A stretch of DNA of 64,000 nt from Ignavibacteria bacterium (GTDB lineage: Bacteria; Bacteroidota; Ignavibacteria; Ignavibacteriales; Ignavibacteriaceae): the NCBI GenBank assembly GCA_030684555.1, contig JAUXVN010000112.1, positions 1 through 64,000 on the forward strand, written 5' to 3'. Shown here one piece after another: positions 1 to 64,000 of this stretch (position 1 is the stretch's first letter; every line of letters begins with the position of its first letter). The notes beneath the pieces were generated by a model that made no database searches, was not told the DNA's origin, and saw only the letters and a program-made list of their open reading frames with translations. Both the position numbers and the translations under genes were made by a program.

Positions 1-992
1 GGCAATTGAATGGGTTAAATAAAAAGTTTCAATACCATTCAAAGTTAAACAGGTTGTTCAATTGACCTTCCAGGTTTTTGGAACGGTCTACCTAAGTTTC
101 AATACCATTCAAAGTTAAACAGGTTGTTCAATTTGGAGATATTAACCCACCAAAAGAGTTGATGAAAAGTTTCAATACCATTCAAAGTTAAACAGGTTGT
201 TCAATATTGAAGGGTTTAACCCTTCAAGAAGCCATAAAAGTTTCAATACCATTCAAAGTTAAACAGGTTGTTCAATTCTTTAGTGGAACTAAAGAGGTTA
301 AATCCTAAATTGTTTCAATACCATTCAAAGTTAAACAGGTTGTTCAATCAGACATACTTGAAAAAACTAAAAACCTCCACAGTTTCAATACCATTCAAAG
401 TTAAACAGGTTGTTCAATTCAAAACCGGAAATGCGACAGCGCCTTTTATTGTTTCAATACCATTCAAAGTTAAACAGGTTGTTCAATCCAAAGAAGCAAT
501 TACGCTTTGTATAGAAGCGATCAAGGTTTCAATACCATTCAAAGTTAAACAGGTTGTTCAATTTAAACCAGTTGATGAGGTCTTTCTGCAAAAAAAGTTT
601 CAATACCATTCAAAGTTAAACAGGTTGTTCAATATCCATTGCCGACAAGTGGCACGGCTATAGAAAGTTTCAATACCATTCAAAGTTAAACAGGTTGTTC
701 AATCGTATGAAAGACCAAGTCGGCAACGCACAATACCAAGTTTCAATACCATTCAAAGTTAAACAGGTTGTTCAATGGTTATCCCCGTCGGAACAACAAC
801 AAATATTTCAAAGTTTCAATACCATTCAAAGTTAAACAGGTTGTTCAATTGGAAGCCATGGGACTTTACTGGATTGTGGTAATGCAGTTTCAATACCATT
901 CAAAGTTAAACAGGTTGTTCAATATCCAAAAAGAGAGGAAAACTTTCCTATAGAAGTTTCAATACCATTCAAAGTTAAACAGGTTGTTCAAT
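1..992 (-). CRISPR. CRISPR array, type III-B, 14 repeats, truncated at left edge
   Basis: A 37-bp direct repeat (plus-strand form starts GTTTCAATACC and ends GTTGTTCAAT) occurs 14 times without visible change, starting at 26, 96, 169, 240, 312, 382, 451, 526, 597, 667, 740, 813, 887 and 956. The 13 complete spacers are 32-38 bp and all different. Bases 1-25 are part of a further spacer, so the array continues outside the window. On the minus strand each repeat ends in ATTGAAAC, the usual 8-nt handle left by Cas6 in type I-B/III systems. This suggests minus-strand transcription from a leader at 993-1245, co-directional with the cas genes. The absence of any degenerate repeat fits with the distal end lying off the window. 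Confidence 0.98.
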
Positions 993-1245
993 ACTAACAC
1001 CCGTAAAGTATTTATATTTAATAACTTAAACAATGTATTTTTGCGGTTAAATATTTTTATCGATAAGGATTAATTCTATTATAGAAATAGAAAAAAAGAG
1101 AAAAATTAATTTTAGAAAAAAAAACACTTTAAGTGGAATCTGTACCAAAAGTGGTTAAAGTAACCGAGATAAGCAGTTGTATTTAATAGCGATACACCTC
1201 TTTTTTGTTAGTTATTACAAAATAAAATGGAGTGCCGCAGATATA
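993..1245 (-). promoter_or_regulatory. Probable CRISPR leader
   Basis: This strongly AT-rich non-coding stretch lies between cas2 and the nearest repeat, on the side predicted to be upstream of the array. Position and composition fit a leader carrying the pre-crRNA promoter and the Cas1-Cas2 integration site. I could not pick a convincing -35/-10 or -33/-7 pair, and no ORF is supported here. Confidence 0.6.
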
Positions 1246-1527
1246 TCAAACAAGATAAAAAAGGGGGTCAACTGTAAAAGATTTTCCCCCAAGCACAAAT
1301 GATTTTTGGATACAACTCCGGCATATTTGATAAAAACGGATGTTGTCTCCCGGTTCCAGTAAGTTTTCGAAGGATTTTATTTCGTAGATTATTTTATTAC
1401 GTTGTTCATTTGTCAACCGCATTTCAACTGAACCATCTTGTACAGAATACCCATAACCGAGCAGAAGTTTTCTTAATTTATAACGGGTAGTGTTTTTTTT
1501 AATTTGATAAAGTACCAGTATTAACAT
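1246..1527 (-). CDS. cas2: CRISPR-associated protein Cas2, lacking the usual catalytic Asp
   Basis: This 93-residue protein has the size and pattern of Cas2, the dimer that bridges two Cas1 dimers during spacer integration. The first strand reads MLILVLYQIKK, where most Cas2 proteins have an Asp (YDI). Here codon 8 is CAA (Gln). The second strand (GYSVQDGSVEMRLT) is the usual Cas2 sequence. Cas2 nuclease activity is not needed for adaptation in the systems tested, so a structural role remains plausible. It starts 2 nt after the RT-cas1 stop, so the two are probably co-translated, and it is the last gene before the array. Confidence 0.9.
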   Translation of the reverse strand: MLILVLYQIKKNTTRYKLRKLLLGYGYSVQDGSVEMRLTNEQRNKIIYEIKSFENLLEPGDNIRFYQICRSCIQKSFVLGGKSFTVDPLFYLV

Positions 1528-1529
1528 TT

Positions 1530-3743
1530 TTAAGTCTCCAATTTAGTTGGAAAGTAGTCTGAAGAATTGCCTTTTATAAATTGAGCAAATTGCTGCACCT
1601 GAAGATTCAGGCATCTTCGATAATCAACTTTGAAGCCTGTTTGTTTGTGCAAGACACGCTGGTGCATTTTAAATTCGAAGTGTTTAATAAAGATTTTTCT
1701 TGCTTTGGGTGTGAGATAACAAGGTGTTCCAATTTCCTTTTCAAAGAAGAAATCTTTATAAGTTAAAATTTTATGATTAATTAGATTTAATACCAGTGAA
1801 TCAATAACAAATCTGAATTCTTCTATAAGATCGCTTGCTAATGCCGGATGTCCGCTTTTTACAGCATGAAAAAGACCACAATATGGGTTTAAATTGTTTA
1901 CTTTGATGAATGAGTAAATGTTGCTTAGCAGCATAGTATAACCAAAACTTAACAAACTGTTTACTTGATCAAGCGGAGGGTGTTTTGTTCGTCTGAAACG
2001 TTTTGTAAAAAAACCGGTATCAACTTTGAATAAAGTTCCGAATACATTAAAATAGGCAGCGGCAGAAACGCCCTCTAAACCACGTACATCTTCAATATCT
2101 TGAACTTGCTCAACCCTTGATAAAACCTTTTTCATATATGCAATACGCAATTCCAGGGTTTTGTCATTTTTACCTCTTGCATAACGCATTAAAATAATAC
2201 GCTGATTATTGATTTTTGTTTTGACGATGGTTTTGGCAAAGTTTAGAGTGAAGGATTTGTCGAAACTGCGAAGTAGTTGTATTCGTTCAACATCAATATT
2301 GTTAGAAAATGTTGACTCTATTGTACCATAATACTTTCCGGTACCAGAAAGCAGAGTAATTGCAATTCTGTTTTTTAAGGCATGCTGCATTACAGCGGGT
2401 GTGATAATAGAGTTTCCGAAGAGGATTATTGAAGAGATTTTCATTAAAGGAATATCAAGTATTTCAACATCTTCTTTTTCAATTATCAACCGGTTCCCTT
2501 CTTTTTTTATGAAACATCCGTTTTCTTGAACATAAAGTGTTCTATTAAGAGAAATTAAATGTTCCGGAATTTCAAAACCGGAGGTATCTTCATCAACAGA
2601 TTCCATATCTTCTTCACCGGTAAATTTTTCTTTAATTTCTGCTTCAAGGATATCTTCTTTTTCTAAAGTACTCTTATCCATTGAATTTAGAAATTCTTCT
2701 ACCGAAACTCCTTTTTCCATCAAGGCGTCAAGGAATGCAGAGCCGAGGACGGTTGATTTTAATGTTTCACTAGATGAAGTTTTCTCAACTTCTGCCGACT
2801 TAACTTTACTTGTTATCTTTTCTATAGTTAATACTGTATCGGGGCTTAACTTTTGTTTGCTTCCACGAGGTATGGGAGAACTTGTATCTTTTGAGGAGCC
2901 GGGCACTACTATAGAATTGAGGAAAACATAACCAAGATACTTGAAACCTTGTTCAAAATTAACAATAGAAGTTTTTTCTAAATTTAGTTCAAGGTTTAAT
3001 TCATTAAGAAATTGTTTTGACAGCTCAAGTGCTTCCTCTGCTTCAGGTTTATCTTTTGCCAAAATGAGGAAGTCATCTGCATAACGAACAAGTTTTAAAC
3101 CTTTTTCATTAATTTTCTCATCAAATTCATCAAGATAAAGGTTCGCTAATAAGGGGGAGATAACAGACCCCTGCACTAACCCCCTTTTTATTTGTTTCTT
3201 CTTATTTTTAACAATACAAGAAGGTTCAATAAATATTTTTAATAGTGAAATCACATTTTTATCACTTATAAGATTCTGAAGCTTATGGAGAATGACTTTA
3301 TGGTCAACGGTATCAAAAAAGAGTTTTATATCTGCATCAAGTATCCATCGATAACCGGAATTGTAGTAAGAACAAATCTTTCTTACAGCGTCTTCTCTGG
3401 AAATTCCTTTTCTAAAACCAAAACTTGAACTTTCAAATTCTTTATCAAATATCGGATTTAGAATAATATATGCTGCTGACTGAACGATTCTGTCCCGCAC
3501 TGCGAATACAGAAAGTAAGCGGTGAGAACCGTTTTCTTTTTTCTTCTCAAAAAAAATAACAGGTTGAGGAGAATACCTTTTCTGCTTTAACTCTATGTTC
3601 AAGCTGTTAATATTATTCTCAAGTTCATCTTCAAATTGTTCAATAGATTGGTTGTCGAACCCTGAACATCCGTCATTTTCTTTGACCCGGAAAAAGCCAT
3701 TGATTAAAGAATTTTTTGAAATAATCTTCTCATAAAGGCTCAT
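1530..3743 (-). CDS. cas1: Reverse transcriptase-Cas1 fusion protein
   Basis: This protein of 737 residues is a fusion of reverse transcriptase and Cas1. The N-terminal part (about 1-275) is an RT of the group II intron-like class, with the motif-4-like stretch QGSVISPLLANLYL and the catalytic YADD at about 221-224. A polar, low-complexity linker (about 280-395) follows, then a full Cas1 domain with the expected metal ligands E557, H626 and D638 (HAVKSGHPALASDLIEEFR region). RT-Cas1 proteins are known to capture spacers from RNA. There is no fused Cas6 domain, and Cas6 is encoded separately upstream. The start chosen is the ATG at 3743, because GGGAG lies 7 nt before it. An in-frame TTG 33 nt upstream has no such site. 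All catalytic residues look intact. Confidence 0.95.
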   Translation of the reverse strand: MSLYEKIISKNSLINGFFRVKENDGCSGFDNQSIEQFEDELENNINSLNIELKQKRYSPQPVIFFEKKKENGSHRLLSVFAVRDRIVQSAAYIILNPIFDKEFESSSFGFRKGISREDAVRKICSYYNSGYRWILDADIKLFFDTVDHKVILHKLQNLISDKNVISLLKIFIEPSCIVKNKKKQIKRGLVQGSVISPLLANLYLDEFDEKINEKGLKLVRYADDFLILAKDKPEAEEALELSKQFLNELNLELNLEKTSIVNFEQGFKYLGYVFLNSIVVPGSSKDTSSPIPRGSKQKLSPDTVLTIEKITSKVKSAEVEKTSSSETLKSTVLGSAFLDALMEKGVSVEEFLNSMDKSTLEKEDILEAEIKEKFTGEEDMESVDEDTSGFEIPEHLISLNRTLYVQENGCFIKKEGNRLIIEKEDVEILDIPLMKISSIILFGNSIITPAVMQHALKNRIAITLLSGTGKYYGTIESTFSNNIDVERIQLLRSFDKSFTLNFAKTIVKTKINNQRIILMRYARGKNDKTLELRIAYMKKVLSRVEQVQDIEDVRGLEGVSAAAYFNVFGTLFKVDTGFFTKRFRRTKHPPLDQVNSLLSFGYTMLLSNIYSFIKVNNLNPYCGLFHAVKSGHPALASDLIEEFRFVIDSLVLNLINHKILTYKDFFFEKEIGTPCYLTPKARKIFIKHFEFKMHQRVLHKQTGFKVDYRRCLNLQVQQFAQFIKGNSSDYFPTKLET

Positions 3744-3810
3744 AATAACTCTCCCAAATACAGTTAATTTTATCAAAATTGATAGTGTTTTCTCAATCTA
3801 AAATAAATTA

Positions 3811-3864
3811 TGGGGTTGATAGTAGCTATCGGTTAAATCCGGTACATAAAACACCACAACCCCA
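3811..3864 (-). other. Inverted-repeat element upstream of RT-cas1
   Basis: The 207-nt gap between cas6 and RT-cas1 contains an 8-bp perfect inverted repeat, TGGGGTTG (3811-3818) with CAACCCCA (3857-3864). It encloses a smaller hairpin, GATAG-TAG-CTATC (3818-3830). A further CCAGAT/ATCTGG hairpin lies at 3898-3916. This could be a folded 5' leader of the RT-cas1 message, a processing site, or chance in AT-rich DNA. Confidence 0.3.
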
Positions 3865-3950
3865 AAAATTGAAGGATTTCCTACATATAACTATTTTCCA
3901 GATTACAAAAATCTGGCAGTCAATTTGTCAAAGAACGGAATGGAAATAAA

Positions 3951-4856
3951 TTAGGAGACGATTTCGTAATTTCCGAAACCGTAAACAGTTTCTGTTCCTA
4001 TGTGCAGATATTCCCCTAAACGGAGCATGGGTAAAAACTCAAGAATATTTCCGTAAAAAAGAAGTTCTCCTTTAAAACCGATTAACTGCTTACCAGAAAT
4101 TTTCATATTTATTTTTTCAATATTCCTTGAATCCATTTCGATTTCTTTTGCAGCATTAAAAATAATCGAGTAGACTTCTTCATTAAAAATACCGGTGCAA
4201 TAGATAGATTGAAGTATAGTCAGCCGTTTATATAGTGCAACAAAGAAATACGGAATATCTCTATTGTCGTTCATCAACAATCGGCTTTGATTGTTGCTAA
4301 GTTTAATTTCAGCCGGAGTAATGAAGTTTAACTTAATTTGTTTACCCGGATTATATTCGGGGATATTTTTTAAGGAAAGAGGATTATACTTTCCTGTTTT
4401 ACTTCGGCGGGTTTTACCGTTAATTAAGACTTTTTCAATTTTAAATTTACCGCAGCCATTTAGGCTGGTAATTCCAAATCCGGAATTATTTCCTAAGTAT
4501 TCAACTGCATTAATAAATTGCGTAATATAGTCACACATATATCCGACAAGTATTATTCGCATGGAAAAAGTATCTTGAATGTCTAATTTCATTTTGTCAG
4601 TATCGGGTGGCTCTATAACGTAACCACGGGGTGGTTCTTTACTGATTTTTAATATTTTATACTCTTCTTCCGAAAGGGTGTTTGACCAAATTTTTTTTAT
4701 CTGTTCATCACCTAAAGTTTTGTGCAAAGCGTTACCAAGTGATTGCCTTAATAAATACCCTTTTTGAAGTTTTGGCGGAAGTATAATCTTTTCGGTTACT
4801 TTTAATTTGAAGTCAAGGGTAGTAAAGTAAAGTTTGTGTAGTGCTTGTAGTTCCAT
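3951..4856 (-). CDS. cas6: CRISPR RNA processing endoribonuclease Cas6
   Basis: This 301-residue RAMP-fold protein should cut pre-crRNA within the repeat to leave the ATTGAAAC handle. The C-terminal part holds the Cas6 glycine-rich segment and final motif (GFKGELLFYGN, then GTETVYGFGNYEI), which is diagnostic. His45, in RQSLGNALHKTLG, sits where the catalytic His of many Cas6 proteins lies; that assignment is inference. It is transcribed in the same direction as the neighbours but stands apart, about 240 nt after the VWA lipoprotein gene and about 200 nt before RT-cas1, so it may have its own promoter. The ATG start fits the family length. Confidence 0.88.
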   Translation of the reverse strand: MELQALHKLYFTTLDFKLKVTEKIILPPKLQKGYLLRQSLGNALHKTLGDEQIKKIWSNTLSEEEYKILKISKEPPRGYVIEPPDTDKMKLDIQDTFSMRIILVGYMCDYITQFINAVEYLGNNSGFGITSLNGCGKFKIEKVLINGKTRRSKTGKYNPLSLKNIPEYNPGKQIKLNFITPAEIKLSNNQSRLLMNDNRDIPYFFVALYKRLTILQSIYCTGIFNEEVYSIIFNAAKEIEMDSRNIEKINMKISGKQLIGFKGELLFYGNILEFLPMLRLGEYLHIGTETVYGFGNYEIVS

Positions 4857-4980
4857 TTTTACCGCTGAATTTTAATATTTCAATTTATCTAAGAGATTTG
4901 ATTTATAAACCATTTTGTCACACGAATCAGAGATTATCAAATAAATAATTCAAGTGAACGAGTACCGGGAGAAAAGGTGA

Positions 4981-5013
4981 AGTCCTTGAATATTTGATGG
5001 ATTTTCAAGGACT
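4981..5013 (-). terminator. Hairpin after the cmr/VWA gene block
   Basis: A perfect 10-bp inverted repeat, AGTCCTTGAA (4981-4990) with TTCAAGGACT (5004-5013), lies between the VWA lipoprotein stop and the cas6 start. On the minus strand a T-rich stretch follows only after a few bases, so this is a weak terminator or attenuator candidate separating the effector operon from cas6. Confidence 0.45.
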
Positions 5014-5097
5014 ACGACTAAAAAAGATTATGAGCATATATTTTAAGGCATAATTGAGTCCCAAATAAATTAAAATAGTTACAGTTTAATTTAATCA

Positions 5098-5850
5098 CTA
5101 TTCATCAAACCTTATAAGCGAAGCACCATAGTTATGAGATTGAAGTGAAGCACCCGTAGTTTTGAAATACTTCAACCAAAAATCTTTAATCCGGTTATAT
5201 TTGTTAGTATTACTATGGAAAGCGCCAACAATATATATTTTTACATTAGCTAAATCCGGAATAAGGTTAGCACTCTTTTCGTTATTAATTATCCGCAAAG
5301 TGTTTTTATCGGATAAAATATCATTTTCAAAATTATACTGCTTTGAATCTTCTATCATATCTGAAAAAACAACTAAGATTTTTCTTTGTTGTGGATAGGA
5401 TTTAAAAACTCTTTCAGCAATTTGAAGGGAGCTTAGAATTTCAGTGCTGTTAATTTTTTTGGGAGGATTAAATAATACCATATTTACAGATGCCATAATT
5501 GAATCTCTTATAGTTCTAAAAAGCGAATCTGTCTGTTTTTTTGCAATTTTAAGAAATAATTCAGTGTCTGTTTTTGGAGTAACATTATTAAACTCAAAAT
5601 TAAGTGACATTGTAATATCCGAGACAGATCTCTCGGTTATAAGGGAGGTATAAATTGCATCACCCCCCTGCATGGTATTTAGGATAATTTTAAAATTATC
5701 AAGATAATTTTTTCTGGTTTCATAATTATTTGTTGTTTCAGATAAATCAAAAAGAACACAGACGATTTTCTTTTCTACATTACTATCTTTATCACTGCAT
5801 GAAACAAACAGAAAAGAAAATATTAAAAAATTTAGGGCAAAAAATTTCAT
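5098..5850 (-). CDS. von Willebrand A-like lipoprotein in the CRISPR locus, function unknown
   Basis: This protein of 250 residues begins with a lipoprotein signal (hydrophobic 1-17, lipobox LFVSC, Cys18), so the mature protein should be lipid-anchored outside the cytoplasm. The rest looks like a single von Willebrand A fold. The MIDAS pieces are all present: DLSETT (D35, S37, T39), T136 and D164 in VVFSDM. Its ATG overlaps the stop of the upstream membrane-protein gene (ATGA), which implies coupled translation and a shared task. I do not know this protein from described type III ancillary genes. An external metal-dependent adhesion domain next to a CorA-type effector suggests a membrane-level role, but that is inference. 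The hydrophobic start and lipobox are clear; the VWA call is from motif reading only. Confidence 0.65.
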   Translation of the reverse strand: MKFFALNFLIFSFLFVSCSDKDSNVEKKIVCVLFDLSETTNNYETRKNYLDNFKIILNTMQGGDAIYTSLITERSVSDITMSLNFEFNNVTPKTDTELFLKIAKKQTDSLFRTIRDSIMASVNMVLFNPPKKINSTEILSSLQIAERVFKSYPQQRKILVVFSDMIEDSKQYNFENDILSDKNTLRIINNEKSANLIPDLANVKIYIVGAFHSNTNKYNRIKDFWLKYFKTTGASLQSHNYGASLIRFDE

Positions 5851-6965
5851 ATAGTACCCATATTATTTTTATCCAATTCTTCACAATGCCAATCTAAAAC
5901 AATCAGTTCGGTAGGAATCTCCGGTGCGTTAAGTTCTTTTTTAAAACAAGGGGGAAAATCACTTCTATACGCCAAATTAGTTGCTTTATAGGACTTCATC
6001 AACCATTCAGTGTTTTCTTTAATAGAATTAGCCTCAGCGAGAAGTTTTTGATGAGTTTTAGCTCTAAGGTGCATAATATTTTGATAATCTTTATCTGTTC
6101 TCTCAACTTCATCTGCGGCCATCTTAACTTCTTTTTCATCTTGATTGAATTCTTTAAGGGTATTTTTATAAATCTTTTTAGCTTGTTTATAGATATCTCC
6201 TTCCGGGTGTGCTGCAAAAAAAGATATTACAGATGCCCCAATAAAAAAACCTATATTAATAATATAAAACCATACACTTAAATTTGTGTTTGCTTCGTCA
6301 AGATGCAACTCATTCATAATTCCGGTAGCTTTGAAAAAAACTGATCTCATTTCTGAGATAACAAAAAGTACACCTAAAGCTCCAAGGGGTAAAACAATAA
6401 GCCATATATTATCAATAGTTGTTCTTCTCTCCTGCTTTAAAAGATAACCAAACCAATAGGCTAAAATTGGAAGAAGAAATCCAATACCCGCCGCAAGAAT
6501 ATTAGTTGCCATTTCACTTTCACCAAACTGCTGGAAAATCATCCGGTTAATGAAAAATTCAGATATTCCAATAATGAACAGCAATATGAATTCTAGTGAT
6601 TTATCCAATGGAGGTGGTTTAAATGTATTAAGTTTTTCTTTAGCTGCTTTGTATTCATGAAATGAATCTTCTTTCTCCTTGGTGAGTTTTTCTAGATTTG
6701 CATCAGCTCTAATGTCTTCACTTTTTGCTTCACAAAATTTTGGTTTGAGTTTCATGTCAAGTTTTTTCCACTTTTCGACAATTTCAGCGATTAAACTTTC
6801 GCCAAGATGAAAAAGCTCTTCTTCAAATGAGGCTCTTTCAAGCTGCCCGGATTTTGGTTCACTACTCTTTAGTTCTTTAGCGAAAGGCCAAAATTTCCAT
6901 CTCCAATTACGGGCATCTTTTTTTGCTCTACAATTAACACTCCGATAAGTATAATTATTTTTCAT
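5847..6965 (-). CDS. Four-helix membrane protein with flanking coiled coils, CRISPR-embedded, function unknown
   Basis: This product has 372 residues from the ATG at 6965, which is preceded by AAAGGA with good spacing. An upstream in-frame TTG and another ATG lack such a site. The layout is an N-terminal charged, helical region (about 40-115), four membrane helices (about 124-144, 152-176, 185-205 and 229-251), then a second long charged helix (about 255-325) that looks like a coiled coil, and a short tail. Both ends are probably cytoplasmic. It follows cmr6 by 84 nt and overlaps the VWA lipoprotein gene by 4 nt, so the pair probably forms one unit. I recognise no family. Membrane topology plus coiled coils would suit a sensor, pore or scaffold that couples cytoplasmic Cmr activity to the periplasmic VWA protein. 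Confidence 0.65.
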   Translation of the reverse strand: MKNNYTYRSVNCRAKKDARNWRWKFWPFAKELKSSEPKSGQLERASFEEELFHLGESLIAEIVEKWKKLDMKLKPKFCEAKSEDIRADANLEKLTKEKEDSFHEYKAAKEKLNTFKPPPLDKSLEFILLFIIGISEFFINRMIFQQFGESEMATNILAAGIGFLLPILAYWFGYLLKQERRTTIDNIWLIVLPLGALGVLFVISEMRSVFFKATGIMNELHLDEANTNLSVWFYIINIGFFIGASVISFFAAHPEGDIYKQAKKIYKNTLKEFNQDEKEVKMAADEVERTDKDYQNIMHLRAKTHQKLLAEANSIKENTEWLMKSYKATNLAYRSDFPPCFKKELNAPEIPTELIVLDWHCEELDKNNMGTI

Positions 6966-7048
6966 GGGTTTATCCTTTGTTATGTTAAATAAAATGACCG
7001 TAACCAACATTGCGTTTTGCGCAGATACCAAAATATTCAATTAGTGTT

Positions 7049-8179
7049 TCACGGCATTAAAACTTGAAAACTAATCTCCGACTTTTCGCTTAAATGATCG
7101 GTCTGAATTTTAATTATCACTTGGTCTCCTTTTTTCAATTCGCCTTCGTAGCCTTTCTTTCTTAACTTTTCATAAACGTTTTGTGTTTTCTTACTTACTG
7201 AACAGTCCTTTTCATCTTTAGAGAAACTAAAGCAAGCATAGTTACCACTTAATCCGGTGAAAATAGCATCCAATCTATCATCCTTTTTTAATTTAACACC
7301 TTCTGGAATTCTATGTATAGGCACTAGAGCACTGTTATGCACATTATTTCTATTGTTTTCAGGATTATTGCTTTGACTAAGATTAATATTATCAATAAAC
7401 TGTCCATAACCAACATTCGTTTTCGCCCCCACACCAAGGTCCAAAAGAATTTGTTTGATTAATTCTAATTTAATTTTTTTTGAAATAGGCTCATCAGATA
7501 ATCTAAAATTAAATTTAAATGTAACTTGAGGAAGGACTTTCATAAATTGAATAGGAACTGGATTTTTTAATGGATTATCGTGCGGGGTTATATAATCATT
7601 AGCAAGAAATTTTCCATTTTCATTTTGCGAATTTGTTGGAAAAGCGTCAAAGAAAATATCACGTTTAGAAAATGGTATATAATCATCTAGGGCATCTTTT
7701 CCTACAAAGATCATCTTAACAAATGGAGAATTTTTACCACCTTCAAAAACCTTTATTAATTTTTCATCAAGTAATTTTTTTTCTTCGTCTGTAAGTATTG
7801 ATTTACGGATCCCTTCAACTAATTCTCTAATAATGCTTTTTGCATATTCACCCTCGGCTTTTTCACAAGCGTCTCTTAAAACACCCTTAACCGAAGAGCC
7901 TGGAATACACGGCAAGCCGGTGGTATAATCAAAAAAGAAACCCAATTTAAGCTCATTTTCCTGATTACCAATTTCATGGTTATAACCCGAGCCAATAAGT
8001 AAACCGGGATAGATAGTAGTTAGCTCAAAGTGATCTATTCCAAAATGTATTTCACTTTCATTGTAATCTAGTTTCAGGTTATACAGATCATTGTTTTTAA
8101 AATTCGTTTTAGGTTTTCCATTTTCAAACACAAGTTGTTTGAAATACTCTTTATAAAATAGGAATCCGGCGTTTCTCAT
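7049..8179 (-). CDS. cmr6: Type III-B RAMP protein Cmr6
   Basis: This 376-residue protein has the Cas7-like RAMP signature of Cmr6: GLPCIPGSSVKGVLRDACE near 110 and a glycine-rich block LLDLGVGAKTNVGYGQF near 245-260. Cmr6 caps the Cmr backbone next to Cmr1 near the 3' end of the crRNA. The C-terminal 100 residues (from about 275) form an extra basic extension, possibly an OB- or S1-like fold (KLKKDDRLDAIFTGLSG), which is an inference. The gene sits 4 nt after cmr5 and before the membrane/VWA pair, in operon with the other cmr genes. Confidence 0.9.
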   Translation of the reverse strand: MRNAGFLFYKEYFKQLVFENGKPKTNFKNNDLYNLKLDYNESEIHFGIDHFELTTIYPGLLIGSGYNHEIGNQENELKLGFFFDYTTGLPCIPGSSVKGVLRDACEKAEGEYAKSIIRELVEGIRKSILTDEEKKLLDEKLIKVFEGGKNSPFVKMIFVGKDALDDYIPFSKRDIFFDAFPTNSQNENGKFLANDYITPHDNPLKNPVPIQFMKVLPQVTFKFNFRLSDEPISKKIKLELIKQILLDLGVGAKTNVGYGQFIDNINLSQSNNPENNRNNVHNSALVPIHRIPEGVKLKKDDRLDAIFTGLSGNYACFSFSKDEKDCSVSKKTQNVYEKLRKKGYEGELKKGDQVIIKIQTDHLSEKSEISFQVLMP

Positions 8180-8183
8180 ATTA

Positions 8184-8567
8184 TTACTCTTTTTGTTTGA
8201 AAGTTCTTAATGCTAATTTTAATGCGATTAGAGTAGTAGAAATTTGTTTTTCGTATTTATCGATTTCTGCTTTGTTAGTACCATTATGAGTCCCTGATAA
8301 AACATAGTTGAGCAATTTTTCATTAGATGCAGTACCTAATAGCGTTTTGACTATTGCCTTAAGTAGATTCCTTCTTTTATCTACACTGCCGGATTGCTCA
8401 TTTGAGTAAAAGGCAAGGGTTGCAAGCAAACCGGATTGTATAATACTTGCACCCATTGAAGAAATATAACCTTTGTATTCTTTATCCACTTTACCGGCTT
8501 CTGCCATTCCACTGTCAGTAATGGCATCTAATGCTTTTGGAATTAATTCGTTTACTTTTTTATTCAT
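8184..8567 (-). CDS. cmr5: Type III-B small subunit Cmr5
   Basis: This small, helix-rich protein of 127 residues has the Cmr5 pattern: an N-terminal helix with IPKALDAI, a central GYISSMGASIIQSGLLATLAFYS segment and a final helix with LALRTFKQKE. Cmr5 subunits stack along the groove of the Cmr complex and contact target RNA. The length is normal. It lies between cmr4 (2-nt gap) and cmr6 (4-nt gap), which itself supports the call. Confidence 0.9.
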   Translation of the reverse strand: MNKKVNELIPKALDAITDSGMAEAGKVDKEYKGYISSMGASIIQSGLLATLAFYSNEQSGSVDKRRNLLKAIVKTLLGTASNEKLLNYVLSGTHNGTNKAEIDKYEKQISTTLIALKLALRTFKQKE

Positions 8568-8569
8568 GT

Positions 8570-9379
8570 CTAACTCAGCTTTTTAATTTTTGTATACCCA
8601 TAACCAATAGACGCATTCCCGCCAATTTGAATTACTTTTTCTTGAATTTTTGTATCAAAATCAGAAAGATCTAATTCGGTTGATTCCAGTTTTGAAACAA
8701 AGAATACAAACCGGCTTTCACGCGGAACGACTTCTTCATACCACAGGTTTTTACTTTCACCATTTTCAAGCTGGTTGCGTGCAATAACAGGAAGATGTTT
8801 TACCAATTCCTTAAAATCATCATCGTGAAAAAGCGCAGGATCATTGCCTAAGTTGTTTATTACACCAGCGGCAACTGTAAGTCCATTTTCAGCTTGATAA
8901 TCTTCTAACATAGGTACGCTATTATCAGTTACAATTGGAGTTCCACTCGATACTGGTGTTAGATTAAAAGGATTTATGTTGAATGTGGAAAGATTTAATG
9001 CTACAGCTTTATCATTTATTTCTTTTAGTACAAAATCTGCAGTTGCCCTATAAAATGGTTTCGCATTACTTCTAACCGGAAGGACAATAAGATTTGCATC
9101 GAAGAATTTGTAATGTCCGATTCCACCTGCTGTACCCGGATTTCTGGACGCGTCATGACCAAAAATATAATTGAGTTTATCTTTATCTGTATCAGTTTTC
9201 CATTCATCCTCAAAAAATTCCCGCAAAGCTCCCTTAAGAGATGAGGAATGAATGATAGGTACTTCTGTAATTGGATCGCGTTGAACAAGATTATCAATAA
9301 CACCATAATTTGTTTCACCGCTGCCAACGTGCATGTTGGTTAAGCATGTAATTAAGTATGCGTCAGTTTTGTATTTCAT
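8570..9379 (-). CDS. cmr4: Type III-B backbone RNase Cmr4
   Basis: This 269-residue Cas7 family protein forms the repeated backbone of the Cmr complex and cuts bound target RNA every 6 nt. The N-terminus reads MHVGSGETNYGVIDN, and D29 matches the catalytic Asp of Cmr4, so slicing activity should be intact. The RAMP glycine/serine motif IIHSSSLKGALREFFE and the C-terminal GGNASIGYGYT are also present. The start overlaps the cmr3 stop (ATGA), indicating coupled translation. Confidence 0.93.
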   Translation of the reverse strand: MKYKTDAYLITCLTNMHVGSGETNYGVIDNLVQRDPITEVPIIHSSSLKGALREFFEDEWKTDTDKDKLNYIFGHDASRNPGTAGGIGHYKFFDANLIVLPVRSNAKPFYRATADFVLKEINDKAVALNLSTFNINPFNLTPVSSGTPIVTDNSVPMLEDYQAENGLTVAAGVINNLGNDPALFHDDDFKELVKHLPVIARNQLENGESKNLWYEEVVPRESRFVFFVSKLESTELDLSDFDTKIQEKVIQIGGNASIGYGYTKIKKLS

Positions 9380-10491
9380 AATTTAGCTTCCTTTTTATTT
9401 ACAATTTTATAATGATTATAGCCGATTCCTTTTGCTGCAATTTTTTCATCAAAATGTTTTGTTATTTTGGAAATGTCGTCTCCATAAAAAACTGATCCTT
9501 TTCTGAAGAAGTTATATTTTCCAGATTTACTAACGCCCTCATGTACCTTCTCGTCACGGTTTAACTTAGAATAATTTTTTGTATTAACCGAGGAACGAAG
9601 CGAACGGAAATCAAATGTATCAGTTATAGCAAAATCGCAGTCCTTAAATATTTCGTTTGAAACGAAGGCATCACTGACTAAAACAATTTTATCAGATTTG
9701 ACTGATTTTTCATAATCAGGAATGATAGTATCAAATTCTAAGTCTATTTCCGAAACATCCATCCGGAATTTAGATTGTTCCCCTCCAATTGAAACAAGTT
9801 CATTAGTTTCAAACTTCACACCATCTTCCAATTCGAGGATGAAAGCAAAAGAGTGCCCCTTTTTTAATTTATAAAAGAACTGCACATAAAAAGCGTTTTC
9901 TTCTGATTTACCATTATAATATTTTCTGATTCCTATTTTTTTTTGTTCAATAAATACATCAGAATAATCAAATACCTGTCTACCTGAATTAATCAATAAG
10001 TCAGGTAATCCATCTTTTGCTTTGTAATCTTCAAGGTAAGGTATGAAATTCTTAAATTCATATATATTGCTGTAAGTATTAGTTTCTTTTTTATTGAATT
10101 CTCTGAAAGCATATATCCCTTTATCAAAATCGAATTGATACTCTTTATTTGCTGGAAATAAATGATCTTCATTCGAGTCAACAATAAAAACCGGGGATAT
10201 TTCTTTGATCTGGCCGAATTGGAATACAGCGACATTAATATTAAAACTACTATCACCTATTAACTCAGAGACATCTTTTTCTTTTCCTGAGACTATTTTA
10301 TTATCCTTAAAAATGCCATTTTTGCTTTGAACTAAAAGTTGATACCTTATTAATCCAAGCAAAGTAGTCTGTTGGGGAAAATAGTTTGATTTAACAAAGT
10401 AGTTTCTTGAATCACCTTCACCAAAGGTATTCTCTCCACCAAAGAAAAATTTATCGTGTGGGGTTAACTTTACCAAATATTTATTAGTCAT
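9376..10491 (-). CDS. cmr3: Type III-B RAMP protein Cmr3
   Basis: This 371-residue Cas5-like subunit should bind the crRNA 5' handle together with Cas10. The N-terminus (LTPHDKFFFGGENTFGEGD, then YFPQQTTLLGLIRY) is characteristic of Cmr3, and the C-terminus has the glycine-containing KGIGYNHYKIV. It overlaps cas10 by 8 nt and cmr4 by 4 nt, the tightest packing in the locus. Confidence 0.92.
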   Translation of the reverse strand: MTNKYLVKLTPHDKFFFGGENTFGEGDSRNYFVKSNYFPQQTTLLGLIRYQLLVQSKNGIFKDNKIVSGKEKDVSELIGDSSFNINVAVFQFGQIKEISPVFIVDSNEDHLFPANKEYQFDFDKGIYAFREFNKKETNTYSNIYEFKNFIPYLEDYKAKDGLPDLLINSGRQVFDYSDVFIEQKKIGIRKYYNGKSEENAFYVQFFYKLKKGHSFAFILELEDGVKFETNELVSIGGEQSKFRMDVSEIDLEFDTIIPDYEKSVKSDKIVLVSDAFVSNEIFKDCDFAITDTFDFRSLRSSVNTKNYSKLNRDEKVHEGVSKSGKYNFFRKGSVFYGDDISKITKHFDEKIAAKGIGYNHYKIVNKKEAKL

Positions 10492-12160
10492 TTCTTTCTT
10501 CTTTATTGTTAATAAAATCTATAAAACGAAGTGCAGAATATATCTTGTTAACATTAATTTCATTTTGTTTATCAATACCTAATCTTGAAGCATTAATCTC
10601 TTTTTCCTTATAAGTGTCGATAAAAAGCTGCTTAGTTTTTTCCAAAAATGGAATAAGTTTATTACTATCGTTTTTTTCTCTGTGCACACTTTCATTAAAG
10701 TTATTTAGGAAGAAGTTGTTAAATATCTTGTCTCGATCAATCGCGTTAATTTTCCCAATTTCTTTAATCACCTCTTTCTGTGGTTCGAGTTTGTAAAGAA
10801 CAGAGTGGATAAAATTATCCCTGGTAACAATTTGTTTTATTAATTCGTTAAATGTTGTATATGAAGTTTCATTTTTGTGAAATGTAGCTCCAAAACTCTG
10901 TCCGCTGTGTTTAAGTATTGTGTATGAAACTGCATTTTTCTTATCAGTTTTTTTTGCAGTATAAAACAGTTGATTAACTCCTTCTGCAAGTGCTTGATTC
11001 AATGGGAATTTATAATAACTTATAGAAACGCCGTAGGACATTGTTGGTGGTTTGAATTTATCACCCTTCTCTTCAAATATTTTTATTGCTTTTTGATTAT
11101 TCATCAGTTTACCAAATACTGAGTCCATCTTAAAAAGTTCATCAAACTTATCATCCAATTGCTTAATCAAAGTCAAAATAGTTTCTTTTATACTCATAGT
11201 TTTATTATCTACATTATATAGGGTATGAGCAACTGGTGCGAAAAACAACAAATCATCACCACCCGCATAAATCGGTGTGCCTTTGTATGCTTTGATTATC
11301 TCCACAGCTCCAATTGCAAAGGAAAGTAAATTTTTTGAAAATCTTTTAATTAATTCTTCTTTGTTTGACTGTTCGTAAAGGAATTTTAGCAGAGTACCGA
11401 CATTATCACCGTCTGCCTGTACAACTGCAATGTATTTTTGGTAGTTGCGGTAATTGTCACTAACAATTGTTTTAATATCTTTGATGAATTCTTTTTGATT
11501 TTCATCATCTCCGGCTTTAAGTTTTTTTATCGCCTCAACATATCTTCTATCATCTTTATACTTTTCTTCAAACTCAGCTGTTGATATTTCTATTGTACTT
11601 TGGAAAGGTTTTTTCGTAAACTCATCACGAATTAAAAAATTGTAGGGGGATTTTTGTTCAAGAAAACTGACTAATGGATCGTCTTTAGGAATATTTTCTA
11701 ATACTTTTTTCTGCAATTCCAATGAATCCAGGAGCTCATTTATTTTTAATATTACATTCTCGTTCTCATTAAGTTCGATAGATAAATGGTAGAGATTTAT
11801 ATAGTTTTTTAAGTAAGCTTCTGGAATTTGAGATTCAATAGCAAAACCTTTTAACACATTATCAATGATTTCTTGTAACTCAACTTTGCCTTTTATTATT
11901 ATTTTGTCTGGAAAAAAACCAGCTCTTTTTCTAAACTTATCATCTAACGGCTCTAATTCATTGCCGTTAATAGTAACCTTGTCTGAATAAGGAAGAATAA
12001 TTTCAATTCTCTTTATTTTCTTTATCTCTTTTAGTATACCCTTGATAAGATAAGAGAACAAATAGCTTGCAGCCCAAATAGCTTTAGTGCTTTTAACGCT
12101 TTGGAGCGTTTTGAGTATTGGTCCAATGGTTAGTGCGGTGTATAAATTATTTGTATTCAT
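10484..12160 (-). CDS. cas10: Cas10/Cmr2 without HD nuclease domain, probable SAM-AMP synthase
   Basis: This 558-residue Cas10 is short for the family. It starts directly at the TIGPILKTLQSVKST segment that in full-length Cmr2 follows the HD domain, so the DNase module is absent. The cyclase-type Palm is intact, with DGDN at 250-253 and GGDD at 300-303, so nucleotide signalling is expected on target RNA binding. HD-less Cas10 together with CorA and an NrN-like phosphodiesterase matches the Bacteroides fragilis system, where the product is SAM-AMP rather than cyclic oligoadenylate. The substrate here is inferred from that context. The ATG follows the cmr1 stop with no gap. Confidence 0.9.
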   Translation of the reverse strand: MNTNNLYTALTIGPILKTLQSVKSTKAIWAASYLFSYLIKGILKEIKKIKRIEIILPYSDKVTINGNELEPLDDKFRKRAGFFPDKIIIKGKVELQEIIDNVLKGFAIESQIPEAYLKNYINLYHLSIELNENENVILKINELLDSLELQKKVLENIPKDDPLVSFLEQKSPYNFLIRDEFTKKPFQSTIEISTAEFEEKYKDDRRYVEAIKKLKAGDDENQKEFIKDIKTIVSDNYRNYQKYIAVVQADGDNVGTLLKFLYEQSNKEELIKRFSKNLLSFAIGAVEIIKAYKGTPIYAGGDDLLFFAPVAHTLYNVDNKTMSIKETILTLIKQLDDKFDELFKMDSVFGKLMNNQKAIKIFEEKGDKFKPPTMSYGVSISYYKFPLNQALAEGVNQLFYTAKKTDKKNAVSYTILKHSGQSFGATFHKNETSYTTFNELIKQIVTRDNFIHSVLYKLEPQKEVIKEIGKINAIDRDKIFNNFFLNNFNESVHREKNDSNKLIPFLEKTKQLFIDTYKEKEINASRLGIDKQNEINVNKIYSALRFIDFINNKEERND

Positions 12161-13678
12161 TTAGTTAGTCACATCAATTGTTGCAGAAATGTTTTCAAAC
12201 GAAAATGATTTCGATAATTCATCTTCATTATACTTTTTTATTAATTCTTTTAGGTCAATATTAATATTATCATTATTCGGAATTTCCATTTCGATGTGAG
12301 GTGGAATATATTTATTATTTATAATTAAACATTCTTCTAAATATTTTTTGAATCTATCTTTTTGGTCTATTATATAATTATTAATAGTTTTGGTTAAATT
12401 TTTCTTTTTCTTTTCATCATAAATCTTTTCAATCTCTTCAAGATATTGTTTTACCTTCGTTTCTTGTATGGCTAAATTACTAATCAACCAATCTATTTCA
12501 GTTTTGGCCGTACCAAGTCTTTCGGGTACAACTTTCGATTTAATTATAAATTTTCCATAATTCAAAAAGATAGTCTTAACAGTAAATTTTTTATAAAGAG
12601 CAAATTTTTCACTGGTGCTTATAACAGCATCGGTTTGTGGCAAAACAAATATTATGGTCTTATCGGTATACTTAATCGGTTTAAAAGTAATGGGTGATTT
12701 ATACCTTTCAATTTCTGGGTGATGAACTTCAATTTCATAATCGTCTTTTATCTCATAAGTAACTGCTATTTTTTTATCATTTTTTTTATTACACGGTTCA
12801 AGTGTTTTTTTATAGGTAAAATTTCCGGGTAATCCCAGTACTGCCCTAATAAAATATTTTGCAATCCCATCTTTATAAATACCAAAAAATTCTTCTTTGA
12901 TAAATCTCTTTTCCCATCCTTTTTTAGTTTTATCATTAAAATATTTATAAAGGAAAGACTTATGATATTCGCCGCTACATCTACTGTCAAAGTTCAAGTT
13001 GATGCCAGCTTTTAATCGTCTATAATAGTAATCGGTTATAATAAAAATGCGATCGTCTGTTTTCTCCTTAATTGAAATATAAAATGTCCCGCTAGGCAAA
13101 ACGTTTTCAATAGCTTTATAATTTATATGATCTGATTCATCAATATAGAATGAACCATTCCCTTTGTTTTGTCTTGTCCCGAAATTTGTCTCCGCTAAGA
13201 AATAAGGAAATATTTTTTTTATCTCATCTCTTAAATCTTTGTTTAATACAATTATTAATAATTCTATTGGTTTATCAGTCCAAGCATATTCTTTTTCCCC
13301 TTTATGACCCATACCTCCAAAATAAGTTTTATTTTTATCAACACCATCAATCTTTTGAGAATTAGAAAGTATCTTCACCTTATAATCAAAAGCTAATTTC
13401 TGTTTTGAAAGAAATTCGGTTTTTGCACTCTCTTTATTGGGAATACTTAAATCGCTATCAATTCTTTCTATTTCTTTTTCAATACCCTTAGTATCACCTA
13501 TTAAATATTGTTTGTAGTCGTTAAATTTTAGTATCCCACCAAATTCATTTTCAATTAGAAACTTATCCAGTTTAGGTTTCAATTCACTTGCTCGCAATGT
13601 AGCCCCGTACTGGTCATGTTGAAAATGAATGATTGGCGTATGTTGTTTAAGTTTGAAAGTAAGTTTGTAATCGCTCAT
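12161..13678 (-). CDS. cmr1: Type III-B RAMP protein Cmr1
   Basis: This protein of 505 residues opens with YKLTFKLKQHTPIIHFQHDQ, the start typical of Cmr1 in Bacteroidota, followed by ATLRASELKPKLDKFL. The motif TNFGTRQNKGNGSFYI at about 165-180 is the RAMP glycine-rich loop. Cmr1 caps the complex at the crRNA 3' end. It is longer than archaeal Cmr1, with a Lys-rich C-terminal half. It is the second gene of the operon, 2 nt after the CorA fusion gene and directly before cas10. Confidence 0.87.
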   Translation of the reverse strand: MSDYKLTFKLKQHTPIIHFQHDQYGATLRASELKPKLDKFLIENEFGGILKFNDYKQYLIGDTKGIEKEIERIDSDLSIPNKESAKTEFLSKQKLAFDYKVKILSNSQKIDGVDKNKTYFGGMGHKGEKEYAWTDKPIELLIIVLNKDLRDEIKKIFPYFLAETNFGTRQNKGNGSFYIDESDHINYKAIENVLPSGTFYISIKEKTDDRIFIITDYYYRRLKAGINLNFDSRCSGEYHKSFLYKYFNDKTKKGWEKRFIKEEFFGIYKDGIAKYFIRAVLGLPGNFTYKKTLEPCNKKNDKKIAVTYEIKDDYEIEVHHPEIERYKSPITFKPIKYTDKTIIFVLPQTDAVISTSEKFALYKKFTVKTIFLNYGKFIIKSKVVPERLGTAKTEIDWLISNLAIQETKVKQYLEEIEKIYDEKKKKNLTKTINNYIIDQKDRFKKYLEECLIINNKYIPPHIEMEIPNNDNINIDLKELIKKYNEDELSKSFSFENISATIDVTN

Positions 13679-13680
13679 AG

Positions 13681-16224
13681 TTATTTATTCTTATTGTTTT
13701 TAGAATTTTTATTTCTTTTTACAAAATATCTCATAATAACCTTATAAAATATAGGTGTTAATACGATGATAATGAGTAAACTTATCCAAAATGGCCAAAT
13801 AGGTTTGGTACTAAACAAATACGTTGGAAGTTTTTGGAAATCTATCACATTCATTCCCAATAAACCTGCAATCAAAGCAGGAATAAGTAATAATGTAGCA
13901 ATTCTTGTTAGATTATTAGCCTCTGCTGTTTGAGCATTAATTGCCCTTGTTTCGTTCTTCTCATCAATTATACTTGCAAAACGATTTAATTCATCAATCT
14001 CGTTATCCAGGTCTTTAACATCTGAAGGTATACGCATAATCTTCTGCATCATATCATACATTTCGATTCCTTGTTCCTGGGCTGTAACTTCGCGGAAATA
14101 GATTTTATTTACAAAGAGAATGTAATGTTTATAGAGCGTACTTATTTTTTCTACAATTTCAGCTTCTTCTTCTTTTCCTCTATCTATTAAATTAGATACA
14201 TGCGTTACCTCATCTGAGAAACTCAAAACAGTGGCTCTTTGCAACAAACACAACTCGGCTATTTTGTAATACAGGCTTTGCAGATGCCTTACTAAAAAAG
14301 TTGCGTTATTATCTTCAAGATTAGAAAAATTTGAAGTAAGCATCACAAAACTGAATCGACTAAAACCATATATCGTTCCCCACTCTATCCAGCGGGAATA
14401 CGTATTTTCTCTCAGCAGTCTCTGTCTTTCAAATCTATTTTTATGCATCGGTTCAGGGTAATCATTAAAAATGTAATTATACCACCAGTCATCAGTTTCA
14501 TAAGAGTAATGCTTTTTTTGTTCCCTATTATCGTTTATGTACGCGTTTCCCAAATCGAAGTCATTACAATTTTTTATTTGATTTAATTTATTTACAATTT
14601 CTGTATTACCGTACCAACATACAACATGCATGCGGTCATCCAGTACGGGGAGAAGAAATATTTTATAATTTTCAATTTTTACTTTTTTATAAGGATCAGA
14701 ATAGCCGTCTTTTTCCCTTAACAAAAAAAATGATTGTGGAAAAAGTCCTTCAATAAATTTAGGGAGAAGAAATGAACCATTAATAAAACTCTGTTTATCT
14801 TTATATCTTTCAAAATCTTCGAATAATTTTTTATCATCTTCCTCTAAATTATCATTTCCTATCCATATCATATCTGGTATTTCGTTTCTTTTAGTTGCGG
14901 CTAATACTTTATCCGGGTTTGTTTCATCTCTATCGCCGGTAATAATTGAATCTGGCTGCAAATCAAAGAAAGGCACATAAATTCGTCTACCGAATTTATT
15001 TATTTTGAGGATATCTTCCGGGGTAGGGTAATCAAAATTTCTTAAATGAAATGATAAAACAGCAGTCCCGGTTTTATAGACATTCAATAAAATACTGTCA
15101 ATTTCTAGACTGTATATTTTATCGTCGTTATAGAGTTTAATGTTGTATTTTTTTTCTTCAACCAACTTGTATTCAAAATGATTTATTAAATCATCGTCGC
15201 TATTTACAGATTGAATATCGGTTTCTAAGTCGTATAATATTTCACGTACATAATCATAGAAATAGTTATACTCATTATAGCGGTCATAATATCCTAGGCT
15301 GAATCTTTCTCTTTTCCACCCGCCATATTTTACAATTTCATCTGCAAATTTTTTTACATTGAATTTTTCTCCTATAGACGATTCTTCATTAGCATTCCAT
15401 ATTCTCCATTTAAATGGAAAAATAAAAATATGATGGCTGTAAAGTTTTTCATTTACTTCTGGTTTCATTTCTAGTATCTTTTTTTTTATTTCAGAGACTT
15501 CTTCTATTGTAATTTTTTCTTTTGCTAATCCGAAAAAACCAAGAGCGCCGCCGCCGTAATATGCTTTCTTTTCATCAACTAAGTTTTTATACTTAGCTAC
15601 AAGTTGATTTTTCATCTTCCCGTAATATGTAAGTGAGTGGTCAGTAAATACTAATAAACTGTCTGTTTTACCATACATTCTATCCGAAATCGGGCTAAAT
15701 TTTTCTGTCAAAGATTTAATTACGGTAATCCCGTTTTCAACCGTTTTATTTTTCTCTATTGATTCATCGGCAAGTCTTTCGTCTTCTTCAGTAACTCCTT
15801 GTGCTTTTCTATCGGCGGCACGGACTTTTTCTATCTCTTCTTTTGTTGCACAAATTCGCTCCATTTCGGGGACAAATCCTTTATCATTCGCCGCAATCAA
15901 TTTTTGCCATCTGTTAAGTTCAATTCCTAAAAGTTCGGCAACTTGTTCTATAGAGGAATTATTTGTCTCATATTTATTGTGGTGGTCGATTATTATCGAG
16001 TTATTAGGGATGGCAGTATCCAATGTAAGTTCAATCAGTACGGGGGTTTGGTTATTAACAGTTGTTAATTCGACTGCATAATCAGCTGATTTTGCCCCCC
16101 AAGAAAGATTTTTGTCGAAGAAAGTTATTCTGTGCTCAATTAGTATATTTTTTATTTCAAGCATCTCGGCATCAATACCACCGAGAAAAAAAACATAGTC
16201 GAAGTTATTTTTTAAATTTATCAT
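13681..16224 (-). CDS. DHH/NrN-like phosphodiesterase fused to CorA-like membrane effector
   Basis: This product has 847 residues from the ATG at 16224 (a TTG lies one codon earlier). The N-terminal part (about 1-235) looks like a DHH-DHHA1 phosphodiesterase: FFLGGIDAEM, the DHH triad in IIIDHHNKYE (80-82), ANDKG with D114, and the glycine-rich AYYGGGALGFFG (about 221-231). The middle (about 250-770) resembles a large CorA cytoplasmic domain ending in long helices. The C-terminus has two membrane helices (about 776-792 and 810-830), and the first ends in GMN (790-792), the CorA signature. In B. fragilis, CorA and NrN are the SAM-AMP-triggered effector and the enzyme that destroys SAM-AMP. Here they appear as one chain. 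It is probably first in the operon, with a 240-nt AT-rich region upstream in which I could not name a promoter. A housekeeping Mg2+ transporter role is unlikely given the context. Confidence 0.85.
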   Translation of the reverse strand: MINLKNNFDYVFFLGGIDAEMLEIKNILIEHRITFFDKNLSWGAKSADYAVELTTVNNQTPVLIELTLDTAIPNNSIIIDHHNKYETNNSSIEQVAELLGIELNRWQKLIAANDKGFVPEMERICATKEEIEKVRAADRKAQGVTEEDERLADESIEKNKTVENGITVIKSLTEKFSPISDRMYGKTDSLLVFTDHSLTYYGKMKNQLVAKYKNLVDEKKAYYGGGALGFFGLAKEKITIEEVSEIKKKILEMKPEVNEKLYSHHIFIFPFKWRIWNANEESSIGEKFNVKKFADEIVKYGGWKRERFSLGYYDRYNEYNYFYDYVREILYDLETDIQSVNSDDDLINHFEYKLVEEKKYNIKLYNDDKIYSLEIDSILLNVYKTGTAVLSFHLRNFDYPTPEDILKINKFGRRIYVPFFDLQPDSIITGDRDETNPDKVLAATKRNEIPDMIWIGNDNLEEDDKKLFEDFERYKDKQSFINGSFLLPKFIEGLFPQSFFLLREKDGYSDPYKKVKIENYKIFLLPVLDDRMHVVCWYGNTEIVNKLNQIKNCNDFDLGNAYINDNREQKKHYSYETDDWWYNYIFNDYPEPMHKNRFERQRLLRENTYSRWIEWGTIYGFSRFSFVMLTSNFSNLEDNNATFLVRHLQSLYYKIAELCLLQRATVLSFSDEVTHVSNLIDRGKEEEAEIVEKISTLYKHYILFVNKIYFREVTAQEQGIEMYDMMQKIMRIPSDVKDLDNEIDELNRFASIIDEKNETRAINAQTAEANNLTRIATLLLIPALIAGLLGMNVIDFQKLPTYLFSTKPIWPFWISLLIIIVLTPIFYKVIMRYFVKRNKNSKNNKNK

Positions 16225-16466
16225 CAATAAAAATACTTTACACTATTTAAATTGAAATCAAACAATATGAACTTTATTTTTAAAGAACGAGTAAAAAATA
16301 GCTATTCTTATATTATATTCAAAATATAATCTATAAATTGAAATGAAAATTCGATTCTATTTACCGAAATTTAAAATATTATATAAAGTACTTAGTGAGG
16401 ATATTTTTTTATTTTGCTTAAAGTACCAAGTGTATCGTGCTGATTTTTCTTTAATAGATTAATTCT

Positions 16467-17408
16467 CTAATTAATATTTATCCCATAATATCTAAATACT
16501 CTTTTTACTCTAAGTGTATTCCATCGACTTGGCTCACCTACTTTTTCCATTTCAAAATGAGTTTTTCCTGGATGATTTGATTGAAGTTTCCACTTTTTAT
16601 CACTACCTCTTTTCTTCAATAAAACCTCAATTGCATCATCCATGCGGACATCATATTTGCGTCCTGAATCTGCAAAATATTCCAAAGCGCGAAGAATATC
16701 ATAATACCAACGTGATGGGTAAGAGAGTCTTAAAAATTGATCTTTAATAATTTCATTAGTCTTGTCTGATTTATATAATTTATGTTGAAGTATAAACTCC
16801 TGAGATTGTTTCTCAACTTTTAATAATTCATTTAATCTGTAGCGATAATTATTTTTTCTGTACTCGTTAATTCCTTCGAGAACAGAAATTGTTGAATGAA
16901 GTGAGCTATGTTTAGCTCCTTTTCTATTGAACTGACAATTAAAACCACCATCCGATAATTGTTGTGTAAGTATATAATCAATGACCGATTTAAGTTCATT
17001 TTCATCAATTTGAAAATAGGCTGCATAATTTAAAAACATACCGTTAATACAAACATCACTTTGAGTAATTGTTCCGGAAGGATTAATTCCGCCATCGTTT
17101 CCTTTATTATGTTCAACAATCATTTGAATGGTTTCGATTATTGGTTTTATGTTTGGCGAGATTGTTAGGTTTTTTAAATCTAATAATGTGTAATGAGATG
17201 AAATCCATTTCGGTTGATAAAATCCATTTCCCCAATGACCATCACGATTTCGACATGATAAAAATCGCGCTCCCCAACCTTCTTTCGCAATTTTTTCTCT
17301 TAGTTCATTTCGCTCAATATCTAATAAATCTCTGAAGACTAAATATTGAATTGAAACATCACCTTCAAGCAACCATGAAATAATTAAATCTTCTGAATCA
17401 TGTTTCAT
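16467..17408 (-). CDS. Prenyltransferase/terpene-cyclase-like toroid protein, function unknown
   Basis: This product has 313 residues from the ATG at 17408, which has GGGA just upstream; an earlier TTG was not chosen. It is helical throughout, with repeated units such as ILTQQLSDGGFNCQF and NRDGHWGNGFYQ that resemble the QW motifs of squalene-cyclase and prenyltransferase-beta alpha/alpha toroids. The DXDD acid of squalene cyclases is not evident, so catalysis is uncertain. No signal peptide is visible. It stands alone between the CRISPR locus and the housekeeping block. The 286-nt gap on its upstream side holds nothing I can identify. Confidence 0.55.
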   Translation of the reverse strand: MKHDSEDLIISWLLEGDVSIQYLVFRDLLDIERNELREKIAKEGWGARFLSCRNRDGHWGNGFYQPKWISSHYTLLDLKNLTISPNIKPIIETIQMIVEHNKGNDGGINPSGTITQSDVCINGMFLNYAAYFQIDENELKSVIDYILTQQLSDGGFNCQFNRKGAKHSSLHSTISVLEGINEYRKNNYRYRLNELLKVEKQSQEFILQHKLYKSDKTNEIIKDQFLRLSYPSRWYYDILRALEYFADSGRKYDVRMDDAIEVLLKKRGSDKKWKLQSNHPGKTHFEMEKVGEPSRWNTLRVKRVFRYYGININ

Positions 17409-17694
17409 TATTCCCAATACCTTATTAATTGACTAATATTATTCGATAATTATGTACAGATTCATTTCGAGTACTTTTCAAAAAACTGATCCTGCTCCCG
17501 TAATAAATGTAAGATATTTTCTTTCACTGCATGCCCGTGCCTCTATTTAGGAAAATTCTTTTTTTGAATTCATAGTTACATTTGGCACTCTATCAAAATC
17601 AGCTAATTCATTCTGTTCCTACAGTGATGAATTATTTCTAAATAAATGATTTACAACAGTGGAGTTAACTACGAGTTAAAATAACAATTTTGAA

Positions 17695-18489
17695 TTAATT
17701 TTTATTCACATTATTAAAACTGAGTTTTCGTATTCCGATGTGGCATAATGCAAAATCATATTTAACCGGATCGTTTTTATCGAACTTCTTCAATTTTTCA
17801 GTTATATCTTCTGCCATTCGCCAATTCGTTATTTTCATTTTTGTAAGTTTAAGTTTTTTTGCAATCTGTGTTATATGAGTATCAACCGGAATAATCAACA
17901 TAGAAGTAGGAATTTCATTCCATAAACCGAAATCGAGTTCATCTTTTCTAACCATCCACCTTAGAAATAAATTCATCCTTTTACATGCGCTCCCCTTTTC
18001 GGGTAAAGGAAACATGAATTTCATTCCATGTGTTAGCCTCTGATTGCAAAGGTCTCCCATTTCATTCAAACAGTAATTGCTGAAACTTGAAATAGCATTC
18101 TTGAGGTTTCTTTCATCATAATTAACTCCCCGATAGAAGATATTTTTAATTGATTCTTTCCTTAAAATTTTGTTCAGAAAAGTAAAAAAGATGATAATAT
18201 CTATTTCAGTATAAAATCGATGTTTTAATCCACTAAATTCTTTTTCAATTTGAGTTGAATTGGAAGATGTTAAAAATTCGTAAGGTGATTCTCCGATTCG
18301 TTCGAATATTTTACTCAATGTTTTGTTTATTTGAGTAACATTTCCGTAAGCAAATATTGAAGAAATAAATGCTGCGATTTCTATATCAGCGGGAATCTTA
18401 TAAAGATGTGGGAATTGTAATGGATCGGGAGCAATTTTTGTTCTGTCAAACTGCTTGTAATGATATTCGAGTAATTTTTTTAACTTCAA
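17695..18489 (-). CDS. TIGR02757 (DUF2400) family protein
   Basis: This protein of 264 residues matches the TIGR02757 pattern: PADIEIAAFISSIFAYGN near 33, FLRWMVRKDELDFGLWNEI near 175, IIPVDTHI near 200 and DPVKYDFALCHIGI near the end. The family is common in Bacteroidota. Its fold is related to the HhH-GPD DNA glycosylases, but no reaction is established. The only start in reach is TTG at 18489, with no strong ribosome site, so the N-terminus is provisional. It follows dgt by 14 nt. Confidence 0.8.
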   Translation of the reverse strand: MKLKKLLEYHYKQFDRTKIAPDPLQFPHLYKIPADIEIAAFISSIFAYGNVTQINKTLSKIFERIGESPYEFLTSSNSTQIEKEFSGLKHRFYTEIDIIIFFTFLNKILRKESIKNIFYRGVNYDERNLKNAISSFSNYCLNEMGDLCNQRLTHGMKFMFPLPEKGSACKRMNLFLRWMVRKDELDFGLWNEIPTSMLIIPVDTHITQIAKKLKLTKMKITNWRMAEDITEKLKKFDKNDPVKYDFALCHIGIRKLSFNNVNKN

Positions 18490-18503
18490 ATTTTTCTGAG
18501 GAT

Positions 18504-19841
18504 TTATAATCGGGCTAAAGAAATGCCGCGTATTTTTTTAAATATTTCGATTGCATAAGTATCAGTCATACTCGATACATAAAGTGTTATTGTTATGATT
18601 CTTAGATACGCAGAGGCACTCTCATCAAGCAAATATTCTTTCGGAATAAGTTTTCTAATTGTTTTATAATATTTTGATTCTGTTTGAAATAATGCGTTCA
18701 GAAAAGCATCAAGCAAACCTGATAAAACTTCAAACCCGGCTGCTTCTATCTCCAATACAGGTTTTGATTGATAGATATTATTTACCGATAGTTCTTCGAT
18801 TTCACTTAAAATATTTAAGGCTTTTATTTTCTTCAAAAGAGGAATGTCAAAGTTTGCAATCATAATATCTTTAGCATTATCCATAAAAATATCAGCTGCT
18901 TCTTTTATCAAAATACCAATCGCTCTTGAACGAAGATACGCAATTTGCTCATTCTCGTCATAGATGTTTGAAAGTCTGTCAAGATTTTCATCTTTGCGGG
19001 TTAAAATTAATGCCTCTAACAAAGTTTTTACTTTGTTGAATTCTACAAATCTCAGTTTGTAACCATCCTCAAGATCAACTATTCTATAACAAATATCGTC
19101 TGCTGCTTCCACTAAAAATGAGAGTGGATGACGATAATATCCATTACTGAATTCCTTCTTTTTCAATCCGAGTGCATTTGCAATTAAATCAAAAGAAGAG
19201 ATATCAGATTCAAAATAACCATATTTCTTTTCGCTTGCATTACCGGAATTTTTTCTGACAGGTAAAGATGACTTTGGATATTTTGTAAATACTCCAAGTG
19301 TTGAATAAGTTAATCCAAGTCCCCCTACATAATTGGATAATGAAGGAAATGTATAAGTCAATAATCTGAAACCGGCTGCATTTCCTTCAAAATTTTGAAG
19401 ATCATTTATTTGGAGTTCATTCAAATCTTTAATAAATTTTTGTGCTCTTTCACTTTTGAAATATTCTGAAATAGCATCTTCACCTGTATGACCGAATGGA
19501 GGATTCCCGATATCGTGGGCTAAACAAGCAGCAGCAACAACCGCTTCGAAATCATATTCACTGAATTTTAAATTTGGGTTTTCATTTAATATCCTCTTCC
19601 CCACTAAATGACCAAGAGATCTACCAACACATGAAGATTCGATACTATGAGTTAAACGTGTGTGAACAAAATCAGTTTCGGGAAGAGGGACAACTTGAGT
19701 TTTATTTTGCAGCCGCCTGAAAGCAGTTGAAAAAACTATTCGATCAAAGTCCTTTTGAAATTCGCTTCTTCCGTCGAATGTTGTTTCGGGAAGATTTTCT
19801 CTGCCGAATCTTTTTGCGTTAAGGAGTTGTTCCCAATTCAT
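18504..19841 (-). CDS. dgt: Deoxyguanosinetriphosphate triphosphohydrolase
   Basis: This 445-residue HD-superfamily enzyme converts dGTP (or other dNTPs) to the deoxynucleoside and triphosphate. The start GRENLPETTFDGRSEFQKD and the block IVFSTAFRRLQNKTQVVPL are dGTPase signatures. Metal ligands are visible as HTRLTHSIESS and AHDIGNPPFGHTGE, the HD motif with the family GHTGE. Length is normal for the type-2 group. dNTPases of this family can also restrict phage. Here the neighbours are housekeeping genes, so dNTP pool control is the simpler reading. Confidence 0.93.
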   Translation of the reverse strand: MNWEQLLNAKRFGRENLPETTFDGRSEFQKDFDRIVFSTAFRRLQNKTQVVPLPETDFVHTRLTHSIESSCVGRSLGHLVGKRILNENPNLKFSEYDFEAVVAAACLAHDIGNPPFGHTGEDAISEYFKSERAQKFIKDLNELQINDLQNFEGNAAGFRLLTYTFPSLSNYVGGLGLTYSTLGVFTKYPKSSLPVRKNSGNASEKKYGYFESDISSFDLIANALGLKKKEFSNGYYRHPLSFLVEAADDICYRIVDLEDGYKLRFVEFNKVKTLLEALILTRKDENLDRLSNIYDENEQIAYLRSRAIGILIKEAADIFMDNAKDIMIANFDIPLLKKIKALNILSEIEELSVNNIYQSKPVLEIEAAGFEVLSGLLDAFLNALFQTESKYYKTIRKLIPKEYLLDESASAYLRIITITLYVSSMTDTYAIEIFKKIRGISLARL

Positions 19842-19873
19842 AATTTATTAATTTCTAAAAATGTCTGAATAAC

Positions 19874-20593
19874 TTAAAATGTACCTTTTATGATACTTAT
19901 CATATCACGAACAGCGCGGTCAAATCCAACAAAAAATGCTCTTGCAAGAACAGCGTGACCGATACTTACTTCATCAATATCACTCAATTCTCTGAATATT
20001 TTCATGTTAGTATAATTCAAACCGTGACCAGCATTAACACCAAGCCCAAGTTTTTTCGCATGTTTTGCTGCAATTCTGATTTTTTCAAGTTCATCAAACT
20101 GCTCTTCTTCAATTGTACAATTAGCAAAAACTCCTGTGTGTATTTCGATATAATCTGCCGCTATTTCAACTGATGCATCAATCTGGTCAATTTCAGGTTC
20201 GATAAACAATGATACTTCAATTCCGTTTTTGTGAAGATCACCAATTGCTTCGTTTAGTAATTGAATGTTATCAATAACATTTATTCCCCCTTCAGTAGTT
20301 AATTCTTGACGTTTCTCGGGGACAATGGTAGCAAGTTCAGGTTGAACGTCACAAGCTATTCTAATAATTTCTTCGGTTGCAGCCATTTCCAAATCGAACT
20401 TTGTAGTTATAAGTTCTCTAAGCAATCTTACATCGCGTTCGTTAATATGACGTTTATCTTCACGAAGATGAACCACAATTCCGTCAACACCGGCTTGTTC
20501 TGCTATTAATGCGGCTGTAACAGGGTCGGGTTGAGTTTCACCTCTTGCATTTCTTAAAGTTGCAACGTGATCTACATTTAATGTAAATTTCAT
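19874..20593 (-). CDS. pdxJ: Pyridoxine 5'-phosphate synthase
   Basis: This 239-residue TIM-barrel enzyme condenses 1-deoxyxylulose 5-phosphate with 3-amino-2-oxopropyl phosphate in the DXP-dependent vitamin B6 route. The start KFTLNVDHVATLRNARG and the segments HLREDKRHINERDVRLLR, TIVPEKRQELTTEGG and LGVNAGHGLNY are PdxJ hallmarks. Length is typical. It lies 8 nt downstream of the CPBP gene and 32 nt upstream of dgt. Confidence 0.97.
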   Translation of the reverse strand: MKFTLNVDHVATLRNARGETQPDPVTAALIAEQAGVDGIVVHLREDKRHINERDVRLLRELITTKFDLEMAATEEIIRIACDVQPELATIVPEKRQELTTEGGINVIDNIQLLNEAIGDLHKNGIEVSLFIEPEIDQIDASVEIAADYIEIHTGVFANCTIEEEQFDELEKIRIAAKHAKKLGLGVNAGHGLNYTNMKIFRELSDIDEVSIGHAVLARAFFVGFDRAVRDMISIIKGTF

Positions 20594-20601
20594 ATACTTT
20601 C

Positions 20602-21381
20602 CTAAAATAATTCTTTGATAATGTTTAGTATGGATGATAATCCGATACCATACTCTGATGTACGAAATCTTAAAGTTACAATCAAATCAATCATAAACAT
20701 CACCCCCATATGGGTAATGATGCAATAATAAATAGATTTCGTACGTATCGCAAAATATCCTAAAATAATTCCTCCTGCAATAGCTCCTAAAGTCTCCGCA
20801 AAAGGTTTTCCGTTATGAAGCATAACAAATGGAATCATTTGAATTAAAATTGCATAACCCCCAAACTTTTCATAGAGACCGAATAATGTAAATCCCCGCC
20901 AAATAAATTCCCACGCTAAAAGGTAAAATAAAATTCCAACTTCATAAACAATAAATATTTTCCAATCACTTCGAGCCAAACTTAAGTGTGGATACTGAAA
21001 AATAAAATCCTGCGAAGCTGAAATAATCCAAACTATCGGCATCATTAAAGCAATGAATAAAATTGATAATGTTAAGCCAAACCGATAATCACCTAACTGT
21101 AAACCAAATTGGGAAAGAGGTTTTTTAAAGATGAAAATGATTATTAACAACGGAACTAATAAATACGTGATGAAATCACCAATAAACCAATAGGCAAATT
21201 CATAGATATTTCTTAATTCAGTATCGGGGAAATATTGGGTTAGATTATTTTGAAAAAATCGCCGGGAAGTTATATACCATGAAATCGTTTGGAGGAATGC
21301 GATTGAAACAAGTATTACCAGAACTTGTTTATCTAACCCCTTAAAAACTTTTACAAACTTGTTAAATTCTTCTTTAATCAT
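20602..21381 (-). CDS. CPBP family intramembrane glutamic endopeptidase
   Basis: This protein of 259 residues with about six to seven membrane helices belongs to the CAAX protease/bacteriocin-processing (ABI) family. The motif AWEFIWRG supplies the Glu and Arg of motif 1, though only one of the usual two Glu residues is present. FVMLHNGKP gives motif 2, and ITHMGVMF gives the last His. Its substrate is unknown. It sits between nth and pdxJ with 7- and 8-nt gaps, so it is probably carried in the same transcript. Confidence 0.8.
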   Translation of the reverse strand: MIKEEFNKFVKVFKGLDKQVLVILVSIAFLQTISWYITSRRFFQNNLTQYFPDTELRNIYEFAYWFIGDFITYLLVPLLIIIFIFKKPLSQFGLQLGDYRFGLTLSILFIALMMPIVWIISASQDFIFQYPHLSLARSDWKIFIVYEVGILFYLLAWEFIWRGFTLFGLYEKFGGYAILIQMIPFVMLHNGKPFAETLGAIAGGIILGYFAIRTKSIYYCIITHMGVMFMIDLIVTLRFRTSEYGIGLSSILNIIKELF

Positions 21382-21388
21382 TTTGAGT

Positions 21389-22108
21389 TTAGGTGATGCT
21401 GTCTAACAGTAAAAAATCATTTACTTTGTAATCGGATAATCGATCATATTTTTTATCTTCGAATAAACATATTTGTTTTAACGGACAAATAGTACAATTT
21501 GGATTTGTTGGTTTGCAGATTTCCCTGCCAAGTCGTATTAAGTTTGTATGAAATTGATGAGCAATTCCTTCGGGCATTTGTGAGTTTACCAATTTGAATG
21601 TTTTTTCCGGATTTGAAGAATTTGCAATTCCAATTCGATTTAATGTTCTATTCACATGAGTATCAACGGGACAACTATTTCTTCTAAGAGCAAAAAGTAA
21701 AACACAACTTGCAGTTTTTAAACCGACTCCTTCTAATTGAGTTAATTCAGTCAGGATTTCATCATCCTTCAATTTTTTTAAGTAATTGAGTGATAATTCA
21801 CCTTTTTCGTTTTTAAGATAAGTTAACGCTTTTTTAATAGCATTTGATTTTTGCTTACCGAGTCCGGCAACATTAATGATTTTTTCGATTTGGGAAGCTG
21901 TAAGTTTTTCAACATCATCCCATTGAGGATATTTTTTCTTTAAATCAGTATAAGCTTTATATGAATTTTTATCGTTAGTATTTTGTGATAAAATCGTTCC
22001 GATTAAAATATCAAGAGAGTTTGGTATCTTCTCATTTCTGTGAGGAATACCATATTTTTTTAATAGAAGTGAATTTACTTTTTTTATTGTTGATTTAAGA
22101 TTCATCAT
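21389..22108 (-). CDS. nth: Endonuclease III, base excision repair
   Basis: This 239-residue HhH-GPD DNA glycosylase/AP lyase removes oxidised pyrimidines. The helix-hairpin-helix LEGVGLKTASCVLLF contains the catalytic Lys, and PVDTHVNR supplies the catalytic Asp. The [4Fe-4S] ligands are in CKPTNPNCTICPLKQIC. Two ATG codons stand in tandem at 22108 and 22105, just after the T-run of an upstream terminator, so transcription must restart or read through. Confidence 0.93.
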   Translation of the reverse strand: MMNLKSTIKKVNSLLLKKYGIPHRNEKIPNSLDILIGTILSQNTNDKNSYKAYTDLKKKYPQWDDVEKLTASQIEKIINVAGLGKQKSNAIKKALTYLKNEKGELSLNYLKKLKDDEILTELTQLEGVGLKTASCVLLFALRRNSCPVDTHVNRTLNRIGIANSSNPEKTFKLVNSQMPEGIAHQFHTNLIRLGREICKPTNPNCTICPLKQICLFEDKKYDRLSDYKVNDFLLLDSIT

Positions 22109-22150
22109 AAAAAAACCTTGAAGATCAAAGCAATAATGACCTTCAAGGTT
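22109..22150 (-). terminator. Rho-independent terminator after the porV-like gene
   Basis: AACCTTGAAG and CTTCAAGGTT form a perfect 10-bp stem (22114-22123 with 22141-22150) with a 17-nt loop, and seven T follow on the minus strand. It closes the TonB-secreted-PorV transcript and ends right at the nth start. Confidence 0.88.
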
Positions 22151-22167
22151 AATAATAATTTATTAGA

Positions 22168-23205
22168 TTAAAAATTTATACTTACATCAAAGAACTGAAC
22201 ATTTTTTAATCTGCCGTAATCAGCCCAGGCATAATTTACTCTAACTGAAAACTGATCAGCGATACGATAATTCAATCCACCTCCAAATGTTAAGCCTTGT
22301 TCGGAATCACGTAAAAATAGTGATTTGTAACCTACTCTGAACATGAACATTTCATCATAAGCTAATTCTAAACCAAGGTTTGCATATTCTGTGTTATCAT
22401 TTGGATGAACCGCATCTAAAGCAGTTGTAGCTCTAAAATAACGATCTTTGTAAGCATCCATTGCTAAACCTAAACGGAAAGTAAGCGGAATATCATATCT
22501 TCCCATTTCGTACTTTGAAAGAACATTATTAATCCCCGAATTCGGATCACCATCAGGATCATAATTAAAGAGGATGTCTCTTCCATCCATCTGCATTTTT
22601 GAACCAAAATTGGAAATACTCGCTGCAACAATCAAATCATTAAAAGGAGTTACATAATAAGTTCCGATATCAACTGCAACACCTGAAGCTGATGAATTCC
22701 AAATTTGTTCTCTTAAATATTTTGCATGAAAACCGATTGAGAATTTCTCTGTGAGTTTTCTGGCAAAACCAATACCAATCGCCAATGATGATGCATCCCA
22801 AACTCTTCCGTCACCTTCCGGGAAATCTATTGTTCTAACTATATCTTCGGGAATTCCTAAGTTTGTTAGAGTTACAAAAAAAGTTCCAAGCTCTGGTAAA
22901 TTGATGGCACCTGCGGCAAAATTGTAAGTAACGTCAGCAAGCCATGACGCATGATTAAATGTAACTTCTCCATTATTTTGGATACCGGTAATACCGGCAG
23001 GATTCCAATAAACAGAATAGATATCATTACTAACCGCTGTATAAGCGCCTCCCATACCGATTGCACGTGCACCGGGTCCAATCTTTAAGAATTGGGCTGC
23101 CGTTGTACCAACTTTAGAAGTACTTCTATCAGGCTGTGCTTGAATCGAAGTGGTAAACAGACAGACTGTAACCATTAAAATTATAAACTGAAATATTTTT
23201 TTCAT
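22168..23205 (-). CDS. PorV/PorQ-family outer membrane protein
   Basis: This 345-residue beta-barrel protein has a signal peptide ending near QAQ (about residue 24). The start of the mature part, AAQFLKIGPGARAIGMGGAY, and SVYWNPAGITG are the signature of the PorV/PorQ (UPF0164) family, related to FadL porins. PorV is the type IX secretion shuttle that hands cargo to the sortase. In Ignavibacteria-like genomes many paralogues occur beside secreted proteins. This one follows a large secreted protein and a TonB receptor, so a partner role in exporting or anchoring that protein is likely. Confidence 0.85.
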   Translation of the reverse strand: MKKIFQFIILMVTVCLFTTSIQAQPDRSTSKVGTTAAQFLKIGPGARAIGMGGAYTAVSNDIYSVYWNPAGITGIQNNGEVTFNHASWLADVTYNFAAGAINLPELGTFFVTLTNLGIPEDIVRTIDFPEGDGRVWDASSLAIGIGFARKLTEKFSIGFHAKYLREQIWNSSASGVAVDIGTYYVTPFNDLIVAASISNFGSKMQMDGRDILFNYDPDGDPNSGINNVLSKYEMGRYDIPLTFRLGLAMDAYKDRYFRATTALDAVHPNDNTEYANLGLELAYDEMFMFRVGYKSLFLRDSEQGLTFGGGLNYRIADQFSVRVNYAWADYGRLKNVQFFDVSINF

Positions 23206-23237
23206 TTGTTTAATCTCCGGATTAAAATTTTGCTTAG

Positions 23238-23270
23238 ATTATTCTCCCCGCATTTTGCAGGGAGAATAAT
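23238..23270 (-). other. Intergenic hairpin before the porV-like gene
   Basis: ATTATTCTCCC (23238-23248) and GGGAGAATAAT (23260-23270) form an 11-bp perfect stem with an 11-nt loop between the stop of the secreted protein and the porV-like start. There is no long T-run on the minus strand. It may be a partial terminator or an mRNA stabiliser that sets different expression levels within the operon. Confidence 0.5.
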
Positions 23271-23282
23271 TCTGTTTTCAAA

Positions 23283-26200
23283 CTATTTAATAACTCCAAA
23301 TCTTCCGATTTTTTCTCCAATACCGTCTGAGTCAACATGATAAATGTAAACTCCATATGCAATACGCTGCCCTTCATAAGTTAACAAATCCCAATGAACT
23401 GTTGAGGTCAAATCATCTTTTTGAAGAGTTTGAACTAACTCACCGGTAATTGTATAAATACGAATTGTACATTTAGGCGGAAGATTTCTAAATTGCAAAT
23501 CTCTATCGCCTCTCATCTCAGCGGTTAAACCGGATCCTTCAGAGGGGCTAAATGCAACATATGGATTTGGAACCACATAAATATTGCTTAAACCCATCTT
23601 AGCTTTTTCAACATCAAGTTTTGCAGCTTTCGTTTCAAACAAATACGTATCACCGGTTTTAAATGGTTTAAATGTCTTAACCTGATAAACATCACCACTT
23701 TTTGGAAGTACTAATGTTTGTGTAGTATCTGCCGTAAATTTAACTTCGAATGAAGTAGTTGAACCGCTTGAAGTCGTTGGACGCAATACAATTGATTCTC
23801 CAACATCCCATCTACCATTGTTTCTCGATTTGGGGTCTGATTCATTTATCAAATAAACTGCTTTAACATTTTCGCTTGTGTTCCAGATTGAAAATGGAGT
23901 TACAAGAACAATATTAGATTGATTTCGAACTGTATCACCAGGGAATTGATATTTCCCATCAGCTAAAGTATCGAGATCATTCCATCGGATTTCCCAATCG
24001 GCACGGTACTTAATTTTAGGACTTCCAATTGTTGCAGGGGAATAGATTGTATCAATAAAATTCGAATTTCCCGAAATGAACTTTGACTCTGCATAGTTAA
24101 CTTCTAAAGGATCATTTTTTGCATAAACTTTTAATCCATAGAAACTTGGATTACCATCTTCAGATGTTACAAATTTACTGTTTTGAACAGTATAATAACG
24201 ATAGTGAACCTTGAATAATTTATTTGCGGTCAAACTGCCTGTTGAGGTACCGCGAATTCTTCCACTTTCAAGATTTACAAAATACTTAGATGGATCAACA
24301 AGAGTATTGTTTTCATCAAAAACCTCAACAGAACCATCTTTAATATTAATTTTACTCAATGAAACGAAAACAGTATCTTTTGAAATAATTTTATCTTCAA
24401 AGCCTGTTGAATCAAGAATACTGTAAGTAACACTATCAGAAAAAGCCATTTTGAATAAACGATCTTCAACGGCTAAATCTTCCAAAACTTTAATAACAAT
24501 TTTACCGGTTGAATTACCAATTATTGCAGTCGGAGCACCGTTTACTCCTGCTGTTGCTCCCACCATTCCGCTTGATAGTGGTCCGGGAATTACCATTGCA
24601 GTGTTAACATCAAAAATTAACTTTCCTGTAATTGGATCACGTTGAATAACCGATTGAGACTCTGATGGAGCTAATTCTTTTCCTTCTTCAACACTTCCTC
24701 CATCAAATGATACTACTGCATAAAAATATGTAACACCATTTTTTACAGTTGAATCAACATATTCATGCACCAATCCAGTATTATCACCAACGTAATATTT
24801 GATTGCTCTTCCTTGATATTCAATCGGATGAAATCCCTGAAGTGAATCAATCAAATCAAATTGGGCACGTTTTCCGGTGTTAGGATCAAATAAGGCTTGA
24901 CCTAAAAATGGAATTCCGTTACCGTCTGTTATTGTGTAAACATCAGAGAAAGTATAATCTTCACTTCTGTAAATTTTATATCCCTGGAAATCTTCTTTAT
25001 TTGTTAAAGGATCAACAGATTTTTCTGCTCTTGAATCCCAATACAAAGTTACTTTTTTGTCTCCACCAACAACCTTTACAATTGGTTTAAGCGGAGGTTG
25101 AGCAAAACGATAATCTGCTTCAACAACTCTTGTAGAGGTTTCAGCATTGAGAATTAAATCATCAAGATTATCTCCAAATAGAATAGCCATCGAAAATCGT
25201 TGTGATTCTCCTTTTGCTAAACTTAGAGGACCGGTTCCAAAATTGAAAATATTATCACCAGCAATTGATAGAAGTTCTTGATTAGCATCTATTGTATCTG
25301 ACGATAACCATTCCCACATCAGAGAAACATTTTTTGGAACATTCGGAAGACTTGGAGTATAAGCAGCGGCATGAAAACTTGTAAGACCAATTTGATCTGA
25401 TTCAGAAATATCTCTTAATCCAAAATTAGGTTCTGAACCTGCCCATTTATAACCCGGTAGCTGGACATCAGAGTTAAGCTCACCATCGTCATATTTATTA
25501 TTATTGTTGGAATCGAAGTACCAGCCTTGCGAAGGAAAACCATCACCCTCACCATAATCAGGTCCAGGATAATTTGGTGAATCAGGACCAATACCATCAA
25601 TACCGATGTCGTCTCTTGCCGGATCCCAGTCACCATCTTCATCCCCTTGATATCTTGGTTTTGGGGCACCAAAGATTGCAGTATATTTCGCAACATCAGC
25701 AATTCCAGAAGACAATGGAATTGAGATACCATCAATGTAGTTACCTGCATTGTTAAATGGATTTTCATCAATTATACCATCATCATCATTATCAATTCCA
25801 TCAATTGAGTTTGTGGGTGATTCAAGGAATTTCCAGCCAAAATATCCGGCTGTTCTTCCGCCTGATCCCTTCATATCATCATCCCACGCATAAACCATGC
25901 TTCTTGCTCTTTGGGGAAATTGTCTGCTTCCACCGCTTGTGAATCCAAAAGGATCAATAAAGTTTGCTCTATCATCACCATAATCTGCAGGACCACCAAC
26001 GTGGGGATCACCGTGCATTCCAAAGTAAGCTCTTGGAATATCTTTTTCACTTGCGTTAGTTATTTGGTAAACAAGGAAAATTATATCTTCTGCTAAAGGA
26101 TTGTTGAACTGAATAATTCTAACTTCAGCATCTAATCCCAATCCTCTTTTCAAAGAATCAGATGGGAATGGATAGTAAGGATTTTGACCTACATACGCTT

Positions 26201-26858
26201 GATTTGTGAAATCATCAATAACATAATAGACTTCTTCGTCCGGAGCAGTTGCTTGATCGCCGAGAAAAGCAGGCCAAATGTATTTACCGGCTCCCGGCGA
26301 ATACCATCTTTCAGGCCATGAATCCGGTTTTCCGTCACCATTATTATCCGGAGCATTTAATCGTGCAATTTCAAGAGAATTAGGATCTGCATAACCAGAT
26401 TTAGGTAACCAACCCCATTTTAATGTTCCATCTGGCGAATATGAACCATGAGCAGTAAGAACAAAAGAATCATCAACAATAATTACTTTTTGTTTTGTTC
26501 CATCGGCGAGATCAGTCTCAACTTCAGCCGCTGCAAGTGGACCAAATTCAAATCCATAACCTAATCCCTGCCAATAAAGATCAGTATTGCCGGGATAATT
26601 TGGTTTACATATTGAACCGTAATTGAAAACAACTGTTGTAATTTTGTTTCCTTTAATTATAACCTCACGGATTTCACGCTTGTCGCCATTAACTTTATAA
26701 ACTTTTCCCGGTTTATAAATATCACCATAAATTCTTACCATATCTTCGTAGGTAAGTTTTTTGATATTGAAGTTACCGTATTCGTCTTTTTCTTGAGCCA
26801 AAAAAGGAACTGAAAAAATGAATATCAAAAGTAACGTCAGAGAATATTTTATTTTCAT
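23283..26858 (-). CDS. Large secreted protein with calcium-type repeats and C-terminal FlgD-like/T9SS-type domain
   Basis: This protein has 1191 residues with a signal peptide (about 1-21). Asp/Asn/Gly-rich stretches such as DNNGDGKPDSW, IDNDDDGIIDEN and FDSNNNNKYDDGEL look like thrombospondin-3-type or EF-loop calcium sites. A fibronectin III-like module lies around 590-700. The last 90 residues (VVPNPY, then IRIYTITGELVQTL and AYGVYIYHV) form the FlgD-Ig/type A sorting fold that directs export in type IX systems, although the canonical NFPNPFNP opening is replaced. It lies 24 nt after the TonB receptor and 77 nt before the PorV-like gene. Substrate and role are unknown. Confidence 0.75.
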   Translation of the reverse strand: MKIKYSLTLLLIFIFSVPFLAQEKDEYGNFNIKKLTYEDMVRIYGDIYKPGKVYKVNGDKREIREVIIKGNKITTVVFNYGSICKPNYPGNTDLYWQGLGYGFEFGPLAAAEVETDLADGTKQKVIIVDDSFVLTAHGSYSPDGTLKWGWLPKSGYADPNSLEIARLNAPDNNGDGKPDSWPERWYSPGAGKYIWPAFLGDQATAPDEEVYYVIDDFTNQAYVGQNPYYPFPSDSLKRGLGLDAEVRIIQFNNPLAEDIIFLVYQITNASEKDIPRAYFGMHGDPHVGGPADYGDDRANFIDPFGFTSGGSRQFPQRARSMVYAWDDDMKGSGGRTAGYFGWKFLESPTNSIDGIDNDDDGIIDENPFNNAGNYIDGISIPLSSGIADVAKYTAIFGAPKPRYQGDEDGDWDPARDDIGIDGIGPDSPNYPGPDYGEGDGFPSQGWYFDSNNNNKYDDGELNSDVQLPGYKWAGSEPNFGLRDISESDQIGLTSFHAAAYTPSLPNVPKNVSLMWEWLSSDTIDANQELLSIAGDNIFNFGTGPLSLAKGESQRFSMAILFGDNLDDLILNAETSTRVVEADYRFAQPPLKPIVKVVGGDKKVTLYWDSRAEKSVDPLTNKEDFQGYKIYRSEDYTFSDVYTITDGNGIPFLGQALFDPNTGKRAQFDLIDSLQGFHPIEYQGRAIKYYVGDNTGLVHEYVDSTVKNGVTYFYAVVSFDGGSVEEGKELAPSESQSVIQRDPITGKLIFDVNTAMVIPGPLSSGMVGATAGVNGAPTAIIGNSTGKIVIKVLEDLAVEDRLFKMAFSDSVTYSILDSTGFEDKIISKDTVFVSLSKINIKDGSVEVFDENNTLVDPSKYFVNLESGRIRGTSTGSLTANKLFKVHYRYYTVQNSKFVTSEDGNPSFYGLKVYAKNDPLEVNYAESKFISGNSNFIDTIYSPATIGSPKIKYRADWEIRWNDLDTLADGKYQFPGDTVRNQSNIVLVTPFSIWNTSENVKAVYLINESDPKSRNNGRWDVGESIVLRPTTSSGSTTSFEVKFTADTTQTLVLPKSGDVYQVKTFKPFKTGDTYLFETKAAKLDVEKAKMGLSNIYVVPNPYVAFSPSEGSGLTAEMRGDRDLQFRNLPPKCTIRIYTITGELVQTLQKDDLTSTVHWDLLTYEGQRIAYGVYIYHVDSDGIGEKIGRFGVIK

Positions 26859-26882
26859 ATAAAAAACCTTTGTAACTTTTTA

Positions 26883-29729
26883 TTAATTAAACAATACAGA
26901 AAAACCAAGACGAACTTCGCGTGGTCTGTTTACTCTTTCCGGACGGTTAGAATAGTAACCGTTAATTTGATCAATTCCGAACATACCAACATCTCCACGT
27001 TCAATTCTTCTTTTCAAATCACTAAAATTGACTGCATTCTGAACTTGTTCAACATTTGACAATGCTCTTCCTGAACTTGCATAAACAGCTAATTCATTTT
27101 GAGTATCAAATAAATTTTCAACCTGAACAAATACTGAATACTTGATTGAACCGAGAGTAAAGAATTTTTCAAATTTCATATCAACATTCCAGTTGATTGG
27201 TTGATTACCAGCATTCTGCTCATATCTAACTTGAACTAATGTTGTTGGTAATGCCGGTGTATATGGTGTTCCGGTTTGAAGATTTAAAACTAATCCTAAA
27301 TTCCAATCATCAGGTTGTGTGAATGAAATTGTTCCGTTTATTACGTGTGATCTATCAAAACTGAGCGGTACTAAATAAGTTTCAGACTGCTTTCCAGATT
27401 GTTCACTAAAGAACAATTCTGCAGATGGTTCTGTTCGGTTTCCTTCAGCAATAGAAAATGTATAATCAAGTGATGCTGAAAATAATTCTCCCGGTGATCT
27501 TCTCTTTAAAAGTGAGAAAGTAACACCACGTGAGTTTGCATATGATAAGTTCGTTAACAAATTATATGCTCTCCCCGATGCGGTATAAATCGATTGAGTA
27601 TAAATATAATTACTCACATCCTTAAAGTAACCGGTTACGTCAAATTTCAGGTCATCTGTTAATTGTTGTTGTAAACCCATCTCATATTGAACTGATTTTT
27701 GTGGCTCAACGTTAGGATTTCCAAATGTCGGGGTTGTTCCAACATTTGTAACAAAATATCTGCTGTTTGAGTATAAACTTGATAATGAACCTATTTGATA
27801 GAAATGTCCGTAAGAAAGTCTGATTATCGCTCTATCTGATATTGGATAAGACATACTAATTCTTGGAGAAACAGTATGTTTAATTTTAGCTTTTTCATTG
27901 TAAGCTGAAATAAATCCTGAAAGTGAATCGGTTAAGTTACGTGAAATTGCTGCATTATAATCTGCTGCCGGGTCAAACATTTCGTAACGTAAACCTGCAT
28001 TTAGGATAAAAGATGATTCAAATTCAATTTTGTCCTGCAAATAAGCTGACAAACTCATCGGAGTTCTTGAGTAAGTATTATACAATGCAGGTGAAGTTGG
28101 AATTCTTCTAATAATTGTTAAAGCAGAATCGTATAACATATCGTCATTTGTGAGAGTTGCAAATTGTCCGTCTTTTAACTTACCAAATTCAACAGAATAT
28201 GCTTCAAAATCTATTGTGTGAAGACGGGCTTCAGCACCAAGTTTTACTTCGTGAATATCAAATATTTGCGCAACAAGATCACCTTTAATACCGGTTGTTG
28301 TTGTTTTACGATATTCTCTGTAATTGCTGGTTCCACCTGAATATAATCCTGAGTTACCAATACCTCTGCTGTATAAATTTGGTAAATAACCCGGATCATC
28401 CATACTTTCATAGAGATAATATTTCCCGATATTATAACCGTGTGAAACCTTTAATGTATAAAACATGTTGCTGCCCACGGTATGCGTTAAGTCGATTGCC
28501 TGAAGTAATCCTGTACTGTAACTTGTTCCATCACCGGCAGGATTATATTTATATGCAAAGTCGTAATCTTTTGATTCACCCTTATCAAAAACGACTTCAT
28601 ATTTAGTTTTAAATGTTGAAGAGAATCTATAGCTTATGTTACCCTGAATATTGTAACTCTGAAATGGGTTCATTGCTACATATTCACCGCTTCCGGTTGG
28701 CTTGCCCGTACTATTTGGGTCATAAGGTCTAAAGAAATATGGGTCAGATGAAGATTTCTTTCTTGCATCACCGGTTTTAAAGTTATCAGGTGATAAATAT
28801 GAATCATCCGGACGATAAAGTTCTTGTCCGTAAATACTTCCTTTAAAATTTTCGAAAACGCCCGAAAGATAAAATTTAGCATCTTTAATTAGAGGAATTG
28901 GTCCGCCGAATGTAGCTTCCATTCTTCCTCTATTTAAAGGATCAATATTTTCAATATTCGGGAATAACTCTTTTCTACTTGTAAGAAAATCACCAACATA
29001 ACCTCTCAAACTGAGAGAATATTTATCGGAGCCTTCCTTTGTAACATAATTCACAACACCCGAAAGTGCATTACCGTATTGAGCACTAAAAGTACCTGTA
29101 GAAACCGATACCTCTTGTACTGCATTGGTTGCAATTCCGATTGAGCGTTCATTTCCGTATGGATCATTTAATGAAACACCATTTAATGTAAATGCAATTT
29201 CATCGGCTCTACCACCTCGCACGTGAATTGTACCTTTATTACCTGTAACTACACCTGCCTGAAGTTTTATAATATCAGTTATCTGATCAACAGGTAATTC
29301 GCTGATATTTTCGGCACTGATTGATACAGTCGGATTTGTTAAATCCTGACGAATCAATGGATTTCTATCACCTTGAACTATAACGGCTTCAAGATCGATA
29401 GCACCAATTGATAATTGAAAATTTAGGCGGGTTGTAAAATCAACATTAACCCGTACATCATTATTTGTGACTTTTTGAAATCCGACAACGGATGCGGTAA
29501 CTCGGTATAAACCGGGGGGGACATTAAGAATTACATAATTTCCGTTTAAATCTGCAGATGAACCAATATTGGTATCTTCGATATAAACGTTTGCAAATGG
29601 AATAGCTTCACCGCTCTCTTTTTCTACAACTGTTCCTATAATTTTTCCGGATGACTGAGCAAACAGATTTATAGAACCAATATGTATGAGAACGATCAGA
29701 ATTGGAAGCAGTAAGCGAATTTTATTCAT
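26883..29729 (-). CDS. TonB-dependent receptor with carboxypeptidase-regulatory-like N-terminal domain
   Basis: This 948-residue outer-membrane receptor opens with a signal peptide (about 1-24), a CarboxypepD_reg-like beta-sandwich (about 27-112; GTVVEKESGEAIPFANVYIE) and a plug with IHVRGGRADEIAFTLNGV. A 22-strand-type barrel with many aromatic strand ends follows, ending ...GFSVLFN with a C-terminal aromatic. The architecture is SusC-like, but no SusD partner is present; instead a large secreted protein and a PorV-like protein follow. GGAG lies upstream of the ATG. Confidence 0.9.
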   Translation of the reverse strand: MNKIRLLLPILIVLIHIGSINLFAQSSGKIIGTVVEKESGEAIPFANVYIEDTNIGSSADLNGNYVILNVPPGLYRVTASVVGFQKVTNNDVRVNVDFTTRLNFQLSIGAIDLEAVIVQGDRNPLIRQDLTNPTVSISAENISELPVDQITDIIKLQAGVVTGNKGTIHVRGGRADEIAFTLNGVSLNDPYGNERSIGIATNAVQEVSVSTGTFSAQYGNALSGVVNYVTKEGSDKYSLSLRGYVGDFLTSRKELFPNIENIDPLNRGRMEATFGGPIPLIKDAKFYLSGVFENFKGSIYGQELYRPDDSYLSPDNFKTGDARKKSSSDPYFFRPYDPNSTGKPTGSGEYVAMNPFQSYNIQGNISYRFSSTFKTKYEVVFDKGESKDYDFAYKYNPAGDGTSYSTGLLQAIDLTHTVGSNMFYTLKVSHGYNIGKYYLYESMDDPGYLPNLYSRGIGNSGLYSGGTSNYREYRKTTTTGIKGDLVAQIFDIHEVKLGAEARLHTIDFEAYSVEFGKLKDGQFATLTNDDMLYDSALTIIRRIPTSPALYNTYSRTPMSLSAYLQDKIEFESSFILNAGLRYEMFDPAADYNAAISRNLTDSLSGFISAYNEKAKIKHTVSPRISMSYPISDRAIIRLSYGHFYQIGSLSSLYSNSRYFVTNVGTTPTFGNPNVEPQKSVQYEMGLQQQLTDDLKFDVTGYFKDVSNYIYTQSIYTASGRAYNLLTNLSYANSRGVTFSLLKRRSPGELFSASLDYTFSIAEGNRTEPSAELFFSEQSGKQSETYLVPLSFDRSHVINGTISFTQPDDWNLGLVLNLQTGTPYTPALPTTLVQVRYEQNAGNQPINWNVDMKFEKFFTLGSIKYSVFVQVENLFDTQNELAVYASSGRALSNVEQVQNAVNFSDLKRRIERGDVGMFGIDQINGYYSNRPERVNRPREVRLGFSVLFN

Positions 29730-29753
29730 TAGCAGCTCCGATATATTGAATAT

Positions 29754-29788
29754 TTTGCGTCTTTTCTATCTGTCATTAATGACGCAAA
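29754..29788 (-). promoter_or_regulatory. Dyad upstream of the TonB receptor gene
   Basis: TTTGCGTC (29754-29761) and GACGCAAA (29781-29788) are inverted repeats. The second arm overlaps a 12-bp palindrome GTCATTAATGAC (29772-29783). Placed 25-60 nt before the receptor start, this could be an operator or a 5'-UTR hairpin. No regulator can be named. Confidence 0.35.
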
Positions 29789-30145
29789 TGTTTGAATTAT
29801 ATTATTGATTAATTTCATTACCTTCACTGTTGAAAATAAATGAAAATTTCAACTTCGAATATACTATACATCTATTTGTGAGTCAACAAAAACAGGATCA
29901 GTTGCTGTCCAAATCTTCTCATTTTGTCGAATTTTTGTAATTGTCCCTCGCCTTTGATTAATTAAATTTGAGTTCACTCGAAATAGATTAGAATTTCAAA
30001 ATTGTTCTGAATTATAAACCGTTTGCAACTTTTTAATAATTCAAATTTTATTTGTATAAATGATATGAGAATCCCTAAGTTCGTTGTAGAGAAAATTTTA
30101 ATTTTATATAAACAGTCACCTTAAGCAAAAGTTGTGATTAAGTAA

Positions 30146-30222
30146 CCACGTCCTTCAGGACGTGGGCTAATCAACCAGACAAATACTGGCTTTAGCCACA
30201 AAAATAAGTAGTATTGTGGCTA
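30146..30222. repeat. REP-like palindromic element
   Basis: Two hairpins lie side by side in the 558-nt gap between the TonB receptor and the K+ channel. CCACGTCC-TTCA-GGACGTGG is at 30146-30165, and TAGCCACAA (30193-30201) pairs with TTGTGGCTA (30214-30222). The arrangement is like REP/BIME elements mobilised by REP-associated tyrosine transposases, and similar CACGTCCTTCAGGACGTG hairpins are familiar in this phylum. No transposase gene is in the window. The rest of the gap (29789-30145) is AT-rich with nothing else I can support. Confidence 0.6.
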
Positions 30223-30287
30223 TCCGAAGAATTTTCTCTTCATTTTTTTTACAATAATGAATTATTGACATTAAAGGCATACTCAAA

Positions 30288-31295
30288 TTGAAGCGTAATA
30301 CTAAAAGATTTCTCATATCAATCGGACTTCTACTTTTTATCCTCTCCTATGGTACATTCGGTTTTTATTTCCTTTCTGAAGGACATAATAGTTTGCTTGA
30401 TTGTTTTTACATGACCTTCATAACTATTACTACAATCGGTTATGGAGAACTACTTAAATTCCCGAACATTGAACATGCCCGAATATTTATTATTTTTCTG
30501 GCAATCACAGGAATTGGTGCATTTACATATATTCTGTCAAATATAACAGCATTTGTCATAAGTGATGAGTTATTTAAAAATTACAAAGAGCGAAAAATGA
30601 AAGAAATCATTAAAAAATTAGAGAATCATTATCTAATCTGCGGAAGCGGAGATATCGGGCATAGAATCGCCGAAGAATTAAATGAAACTAAGCGAAGTTT
30701 TATTCTTATTGATAAAGAAATAAATCAGGACTATTTGAACACTAATCCGGATTTACTCTTCGTGCATGGTGATGCAACCGATGAATCTATTTTAACCCAA
30801 TGCGGAATTACGAAATCTGCCGGTCTTTTTGCGGTCACGGGTGATGATAATTATAATCTCGTTATCACTTTTACGGCAAAACAATTAAATCCTAGCCTGA
30901 GAATTATCAGCAAAATACGCGATATTAAAAATGGTGATAAGATTAGAAAAGCCGGTGCAGATTCTGTTATCTCCCCTTACAATGTCGGTGGTTTGAGAAT
31001 TGTTTCTGAAATGATTAGACCCACTGTAGTTTCATTCCTCGATACAATGTTAAGAGATAAAGAAAAAAGTCTGAGAATTGAGGAAATCAGCGTCCCACAA
31101 AAATTGGCTGGTAAAAAAATTTCAGACCTTAATATCAGTCATGAAAATGAAGCTTTGCTAATTGCTCTAAAAGTTGATGGAGATTGGATTTTTAATCCCA
31201 TTAAATCGACAATCTTAAAAAAAGATGATGTTCTAATTCTTATGACTACTCCTGAAGCAAAAAACAAAGTTGAAAAATTAATTTTGGAGGGGTGA
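30288..31295 (+). CDS. Two-helix potassium channel with RCK (TrkA-N/TrkA-C) domains
   Basis: This 335-residue protein has TM1 at about 8-28, a pore loop with the selectivity filter TITTIGYGE (about 45-53) and TM2 at about 62-88. A cytoplasmic Rossmann RCK domain begins YLICGSGDIGHRIAEEL at about 112, and a TrkA-C domain covers about 245-335. The layout matches MthK-type ligand-gated K+ channels, used for potassium release and volume control. The start is TTG at 30288, with AAAGG ten nt upstream and no better ATG. It appears monocistronic. Confidence 0.88.
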   Translation: MKRNTKRFLISIGLLLFILSYGTFGFYFLSEGHNSLLDCFYMTFITITTIGYGELLKFPNIEHARIFIIFLAITGIGAFTYILSNITAFVISDELFKNYKERKMKEIIKKLENHYLICGSGDIGHRIAEELNETKRSFILIDKEINQDYLNTNPDLLFVHGDATDESILTQCGITKSAGLFAVTGDDNYNLVITFTAKQLNPSLRIISKIRDIKNGDKIRKAGADSVISPYNVGGLRIVSEMIRPTVVSFLDTMLRDKEKSLRIEEISVPQKLAGKKISDLNISHENEALLIALKVDGDWIFNPIKSTILKKDDVLILMTTPEAKNKVEKLILEG

Positions 31296-31345
31296 GATTA
31301 GCTATTAAATAATATGGTCATTCTATCCATCAGCATGACATTTTT

Positions 31346-31409
31346 CTTCGTGCCTTAGTGACTTTGTGGCATTTTCTTTTTTTTGCCACAAGGGCACCAA
31401 GGCACAAAG
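31346..31409. repeat. Imperfect palindromic dispersed repeat, copy 1
   Basis: Two 25-nt arms (31346-31370 and 31385-31409), built on GTGCCTTGGTGCCCTTGTGGC, match in 21 of 25 positions as inverted repeats around a T-rich loop. A related copy lies at 35975-36031. The form would also work as a terminator for the K+ channel gene. Confidence 0.6.
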
Positions 31410-31501
31410 TTAAAACTCAGTATGACAAGTATTTATAAACTCGAAAATATTTATTATACCTAAGTATAGATACTTAACAATTATGTTATATATTTGTATT
31501 T

Positions 31502-32095
31502 ATGAATATAGAAAAACTTCAGAACAGTGATAAACTTTACTTAAGCGGAAAAGATATTTCCCGTATTTTGTCAATTAGTTTGAAATCAGCACAAGTAACA
31601 GCTTCGCGATATGTAAAAGAAAAAAGATTAGTAAGGCTTAAACGGGATATTTATATCATTCCCGAAAAATTAAAAACAATCAGTGAAGAGGAACTATTTT
31701 TTATTTCCAATCTTCTGCAAACACCAAGTTATATTTCCCTAACCACTGCTTTAAGTTACTACAATTTATCCACGCAGCAAACTCCCTCATTTATTGAAGC
31801 CATCGGACTTAAGCGGACTATTTCGTTTGGAATTAACGATATTGAATTTAATTTCATAAAAATTCAAAAAGCATTTTATTTTGGATTTGAAAGAAATGAT
31901 AATTTTTTTATTGCATCCCCCATTAAAGCCCTTGCTGACTCAATATATTTAACTGCAATAGGAAAGTACAACTGTGATTTTGACGCAATTGAACTTGAAA
32001 AATTTGATAAGACTGAATTAAGTAATTTATTAAACTCAACAAATAAGGCGACACAGAATTTATGGCTAAAGTTAATTCGGAATTACAAGCTCTAG
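31502..32095 (+). CDS. AbiEi-family type IV antitoxin
   Basis: This protein of 197 residues has an N-terminal winged-helix segment (LSGKDISRILSISLKSAQVTASRYVKEKRLVRLKRDIYII) like the AbiEi/DUF6088 transcriptional-regulator antitoxins. A middle domain (PSYISLTTALSYYNL, about 75-90) and a compact end follow. It overlaps the next gene by 34 nt. AbiEi proteins bind their own promoter and counter the AbiEii nucleotidyltransferase, giving phage abortive infection in Lactococcus. The residues suggest a complete gene. Confidence 0.82.
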   Translation: MNIEKLQNSDKLYLSGKDISRILSISLKSAQVTASRYVKEKRLVRLKRDIYIIPEKLKTISEEELFFISNLLQTPSYISLTTALSYYNLSTQQTPSFIEAIGLKRTISFGINDIEFNFIKIQKAFYFGFERNDNFFIASPIKALADSIYLTAIGKYNCDFDAIELEKFDKTELSNLLNSTNKATQNLWLKLIRNYKL

Positions 32096-32745
32096 AAGTT
32101 TTTGAAATAGAGATTCTTAATTTGTTAAATAAACAACGTATTATTGATCAACTCTATTTTGGCGGCGGTACAATGCTCAGATTGTGCCATAATTTGAATA
32201 GATACTCAACCGATCTTGATTTTTGGCTGAAGAAAGAGGCAGATGCCGATAAGATATTTACATCTCTGCAAAAAAGTTTTTCGGATTTTTATCAAATAAT
32301 CGATGCACAAAATAAACACTTCACAATAGTTTTTCAGATAAAAAGTCCGAATTCAAAAAGAAGTCTTAAAATTGAGATTCGAAAAGAGCAAATAGATTTT
32401 GAATGGGAAAGGAAAATAGCATTTTCTAAATATACTACTTTACAAGTGCAGGTTCAGGGGTTAACCCTTACACAAATGATGAGAAATAAAACAGCTTCAT
32501 TAATTTCAAGAAAAGTTATTAGAGATTGTTTTGATATAGATTTTTTATTCAAACGAGGAATTCCTCTTGTGAATGAGAAAGAAAATTTAATACAGATGCT
32601 GGATGTGATAAAGGATTTCAAAGAAAAAGATTTCAAAGTAACACTCGGTTCACTCCTTGATGCCAAAGAACGTGACTTTTATAATAATGCGGGCTTCACC
32701 CTTCTTCAACAAGAGATTACCGCCTTAATTAATAATCGAAATTGA
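32062..32745 (+). CDS. AbiEii/AbiGii-family nucleotidyltransferase toxin
   Basis: This 227-residue protein has the AbiEii core: YFGGGTMLRL (34-41), then NRYSTDLDFWL with the metal-binding D51 and D53, a later Lys in LKIEIRKEQ, and RDCFDIDFLFKRG. AbiEii toxins are NTP-dependent nucleotidyltransferases; related MenT enzymes modify tRNA acceptor ends. All conserved motif residues are visible, so it looks active. Its ATG lies within the antitoxin gene, which is typical for this pair. The pair is flanked by short CATCAGCATGACA repeats. Confidence 0.87.
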   Translation: MAKVNSELQALEVFEIEILNLLNKQRIIDQLYFGGGTMLRLCHNLNRYSTDLDFWLKKEADADKIFTSLQKSFSDFYQIIDAQNKHFTIVFQIKSPNSKRSLKIEIRKEQIDFEWERKIAFSKYTTLQVQVQGLTLTQMMRNKTASLISRKVIRDCFDIDFLFKRGIPLVNEKENLIQMLDVIKDFKEKDFKVTLGSLLDAKERDFYNNAGFTLLQQEITALINNRN

Positions 32746-32797
32746 GTTCTTTCGAACAGAAAACTTTCGGGATCAGCAACGCTGCTAAAAGATGCTG

Positions 32798-32834
32798 ATA
32801 TTCATCAGCATGACACATATTCATCAGCATGACA
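32798..32834. repeat. Tandem 18-bp repeat with dispersed copies
   Basis: ATATTCATCAGCATGACA occurs at 32798-32815 and 32817-32834. The core CATCAGCATGACA also occurs at 31328-31340, on the other side of the AbiE pair. The 195-nt region between abiEii and the next gene holds little else. Confidence 0.6.
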
Positions 32835-32940
32835 GTTTTACAAACTCAGCAATTAATTCTATAAGTAAATATTTGATTTTTGTCAAAGTTCTTCTGATTT
32901 TTCAGATGTAGATTAAACAATTCTTAACCAGGGAGTACTT

Positions 32941-33930
32941 TTGAAACAATTAGTTCTGCTTATTCTTTTTGGTGTAGCATTAATTTTCATCTCTTGCCAA
33001 ACCAAACCGCCAACCGATCCAAACCAGTCTCCGACTGATTTCGGGGAAATAGTGGTTCAAGGCAATGTTATCGGAGCAGAAATATTAATAAATGGTAATA
33101 ATAGCGGTAATATAACTCCGGCAACACTCACTCTTCCGGTTGGATTACATATTTTGAAACTCCAAAAAGTTGGTTATGCAAATTATTCAACAGAAATAAC
33201 TATTTATAAAGACAGTTCAGTTGTTTTATCTTTTGAATTACAAGATGTTGTTGAAAAAATTGTTCTTCTTGAAGACTTTGCAAATGTTAGTTGCGGACCT
33301 TGTGTTACAAGTAATAAAATAATTGAATCACTACAACACAATTATGGAAGAGATAGAATAGCAGTAATTAAATATCCGACAAGTTTCCCTTCCCCGGTTG
33401 ATCCCTTTTATTTAGCAAACAGAACTGACAGTGATAATAGAAGAGCGTTTTACAATGTTAATACTGCCCCGACAGTTATTGTTGATGGAATTTTAAGACC
33501 TCTTCCACAAGATTCATTCATGATTAAACAAAGAGTCGATGCCCAATTAGGAATTACTCCAAAATTTAAAGTTGAAGTTACTGATTCCATAATTGGCGAT
33601 TTATATTATGTTTATCTTTCAGTAAAATTATTGAATAATGAAAATATAGATGTCTCAGAAATTTTTATTCAAACCGTTGTTACAGAAACCGATATAGAAT
33701 TCTCAAATCCCCCCGGTTCTAATGGTGAAACAAAATTTTATAACGTAATGCGTGTGATGCTTCCTTCAAATCAAGGTGAATCGCTCGCAAATATGAATTT
33801 GAATCAAACAATTTCATCAACCCATTTCGTTCAGATAAAACCTGAATGGAAAATGGAAAAGCTTAACAGTGTGGTTTTTATTCAAAATAAGAATTCTAAA
33901 GAAATTTATCAGGCAAACACAACTTTTTAA
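32941..33930 (+). CDS. Lipoprotein with PEGA domain and Omp28-like thioredoxin fold
   Basis: This 329-residue protein has a lipobox (LIFISC, Cys19), a PEGA beta-domain at about 37-101 (VVQGNVIGAEILINGNNSG) and a thioredoxin-like domain with the redox pair C118-GP-C121 (NVSCGPCVTSN). It ends in a beta-rich Omp28-type region. It should sit on the envelope surface or in the periplasm; disulfide exchange is possible but unproven. The TTG start at 32941 has GGGAG five nt before it. The next gene has the same CGPC fold and follows by 49 nt. Confidence 0.75.
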   Translation: MKQLVLLILFGVALIFISCQTKPPTDPNQSPTDFGEIVVQGNVIGAEILINGNNSGNITPATLTLPVGLHILKLQKVGYANYSTEITIYKDSSVVLSFELQDVVEKIVLLEDFANVSCGPCVTSNKIIESLQHNYGRDRIAVIKYPTSFPSPVDPFYLANRTDSDNRRAFYNVNTAPTVIVDGILRPLPQDSFMIKQRVDAQLGITPKFKVEVTDSIIGDLYYVYLSVKLLNNENIDVSEIFIQTVVTETDIEFSNPPGSNGETKFYNVMRVMLPSNQGESLANMNLNQTISSTHFVQIKPEWKMEKLNSVVFIQNKNSKEIYQANTTF

Positions 33931-33979
33931 TAACATAAATATTTACAATAGATTTACTCGAAATTAACCAGAGGGAATT

Positions 33980-35965
33980 ATGAAAAAAGTTCTATTATTT
34001 TTGCTTTTACTTCTAACCGTTGCTTTACCCTACGAAAAGAAAAGCATTGTTGAACGATATACCAATTACCAATGTGGTCCGTGTGCAACATTGAATAACT
34101 CCTGGTACAATCAAACTATATCTGCTTTGTTAGACACTAATTCTATTTCCCATATTGTTTATAATGTTAATTGGCCCGGTCCTAATGACCCAATGTATTT
34201 ATTTAATTCAATTGATAATGCTGCGAGATGGGGTTATTATGGCGTTAATGCTGTCCCATGGATAACCGTGAATGGAGCAACAATTTCATCATCACAAGCT
34301 GCTTTACTAACTGCAGTCAATAATGGTAACTCATTATACTCCCCTTTCAAAATTGTTTTAACTCCTGAAAGATTTTCAAATAATGTATTTAATATAAATG
34401 TTAAGATTTATCGCGATTCTACTGATCAGTCTTCATTTAATAAAACAAGACTTCGAGTCGGAATAATCGAAAAAACTGTTACTTCACCTCCTGGAGGACT
34501 TGAAGCCGTTTATCATGATATTACAAGACGAATGATTCCGAATGCAAAAGGAACTTTAATTGAAATTCCTGAACCGGGAAATTTTGTTGAGTATGATTTA
34601 ATGTACATCGCAGATGCCCCTTTTCTTCAAGCTGTAGATTTGAATAACCTTGAAGTAGTCGCATACATTCAAAGTGATGTTAATAAAGAAATTTATCAAT
34701 CTATTTCCGAAGAGATTTCTTTTTCGAACAATATAAACTCGGCATTTTTAAGCAGCGAAACTCTGGGAGCCTCACCTCTTGAAATTAGATTTTCTAGTTT
34801 TTCAACGGGAACGGATACAACTTCTATCACTTCATGGAAATGGGATTTTAACGATGACGGAATTATCGATTCTGAAGTTGAAAATCCTATCTTTACTTTT
34901 ATAGGTGACAGTAGTTTTTCAGTCACTTTAACTGTCAGTGACGGAATAAATCAACATGTTAGAAAAATGAAAGATTTAATTACTCTATTTGAAAACAGTG
35001 CTGATATTCTTGTTGTTAATGGAATTCACTATTCTACATATCCTGCTGAGTTTGCAAATTTTTATAATAATTCTGCCCCTTTCGGAAATAATTCAGTTGA
35101 TATTTGGGATTTATTCGGTGATCAAGATTTTAATTATAAGGCAAATCCGAATATTCAACAAGTAAGTTTATATAATAGAACCATTCCCACTGATATTCTA
35201 AAACTCTATAAAAAAGTTATTTGGCTTGGAAATAATTATAGCGGTGATTTGAGTTTTTGGAATGCTGATCAAGTTTTAGAATACGTTCGAGGAGGCGGTA
35301 ACTTTCTTCTTGCAACCCGCTGGGCAAATTCATTCCTAACAGGTGAATTGAAAAACTATTGCGGAATTACTACTGTAAGCGGTGATCAAACTATAACCAC
35401 TATTGTTGCAATTGATGATAGTCTTGTTGATATGGCTTCCTTGGCTGTAAATTCATTTATTCATTATGTTACTTTGGATACAACAAGTGAAGCAATTCCA
35501 ATTTTTGATAATTCCACCACACCCGATAATTGGATAGCCGGTTTTAGAATTAATAAAGATGATGAAGGAGTTTTTATATTTATTGCGGGACGCCCTTACC
35601 GTTATGATAATTCAGCATCTTATATAAATTATGATTTTATAATTAAAAATTGGATGACTGCATCACCTCCCGTTAATATTAAAGATGGTGATATTGAAAT
35701 CGAAGGCTTTGAATTATCACAAAATTTCCCGAATCCGTTTAACCCAACTACAAAAATCAACTGGGCTCTTCCCGAAAATGGAATTGTAACTCTGAAAATT
35801 TTTGATATGCTCGGAAGAGAAATTTCTACTTTGGTTAATCAATTTATGCAGGCAGGTCGACATTCGGTTGAATTCAACGCCTCTTCACTTGCAAGCGGAG
35901 TTTATTATTATCAATTGAAATCGAATAATTACACTTCAACTAAAAAGCTGTTGTTATTGAAGTAA
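33980..35965 (+). CDS. Secreted Omp28-like protein with PKD domain and type IX sorting signal
   Basis: This protein has 661 residues with a signal peptide (about 1-17). A thioredoxin-like domain with C32-GP-C35 (NYQCGPCATLN) is followed by a PKD domain near 255-330 (SWKWDFNDDGIIDSE) and a middle domain of unknown role (about 335-560). The C-terminal type A sorting domain starts with LSQNFPNPFNPTTKINW and ends in a run of basic and hydrophobic residues. The sorting domain indicates export by the type IX system. With the preceding lipoprotein it forms a tandem Omp28-like pair, probably of common origin. Confidence 0.85.
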   Translation: MKKVLLFLLLLLTVALPYEKKSIVERYTNYQCGPCATLNNSWYNQTISALLDTNSISHIVYNVNWPGPNDPMYLFNSIDNAARWGYYGVNAVPWITVNGATISSSQAALLTAVNNGNSLYSPFKIVLTPERFSNNVFNINVKIYRDSTDQSSFNKTRLRVGIIEKTVTSPPGGLEAVYHDITRRMIPNAKGTLIEIPEPGNFVEYDLMYIADAPFLQAVDLNNLEVVAYIQSDVNKEIYQSISEEISFSNNINSAFLSSETLGASPLEIRFSSFSTGTDTTSITSWKWDFNDDGIIDSEVENPIFTFIGDSSFSVTLTVSDGINQHVRKMKDLITLFENSADILVVNGIHYSTYPAEFANFYNNSAPFGNNSVDIWDLFGDQDFNYKANPNIQQVSLYNRTIPTDILKLYKKVIWLGNNYSGDLSFWNADQVLEYVRGGGNFLLATRWANSFLTGELKNYCGITTVSGDQTITTIVAIDDSLVDMASLAVNSFIHYVTLDTTSEAIPIFDNSTTPDNWIAGFRINKDDEGVFIFIAGRPYRYDNSASYINYDFIIKNWMTASPPVNIKDGDIEIEGFELSQNFPNPFNPTTKINWALPENGIVTLKIFDMLGREISTLVNQFMQAGRHSVEFNASSLASGVYYYQLKSNNYTSTKKLLLLK

Positions 35966-35974
35966 ATTGTTTTT

Positions 35975-36072
35975 CTAAGTGCCCTCGAGACTTATGGCAT
36001 TTTTTTACCACGAGGGCACCAAGGCATAAAGATTAACACACGCCTTCATTCTGACGGATCCGCCGCGGCGGA
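35975..36072. repeat. Palindromic dispersed repeat copy 2, plus GC-rich 14-bp palindrome
   Basis: 35975-36031 is a degenerate relative of the repeat at 31346-31409, with arms around GTGCCC/GGGCAC and a T-rich loop. Next to it, TCCGCCGCGGCGGA (36059-36072) is a perfect palindrome and stands out as GC-rich in AT-rich surroundings. Either could end the upstream transcript. The remainder of the 201-nt gap is unremarkable. Confidence 0.5.
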
Positions 36073-36166
36073 CAGAGTCTACAAAGCAAAAAGTTACTGA
36101 AATAAATTTCATACAAATCAAATATCTTCTTATAATTGAAACTTACATTTATTAAATATTGGATTT

Positions 36167-36781
36167 ATGAAATTAGTTAGAAGACTATATGATTGGATGC
36201 TTCACTGGGCAGCTACACCCTATGGCTCAATCGCCCTATTTGTTATTGCTTTTGCTGAATCGTCCTTTTTCCCCATTCCACCGGATGCATTACTAATTGC
36301 TCTCGTTTTAGGTGCCCGTCATAAGGCATTTAATTTCGCTGCAAATTGCATGGTCGGCTCGGTATTAGGTGCTCTACTTGGATATGCTATCGGTTATTTT
36401 GTCTGGTGGACACCCGATAATAACTTCACATCTTTAGCTCATTTTTTCTTTAATAATGTACCAAGTTTTTCTGAAACGACTTTTTATAAAATTCAACAGC
36501 TTTATACTGAATATGATTTTTGGATTATTTTTACAGCAGGTTTTACTCCTATTCCTTATAAAGTTTTTACAATCGCTTCGGGTGCGTTTGATATTAATCT
36601 GCCTATGTTCGTACTGGCTTCAGCAATTAGCAGAGGGGCAAGATTTTTTCTTGTTGCATTTCTTCTTTGGAAATTTGGTGAACCTATCAGAAATTTTATT
36701 GATAAGTATTTTGATTGGTTAGCAATTGGGTTTACAGTACTGTTAATAGGTGGTTTTGTAATTATTAGATTTGTTATCTAA
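36167..36781 (+). CDS. YqaA/DedA-family membrane protein
   Basis: This protein of 204 residues has about five to six membrane segments. It carries the family features FAESSFFPIPPDALLIAL (about 30-47), a glycine-rich GSVLGALLGYAIGYF and TAGFTPIPYKVFTIASGAF (about 124-142), as in the VTT/SNARE-associated DedA superfamily. DedA proteins are linked to lipid flipping and proton-motive-force maintenance; a specific substrate cannot be assigned. It is 48 nt ahead of the kinase gene in the same direction. Confidence 0.82.
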   Translation: MKLVRRLYDWMLHWAATPYGSIALFVIAFAESSFFPIPPDALLIALVLGARHKAFNFAANCMVGSVLGALLGYAIGYFVWWTPDNNFTSLAHFFFNNVPSFSETTFYKIQQLYTEYDFWIIFTAGFTPIPYKVFTIASGAFDINLPMFVLASAISRGARFFLVAFLLWKFGEPIRNFIDKYFDWLAIGFTVLLIGGFVIIRFVI

Positions 36782-36829
36782 ATGATTGTTCAAATAAATT
36801 ATTATTTCAAATTAATTATGGACAGATAA

Positions 36830-38173
36830 ATGAGCAAATTCAAATATGTAATAAAAAGAAGCGGAGCAATTGTTCCTTTTAATGAAGATAGAATTTCAAA
36901 TGTAATATATCGTGCAGCAGTTTCTGTCGGGGGTAGAGATAAGGAAAGAGCAAATGAACTTGCAAAAAAGGTAATTCAAATGCTTGAAGAGATTTATGAT
37001 GAGGGACATAAACCATATGTTGAAGAAATTCAGGATATAGTCGAAAAAGTTCTAATAGAAAACGGACATGCAAAAGTTGCCAAAGAATTTATAATATACC
37101 GGGAAGAAGCAGCCAATAGAAGAAGAGAAAACAGCCGTCATTTTTCAAAACCAAATGAATTAATCCCCTGGAAAAAAGTTTGGCGTTCACTTAACTGGGC
37201 ACTTACTCATAAACTCAACACAGTTGAATTGTATAATAACAGAATTAAACTTGGACAATTTCCACATATAGTTCATGAATCCGAGTCACTTTATGAAACC
37301 CAGCTTGACACAGCCGCCGAATTAATAAAAGATCGTTCCTCTGAACTTAGAATGGTAATGGTAAGTGGTCCCTCCTCTTCAGGTAAAACAACTACCACAA
37401 TGAAATTAGAACAACGATTAAATAAAATGGGGATGAAGTTCGTTGCACTTATTGTTGATCATTATTTCTTTGATCTTGAAATGCACCCAAAAGATGAATT
37501 CGGTGATTATGATTTCGAAACTCCTCAAGCTCTTGACTTAGAATTAATAAACGATCATTTAAAAAGATTAGCTGCCGGTGAAGAAGTACTTATTCCATAT
37601 TATGATTTTAAGGCAGGTAAAAGATTTGACAATCGTACACCACTTCAATTGCACGAAAATGAAGTACTGTTAATAGATAGTTTACACGGATTATATCCTG
37701 AGTTCAGCAGGGAAATTCCAGCTGCCCAGAAATTTAAACTATATCTTGAACCTCTATTACAAATGAAAATGGATGATGGACAATATATAAGATGGACTGA
37801 TATACGATTGATGAGAAGAATGTTGAGAGATTCAGTTCATCGTGCGTATCAGCCCGAGCAAACCTTATTACACTGGCATTATGTTCGTTCATCAGAAAAA
37901 AGAACTATTCTTCCATACAGTAATACTGCCGATTATATTGTTAATACATCGATGGCTTATGAGCTTTCTTTATATCGAACGAAATTACTTCAAGGTTTTA
38001 TTGAATGGGAAAAGAAATATGCAAATGATCCGTTAAGAGAAGATGCTTACACCCGTTCAAAACGCGTCCGCAAAATGCTTGAATCAATTGAACCGATTGA
38101 GGATGAATCAGCAATCCCAGGTGATTCAGTAATTCGGGAATTTATCGGTGGAAGTTCGATGAATGTTCATTAG
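36830..38173 (+). CDS. ATP-cone-uridine kinase-like fusion
   Basis: This 447-residue protein starts with an ATP-cone (about 3-95; YVIKRSGAIVPFNEDRISN), the nucleotide-sensing module best known from ribonucleotide reductase and NrdR. A P-loop kinase of the uridine kinase/phosphoribulokinase type follows from about 175: MVSGPSSSGKTTTTMKLEQR for the Walker A, then IVDHYFF and the PYYDFKAGKRFDNRT block. It probably phosphorylates a nucleoside (uridine/cytidine) under allosteric control by ATP/dATP. That control is inferred from the fusion. ATG start and length look complete. Confidence 0.82.
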   Translation: MSKFKYVIKRSGAIVPFNEDRISNVIYRAAVSVGGRDKERANELAKKVIQMLEEIYDEGHKPYVEEIQDIVEKVLIENGHAKVAKEFIIYREEAANRRRENSRHFSKPNELIPWKKVWRSLNWALTHKLNTVELYNNRIKLGQFPHIVHESESLYETQLDTAAELIKDRSSELRMVMVSGPSSSGKTTTTMKLEQRLNKMGMKFVALIVDHYFFDLEMHPKDEFGDYDFETPQALDLELINDHLKRLAAGEEVLIPYYDFKAGKRFDNRTPLQLHENEVLLIDSLHGLYPEFSREIPAAQKFKLYLEPLLQMKMDDGQYIRWTDIRLMRRMLRDSVHRAYQPEQTLLHWHYVRSSEKRTILPYSNTADYIVNTSMAYELSLYRTKLLQGFIEWEKKYANDPLREDAYTRSKRVRKMLESIEPIEDESAIPGDSVIREFIGGSSMNVH

Positions 38174-38224
38174 AATTGAACCTCCGCCTAAAATCTTTAT
38201 GTTAAAAATTACCACTTTTTCCTA

Positions 38225-38260
38225 AAGGAACTTAATACTTTGACTCTGATTAAGTTCCTT
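38225..38260. terminator. Bidirectional hairpin between convergent genes
   Basis: AAGGAACTTAAT (38225-38236) and ATTAAGTTCCTT (38249-38260) form a perfect 12-bp stem with a 12-nt loop between the stop of the kinase gene and the stop of the IMPDH-family gene on the other strand. T-runs are poor on both sides, but the position fits termination for both. Confidence 0.7.
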
Positions 38261-38290
38261 GAAAATATTTAGAAATTATTTCTATAAAAA

Positions 38291-39304
38291 TTACATCTTT
38301 GGCAATCGTTCGAGATATGAACTGTTACTTAATACTGCAAAAGTTTCCGTCAATCTAAGTTCTTCAAGTGATTCACAATTCATGTAACTCATCGCACTTC
38401 TAAGTCCGTCAGAGATGCTGTTGATAACATTAGAAACCGCTCCCTTATAAGCAACCATGGTTTCTTCTCCCTCGATAAATTCGTTCTTCATTTTTACACC
38501 AAAGGAAGCCGAACCTCTATATTTTTTCCAAAGCTGTCCACTATACTTAATAACTTCCCCCGGAGTTTCACGCGTTCCTGCTAACATTCTTCCGAGCATA
38601 ACAACATCTGCTCCGAGTGCAATCGCTTTTGAAACATCACCTGAACTTTTTATTCCTCCATCTGCAATAATTTTAATTTTCAGTTTATTTTCATTTCGAT
38701 ATGTTAGATTATCCAATAGAGATGAAACTTGTCCGATACCAATTCCGGTTTGGATTGAAGTTGAACAGACACTTCCATTTCCTATTCCAACTCGAACAGC
38801 ATCAGCACCGGCATCTTCTAATTGTTTGAGTGTGGCATGGTGTGCAATATTACCGACAATAAGTGGAGTAGTTGTAATTTTTTTTACTTCTTCAGTTTTT
38901 TTAAGTACTTCGTGATTACTTGCATTTGCAGTATCAATACAAATAATTAAATTTAAATCGCCCAATCTTTTTATAACATCAGTTTCAGTGTTAAGTCCTA
39001 TTGACACTGAACGAATACCGTCTTTACTATTTTGATTAACAACTTCATCTAAAGAAGAATCAAACCTATTTAAAATTCCTATGCAACCTAATTGAGTTAA
39101 TGCTTTTGCCATATCGATACCGGTCACTGTATCCATTGGACTGGATAAAACCGGAACAGATAACTTCATATCTAAAAAAGTTGATACGGTATTAGCTTCT
39201 GTTCTTGATTTAATTCTAGAAATCTCGGTGGGAATTAGACTTATATCATCATAAGTTAAAGATTGATGATAATTGTTCAATTCAGCTTTAGAATAAAGTT
39301 TCAT
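38291..39304 (-). CDS. IMP dehydrogenase/GMP reductase family protein without CBS domains
   Basis: This 337-residue TIM-barrel protein has [44 protein letters not shown] with the catalytic Cys, and [20 protein letters not shown]. There is no CBS pair inserted after residue 90, so it has the size and form of GMP reductase (GMP to IMP) or a minimal IMP dehydrogenase. Sequence reading alone does not separate the two. It lies 12 nt downstream of pepF. Confidence 0.82.
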
Positions 39305-39316
39305 TTTAATCCTTGA

Positions 39317-41167
39317 TTAAATATTTAATAATAATTCCATTTCGTCTAAAATTTGATTCATTTTATTTGCGGTTGCAATTATTGGTTCCGATGAATCCAT
39401 ATCAATACCGGCATCCCTCAAAATATTAATTGAATAATCTGAACTTCCGGCTTTAAGGAAATTCAAATATTTTTGAACCGCTCTATTTCCTTCGGTTTTC
39501 ACTTTGGTTGTAAGTGCCTCTGATGCGGAAAATCCAGTTGCATATTGAAAGACATAAAAATTATAATAAAAATGCGGGATTCTTGCCCATGCAAATTCTT
39601 CATCTTCAGTAACAAACATAGCACTTCCCCAATATTTTTGATATAACTCTTTATAAATTATTCTCAAATCCGAAGTAGAAAGTGACAAGCCATTTTCAGT
39701 TTTCTCATAAACAGTTTTTTCAAATTCAGCAAACATTGTTTGACGATAAAAAGTTGCTGTTACATTATTCAAATATTTTTCCATCAGGAAAAGTTTTTCC
39801 TCTTTGGATGAAGAATTTTTAATTAGGTATTCATGTAAAAGTGATTCATTAAATGTAGAGGCAACTTCTGCTAAAAAGATTGAATAATTTGAATAAATAT
39901 ATGGTTGATACTGTCCGGTAAAATAGGAGTGCATGTTATGACCCATCTCGTGGGCAAGTGTAAAAACATCATTAAGTAAATCAGTCCAATTGAGTAAAAC
40001 ATATGGATGAGCACCAAAGGTTGTCCCCGATGAATAAGCTCCGCTTCTTTTCGCTTGAGTTTCGTATACATCAATCCATCTGTTTTCGAATGCAGTCCTA
40101 AGCGGGTTTAAATATTCTTCCCCCATAAGTTGGAGGGAATTAAAAACCAATTTCACAGCTTCATCATAACTGTATTTTTTTTCTGAATGATTTTCAAAAA
40201 TTGTAACGTAGGAATCATACGGAGCTATAAAATCAACATTTAGCAACTTCTTCTTTAACCCGGCCCATCTGTGCATCGGTTGAAGATTATTTTCAACTGA
40301 TTTAATAAGATTATTATAAACTGAAACCTGAATATTATTTCGATTGAGTGATGCCTCAAGTGCAGAATTAAATTTCCTTGTTCTCGCAGTGATTATATTC
40401 GTTTTTAAATTCCCGTTAAACAAAACATTAAGTGTGTTGGAAAACTCTTTGAATGGTTTATAAAAAGCCTCATATGCTCTTTTTCTGTAATCTCTATTTT
40501 TTGAATAAAGTGCTGCATAAAACCGACCGTGCGACATTTCGACCGGTTCCCCATTCTCGCCTTCAATTATAGGAAATTTCAAATCAGCATCTGTGAAGAT
40601 TGAAAAGACATCGTGCGGGATAGAATTAATTTCACTCCCCATTGCAAGAATCTTTTCTTCACCCTTATTTAACGTATGTGGTTTTTGTCTTAATAGTTCA
40701 TCAATAAAATGTGAGTAGTGAGTGAATTGTTCTTCTTTTATAAGTGCGCGCAAAACATCTTCTTCTATTTCAAGCAACTCCGGTTTGATAAAAGCACTTG
40801 CAGCAGAAACATCCGCAAATAAAGATTTAACTCTATTATCCATGCCCAAATATAATTCCACTCGAAGATCAGAATCTTTGGAGAGCATAGAATAAAGATA
40901 GAGTCGTTCCAATTTGATGCCGGTTTCTTCATCTAATAATAAGCATCTTTTTAACAGAGTTAAATCGGAACCAAGTTTCCCTTCGTAATTTGAATATTTT
41001 GGGATATTTAATTTTACCAAATCAAAATCTTTTTCCCATTCTTCATTATTTAAATATATGTCAGAAAGATTCCACTTAAATTTTTCTTCGATCTCATTTC
41101 GAGTCGGCAGACCGCTTGATTGAGTAGTTGAAAAAAAACTATAACCAGACAGTGCAAAAGAGTTCAT
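39317..41167 (-). CDS. pepF: Oligoendopeptidase F, M3 metallopeptidase
   Basis: This protein has 616 residues from the ATG at 41167; an upstream TTG extension adds a non-conserved start and was not used. The zinc motif is in TLAHEMGHNMHSYF, with the Glu ligand in LAEVASTFNES. The N-terminal RNEIEEKFKWNLSDIY is a PepF landmark. It cleaves short peptides in the cytoplasm after protein or oligopeptide uptake. It diverges from secD across a 171-nt region that carries the secD promoter. Confidence 0.9.
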   Translation of the reverse strand: MNSFALSGYSFFSTTQSSGLPTRNEIEEKFKWNLSDIYLNNEEWEKDFDLVKLNIPKYSNYEGKLGSDLTLLKRCLLLDEETGIKLERLYLYSMLSKDSDLRVELYLGMDNRVKSLFADVSAASAFIKPELLEIEEDVLRALIKEEQFTHYSHFIDELLRQKPHTLNKGEEKILAMGSEINSIPHDVFSIFTDADLKFPIIEGENGEPVEMSHGRFYAALYSKNRDYRKRAYEAFYKPFKEFSNTLNVLFNGNLKTNIITARTRKFNSALEASLNRNNIQVSVYNNLIKSVENNLQPMHRWAGLKKKLLNVDFIAPYDSYVTIFENHSEKKYSYDEAVKLVFNSLQLMGEEYLNPLRTAFENRWIDVYETQAKRSGAYSSGTTFGAHPYVLLNWTDLLNDVFTLAHEMGHNMHSYFTGQYQPYIYSNYSIFLAEVASTFNESLLHEYLIKNSSSKEEKLFLMEKYLNNVTATFYRQTMFAEFEKTVYEKTENGLSLSTSDLRIIYKELYQKYWGSAMFVTEDEEFAWARIPHFYYNFYVFQYATGFSASEALTTKVKTEGNRAVQKYLNFLKAGSSDYSINILRDAGIDMDSSEPIIATANKMNQILDEMELLLNI

Positions 41168-41267
41168 TTTTAACACAAAATTCCCATTTCCAAATATTTT
41201 TCGAATAATCAAGGTGTAAATATACAAATAGCCTCAAAAAGGAAGAAACTAATAAATTTGAATTTTA

Positions 41268-41298
41268 TTGACTTTTTTACCCCGAACGACTAACTTTG
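41268..41298 (+). promoter_or_regulatory. Bacteroidota-type -33/-7 promoter of secD
   Basis: TTG at 41268-41270 and TAACTTTG at 41291-41298 (consensus TAnnTTTG) are separated by 20 nt, the spacing used by the Bacteroidota primary sigma factor. The start of transcription would fall near 41305, about 35 nt before the secD ATG. Confidence 0.6.
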
Positions 41299-41338
41299 TT
41301 ATCTTAAATATTTTATACACATACTTAATTGATATTCT

Positions 41339-43267
41339 ATGAAAGAACTACGATTCAGATTCATTCTCATTGTTTTGGCGATTGCGCTGAGCATCTATTT
41401 ATTATATCCAACTTATGTTGATTATCAAAACTCAAAGGATATACAAAAAATAGTTCAGGCAAAACGCAGCGAACTTTTAATTAATAATCCTTCCTATTCG
41501 GAGGATCAATTAAATAAGGTTCTACTATCCATTGAAGATAGTATTAAATTAGCCGATCCTTCTATCCGTGAAGCTAGACTTAAACGGGTAAAACTTGGAC
41601 TTGATCTCCAGGGAGGTATGCGGGTGGTTTTGGAAGTTAACACTGTTAAACTTCTCGAAAAAATTGCCAATAATCCTGATGATGACTTCACTCAAGTACT
41701 CGAAAGTGCCGCAAAAGAAGCAGCTATTAGCGATGAAGCCATTGTCGATATTTTCGCCAGAAAATTAGAAGAAAAACAAATTCGTCTCAGCCGATATTTC
41801 GGTTCAATTAGAGAAGATGATGCAAAAATTCTTTCTGATTTAAGAACTCAAACTGATGATGCTGTTACAAGAGCAATGGAAATTATTCGTAACCGTGTCG
41901 ATCAGTATGGTGTTTCTGAACCGTCCATTCAAAAGCAGGGAGAACGAAGAGTAATCATTGAACTCCCCGGTATAGCTAAAGAAGAAGAAGCACGCCAATT
42001 ATTGCAAGGAACTGCTCTTCTTGAATTCAGATTACTCAAAGACCCTGAATTCACTATTAATGTTATGAAAAAAATTGATGAAACTCTCGCCGGAAAAACA
42101 ATTGAAGAGACAGATTCTGCACTCGTCAATGACTCAACTAAACTTGCAGCCGACACAACATCTCAAACTGATACAACTGCAGACCAGCAACTTTCAGCAG
42201 AAGAATTTGCAAAACAACATCCTTTCTTCGCTATTGCTTTAATAAATCCTCAAGGACAATCGGCTGATGCATATGTTAAAGCTGATGATAAAGTTAAAGT
42301 TCAAAGAATGTTGAATCGTACTGATGTACAAAAAGTTATTCCAAATAATGTTGAGTTCGCATTTTCAGCGAAACCAATTGGAATACAAGAAGGACAAGAT
42401 ATTTTTGTCCTTTATTTGGTAAATAAAAATCCCGAATTGACTGGTGGCGTTATAACTGATGCTATGGCTAATATTGATCCAAGTACCTCTGCAGCCATTG
42501 TAAGTATGGAAATGAATTCCGAAGGTGCTACTGAATGGGCTAGAATTACCGGAGCAAATATCGATAAACGATGCGCTATCATGCTTGATGGTGTAATCTT
42601 CTCAGCTCCTGTAATCAGAGGAAAAATTCCCGGAGGTAGATCTCAAATTGAAGGGATGGCAAATCTTGAAGAAGCTAAATTGTTAGAAATCGTTCTTAAA
42701 GCTGGTGCACTACCTGCACCGGTAGAAATTATTGAAGAACGTACGGTTGGACCATCACTTGGACAAGATTCTATTTCAAAAGGTCTAAATTCTGCAATTT
42801 TAGGTTATGTTTTAGTAGCAATCTTTATGGTTATTTACTATAGAAAAGCCGGTACTGTTGCTGCTGCTGCTTTAACCTTCACCATAGTTTTTATTATGGG
42901 AATATTAGCCGGATTTGGTGCTACTCTAACTTTGCCAGGTATCGCAGGCGTTGTGCTAACAATGGGTATGGCAGTAGATGCGAACGTTCTTATTTATGAA
43001 CGTATAAGAGAAGAACTTGCCACCGGAAAAACAGCTAAAGCTTCTATTGATGGAGGTTTTTCAAAAGCATACTCAGCCATTTTCGATTCAAACATTACAA
43101 CATTTTTTACCGGTATTATCCTCTATCAATTTGGAAGCGGGCCTGTTCAAGGTTTTGCGCTTACTTTAATGATTGGTATTGTAGCGAGTTTGTTCAGTGC
43201 TTTGGTAATTGGACGTTTATTGTTTGATTTTATGTTAGTTAAAGGTCAAAAAATTTCTTTAGGATAA
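41339..43267 (+). CDS. secD: Protein translocase subunit SecD
   Basis: This 642-residue inner-membrane RND-type protein uses proton motive force to pull proteins through SecYEG. TM1 is at about 5-25, with the D1 landmark LGLDLQGGMRVVLEV at about 89-103 and the P1 base and head between. The C-terminal five-helix block holds LPAPVEIIEERTVGPSLGQD and GMAVDANVLIYERIREEL. An acidic low-complexity insert (about 255-290) lies in the periplasmic part. It is followed by secF after 30 nt. Confidence 0.96.
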   Translation: MKELRFRFILIVLAIALSIYLLYPTYVDYQNSKDIQKIVQAKRSELLINNPSYSEDQLNKVLLSIEDSIKLADPSIREARLKRVKLGLDLQGGMRVVLEVNTVKLLEKIANNPDDDFTQVLESAAKEAAISDEAIVDIFARKLEEKQIRLSRYFGSIREDDAKILSDLRTQTDDAVTRAMEIIRNRVDQYGVSEPSIQKQGERRVIIELPGIAKEEEARQLLQGTALLEFRLLKDPEFTINVMKKIDETLAGKTIEETDSALVNDSTKLAADTTSQTDTTADQQLSAEEFAKQHPFFAIALINPQGQSADAYVKADDKVKVQRMLNRTDVQKVIPNNVEFAFSAKPIGIQEGQDIFVLYLVNKNPELTGGVITDAMANIDPSTSAAIVSMEMNSEGATEWARITGANIDKRCAIMLDGVIFSAPVIRGKIPGGRSQIEGMANLEEAKLLEIVLKAGALPAPVEIIEERTVGPSLGQDSISKGLNSAILGYVLVAIFMVIYYRKAGTVAAAALTFTIVFIMGILAGFGATLTLPGIAGVVLTMGMAVDANVLIYERIREELATGKTAKASIDGGFSKAYSAIFDSNITTFFTGIILYQFGSGPVQGFALTLMIGIVASLFSALVIGRLLFDFMLVKGQKISLG

Positions 43268-43297
43268 TTAAACTAGCTTTAAGGAGCAAAATTTTAC

Positions 43298-44437
43298 ATG
43301 CGATTATTTGAAAATTTAAATATAGACTTTTTAAGCAAACGCAAACTATTTTACGTAGTTTCTACCGTCATATTTGTGGTGGGCTTATTAAATGTTGTTT
43401 TCAGAGGACTTGAATTCGGAATTGATTTCAAGGGAGGCTCTGAAATTGTACTTCAATTCGAAAACCCAATTGAAATTGGAAAAATTAGAACAAATTTATC
43501 CAATATTGGATTGGGTGAACTTGAGATAAAAACTTTTGGTGATGAGCGAGGAGTTCTTATACGTACCGAACTTCAGGAAATACCCAAAGAACTTTATCCA
43601 AAAGTTATTACTACAATTGATGAAGCGATAAATAAAGTATTCCCTTCATTACCAAAGACAATTTCTGACAGTTCATCCAGCTCAATCACCTACTCATTTG
43701 AGAGTGCTGATACAGCATCAGTATTGTCCGATAGATTATTCTTTGCAGGTTTCCAGGCAGGCAAAGTTTCTGAGGAAGTTGATAATAAGGAAGTAATAAT
43801 TAGAGTTGGTATTTCTGATTGGATCAAAGAAAATTTAAAAGTTAAGATGTCCGGGAACACTTTCCAGGTGTTACGTGAAGATAGAGTTGGTCCTAAAGTA
43901 GGTGCTGAATTAAAACAAAATGCTGTACTTGCAATCTTCTTTTCTCTTGTGGTAATTCTTATCTATTTAGGATTCAGATTCAAATTTATCTTTGCATTTG
44001 GAGCTGTTGCAGCCTTGTTTCATGATGTGTTAATCACTTTAGGGTTATATGCCTTATTATACGATGTTATACCAGGATTAAATCTTGAAATCTCTCTTAC
44101 TATCGTAGCAGCATTTCTAACCCTGATTGGTTATTCTATCAACGATACTGTAATTGTATTCGACCGAGTTCGTGAGACACTTAAGTTACACAAAAACGGG
44201 AATATTAAAGACCTTATCAATCAGAGTATTAACAAGACGATGAGCCGTACAATCTTAACCGGTGGAACCACTTTGCTTACCGTTCTGGTATTAATGATTT
44301 TTGGTGGAGAGGTTTTGAGATCTTTTGCCTTTACTTTATTTTTTGGTATTATCATAGGAACTTACTCATCTATTTTCGTTGCAAGTGCAATAGTTTATGA
44401 TTACTCTGAAAAATATAAGAAGAAATTAGATTTTTAA
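43298..44437 (+). CDS. secF: Protein translocase subunit SecF
   Basis: This 379-residue partner of SecD has TM1 at about 18-36, FGIDFKGGSEIVLQF at about 47-61, a periplasmic domain, REDRVGPKVGAELKQNAV, and the helix with GYSINDTVIVFDRVRETL carrying the conserved Asp and Arg of the proton path. AAGGAGC lies before the ATG. Transcription of secDF ends at the terminator just downstream. Confidence 0.96.
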   Translation: MRLFENLNIDFLSKRKLFYVVSTVIFVVGLLNVVFRGLEFGIDFKGGSEIVLQFENPIEIGKIRTNLSNIGLGELEIKTFGDERGVLIRTELQEIPKELYPKVITTIDEAINKVFPSLPKTISDSSSSSITYSFESADTASVLSDRLFFAGFQAGKVSEEVDNKEVIIRVGISDWIKENLKVKMSGNTFQVLREDRVGPKVGAELKQNAVLAIFFSLVVILIYLGFRFKFIFAFGAVAALFHDVLITLGLYALLYDVIPGLNLEISLTIVAAFLTLIGYSINDTVIVFDRVRETLKLHKNGNIKDLINQSINKTMSRTILTGGTTLLTVLVLMIFGGEVLRSFAFTLFFGIIIGTYSSIFVASAIVYDYSEKYKKKLDF

Positions 44438-44454
44438 ACTTTATTTGTCTTTGT

Positions 44455-44489
44455 AAAAAAACCTTGTACAGATTGTCCAAGGTTTTTTT
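44455..44489 (+). terminator. Rho-independent terminator after secF
   Basis: AAAAAAACCTTG (44455-44466) and CAAGGTTTTTTT (44478-44489) form a perfect 12-bp arm pair with an 11-nt loop and a T-run on the plus strand, 18 nt past the secF stop. Confidence 0.9.
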
Positions 44490-44603
44490 ATTTTTAAACC
44501 GCGTTTAATTGAAACTTATTCTATTGAGTTCAAAGTTTATTTTGAACTTAATCCTATTAAACTATAAGTTTATTTTCATTAATACATTTGATTGGGGAAT
44601 CAC

Positions 44604-45113
44604 ATGAAATCTTTCTTTTTACTTTTAACCGCTGCTTTAATTACTTTATCCGGATGTACTAAAAATGAATCTGTCAGCGCTCCCGAAATTGATAATTTAT
44701 CGTGGAATAAACAGATTGCAGCCGCCTATGTTCATTCTTATGCTACTGCTATTGGAGAGGCAGCTTTGAAGCTATCAAATGATTCAACTCTAATTGATTT
44801 CATTAGAAAATCCATAAACCCAATTAGTTTTTATGCTGATAGTTCGGGATACTTTTATGTCTACGATTACAATTGCGTAAATATTGCACACGCAAGACAA
44901 AAAGATATTGAAGGACAAAATCTCTACGACTATACTGATACAAAAGGTAAATATGTAGTAAGAGAGTTAGCAGTAAAAGCGCAAAGTGGTGGTGGTTATG
45001 TTGAGTTTTATTGGATAAAACCGGGTGAAACTGGCGAGAAGAAAAAACTTGGTTATGTTGAACCAATACCAAACACAAATTATTTCATTGGTTCTGGAGT
45101 ATATTTGGAATGA
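44604..45113 (+). CDS. Cache-domain lipoprotein
   Basis: This protein has 169 residues from the ATG at 44604, preceded by GGGGAATCAC; an in-frame TTG 12 nt upstream was rejected. The lipobox LITLSGC gives a lipidated Cys at about 17. The mature part is a single Cache-type sensor fold with the typical final run GYVEFYWIKPGE, KKLGYVEPIP and YFIGSGVYLE. Cache domains bind small ligands for chemoreceptors and kinases. This free-standing version could be a solute-binding sensor partner. An AGTTCAAA/TTTGAACT dyad lies upstream at 44527-44548. Confidence 0.75.
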   Translation: MKSFFLLLTAALITLSGCTKNESVSAPEIDNLSWNKQIAAAYVHSYATAIGEAALKLSNDSTLIDFIRKSINPISFYADSSGYFYVYDYNCVNIAHARQKDIEGQNLYDYTDTKGKYVVRELAVKAQSGGGYVEFYWIKPGETGEKKKLGYVEPIPNTNYFIGSGVYLE

Positions 45114-45138
45114 GAGTAGAGCTTTTTTAATAAAAAAA

Positions 45139-47700
45139 TTATTTCACTTTAACTACAACACAAGTGATATCATCAAATTGCTCCATGCCGTCTCTAAAAC
45201 TAACGGTTGCAGCGATAATGTGGTTCATGATTTCGTGAGCACTTTTAATATTATTTAATCTTAACGTATTCATTAGATTTTCCGTCCCAAAGAATTCTTC
45301 ATCGGCATTAATTGTTTCTGTAATTCCATCAGAATAAAACAAATACACTTCTCCTTTATGAAGTTTTATTTCTTCCTCTTCCAAAGTTGATTCGAAGATT
45401 GGTCCCTTATCAAGACCTAATCCAATTCCCTTTGATTGAAACAAATTAATATTTCCGGATTGAGAGACTAATAATGGAACGTGCCCGGCTCGACATACAC
45501 TTACAATATTGTTATCTAAATCGAAAATGGCTAAAGTTAGGGTTATAAACCAATGACGTTCAATCGCTTTATATATTTGTCGATTCAACTCCAACAAGAT
45601 TTCTTTTGGAGAATCAAATTGAGTTGAATAAAGATTTATCAACGTTTGAAGTTTTGTCATATATAAAGAAGCTGAAAGTCCTTTGCCTGACACATCTCCC
45701 ACCACCACAAGTATTCTTTTTTCAGAGATTTTTATCACATCAAAATAGTCTCCTCCGACTTGCATTGCGGGTAACATTTTCCCTGCTATCTCAAGTTGTT
45801 CAACGTTCGGAATTTCCTTAGGAACAAGTGTTTCTTGTATTTTACGGGCAAGCTCCAAATCTCTTTCTAACCTTAATTTTTCAGTTTCAGATTTGTATAA
45901 TCGAGCATTTTCAATAGAAACGGCAGCCTGATTTGCCACCGCACTTAATAACTCTAATTCTTTAATTGAAAATTTCGACCCTGAATATTTTAATCCGAAT
46001 ATCATCAAACCTATAATATTATTATTTACAATTAGTGGAAGAGTTGTATAAATTTCTTCTTTTTGAAATAGCTCACTGTATATAGAGAAATCATTTTGTG
46101 ATTCTTGGGAGTCAATTATATTAAATTTTCCTTCCTTAAATTTCTCGAGGATCAAAGTTGATATCTGTGAATCTTCATTAAATACTAATTTCGATTTATC
46201 AATAATATTTCTACTTCGGACTAATGAAAAGGTATTAAGTTTATGATTTTTCAGAATTAATCCAAACTTTTGAACTTTAAGCAAATCTGAAAATGTTGAA
46301 GTAATCGTGTCTAAAATATGATCCAAAGTAAATGCAATTGAACCGTTTAGATCTTTACTTAATTGAAGAAGTATTTTTTCATAAACAAATTGTTCAGGGT
46401 AAAACTTGCGTGTAAGTAAACCTTGAAATTTATCTTTAGTCGATTGAAAAACTAAAGCAAAAAGTAAAAACGAGATCGCTGATATAAAATTTTGATAATC
46501 TGTTCCCACTACAGAACCTATACTTTGCCCAATAACATATACCGATAAGAAATACAATATGGCTAAAGTAAAAGTAGCAGAACCATATACGATTGTATTC
46601 TTAACAACTACACTCACATCAAGTAGTTGGTATTTTAAAATTGAATATCCAAACGCTATAGGGATAAGGACAATCAATATTATCGGTGTATAATGTTCTG
46701 GAGTGTTAAATACTATATCGGCGACCAGCGGAGCAAAAAATATCACATAGATAACACCAAGTATTCCTATAACAAAGGAATTTAGAATGATAAATACCGA
46801 TTTTTTCTGAGGAGAGTTCTTTGTTAGTTTTCTATAATTTAATGCAAGCATTAGTAATGAAATCATTAATGATGTAACAAAAAATATATTAACCGGAACA
46901 AATAGAGCTGCTGGATTCGATGAAAGATTTTTCACATATAACGGACTATTAAATATGTACATATAGTAAACTACATAAATTACCATGGGAGCCAGATAGA
47001 GTGTAACTTTAAACCATCGCTTATTCATTACAGTAGAACGAGTTGGAAAGATTAAAAAGAAATGTAAAAAGACCATCGGTAAGAAGAATGATGCAATTCC
47101 CCAGATTAGTACAAAGGGAAAGTATCTGGAATTTAAATATTCAAGACTATAAAACTGGGGAAACAATAGATTTATTTTATTTATTACAAAAATTACCCCT
47201 AATAAATAAAACATTCGTTGAGCTTTCCCATCTGGATTTGCAGTAAGACTAGAAAAACTTACAATCAGCCAAATTACACCGAGTAAGCTAAAAGCAAAAT
47301 CTCCTATGTTAAACATTTTTTTAATTAATACGTTTGTCTCAAAAATTCCATCATCATTCTCTATTTTATAGATAGCATAATCACCTTCAGCAATTTTATT
47401 CAATAGTAATTGAGCATGACTTGTTCCTATGAGGGAATTACCATTTAATTCACGAAATTTATCTCCATTGCGTATTCCAGCATTGTAAGTGACTCCTCCC
47501 ACCTTAACTTTATCAAATACAATTATCACACTATCTTTATCAATTTTGTGAGGTATCCACAAACATTCATCATTTGAAATTTTATTTATTGAATAAGCTG
47601 TGTAGATATTGAAAACCCCAACTATCAAAATTATTATAGTAATAATCGAGATTATTATTTGCCGATAATTGTGAAGAAAATTTAAAATACTTTTATACAT
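45139..47700 (-). CDS. Membrane SpoIIE/PP2C phosphatase with PDZ-like and GAF domains
   Basis: This protein of 853 residues has TM1 at about 14-35, then an extracytoplasmic PDZ-like segment (VGGVTYNAGIRNGDKFRELNG, about 67-87). About seven to eight membrane helices (about 130-410), a GAF-like domain (about 445-610; LLSAVANQAAVSIENARLY) and a PP2C phosphatase (from about 640) follow. The phosphatase shows VGGDYFDVIK, VVVGDVSGKGLSASLY and LFYSDGITETINADEEF. It should dephosphorylate a STAS antagonist in a partner-switching circuit, with the PDZ and helices as signal input. It starts right after the stop of the previous phosphatase gene. Confidence 0.82.
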   Translation of the reverse strand: MYKSILNFLHNYRQIIISIITIIILIVGVFNIYTAYSINKISNDECLWIPHKIDKDSVIIVFDKVKVGGVTYNAGIRNGDKFRELNGNSLIGTSHAQLLLNKIAEGDYAIYKIENDDGIFETNVLIKKMFNIGDFAFSLLGVIWLIVSFSSLTANPDGKAQRMFYLLGVIFVINKINLLFPQFYSLEYLNSRYFPFVLIWGIASFFLPMVFLHFFLIFPTRSTVMNKRWFKVTLYLAPMVIYVVYYMYIFNSPLYVKNLSSNPAALFVPVNIFFVTSLMISLLMLALNYRKLTKNSPQKKSVFIILNSFVIGILGVIYVIFFAPLVADIVFNTPEHYTPIILIVLIPIAFGYSILKYQLLDVSVVVKNTIVYGSATFTLAILYFLSVYVIGQSIGSVVGTDYQNFISAISFLLFALVFQSTKDKFQGLLTRKFYPEQFVYEKILLQLSKDLNGSIAFTLDHILDTITSTFSDLLKVQKFGLILKNHKLNTFSLVRSRNIIDKSKLVFNEDSQISTLILEKFKEGKFNIIDSQESQNDFSIYSELFQKEEIYTTLPLIVNNNIIGLMIFGLKYSGSKFSIKELELLSAVANQAAVSIENARLYKSETEKLRLERDLELARKIQETLVPKEIPNVEQLEIAGKMLPAMQVGGDYFDVIKISEKRILVVVGDVSGKGLSASLYMTKLQTLINLYSTQFDSPKEILLELNRQIYKAIERHWFITLTLAIFDLDNNIVSVCRAGHVPLLVSQSGNINLFQSKGIGLGLDKGPIFESTLEEEEIKLHKGEVYLFYSDGITETINADEEFFGTENLMNTLRLNNIKSAHEIMNHIIAATVSFRDGMEQFDDITCVVVKVK

Positions 47701-49383
47701 TTAATTTACTTTAATGACTATTAGAGTAATATCATCTGACTGCATTTGCCCTAAGGTATAATCGGAAATTTCATTTCCAATCTTTTTAATAATTTCAGTT
47801 GAATTTTCATCAGAAAGACTTAGCAAAAATGATTCAAATCGTTCATCTGAAAAATCTTCATCTTCAAGATTTTTGGCTTCCGTAATTCCATCAGTAAAAA
47901 GAACTATAAGATCACCCGATTGTAAGAATATTTCCTCTTGTAAATATGGAGTAAAAGTCTTCATAACTCCGAGGATTATTCCCCCTTTCTCTAATCTTTG
48001 TATTTTATTATTCCTAATTAATAAAGGTGGATTATGACCGGCATTAACATATTTAAAACTTTTAAATTCGTCATCCAATATTCCCCAAAAGAAAGTAATA
48101 AATCTTCCGTCAGAAGTATTTTCTGTTACCAAATCATTAATTACACCTGTTGCTGAATCTATCGTTAAACCTTGCTTACAAATCGATTTCAAAAATGCTT
48201 GAAGGTTTGCCATAAGAAGTGATGCAGGGACACCCTTCCCTGACACATCACCTATTGCAACAACATAATCTTTTTCATTTAGTTTAATAACATCATAATA
48301 ATCTCCCCCCACCTGCTTAGAAGAAACTGAGAGGGCAGCAATTTCAAAGTTTTTAAGCTCGGGTAATTTAGATGGAAGAAGTTTTTGTTGAATAGTTTTT
48401 GCAATCTCAAGTTCTTCTTCTAATTTTTGTTTTTCGAGAGCTTCTTTAAAGAGTTTTTTATTCTCGAATGAAACAATGGCTAAACTTCCAACTGAAGAAA
48501 CGAATTCGATATCATCTTCAGTATAATCAATATTATTAATTCTTTTACCTAATAGAATTATACCTTTAGTTACATTTTGAAGAGACATCGGAACTATCAA
48601 CTCAAAACCAAAACCGGAAAGTAATGGGAATTCCTTTTTCATATTAACCGAATTTATCGGCTGTGAGATTTTAGAAATATCATAAAGAGATAAAACAGAA
48701 TTAATTTTTTCATGGGTTATTGTTGATTCCAGAAGTATTAATTCTTTATTCTCAAAAAGAACGATTGAGTAATTTGAAATCATGAAATGCCCGAGTAACG
48801 AATAAAGAAGAAGTTTTCCAATTCTAACTTCTTGATTAATTATTCCGAACTCTTTACTTAGTTCAAAAAGTGAATTAAGTCTATTTATTCTTGAATCAAG
48901 ATTCCTATTTACTAGTTTGAGTTCTTGAATAAAAATCGAGTTTTCAATCGCAGTTGCTGCAATATTTAATATAGTCTTTAAAAATTCAGTCTCTTCTTCA
49001 GAATAGTCCGTTTTGTTTATCTTTTCGCCAAGCGCAATAAAACCAAGGCAATCCCTTGATGAACATATTTTCTGAAAAAAAATAAGCTTATTCAATTTCA
49101 AGTATTCACTTAATTTTGAATCAATGATTATATCTTCATTTATATATTTTACTTGAGGAAAAGATTCTACAATTTCAGGCGAAAGACCTTTTGAAGAGTA
49201 TATTTTAGAATTTCCTTTGTCATTCAGAACAACGATACCGCGCGTTACAAGAAATTTTCCGAAACAACTCAATAGTAGATTATTGAGTGTAAATTCAAGA
49301 TTAAGACTTGAGTTTACAATTCTGCTAAACTCAACTAATGCTGAAAGATTACGTTGAACTTTAGTCAAATCAGTGGGTGTCAT
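47701..49383 (-). CDS. Cytoplasmic GAF-GAF-PP2C phosphatase
   Basis: This protein of 560 residues has no membrane helices. Two GAF-like domains are visible (about 15-150 and 165-310), the first ending AATAIENSIFIQEL. A linker helix and a SpoIIE-type PP2C domain (from about 345) follow, with VGGDYYDVIKL, VAIGDVSGKGVPASLLMA and LFTDGITEAKNLEDE. Its ATG overlaps the stop of the RsbW-like gene by 4 nt. The GAF pair would sense a small molecule or redox state. STAS dephosphorylation is the known role of such RsbU/SpoIIE enzymes. Confidence 0.85.
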   Translation of the reverse strand: MTPTDLTKVQRNLSALVEFSRIVNSSLNLEFTLNNLLLSCFGKFLVTRGIVVLNDKGNSKIYSSKGLSPEIVESFPQVKYINEDIIIDSKLSEYLKLNKLIFFQKICSSRDCLGFIALGEKINKTDYSEEETEFLKTILNIAATAIENSIFIQELKLVNRNLDSRINRLNSLFELSKEFGIINQEVRIGKLLLYSLLGHFMISNYSIVLFENKELILLESTITHEKINSVLSLYDISKISQPINSVNMKKEFPLLSGFGFELIVPMSLQNVTKGIILLGKRINNIDYTEDDIEFVSSVGSLAIVSFENKKLFKEALEKQKLEEELEIAKTIQQKLLPSKLPELKNFEIAALSVSSKQVGGDYYDVIKLNEKDYVVAIGDVSGKGVPASLLMANLQAFLKSICKQGLTIDSATGVINDLVTENTSDGRFITFFWGILDDEFKSFKYVNAGHNPPLLIRNNKIQRLEKGGIILGVMKTFTPYLQEEIFLQSGDLIVLFTDGITEAKNLEDEDFSDERFESFLLSLSDENSTEIIKKIGNEISDYTLGQMQSDDITLIVIKVN

Positions 49384-49823
49384 GCTGCTGTATTTTTAAT
49401 TTTCTTTGCAATTGTTAATTGATTATATCCCCCTTTGTCGGTATGATATTCCACATAATCCATCAAAGTTCTAATGAGATGTAGTCCTAAACCCCCAACT
49501 TTTTTCTGTTCAAAATATTTTGGCATATCAGGTTGAGGAATTTGGGAAGGATTAAACCCTTCACCAAAGTCAATTAAAATAATTCTACATTTGTCATCGG
49601 TGAACTCTAATTGAATAATTATATCGCCATCAGGTTTTGAGTGATATGCATGTTTGATAATATTTGTGGAAGCTTCATCAACGGCAAGAATAATTTTATC
49701 AATTATTGCCTGATGTACCCCTTTATTTAGTGCAGTCTCCTGTATAAAATCTCTAACTAAACTGAGATTTTCAGTTGTACTTTTAATCTGCATTTCATAC
49801 GATTTATGATTTAGAGTTTTCAC
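49380..49823 (-). CDS. RsbW-like anti-sigma/serine kinase (HATPase_c)
   Basis: This 147-residue GHKL ATPase has the N box in AVDEASTNIIKHAYH, the G1 box in LIDFGEGFNP and a G2-like GGLGLHLIRTLMDYVEY, as in RsbW/SpoIIAB/BtrW. Such proteins hold a sigma factor or another partner and phosphorylate a STAS protein. The listed start is GTG 8 nt after the STAS stop. The ATG at 49793 (MQIKSTTENL) is an equally possible start and gives a more typical N-terminus. Confidence 0.85.
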   Translation of the reverse strand: MKTLNHKSYEMQIKSTTENLSLVRDFIQETALNKGVHQAIIDKIILAVDEASTNIIKHAYHSKPDGDIIIQLEFTDDKCRIILIDFGEGFNPSQIPQPDMPKYFEQKKVGGLGLHLIRTLMDYVEYHTDKGGYNQLTIAKKIKNTAA

Positions 49824-49831
49824 GGTTTTTT

Positions 49832-50182
49832 TTATTGCTGATTAAATTTATCAATCGCTTCTTTTTCAGTACTAAAGAACTCATATAATAAAGGGAATCC
49901 CAAAAGATCAAAAATATTATAAACACTTGGAATCATCGTTGTAAGTTTAATATCACCGTTATTAGAACGAATTGTTTCGATAAAAGCCATAAATACTCCG
50001 AGTCCTGCGCTGCTTATATATTTAAGTTTTTCAAAATTAGCAACAATTTTGAATCTCTTTTTATCAATTAAATCAGAGAATGCTGACTCAAGCTGCGGTG
50101 CAGTGTGAGCATCGAGATAACCATTTAATTCGATTATACTTACATCTCCAGCTTCTCTGATTGTTGTACTAAAATCTGACAT
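49832..50182 (-). CDS. STAS-domain anti-anti-sigma factor
   Basis: This 116-residue STAS protein of the RsbV/SpoIIAA type contains LKYISSAGLGVFMAF, with the Ser pair (about 56-57) at the position phosphorylated by RsbW-type kinases. It starts 15 nt after the upstream phosphatase gene and precedes the kinase, giving the order phosphatase-antagonist-kinase-phosphatase-phosphatase in one operon. Phosphorylation of this Ser is inferred from the family. Confidence 0.88.
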   Translation of the reverse strand: MSDFSTTIREAGDVSIIELNGYLDAHTAPQLESAFSDLIDKKRFKIVANFEKLKYISSAGLGVFMAFIETIRSNNGDIKLTTMIPSVYNIFDLLGFPLLYEFFSTEKEAIDKFNQQ

Positions 50183-50197
50183 TATTTTTCTCCATGA

Positions 50198-52240
50198 TTA
50201 TTTCCATCTAAAAACAACTAAGGTTATATCATCATGTTGAGGGCTCGATTCCGAAAAAAGAGTTACTCCGGTAACAATTTTATTGGCGATTTCATCAACA
50301 TTTTTTTCGCTATTCTCAAGAACAATTTTCATTAATGAATTAATCCCAAAATCTTCTAATTTTTCATTTTTTGCTTCTGTAATTCCATCGGTATACAAAA
50401 TTAGTAAATCATCTTTTTCTAATTTTATTTGTGCTTCTTCTACAACATTTCCGAATAACTCTGTATAATTAAGACCCAGTCCGATACCTCTAAAAGTATA
50501 TTCCGTGGCTTCACCATTTCGGATTAATAACAACGGAGCATGACCTGCACGCGATATAGATATTTTCTTTTCAACAAAATCAAAAACACCGAAAGTAGCA
50601 GTGATAAAGCTTTTGGCATCTAATGTACGTTCTAAAATTGAATTAGCTTTGGTTAAAATTTCCTTCGGGCTGTGAAGTAAATCAGTCAACGATTCAAAAA
50701 TACCTCTGATTTCCGCCATTATAAAAGCCGCCGAAATCCCTTTACCTGAAACATCAGCAATAACGAAACCTAATTTTGTTTTACTCAATTCAAAAAAATC
50801 ATAATAGTCACCACCGACTTCAAATGCAGGAATAAATATTGCAGCTATATCAACAAAATCATTTTTAGGAAGTTTATCAGGTAACAATTTTTTCTGCATT
50901 TCACGAGCAACATCTAATTCTTTTTCTAATCTTTCTTTTTCAATTGATTCCTCAAGCAACCTTGAATTTTCAAATGCGATGGATGTATAGTCAGAAAAAG
51001 TCAGTAGCGTATTTTTTTCCTCAAAGTCGAATGGTATATCGGTTCGTTTAGCTATAACTATGTACCCGCTAATCCCTTGATGGGACTGGAGTGGAGCAAT
51101 AGCAGCATATTTAAAAATCTCGTTCTGCAACTCCGGATTAATTACATTTGTTAATTCGAGAGTTGAAATCTTTTGAACTGTTTTTACACTACCGCTTTCA
51201 AAAAATGCTTTTACAATATTATCTGCTTGAATGAAACTTATATTTTTTGCAGCAATAGGAGTAAAGGATGAATCATTTTGTTTGATAATCCAGGCTGCAT
51301 CTGCTGTACAAACTTTTAAAGCTAAATCTGTTACAGTGTCTGCAAGTTCCTTAGAATCAAGAACTTGATTAATCATTTTACTAAAATATTGTAAAGATGA
51401 TATCTCCGTTGTTTTACGGTCGAATGCTTCAGCGGTAGGAAGATGAAACAATGTTGTGAAGAATAGAACGCTAAAATAGACGATTCCGTAAATATTCAAT
51501 AAGAAAAAGAACTGATAAACTGATGGTGCAAAATTCTCTACCATCCCGATGAAAAAATCGTTTGATTTCGAAAATGCTAATGAGATCGAGAAAATGAAAA
51601 CCAATAGAACTGAAAGTAATAGTAACTGTTTTTTCTGTTTTTTACTTAAAAAAGCCATCCATGAAATTCTAACTGAATTTATCACTATTAGAATAATCGC
51701 ATTTACTGTAAATGTTATGTGTATAAATTCAAATTGCGATTCATTCTCTATAAAAGCTGTAACTGACGATAAAATAAAAAAAACAATCAAAGCATTAAAA
51801 TATGTCCGCAAATTTTTTCGCTGCTGTAAAAAGAATAAAATTCTAAATACGATAAAGACATATGCTAACGATATAATGAGTAAAACATTAATAATAAATG
51901 GTATAGTTTTTTGAAGTGTAAAACTATCTATCCAGATATTTTTCCCTTCAATTCCAAATAAACCAAAGAACAATTCAACTATATTAAATAGGATAAGATT
52001 TACAGTTATAAGAACAACCAAACCTATTAACAGCGAGATTGGAGAATAATTCCTTTGCCCAATTATGCTAAACAGGTTTACCATAATCGAATAAACAATA
52101 AACAGAATTAACACTTCATTCAAAAGTAAGAGTGATGTTGTTTCACTTGTAACATAAAAAAGTTTTATAAACAGTAGGATAACCAAAACAATAAAAAAAA
52201 CTTGAATTCTTATCTTTTGTGCAAGTCCGAAAAACGGCAT
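50198..52240 (-). CDS. Membrane SpoIIE/PP2C phosphatase with GAF domain
   Basis: This protein has about 680 residues from the first ATG (52240); an upstream TTG six codons earlier is possible. About eight membrane helices fill residues 8-260, then a GAF-like domain (about 285-420), a linker helix, and a PP2C domain with VGGDYYDFFEL, FVIADVSGKGISAAFIMAE and ILYTDGITEAKNEKLED. This is the first gene of the partner-switching operon and should act on the STAS protein encoded next to it. Confidence 0.85.
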   Translation of the reverse strand: MPFFGLAQKIRIQVFFIVLVILLFIKLFYVTSETTSLLLLNEVLILFIVYSIMVNLFSIIGQRNYSPISLLIGLVVLITVNLILFNIVELFFGLFGIEGKNIWIDSFTLQKTIPFIINVLLIISLAYVFIVFRILFFLQQRKNLRTYFNALIVFFILSSVTAFIENESQFEFIHITFTVNAIILIVINSVRISWMAFLSKKQKKQLLLLSVLLVFIFSISLAFSKSNDFFIGMVENFAPSVYQFFFLLNIYGIVYFSVLFFTTLFHLPTAEAFDRKTTEISSLQYFSKMINQVLDSKELADTVTDLALKVCTADAAWIIKQNDSSFTPIAAKNISFIQADNIVKAFFESGSVKTVQKISTLELTNVINPELQNEIFKYAAIAPLQSHQGISGYIVIAKRTDIPFDFEEKNTLLTFSDYTSIAFENSRLLEESIEKERLEKELDVAREMQKKLLPDKLPKNDFVDIAAIFIPAFEVGGDYYDFFELSKTKLGFVIADVSGKGISAAFIMAEIRGIFESLTDLLHSPKEILTKANSILERTLDAKSFITATFGVFDFVEKKISISRAGHAPLLLIRNGEATEYTFRGIGLGLNYTELFGNVVEEAQIKLEKDDLLILYTDGITEAKNEKLEDFGINSLMKIVLENSEKNVDEIANKIVTGVTLFSESSPQHDDITLVVFRWK

Positions 52241-52405
52241 ATTAAAAATATTTCGCAACCTTAAAACCTATCTTATTCCTTCTAAATATAGGTGAATTCT
52301 ATGAATTATCAATCTCGACCAAAAAATAAGGAATGAGTTTGATATTATAAAGCTAAGATTTATGTGCGGTTAAAAAGGATGATGGATTGCTGGTTATAGT
52401 AGGAT

Positions 52406-52431
52406 GAGAGGCTGTAATGAAACAGCCTCTC
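52406..52431. terminator. Hairpin after the anti-sigma gene
   Basis: GAGAGGCTGT (52406-52415) and ACAGCCTCTC (52422-52431) form a perfect 10-bp stem with a 6-nt loop, 4 nt past the anti-sigma stop on the minus strand. The following T content is low, so termination is likely but not certain. Confidence 0.6.
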
Positions 52432-52435
52432 GTTA

Positions 52436-53938
52436 TTAAATTTCTATCGGAGTTTTTTCTTTTTTTATTGGAGTAGATTCCGGATTCAATTCTTTTCTCA
52501 TCTTCTCCATTTCTTCACGGAAGAATTGCATCTCTTTTTTTACACGTTCCATTTCTTTTCTGAGTTCCTTCGAATTCACCATTACCGTATCTTGCATAAA
52601 AAACTTAAATACATTTTGAAGAGAATCAAGTGATTGCAGACTCAATCCACGGGAATCTATTTGAATATCAAAACCTGATTTATTTCCCTTTTTGTCATTA
52701 TACTTCATACTGAATGACTGCTTTTTACCTACTGTATCAATTTTGATATTAACTTTCATATCTCTCATCTGCCCAAATGCTATTTCTATAGCTTCGTTCA
52801 TACCAACAAGATTTGGCAGCTGAATATCGGGAATTGCAAAATCCGGGATTTCTACTTTGCAAAAGTCATCATTTACAACAATTTTAAGTTCTTTATTTGA
52901 TCTTTGACTATTTGAATTACTTGAGCGGACAAATACACGGACTTCATCATCAAATCCTTTCATATCTTTATTTACCACAATTTGATCTTTGAATCTAGAA
53001 ATCTCAGATTTAAGTAGTGCTTTATCAACATCGAAAGAACTGGTAAAAATTGTATCAGGTGTAAAAACAAAATAGTTGTTGTTATCACTTTTTTTAACAT
53101 TTGAAACTAATTTTGCAATATCTTCAACATTATGTACGCCAACATTCACAGGAAATATTTTAGCAAAAGCAGTCTTGTTAGCCTGCGCTGCAAAAGCCAT
53201 CACATCAGCTTTGAGTGCATTTTGATAATTCACGATATTCGGATTTACAGCTACTGTTTTGTTTTCATTAACAAGAATTTGTGAAGCAAGATCGTCAGAA
53301 TAACTAAGTAATATTGAATCAAATTGTTTTTTCTGTTTCGAGTCTAATTCAAGTGATTCAACGAAAGAAGCCAGATTAACCTTATTTTCATTTTTCTTGC
53401 CGTCCTCAAATTTAACTTCGAAAAAGTCTTTCCCTGCTTCATCAACTCCGAATAGGAGTACTTGATTATTTTCTTTGTCAAGTGTTATAGAACGATTAAA
53501 TGCAAAATCAAAAATATCATCCGAGTTTAAACCAACATTGAAAATAAAAGGTTTGAGATTTGCAGCATACAAATCCATTAAATTGGCTTTTTGTTCATCA
53601 ATAAAACCAACGAAAATTCCCGGGTAAAATCTGAAAATCGCCATTAAAATCAACGTTACCGAAGCAAAAATAATTATTGGTTTCCTAAAAAGGAAAGAAT
53701 ACCAAACTTTAAGCTTTTCTGATTTTATTCGCTCAAAAAGTCTTGTCTCGAAATAATGATCTTCAGGTAATGGCTTTATTCCGTTTACTAAGTCTTTAAT
53801 TTCTTTAATCGATTGTAATTCTTTTTGAAGACTTACATCAGATTTCAACTCATCGGTTAACAATTCTTTTTCAGTTGGATTTAATTCATCATCCAACAAA
53901 GAGGATAAAGACTCTAATTTTTTATTATTTATTTTCAT
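52436..53938 (-). CDS. Membrane anti-sigma factor with large extracytoplasmic domain
   Basis: This 500-residue protein has a cytoplasmic helical start (about 1-75; LESLSSLLDDELNPTEKELL), like anti-sigma domains but without the zinc HxxxCxxC motif. One membrane helix follows (about 84-106), and then a large outside region ending in a Lys/Glu-rich coiled coil (about 455-490). The gene overlaps the stop of the sigma factor gene by 4 nt, which is the classic pairing. It is much longer than most anti-sigma factors, so the outer domain may be the sensor. I recognise no family in it. Confidence 0.72.
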   Translation of the reverse strand: MKINNKKLESLSSLLDDELNPTEKELLTDELKSDVSLQKELQSIKEIKDLVNGIKPLPEDHYFETRLFERIKSEKLKVWYSFLFRKPIIIFASVTLILMAIFRFYPGIFVGFIDEQKANLMDLYAANLKPFIFNVGLNSDDIFDFAFNRSITLDKENNQVLLFGVDEAGKDFFEVKFEDGKKNENKVNLASFVESLELDSKQKKQFDSILLSYSDDLASQILVNENKTVAVNPNIVNYQNALKADVMAFAAQANKTAFAKIFPVNVGVHNVEDIAKLVSNVKKSDNNNYFVFTPDTIFTSSFDVDKALLKSEISRFKDQIVVNKDMKGFDDEVRVFVRSSNSNSQRSNKELKIVVNDDFCKVEIPDFAIPDIQLPNLVGMNEAIEIAFGQMRDMKVNIKIDTVGKKQSFSMKYNDKKGNKSGFDIQIDSRGLSLQSLDSLQNVFKFFMQDTVMVNSKELRKEMERVKKEMQFFREEMEKMRKELNPESTPIKKEKTPIEI

Positions 53939-54531
53939 AATAGTTCCTTCTTGTAAGGAGTCAAAATCTTTTTTAATGCCTCACGCGCCCGGAAAATTCT
54001 TGATTTTATTGTTCCTAATTCAACACCCATTGTCTCCGAAATTTCTTGATAACTTAATCCGTCAAAATCTTTAAGTATCAACGGAATTCTTAATTTTTCT
54101 GGAAGAGTTGCAATTGCCTGTCTAACAATCAATTTAATATCATAATCTTCAGGCACTTGTTCAGGAGAGATAAGATTTTCCGATTCAGTTGTGAATGGTG
54201 AAAAGATACTTCTGATTTTGATTTTTCTAAGATGATCTCGACATTTATTAACTGTGATTCGATATAACCATGTTGTGAACTGAGATTCAAATCTAAAAGA
54301 ATTCAGTTTTCTGTAAACTGAAATAAAAACTTCCTGAGAAATATCATCTATGGAGTCAGTATTTCCCAAAGTCAAATAGATTAGATTTCTCACTTTTTCT
54401 TTGTGCCTTGAAATGAGAGTTCGAAAAGCTGATTCATCACCATCATTAAATCTCTTAATCAGAGAAAAATCATCATCTAAAGTTAAGATTGTCTGTGTTT
54501 GCACTTCTTCATTAATTTTGTTGTTATTCAT
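53935..54531 (-). CDS. ECF sigma-70 family RNA polymerase sigma factor
   Basis: This 198-residue sigma-E-type factor has region 2 at about 25-95 (DDISQEVFISVYRKLNSF and FTTWLYRITVNKCRDHLRK). Region 4 at about 135-190 has the helix-turn-helix YQEISETMGVELGTIKSRIFRARE. There are no extra domains. Its own membrane anti-sigma follows. Target promoters cannot be told from the window. Confidence 0.93.
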   Translation of the reverse strand: MNNNKINEEVQTQTILTLDDDFSLIKRFNDGDESAFRTLISRHKEKVRNLIYLTLGNTDSIDDISQEVFISVYRKLNSFRFESQFTTWLYRITVNKCRDHLRKIKIRSIFSPFTTESENLISPEQVPEDYDIKLIVRQAIATLPEKLRIPLILKDFDGLSYQEISETMGVELGTIKSRIFRAREALKKILTPYKKELL

Positions 54532-54806
54532 GTCTTAAGACGAATTTGTTACTAAAAGAGTTCCTAAAAAAATAAATATAAAGTGAGATATTTTTCAGTT
54601 CACAATCTAAGGAAAAAAGACAATTTTCGAACAAGTAAATTGTTTCTTTGTGATAAACAGAATTATTGTTAGATTAACGAATATAATCCTATTTCAATGG
54701 CAACTGAAAAATGAAAATAATAAGGTAAATCGGATATATTTGAAAGAAGATACTTGCATTAAAAACTGTAACTCATTAAATTTTGAACAAACAAAAGGAT
54801 GGTTTC

Positions 54807-55148
54807 ATGAAAATTAAAATCAATGAAAAATATGGTGCGGTAATCGTTGAGTTAAAGGGAAATGTAATGGGAGGACCTGATGCCGGTGAACTCAGTGAAA
54901 CTCTCAGAAAACTACTTGCCGAGGGGAAAAAAAATATCGTATTTGATTTAGCAGATGTCAAGTTTATGAACAGTTCCGGTTTAGGAATGTTGATAAGCGG
55001 TTTAACTACCGTTAAAAAAGAAGAAGGTGTACTGAAATTAGCTAATGTAACTGAAAAGATTGAAAGCCTCCTGATGATCACAAAACTTATAAGCATTTTT
55101 GATCATTATGACTCAGTTGAAAACGCCGTAAAAAGTTTTTCAAAGTAA
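54807..55148 (+). CDS. STAS-domain anti-sigma factor antagonist
   Basis: This protein has 113 residues from the ATG at 54807, which has AAAAGGA seven nt before it; an in-frame TTG upstream was rejected. The STAS core DVKFMNSSGLGMLISGL carries the Ser pair expected for phosphorylation. It lies on the opposite strand from the partner-switching operon 5 kb away and could be a second substrate for the same kinase and phosphatases, an inference from proximity. The 275-nt region upstream shows a possible -7 box TATATTTG (54735-54742) without a clear -33 partner. Confidence 0.88.
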   Translation: MKIKINEKYGAVIVELKGNVMGGPDAGELSETLRKLLAEGKKNIVFDLADVKFMNSSGLGMLISGLTTVKKEEGVLKLANVTEKIESLLMITKLISIFDHYDSVENAVKSFSK

Positions 55149-55172
55149 AAGATTAATAATAATTTCGATGGG

Positions 55173-55199
55173 AACTCCGGATCTTATTCCGGAGTTTTT
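55173..55199 (+). terminator. Rho-independent terminator after the STAS gene
   Basis: AACTCCGG (55173-55180) and CCGGAGTT (55189-55196) form an 8-bp stem with an 8-nt loop and a short T-run (to 55199) on the plus strand. It separates the STAS gene from purA. Confidence 0.82.
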
Positions 55200-55277
55200 C
55201 ATTTAATTTAATACGAAAATTCTACTCTAAGTCATATCATATAAACTATAAAATTAAAGAACCCGGAGTAAATACTT

Positions 55278-56549
55278 ATGCAGGTTACAATTTTAGTCGG
55301 AAGTCAATGGGGAGATGAAGGCAAAGGAAAAATTGTCGATCTTTTAAGTGAAAATTTTCCTATTGTAGCACGTTATCAAGGGGGAGCAAATGCAGGGCAT
55401 ACCGTTGAAATTGGCGACGATAAATATATCCTTCACTTAATTCCATCAGGTATTTTAAGAAAAGATGTCATTTGTGTAATCGGCAGCGGTGTTGTAATTG
55501 ATCCGATTGCTTTACTCGAAGAAATTGAACTTCTCGAAAAAAATAATATTTCCGTTAAGGGAAGATTATTCATAAGTCATAATGCACATTTGATTATGCC
55601 CTACCACAAGCTATTAGACTCAATTAACGAAAGCGGAAAAAATAAAATCGGAACAACGGGAAGAGGTATCGGACCTTGTTATATTGACAAATATGCACGC
55701 AAAGGGATAAGGATAAATGATCTTTTAAATCGTGAACTTCTTGCACAAAAAATCAGAATGAATTTAGATGAAAAAAATCTTCTATTAAAAAATATTTATG
55801 GTAAAGATGAATTAAATGTTGAAGAGATCATTGAACAATATGAAGCATTTGACAAAGCTATCGATCCATACATTAAGGATGTTCCTGCATTTTTAAATAA
55901 TGCTATTAGTGAAGGGAAATCAATATTGTTAGAAGGTGCTCAGGGAGCATTGTTAGATGTAGATTTTGGCACTTATCCTTTTGTTACCTCATCAAATCCA
56001 ACTTCCGGTGGAGCATGTACAGGTACAGGAATTCCACCCAATAAAATTACTAATGTAATTGGAATTGTTAAAGCATACACAACCCGGGTTGGTGAAGGAC
56101 CTTTCCCAACAGAACTGCTTGATGCAACAGGCGAAAAATTGAGAAAAGTTGGAAGTGAATTCGGGGCAACAACGGGACGTCCAAGGCGTTGCGGTTGGTT
56201 TGACGCACCTTTAGTAAAGTATTCTCAAATGGTTAACGGCATTGATTCTGTAGCAATTACCAAATTAGATGTTCTCGATCATTTCGAAGAAATTCAAGTT
56301 TGCACCGCATACGAATTTGAAGGTAAGTTGCTTAAAAACTTCCCCACTGATCCGGATAAATTGAATCTTGTGAAACCTATTTATACTTCCCTTCCCGGTT
56401 GGAATTCTGATACAACCAAATGCGAATCATATAATGATTTACCTCAGCTCACAAAAAATTATTTGGAATTTATTGCAAATGCAGCCGGTATTAAGATTGA
56501 AATTATCTCCGTTGGACCTAAAAGAAAGCAGACATTTTATAAAAAATGA
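55278..56549 (+). CDS. purA: Adenylosuccinate synthetase
   Basis: This 423-residue enzyme makes adenylosuccinate from IMP, aspartate and GTP, the first committed step to AMP. VGSQWGDEGKGKIVDLL, the P-loop-like GANAGHTVEIG, GTTGRGIGPCYIDKYAR, TSSNPTSGGACTGTGIPP and TTGRPRRCGWFDAP are all PurA signatures. Length is standard. Its stop overlaps the ATG of the amidase gene, so the three plus-strand genes to 59616 form one transcript. Confidence 0.97.
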   Translation: MQVTILVGSQWGDEGKGKIVDLLSENFPIVARYQGGANAGHTVEIGDDKYILHLIPSGILRKDVICVIGSGVVIDPIALLEEIELLEKNNISVKGRLFISHNAHLIMPYHKLLDSINESGKNKIGTTGRGIGPCYIDKYARKGIRINDLLNRELLAQKIRMNLDEKNLLLKNIYGKDELNVEEIIEQYEAFDKAIDPYIKDVPAFLNNAISEGKSILLEGAQGALLDVDFGTYPFVTSSNPTSGGACTGTGIPPNKITNVIGIVKAYTTRVGEGPFPTELLDATGEKLRKVGSEFGATTGRPRRCGWFDAPLVKYSQMVNGIDSVAITKLDVLDHFEEIQVCTAYEFEGKLLKNFPTDPDKLNLVKPIYTSLPGWNSDTTKCESYNDLPQLTKNYLEFIANAAGIKIEIISVGPKRKQTFYKK

Positions 56550-58396
56550 AACAATTTATTCTGATTGGATTATTGCTATCCCTTCTCTTCATTAATTTCG
56601 AAATTGGAAAGGGAAACGAATCTGTTTCCCTCCAAATTATTTACCCCGCCTCAAACGAAATATTACAACTCACCGGAAAACCTTTTTATCTTCTCGGTAA
56701 TATCAATGTTCAAAATGCTTTGTTGAGAGTGAACAATATTGAAACTCAAATTGATCCTGATGGTGCTTTTCTTGTTTATACTGACCCATTATTGTTTGAA
56801 GAAAATGGAATTGAAAAAGGAAAATTTATTTTTGAAGTAACCTTCAATGGGCAAAAACAAACGATAGAAAAAGTTTATAATATTCATAAAAGAATCGAAA
56901 CTACTCCTATAGATGTTTTGGATATTGACAAAAGATGGGACAATTCCCCTTCCCAAAATCTAACAGTTGAAGTGAATGAAACAGTAACAATTGAAGTGAA
57001 ATCTGCTCCAGAGCTTGATCTCTATTATAGAGTTGAAGGGTTTGTAGAAAATTTTCCTCTTTACGAAACCAAAATAGTGAATAAATATTTACGTCAAGAT
57101 GCGATTTTTGGTGAGGGATTTAGTGGAATTAATGATACTGTCTACGGAATATATCGAGGCTCTTTCATTGTTACAAAACAAATAAATAATGCAACCATTA
57201 CAGTCGAAGGTAAGAATAAAAACGGTGGAAGAGTTGCATATCAACTCCCCGGTAAGATATCAACACTCTCCGAGTCATTACCATTAGTGGTCAAAACGAA
57301 ATATGATTCAAATAGAATTGTTGGAAGATATGGCAATGGTTTAGGATATAGTTTATTTCTTGAGGAAGGAATTAGATTACTTGTAACAGGAAAAGAAGGC
57401 TCTTCTTATAAATGTAAATTGTCAAAAGATGAATCTATTTTTGTAAATGAAAAAAGTATTGAGATCCTACCTCCCGGTACCGCAATACCGCATAGCACTG
57501 TTGATATCGTTAGGACATCCGATAACGATAAAAATGTAAATATTCAATTAGGTTTTACTGAACGACTTCCGTATAAAATAGTTCAGGAAAATTTTCCACA
57601 AAGTTTAAAACTTATCGTTTATAATGTTACTTCTAATATTGATTTTATTTTTTATGACAAAAAATCTGATTTTGTTAAAGAAATTACATGGAATCAACCA
57701 AAAGAAAATGTACTTGAAGTAATAATATTTCTTAATCAAAAAACACATTGGGGTTATGATGCTTTTTATGATGGAAATATTTTTAATTTGCGGATAAACA
57801 AACCAGCTAAACGAAATTCAACTTTTTTATTTTTTGGTAATCAACTTAAAGGACGTACAATTGTTTTGGACCCCGGGCATAAACCAGAAACGGGTGCTGT
57901 TGGACCTAGAGGAACTCTTGAACGAGATGTGAATTTTGCCATCACAAAAAAATTGGAGAAACTTCTTAAAGATAATGGTGCTAATGTTTTTTTGACACAT
58001 AACGGAGAAGGTTTATCTTTAATTAATAGAAAAAAGCGTGTGAATTCCTTTAATACTGAGATGAGTATCAGCATTCACAATAATGCAGTTCCACAAAATG
58101 TGAATCCCCTTAAACATAATGGAACTTCAGTTTATTATTATTATAGACAAGCGTTCCCGCTTGCTAAAATTATTCATTCTAACTTTGTAAAAAATCTTGG
58201 GTTAAATGACTTCGGACTCTATTGGGATAACTTATACATGTGTAGAATACCGGAATCAATATCGCTTTTAGTTGAACCCGCTTTTATGATTATCCCCTCA
58301 CAAGAGAAAAATTTATTGGATGATAATTTTCAACAGAAAATTGCAGAGTTGCTATTAAACTCGATCGAACAATTTTATGAAGAGTATTCAGAATGA
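56546..58396 (+). CDS. Secreted N-acetylmuramoyl-L-alanine amidase
   Basis: This 616-residue protein has a signal peptide (about 1-23), an N-terminal beta-rich region (about 25-420) of unknown detail, and a C-terminal zinc amidase (Amidase_3, about 430-610). Metal and catalytic residues are in VLDPGHKPETG, GTLERDVNFA, MSISIHNNAVP and LLVEPAFM. It should cleave the lactyl-amide bond in peptidoglycan in the periplasm. It overlaps purA by 4 nt and the next histidine-kinase gene by 4 nt. Confidence 0.85.
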   Translation: MKQFILIGLLLSLLFINFEIGKGNESVSLQIIYPASNEILQLTGKPFYLLGNINVQNALLRVNNIETQIDPDGAFLVYTDPLLFEENGIEKGKFIFEVTFNGQKQTIEKVYNIHKRIETTPIDVLDIDKRWDNSPSQNLTVEVNETVTIEVKSAPELDLYYRVEGFVENFPLYETKIVNKYLRQDAIFGEGFSGINDTVYGIYRGSFIVTKQINNATITVEGKNKNGGRVAYQLPGKISTLSESLPLVVKTKYDSNRIVGRYGNGLGYSLFLEEGIRLLVTGKEGSSYKCKLSKDESIFVNEKSIEILPPGTAIPHSTVDIVRTSDNDKNVNIQLGFTERLPYKIVQENFPQSLKLIVYNVTSNIDFIFYDKKSDFVKEITWNQPKENVLEVIIFLNQKTHWGYDAFYDGNIFNLRINKPAKRNSTFLFFGNQLKGRTIVLDPGHKPETGAVGPRGTLERDVNFAITKKLEKLLKDNGANVFLTHNGEGLSLINRKKRVNSFNTEMSISIHNNAVPQNVNPLKHNGTSVYYYYRQAFPLAKIIHSNFVKNLGLNDFGLYWDNLYMCRIPESISLLVEPAFMIIPSQEKNLLDDNFQQKIAELLLNSIEQFYEEYSE

Positions 58397-59616
58397 AAAT
58401 GAGCGGTGGACCTGCTTCAGTTAATATAAAAATTTCATTGCTGATAATCGCTTTTGCAATTGGCGGTGGTACTCTTTTTTATACGAATGACCTTGTTAAC
58501 AAACTCCAGGAAAAAGAGAAACAATACGTGCAATTTTTTGCAAACGGATTGGAGTACGTAGCAAATTCTTCTGAACCTGAGGGGGATATTACTTTCCTCT
58601 TCGAAAACATTATTCGCCCTATTGATTTTCCGATGATATTAACTAATGCGAATAATGAAGTAAACCTGCAAGGTGCAGCTACTGAGATTCGCAATATCAG
58701 ATATGATTCAACTCTTTCTGAGAATGAATTACAAAAATACTTCACCAATAAAATTAACGAAATGGATGCTGTACGAAATCCAATATTAGTTAAATATGTC
58801 CAGGGGCAGGATACTATTATCTTTGCAAAAATTCACTATGGTGACTCTGAGCTAATTAATCAATTAAAATTTTACCCCTATATACAAATATTAATTGTTG
58901 CCATTTTTATAATTATCGGATACATCGGTTTTAGTCAAATAAAAAAGAGTGAACAAAGTAATATTTGGGTTGGAATGGCAAAAGAAACCGCACATCAATT
59001 CGGGACGCCAATATCCAGCCTGATGGGTTGGCTTGAGATTTTACGTATGCATTATAATGATCCGGATAAAGTTTTAGATACAGCAGAAGAAATCGAAAAT
59101 GATGTAGAAAAACTGAATAAAATCACCCATCGATTTTCAAAAATCGGTTCTAAGCCTGAACTAAAATCCACTAATATTTATGATACAGTTAATAAAGTAA
59201 TTGAGTACTTCAAAAGGCGACTCCCACAAACAGGTAAAAGTATAAATATTTCAATTGAAGGGGTTAACGAACTTTTTGGTAATATTAATGCTCCCCTTTT
59301 CGAATGGGTAATTGAAAATTTAATAAAGAACGCCCTTGATGCAATCGATCAGGAAAATGGTAAAATATCAATTCTTATCAAAGAGAACAGAAATAAAATC
59401 GAAATTGATATAACCGATAACGGTAAAGGGATTGACATTAAAAGAAGAAAAGATGTTTTTCGTCCCGGTTATAGTACTAAAAGGCGTGGCTGGGGTCTTG
59501 GATTAAGTCTTTCAAAAAGAATAATAGAAGAATATCACAATGGTAAAATTTTCGTAAAAGCTTCTGCTATCGGTGAAGGAACAACATTCAAATTAATTAT
59601 AAGTCGAACAATTTAG
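58393..59616 (+). CDS. Sensor histidine kinase
   Basis: This 407-residue inner-membrane kinase has TM1 at about 12-32, a periplasmic sensor of about 120 residues and TM2 at about 157-176. A dimerisation helix holds the phosphoacceptor His (MAKETAHQFGTPISSLMGWL), followed by a HATPase domain with LIKNALDAID, ITDNGKGID and RGWGLGLSLSKRIIEEYH. The family form HQFGTPISSL replaces the common HELRTPL. No response regulator gene lies next to it. The overlap with the amidase suggests a link to cell wall state. Confidence 0.88.
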   Translation: MKMSGGPASVNIKISLLIIAFAIGGGTLFYTNDLVNKLQEKEKQYVQFFANGLEYVANSSEPEGDITFLFENIIRPIDFPMILTNANNEVNLQGAATEIRNIRYDSTLSENELQKYFTNKINEMDAVRNPILVKYVQGQDTIIFAKIHYGDSELINQLKFYPYIQILIVAIFIIIGYIGFSQIKKSEQSNIWVGMAKETAHQFGTPISSLMGWLEILRMHYNDPDKVLDTAEEIENDVEKLNKITHRFSKIGSKPELKSTNIYDTVNKVIEYFKRRLPQTGKSINISIEGVNELFGNINAPLFEWVIENLIKNALDAIDQENGKISILIKENRNKIEIDITDNGKGIDIKRRKDVFRPGYSTKRRGWGLGLSLSKRIIEEYHNGKIFVKASAIGEGTTFKLIISRTI

Positions 59617-59617
59617 A

Positions 59618-60565
59618 TTAACTCATCTCTAACATCTTTTCAATAGGTTTCAAAGCACGAAGTCTCAAATCTTCATCCATTATAATCTGTGGGGAATTAT
59701 TTTTCATACAAAGATAAATTTTCTCAAGAGTATTCAATTTCATATATGGACAATTGTTACAGGCGCATTCATTCTGAGGCGGTGCGGGAATAAAATTTTT
59801 ATTTGGAACTGATTTTTCCATCTGATGTATAATACCAGGCTCAGTAACAACTATGTAGTTTTCGGCATTATCTTCCTTAACATAATTTAATAACTTACTC
59901 GTTGAACCTATAAAATCTGCATGTCGTAATATTACTTCTTCACATTCCGGATGAGCTATAATTTTTGCATTTGGATATTCTAATTTCAAGCGAATTATTT
60001 TTTCTTCACTAAATGCTTCATGAACAATACAAGTCCCCTCCCACAGAAGCATTTCACGTCCTGTTTTTTTAATTAAATATTTGCCGAGATTTCTATCAGG
60101 CGAAAAGAGAATCGGCTGTTCATGCGGAATTTGATTTATGATTTTTTCTGCATTACTTGATGTACAAATAATATCACTTAAAGCTTTAACCGAAGCTGAA
60201 CAATTAATGTATGTTATCGCAATGTGATTAGGATTTTTTTCTCTAAATGATTTAAATAAATTTGGCGGACAGCTATCAGCTAATGAGCAGCCTGCTTCCA
60301 TATCCGGTACCAACACTGTTTTTGTCGGATTCAAAATTTTTGCAGTTTCAGCCATAAAATGAACGCCTGCAAACACAATCACATCTGCGTCAGTAGCTTT
60401 AGCTTTTTTTGCTAATTCCAGACTATCACCAATAAAATCGGCTATATCTTGTATTTCAGCATCCTGATAATAGTGTGCAAGAATAACTGCATTTATCTCT
60501 TTTTTCAGTTTTTGAATTTCTTCCTTGTAATCTACCTGAGGTTGTATTTTTCCATGTAAAAACAT
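59618..60565 (-). CDS. nadA: Quinolinate synthase
   Basis: This 315-residue enzyme condenses iminoaspartate with dihydroxyacetone phosphate in NAD synthesis and carries a [4Fe-4S] cluster. The segments [39 protein letters not shown] and [14 protein letters not shown], and the C-terminal [16 protein letters not shown], show the three cluster ligands and active-site residues. No nadB or nadC lies beside it in the window. Its upstream region is the 322-nt gap described below. Confidence 0.96.
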
Positions 60566-60691
60566 ATTTGCCCTAAAACAATTTTATAAATTTCTTTCGA
60601 TTTTTTTTCTTGAAATTGAAAATCTTTTCCCAAAGATAACAAATATTGCTATTTATATCACAAATTGAGTTGGAAATCAATCATTTAATAC

Positions 60692-60818
60692 TGGCATGAG
60701 AGTTGTTTATATTTTAGCAAGAAAGAATATAGAAATATGTTTTTCAATATAGCACCCTCCTTATAGTAACACACACAGCTGCCGTGGTCTTGCCCTCTTC
60801 CACGGCAGTTTTCTTTTT
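60692..60818 (+). ncRNA. Candidate small RNA: sigma-54-like promoter to terminator
   Basis: In the gap between nadA and the hydrogenase genes, TGGCATGAGAGTTGTT (60692-60707) resembles the -24/-12 element (TGGCACG-N4-TTGC) with two mismatches. About 70 nt past the predicted start (near 60718), CTGCCGTGG (60779-60787) and CCACGGCAG (60800-60808) form a perfect 9-bp stem followed by TTTTCTTTTT. A transcript of about 100 nt with no supported gene is expected. A nine-codon ORF (60737-60766) lies inside. The rest of this 322-nt gap (60566-60691) is AT-rich with nothing else I can name. Confidence 0.45.
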
Positions 60819-60831
60819 AAACAAGATAAGA

Positions 60832-60863
60832 CAAAAAAAAGAGAGACCTTGTTTAGTCTCTCT
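60832..60863 (-). terminator. Rho-independent terminator of the hydrogenase operon
   Basis: AGAGAGAC (60840-60847) and GTCTCTCT (60856-60863) form an 8-bp stem with an 8-nt loop. On the minus strand eight T follow. It is 24 nt past the hydA stop. Confidence 0.87.
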
Positions 60864-60887
60864 CATCAATCTAATCTGATATCTTTA

Positions 60888-62762
60888 TTAGATAATATAT
60901 CTTCCGCGTTTTTTATAATGTGTATGAAGTAATTTATGTGATAATTCCGAACAAGGTCCTTCGGGAATGAATTTTTCATAAATATATTTTACATGAGGAT
61001 TTTCGTGAGATTTTCTGATTGGTAAGCCTTCCTCTTCAGCGTATATAGCTTTTGCTCTCTGCTTTCTAATTTCTTCAGAAGTAGGAATTGGTTGACCTCC
61101 ACCACCTAAACAACCACCAGGGCATGCCATGATCTCAACAAAATGGACATCCGAGAGTTTTCCTTCACGTAAAAGTTCCATTACCTGTTTTGCATTTGCA
61201 GTACCATGAGCGACCATAAATTTAAAATTTACACCCTCAAGAAAACTATATGCAGGTAATACATTTTCAAGTTTGACTGATGCTTCCTTTATTCCTTCAA
61301 ACCCTCTACATGCTTCAATACGAAGATTTTCAAAAGGAACTTCTCTTCCTGTAACAAGTTCGTAAACGGTTCTGAGTGCAGCTTCCATAACTCCACCGGT
61401 TGCGCCAAAAATTAAGCCTGCACCGGAGGCTTCTCCGAATGGTTCATCAAAGCCGGATTTTGGAAGTTCAGGGAGAAATATTCCCGCTTCACGGATCATT
61501 TTTGCTAATTCGCGTGTTGTTAAACCGTAATCAACATCTCTAAATCCTGATGCATCCATTTCCGGTCTGTTACACTCGAATTTTTTTGCTGAACATGGCA
61601 TTAAAGAAACGGAAACGATATCCTTAGGATCTATCCCCTGTTCCTGTGCATAGAATGTTTTAATTATTGCACCAAACATCTGCTGAGGTGATTTTGCTGT
61701 TGATAAATAATCTAAATGTTCAGGATAGAAGTGCTCGATAAACTTAATCCAACCCGGTGAACATGAAGTAAATTGAGGTAATTTAACTGTTGTATCCTTA
61801 TCAACGATTGCTTTTTTAAGACGTGTTAATAATTCCGTTCCCTCTTCAAGAATCGTCAAATCAGCGGTGAAATTTGTATCGAAAACACGATCGAATCCTA
61901 TTCTTTTCAGAGCCGTGTTCAATTCAGGAGTAAATGAATGACCCGGAGCGTATCCAAATTCTTCTCCGATTGCCGCCCTTGGCGAAGGGGCTGTCTGAAT
62001 TACAACATGTTTTTGTGGATCATCAATGGCTCGCCATATTTCATCTGAAGGATCATTAGAATATAAAGCACCGGTTGGACATCTATTAAGACATTGTCCG
62101 CAATTTATGCAAATTACATCTTGAAGTGGTTTGTCATAAAATGTACTGATCTGAGTTTTATCTCCTCTATTAATTGCTTCGAGTACACCAACTTCCTGCA
62201 AATCAATACACGTTCTTATACATCTTCTGCAGAGTACACATTTGTTCATATCCCTTACCAATGAGGTTGATGAAAAATCGACTTCATAAACGGGTTCTTT
62301 AACGTGCCCAAAACGCATGTTATCAACTCCATACTCTTTAGAAAGAGTTTGAAGTTCGCAATTTTTGTTTTTTACACATGCATAACATTCACCATGATGT
62401 TCACTAAGTAGTAGGTCAATAATATTACGTCTTGCTTTTCTAACTAATTCAGACGAAGTTTTAATCTTTATTGATGCTGTTATCGGAAAAGAACACGATG
62501 CTTGCAAAGTCCTCATTCCATCAACTTCAACAACACATACTCTGCATACACCAGCAATACATAAATCGGGATGATGACATAAAGTAGGTATATGAATATG
62601 GTTATCTCTGCATGCCTCTAATATGGTTGTACCAAGTGGAACCGATACTTTTTTTTCATTAATTTGAATTGAGATCATTCCACCTATGGCATTTAGATCT
62701 AGTGGTTTTTCAACTTTAAATGGTTGTTGACTAATCGGTGCACGTTTAATTGTATCAGGCAT
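60888..62762 (-). CDS. hydA: [FeFe] hydrogenase catalytic subunit, NADH-linked type
   Basis: This protein has 624 residues from the ATG at 62762, which has GGAG six nt upstream; longer in-frame starts read into hydB. The order is an N-terminal 2Fe-2S domain (about 30-100; PTLCHHPDLCIAGVCRVC), a His-ligated 4Fe-4S site (HHGECYACVKNKNC), two 4Fe-4S clusters (CVLCRRCIRTC and CINCGQCLNRCPTGAL) and the H-cluster domain with TSCSPGW (332-338), MPCSAKKFE (388-396) and EIMACPGGC (543-551). A short C-terminal tail follows the H-cluster. It reversibly reduces protons. It overlaps hydB by 8 nt, as in multimeric, often electron-bifurcating, hydrogenases. Confidence 0.93.
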   Translation of the reverse strand: MPDTIKRAPISQQPFKVEKPLDLNAIGGMISIQINEKKVSVPLGTTILEACRDNHIHIPTLCHHPDLCIAGVCRVCVVEVDGMRTLQASCSFPITASIKIKTSSELVRKARRNIIDLLLSEHHGECYACVKNKNCELQTLSKEYGVDNMRFGHVKEPVYEVDFSSTSLVRDMNKCVLCRRCIRTCIDLQEVGVLEAINRGDKTQISTFYDKPLQDVICINCGQCLNRCPTGALYSNDPSDEIWRAIDDPQKHVVIQTAPSPRAAIGEEFGYAPGHSFTPELNTALKRIGFDRVFDTNFTADLTILEEGTELLTRLKKAIVDKDTTVKLPQFTSCSPGWIKFIEHFYPEHLDYLSTAKSPQQMFGAIIKTFYAQEQGIDPKDIVSVSLMPCSAKKFECNRPEMDASGFRDVDYGLTTRELAKMIREAGIFLPELPKSGFDEPFGEASGAGLIFGATGGVMEAALRTVYELVTGREVPFENLRIEACRGFEGIKEASVKLENVLPAYSFLEGVNFKFMVAHGTANAKQVMELLREGKLSDVHFVEIMACPGGCLGGGGQPIPTSEEIRKQRAKAIYAEEEGLPIRKSHENPHVKYIYEKFIPEGPCSELSHKLLHTHYKKRGRYII

Positions 62763-63969
62763 GATTTGCTCCATTTCCGTTAGAACTAAAAATTTCATCC
62801 TTAAAATTTTCAAGAATTGATATAAAAGGGTTCGGACTTGATTGTCCCAATCCACATTTGGAAGCTACTTGCATTGTTTTACTCAAGTCTTTTAGTGAGT
62901 TAATGTAAGAAAAAGTATAATCACCTTTTTCGATTTTTACTACTCCTTCAAGAAGTTTAATGTTACCTATTCTACACGGTGTACATTGCCCGCATGATTC
63001 TTCTACAAAAAACTCCATGAAGTTTTTTAAGACTTTCAACATTTTTCTTGATTGGTTAAAGATCATTATTGAACCACCAGTTGAAGCATCTTCATAAGAG
63101 AGCTTCCTGTCAAATTGTGATTTTGGAATACAAATTCCCGATGCACCACCAACCTGGATTGCTTTTGTGTTTGTTGCACCGACAATCTCGACCAGTTCAT
63201 TAAGTGATGTCCCCCAGGGTAATTCATAAACACCTGGTTTTTCACAGTCGCCGGAGACAGAAAATAACTTTGAACCAGTTGATTTATCTGTCCCATGTGC
63301 TTTGAACCAATCTGCACCTTTAGTAATTATCTGAGGAATTGAAGCTAATGTCTCAACATTATTCACAACTGTTGGATAACCCATGTAACCAGTATTCACA
63401 GGGTACGGTGGTCTATTCCGTGGTTCACCTCTATGACCTTCAAGCGATTCAATTAGAGCAGTTTCTTCTCCACAAACATAAGCCCCTGAACCAAGTCTTA
63501 TTGCTATATCGAAGTTAAACCCTTCTTTACCGAGAATGTTTTTACCTAACAAGTTTTGTTTGCGCATTGATTGCAGGAAGTCTTCGAGTTCTTCAAGCAT
63601 AAAAATGTATTCTCCTCGTAAATAGAGAATACCGATTTCTGAACCAATTGTATAACCGCCCACTACCATCCCATCAAAAACTAAAGCAGGATATTCGGTA
63701 AGAAGAACTCTATCTTTAAATGTACCGGGTTCTCCCTCGTCAGCGTTACATATCATATACTTTTTATCAGCTCTTGATGCTGCAACAAGCATCCATTTAG
63801 TAGCTGTCGGAAAGCCTGCACCTCCACGCCCTTTCATCTTGGACTCACGGACTTCAAATAGAATATTTTCACGTCCAATTTCAAGAGCCTTCTTAATACT
63901 ACTTCCTGATTCGTAAGGTGAGAATATTACAACTCCCTCACGTTTTGTTTTTTTAAAATTATTTTCCAT
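62755..63969 (-). CDS. hydB: NuoF-like NADH-binding subunit of [FeFe] hydrogenase
   Basis: This 404-residue flavoprotein has KGRGGAGFPTATKWMLVA and NADEGEPGTFKDR for FMN/NADH binding, GSGAYVCGEETALIESLEG, and the 4Fe-4S ligands in ESCGQCTPCRIGN. The N-terminal thioredoxin-like and C-terminal ferredoxin extensions seen in some HydB proteins are absent. GGGGA lies before the ATG. It passes electrons between NADH and HydA. A NuoE-like third subunit (hydC) is expected just beyond the right edge, which is inference. Confidence 0.92.
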   Translation of the reverse strand: MENNFKKTKREGVVIFSPYESGSSIKKALEIGRENILFEVRESKMKGRGGAGFPTATKWMLVAASRADKKYMICNADEGEPGTFKDRVLLTEYPALVFDGMVVGGYTIGSEIGILYLRGEYIFMLEELEDFLQSMRKQNLLGKNILGKEGFNFDIAIRLGSGAYVCGEETALIESLEGHRGEPRNRPPYPVNTGYMGYPTVVNNVETLASIPQIITKGADWFKAHGTDKSTGSKLFSVSGDCEKPGVYELPWGTSLNELVEIVGATNTKAIQVGGASGICIPKSQFDRKLSYEDASTGGSIMIFNQSRKMLKVLKNFMEFFVEESCGQCTPCRIGNIKLLEGVVKIEKGDYTFSYINSLKDLSKTMQVASKCGLGQSSPNPFISILENFKDEIFSSNGNGANHA

Positions 63970-64000
63970 GACTTTCCCCTTACTTCGTATCGTTTAAAAT

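Follow-up and report, generated by a model that had tools for sequence, protein, structure and literature searches.

An ECF sigma factor heads an order-wide partner-switching unit with three phosphatases in Ignavibacteriales

What does a serine kinase of the RsbW type control when three different phosphatases are encoded beside it and the linked sigma factor is of the ECF type? This question is raised by a locus in the window, by which we mean the whole 64,000-nucleotide stretch of Ignavibacteria bacterium DNA analysed here (GenBank assembly GCA_030684555.1, contig JAUXVN010000112.1, positions 1 to 64,000). In the order of transcription, the minus-strand genes encode the ECF sigma factor, a membrane anti-sigma protein, phosphatase A, STAS protein S, kinase K, and phosphatases B and C (Table 1). 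A preliminary description of this DNA had recognized the five genes from A through C with spacings of 0 to 15 nucleotides, and this arrangement is borne out. All five genes are co-directional, with 15 nucleotides between A and S, 8 between S and K, a 4-nucleotide overlap of K with B, and 0 nucleotides between B and C. The start of A taken in that description is an alternative ATG at position 52240. Converging on the end of C is a gene for a small protein (positions 44592-45113) that is probably a lipoprotein and carries a Cache sensor domain (dCache_2, E 1.9e-28).

Table 1. Features of the switch locus and its surroundings in the window.
Feature	Position	Strand	Match or remark
C, PDZ-membrane-GAF-PP2C phosphatase, PDZ extracytoplasmic	45139..47700	-	SpoIIE-type PP2C, E 1.3e-39
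B, soluble GAF-GAF-PP2C phosphatase	47701..49383	-	SpoIIE-type PP2C, E 6e-44
K, RsbW-like serine kinase, GTG start	49380..49823	-	HATPase_c_2, E 1e-28
S, STAS protein, anti-anti-sigma type	49832..50182	-	STAS, E 2.9e-16
A, polytopic membrane GAF-like PP2C phosphatase, TTG start	50198..52258	-	SpoIIE-type PP2C, E 2e-43
Membrane anti-sigma: N-terminal sigma-binding domain (by model), one TM helix, extracytoplasmic region	52436..53938	-	
ECF sigma factor, 198 aa	53935..54531	-	Sigma70_r2 1e-15, r4_2 5e-18 (Pfam)
Putative ECF promoter, GGAAC-N17-CGTC	54539..54564	-	7 nt before ECF start codon, leaderless layout; position derived from promoter survey and gene coordinates
S2, second STAS protein, divergent from ECF, upstream of purA	54783..55148	+	Domain scan
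purA, conserved neighbour, context only	55278..56549	+	

The proteins of this locus carry the residues that mark a switch of the RsbV/RsbW type. S has the phosphorylatable serine of an S-x-G-L-G loop, Ser58, in 55/55 orthologues, and we take this residue to align with the RsbV/SpoIIAA site. K is a GHKL kinase of the RsbW/SpoIIAB type with intact N- and G2-boxes, as evident by the N-box asparagine and G2 glycines that are invariant in 54/54 orthologues, and its closest solved relative is RsbW (6m36, E 1.2e-25). The metal-binding aspartates of the PP2C domains are kept in all orthologues of A, B and C that cover them (49 to 54 sequences per site, with a 36-residue contig-edge fragment included in the set for A). 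Dead phosphatases, which the preliminary description had named as a possible objection, are thereby ruled out, and its picture of three intact PP2C sensors beside a single STAS/kinase pair is confirmed and extends over an order. Several phosphatases (RsbU and RsbP) feed one STAS protein in Bacillus subtilis, and therefore the presence of three PP2C proteins is by itself not novel.

The GAF and PDZ labels of the phosphatases rest partly on relatives. In the window, Pfam searches with a limit of E<=0.01 match neither a GAF domain in A nor a PDZ domain in C. The GAF domains of B score below the cut-off. A GAF domain is found in the A protein of 3 of 4 relatives, and PDZ_6 is present in 40 of the 43 members of the C alignment. 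A structure model of C places a small beta domain (residues 41-129) after the first helix.

Reading the neighbourhoods of members of the same order, with 53 regions in the main set, reveals that conservation of the gene set is far beyond chance. Where the downstream side is covered, S, K and B are present at 41/41 loci and C at 39/41, and the complete series A-S-K-B-C, whose conservation the preliminary description had proposed as a check, is found at 38/41. Where more than 3 kb upstream of A is covered, the anti-sigma gene is present at 46/49 loci. PP2C C or a homologous PP2C was matched in 59/59 relatives searched, some of these matches not being orthologues of C. The named relatives are Ignavibacteriales and include Ignavibacteriaceae and Melioribacteraceae records. 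Since the named records of each show one of the two anti-sigma forms described below, we infer that the family of the window (f1) is Ignavibacteriaceae and that the larger sister family (f2) is Melioribacteraceae; a smaller sister family is called f3.

The ECF factor and its anti-sigma had been viewed at first as a system separate from the switch, and this view did not hold. An ECF gene stands just upstream of the switch at 49/49 loci with more than 3 kb upstream of A, a count that takes in the pseudogene remnant of one genome, G017, as ECF sequence. Another genome, G021, has purA and S2 and no ECF gene within its 2.3 kb of upstream sequence and thus falls below the 3-kb limit; its inclusion would give 49/50. 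Moreover, a promoter-like sequence of the form GGAAC-N16/17-CGTC precedes 45 of 46 ECF genes (N16 in 37, N17 in 8), where the 46 include the broken G017 copy and seven more loci have no ECF gene in reach. An ATG follows 6-7 nucleotides past the -10 element in 35 of the 45 promoter-bearing genes, which is a leaderless layout. Across 931 kb of loci the pattern gives 46 matches on the operon strand versus 5 on the other, and it precedes A at 0/50 loci. From the form and position of this element, the ECF factor is likely to recognize the promoter upstream of its own gene. A conserved ECF-type promoter at the head of the ECF gene, with co-directional switch genes downstream, is strongly supported by these comparisons. 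A degenerate CCG[TC][TA][TCA]A element also lies upstream of A in f1 (26/32 loci; about position 52369 on the minus strand of the window). It is too degenerate to interpret and is perhaps a candidate second promoter, in which case the switch could run without the ECF factor.

Near-consensus promoters of this type show no excess outside the unit in 59 genomes, and thus no wider ECF regulon is visible. The strict pattern gives 66 listed matches in the 59 genomes, most of them at the switch locus, against 63 (summed by hand) for a reversed-pattern control. A relaxed pattern gives 130 matches against 208 for the control in 58 genomes, with the GC-rich genome G024 (24 forward, 4 control) omitted; this pattern misses the promoter of the window itself (CGTCTTA), and weak sites may escape detection.

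Might the kinase instead serve another sigma factor? A sigma-B-type factor adjacent to the switch in relatives, which the preliminary description had foreseen as decisive against its reading, is seen at none of the surveyed loci. Where sigB-type operons have a linked group-3 factor (sigma-B/F), the linked factor here is an ECF. The 4.34-Mb genome that includes the window yields 13 sigma70_r2 matches, one in a 284-residue frame and the rest ECF-sized, and holds no second RpoD-sized sigma70_r2 frame. A sigma-B-type partner was rejected on these grounds. In the same genome, the SpoIIE family gives 14 matches, of which 13 exceed the cut-off; HATPase_c_2 gives 8 that exceed its cut-off, and STAS gives 11. 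Outside the window, its contig C58 carries a second multi-phosphatase cluster (positions 2357-19280) with six SpoIIE-family PP2C matches, one of them short, alongside a STAS protein (18605) and an RsbW-like kinase (18948).

The strongest part of the case is a clade-wide loss from the anti-sigma protein. In the window this protein has no Pfam or NCBIfam match. Its AlphaFold model shows helices at residues 2-52 (pLDDT mostly 94-96), and a Foldseek search with the model ranks RsiW best (probability 0.99) and also gives MucA (0.90), with no hit at E<=0.001. By this model the protein is of the normal class-I type with its sigma-binding domain present, and thus the earlier claim that the ECF factor has its own anti-sigma stands for the family of the window. 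It fails for the sister families, where the sigma-binding domain has been lost. The protein was matched in 145 of 164 genomes of the order (searched: 80 in f1, 79 in f2 and 5 in f3; unmatched: 5, 14 and 0), with family totals and model start positions counted by hand. Matches start at model positions 1-7 in 73 of the 75 matched f1 genomes, the other two being cut by contig ends. In f2 and f3 together, all 70 matched proteins (of 84 genomes searched) start at position 27 or later and lack the domain that, in the family of the window, makes a class I anti-sigma beside its ECF factor. The start lies at position 60 or beyond in 65 of them; the five f2 matches with earlier starts are all interrupted by stop codons, and the f2 match in G343 (from position 360) is a mere fragment at a contig end. 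The shortened proteins begin just ahead of the transmembrane helix, usually with about 13-25 residues before it. The transmembrane and extracytoplasmic parts are kept in all 70 genomes (e.g. L084:3578-4870), and because they persist despite the loss of the domain, the remnant probably has a further role.

In 14 f2 genomes the protein is absent altogether. In two of these, A follows the ECF gene after 3 nucleotides (G037) and 29 nucleotides (G045). A named metagenome bin (L127) is a further case, with 151 nucleotides in between. The possibility that a full anti-sigma had relocated in G017, G021, G037 and G045 was rejected after three of the four gave no match; the sole match in G017 is of the N-terminal type and lies beside another ECF gene. 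All of the 22 f2/f3 genomes examined, G037 and G045 among them, encode the ECF factor, S, K and B, and all but one of the f2/f3 ECF promoters persist beside the kinase locus among the ECF genes examined. The fraction of ECF columns that are at least 90% identical is 0.49 in f2/f3 versus 0.37 in f1, and thus there is no relaxation in f2/f3; the corresponding PurA values are 0.59 and 0.58. The distance from the anti-sigma stop codon to the A start is 124-2483 nucleotides in 28/28 f1 genomes and at most 113 nucleotides in 19/20 f2/f3 genomes. Therefore, to judge from the spacing, transcription of the entire gene set in f2/f3 probably starts at the ECF promoter. A single loss of the domain would be simplest, with the count insecure because the tree of A and B, with nine outgroups, groups f2 and f3 with a support of just 0.397.

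Taken together, this locus is a real, order-wide unit and a variant of partner switching with an ECF factor as its linked sigma factor. We tentatively favor the explanation that the ECF factor, the membrane anti-sigma and the switch form one sigma-driven unit in which K probably restrains the ECF factor. By homology, A, B and C would all remove the phosphate from Ser58 of S, each upon a different signal: a membrane signal for A, a soluble one for B, and one sensed through the extracytoplasmic PDZ domain for C. Unphosphorylated S would bind K, and K would phosphorylate S again. When not bound to S, K would serve the linked ECF factor as an anti-sigma of the RsbW type, and that factor may recognize the promoter heading its own gene and so make the unit self-amplifying. 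In Ignavibacteriaceae, including the window, K would act beside the membrane anti-sigma, and in the sister families that lost the domain or the protein, K would be the main restraint. In the sister families, an apparently self-activating ECF factor with no recognized sigma-binding anti-sigma should run away unless restrained, and K is the sole other anti-sigma-type protein in the unit; thus K probably serves as the restraint, most clearly where the membrane anti-sigma is lost. The contact between K and the ECF factor is the weakest part of the case, as the residue-shift and distance tests give it no support. Diagnostic residue changes between f1 and f2/f3 number zero in K and one in the ECF factor, which is uninformative. 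Distance-matrix coevolution of the ECF factor with K, other genes controlled, is 0.17 in f1 and -0.02 in f2/f3; pairs of a known type are likewise weak, such as S-K (0.04 in f2/f3).

An explanation that is nearly as likely, and that we weigh almost equally, makes the ECF factor just a transcriptional gate, such that envelope stress frees it and A-S-K-B-C are made, after which K or unphosphorylated S would control an unlinked target, which could be a different sigma factor or a protein of another kind; such control has been proposed for RbaVW and Bordetella systems. The explanation agrees with the near confinement of near-consensus promoter sites to the unit, and with genomes that keep the switch although their ECF gene is broken or missing. 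In G017 the ECF gene is reduced to stop-interrupted fragments and the anti-sigma is absent, G021 lacks the orthologous ECF, and both keep A-S-K-B-C; therefore K must be useful without this ECF. Also consistent is that, in nine genomes from two other families of the class, an ECF gene with a full anti-sigma is unlinked from an A-S-K-B switch without C, the two modules being on different contigs or far apart. All nine of these ECF loci have a same-strand promoter match at most about 240 nucleotides upstream of the ECF gene, as read by hand. The switch of these genomes (L306-L314) adjoins an apparent leucyl-tRNA synthetase gene, recognized from its start, or secDF. A precedent exists in Rhodobacter, where, in the portion of PMC3999984 available, no sigma partner of RbaW was found and RbaV is the seeming effector. 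However, gating alone leaves the apparently self-activating ECF of f2/f3 with no recognized restraint.

The modules can exist apart, as judged from the other families and from G013, G017 and G021. In G013 the ECF and anti-sigma genes are kept and K (best match 5e-19) and the PP2C genes (best 4e-33) look lost, at a site where the contig ends. From the same three genomes one could argue that the two modules merely share a locus with no regulation between them. This is very improbable given the gene order that is fixed throughout the order, the promoter at its head and the near-abutting genes of f2/f3. It is also unlikely, although less so, that the phosphatases are divided between S and S2 as two switches on one kinase. 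S2 is a possible second substrate, as it has the phosphosite serine in 44/44 sequences and the S2-purA pair adjoins the unit, divergent from the ECF gene, at 40/49 loci. However, S2 is encoded together with purA on the opposite strand, and the other STAS proteins of the genome (11 matches) are equally plausible.

How does the favored unit, with K restraining the ECF factor, compare with known systems? The sigB operon of B. subtilis joins rsbV and rsbW to an autoregulated sigma gene. The Ignavibacteriales unit resembles that RsbV/RsbW/RsbU/RsbP/SigB switch in that a STAS protein, an RsbW-like kinase and PP2C sensors accompany a sigma factor that appears to regulate itself, but the factor is an ECF rather than a group-3 sigma, three PP2C genes are in the operon and there is an extra membrane anti-sigma. 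The Ignavibacteriaceae ECF factor with its adjacent membrane anti-sigma and cytoplasmic helical sigma-binding domain is reminiscent of SigW-RsiW, AlgU-MucA and RpoE-RseA, except that a partner switch follows in the unit and the domain is lost throughout two sister families. An ECF factor possibly under partner switching recalls EcfG-NepR-PhyR of Alphaproteobacteria, which employs a phosphorylated sigma mimic and a histidine kinase rather than a STAS protein, serine kinase and PP2C; no sigma-mimic regulator or NepR occurs among the nine window proteins scanned (44592-55148). Gram-negative STAS/kinase/PP2C switches without sigma-B include BtrV-BtrW-BtrU of Bordetella. RbaV-RbaW-RbaY of Rhodobacter is another, and differs in having no linked sigma gene according to the available part of PMC3999984, whereas here the ECF gene is fixed in the unit.

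In the parts available of two ECF reviews, partner switching of ECF factors is described for EcfG/NepR/PhyR only (PMC8999054, PMC8103513), and PMC7406223, in its accessible portion, used RsbW as a negative control, with RsbW types never described to interact with ECFs. Among the open-licence PMC literature, the portions seen of these three sources, PMC3999984 and PMC11418112 describe no STAS/RsbW/PP2C switch acting on an ECF factor. It is possible, although we hold this with some doubt, that the partner switch took over an ECF factor here that had earlier relied on a membrane anti-sigma alone. An RsbW-type kinase would have become its anti-sigma, and the membrane protein would then have shed the sigma-binding domain in two families and disappeared from some genomes. 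If so, the locus would provide the first case of a STAS/RsbW/PP2C system acting on an ECF factor. The fixed unit of ECF factor and Ser/Thr switch, together with a natural loss of the anti-sigma domain throughout a clade, offers a clean route to the question of how one mechanism of sigma-factor control gives way to another.
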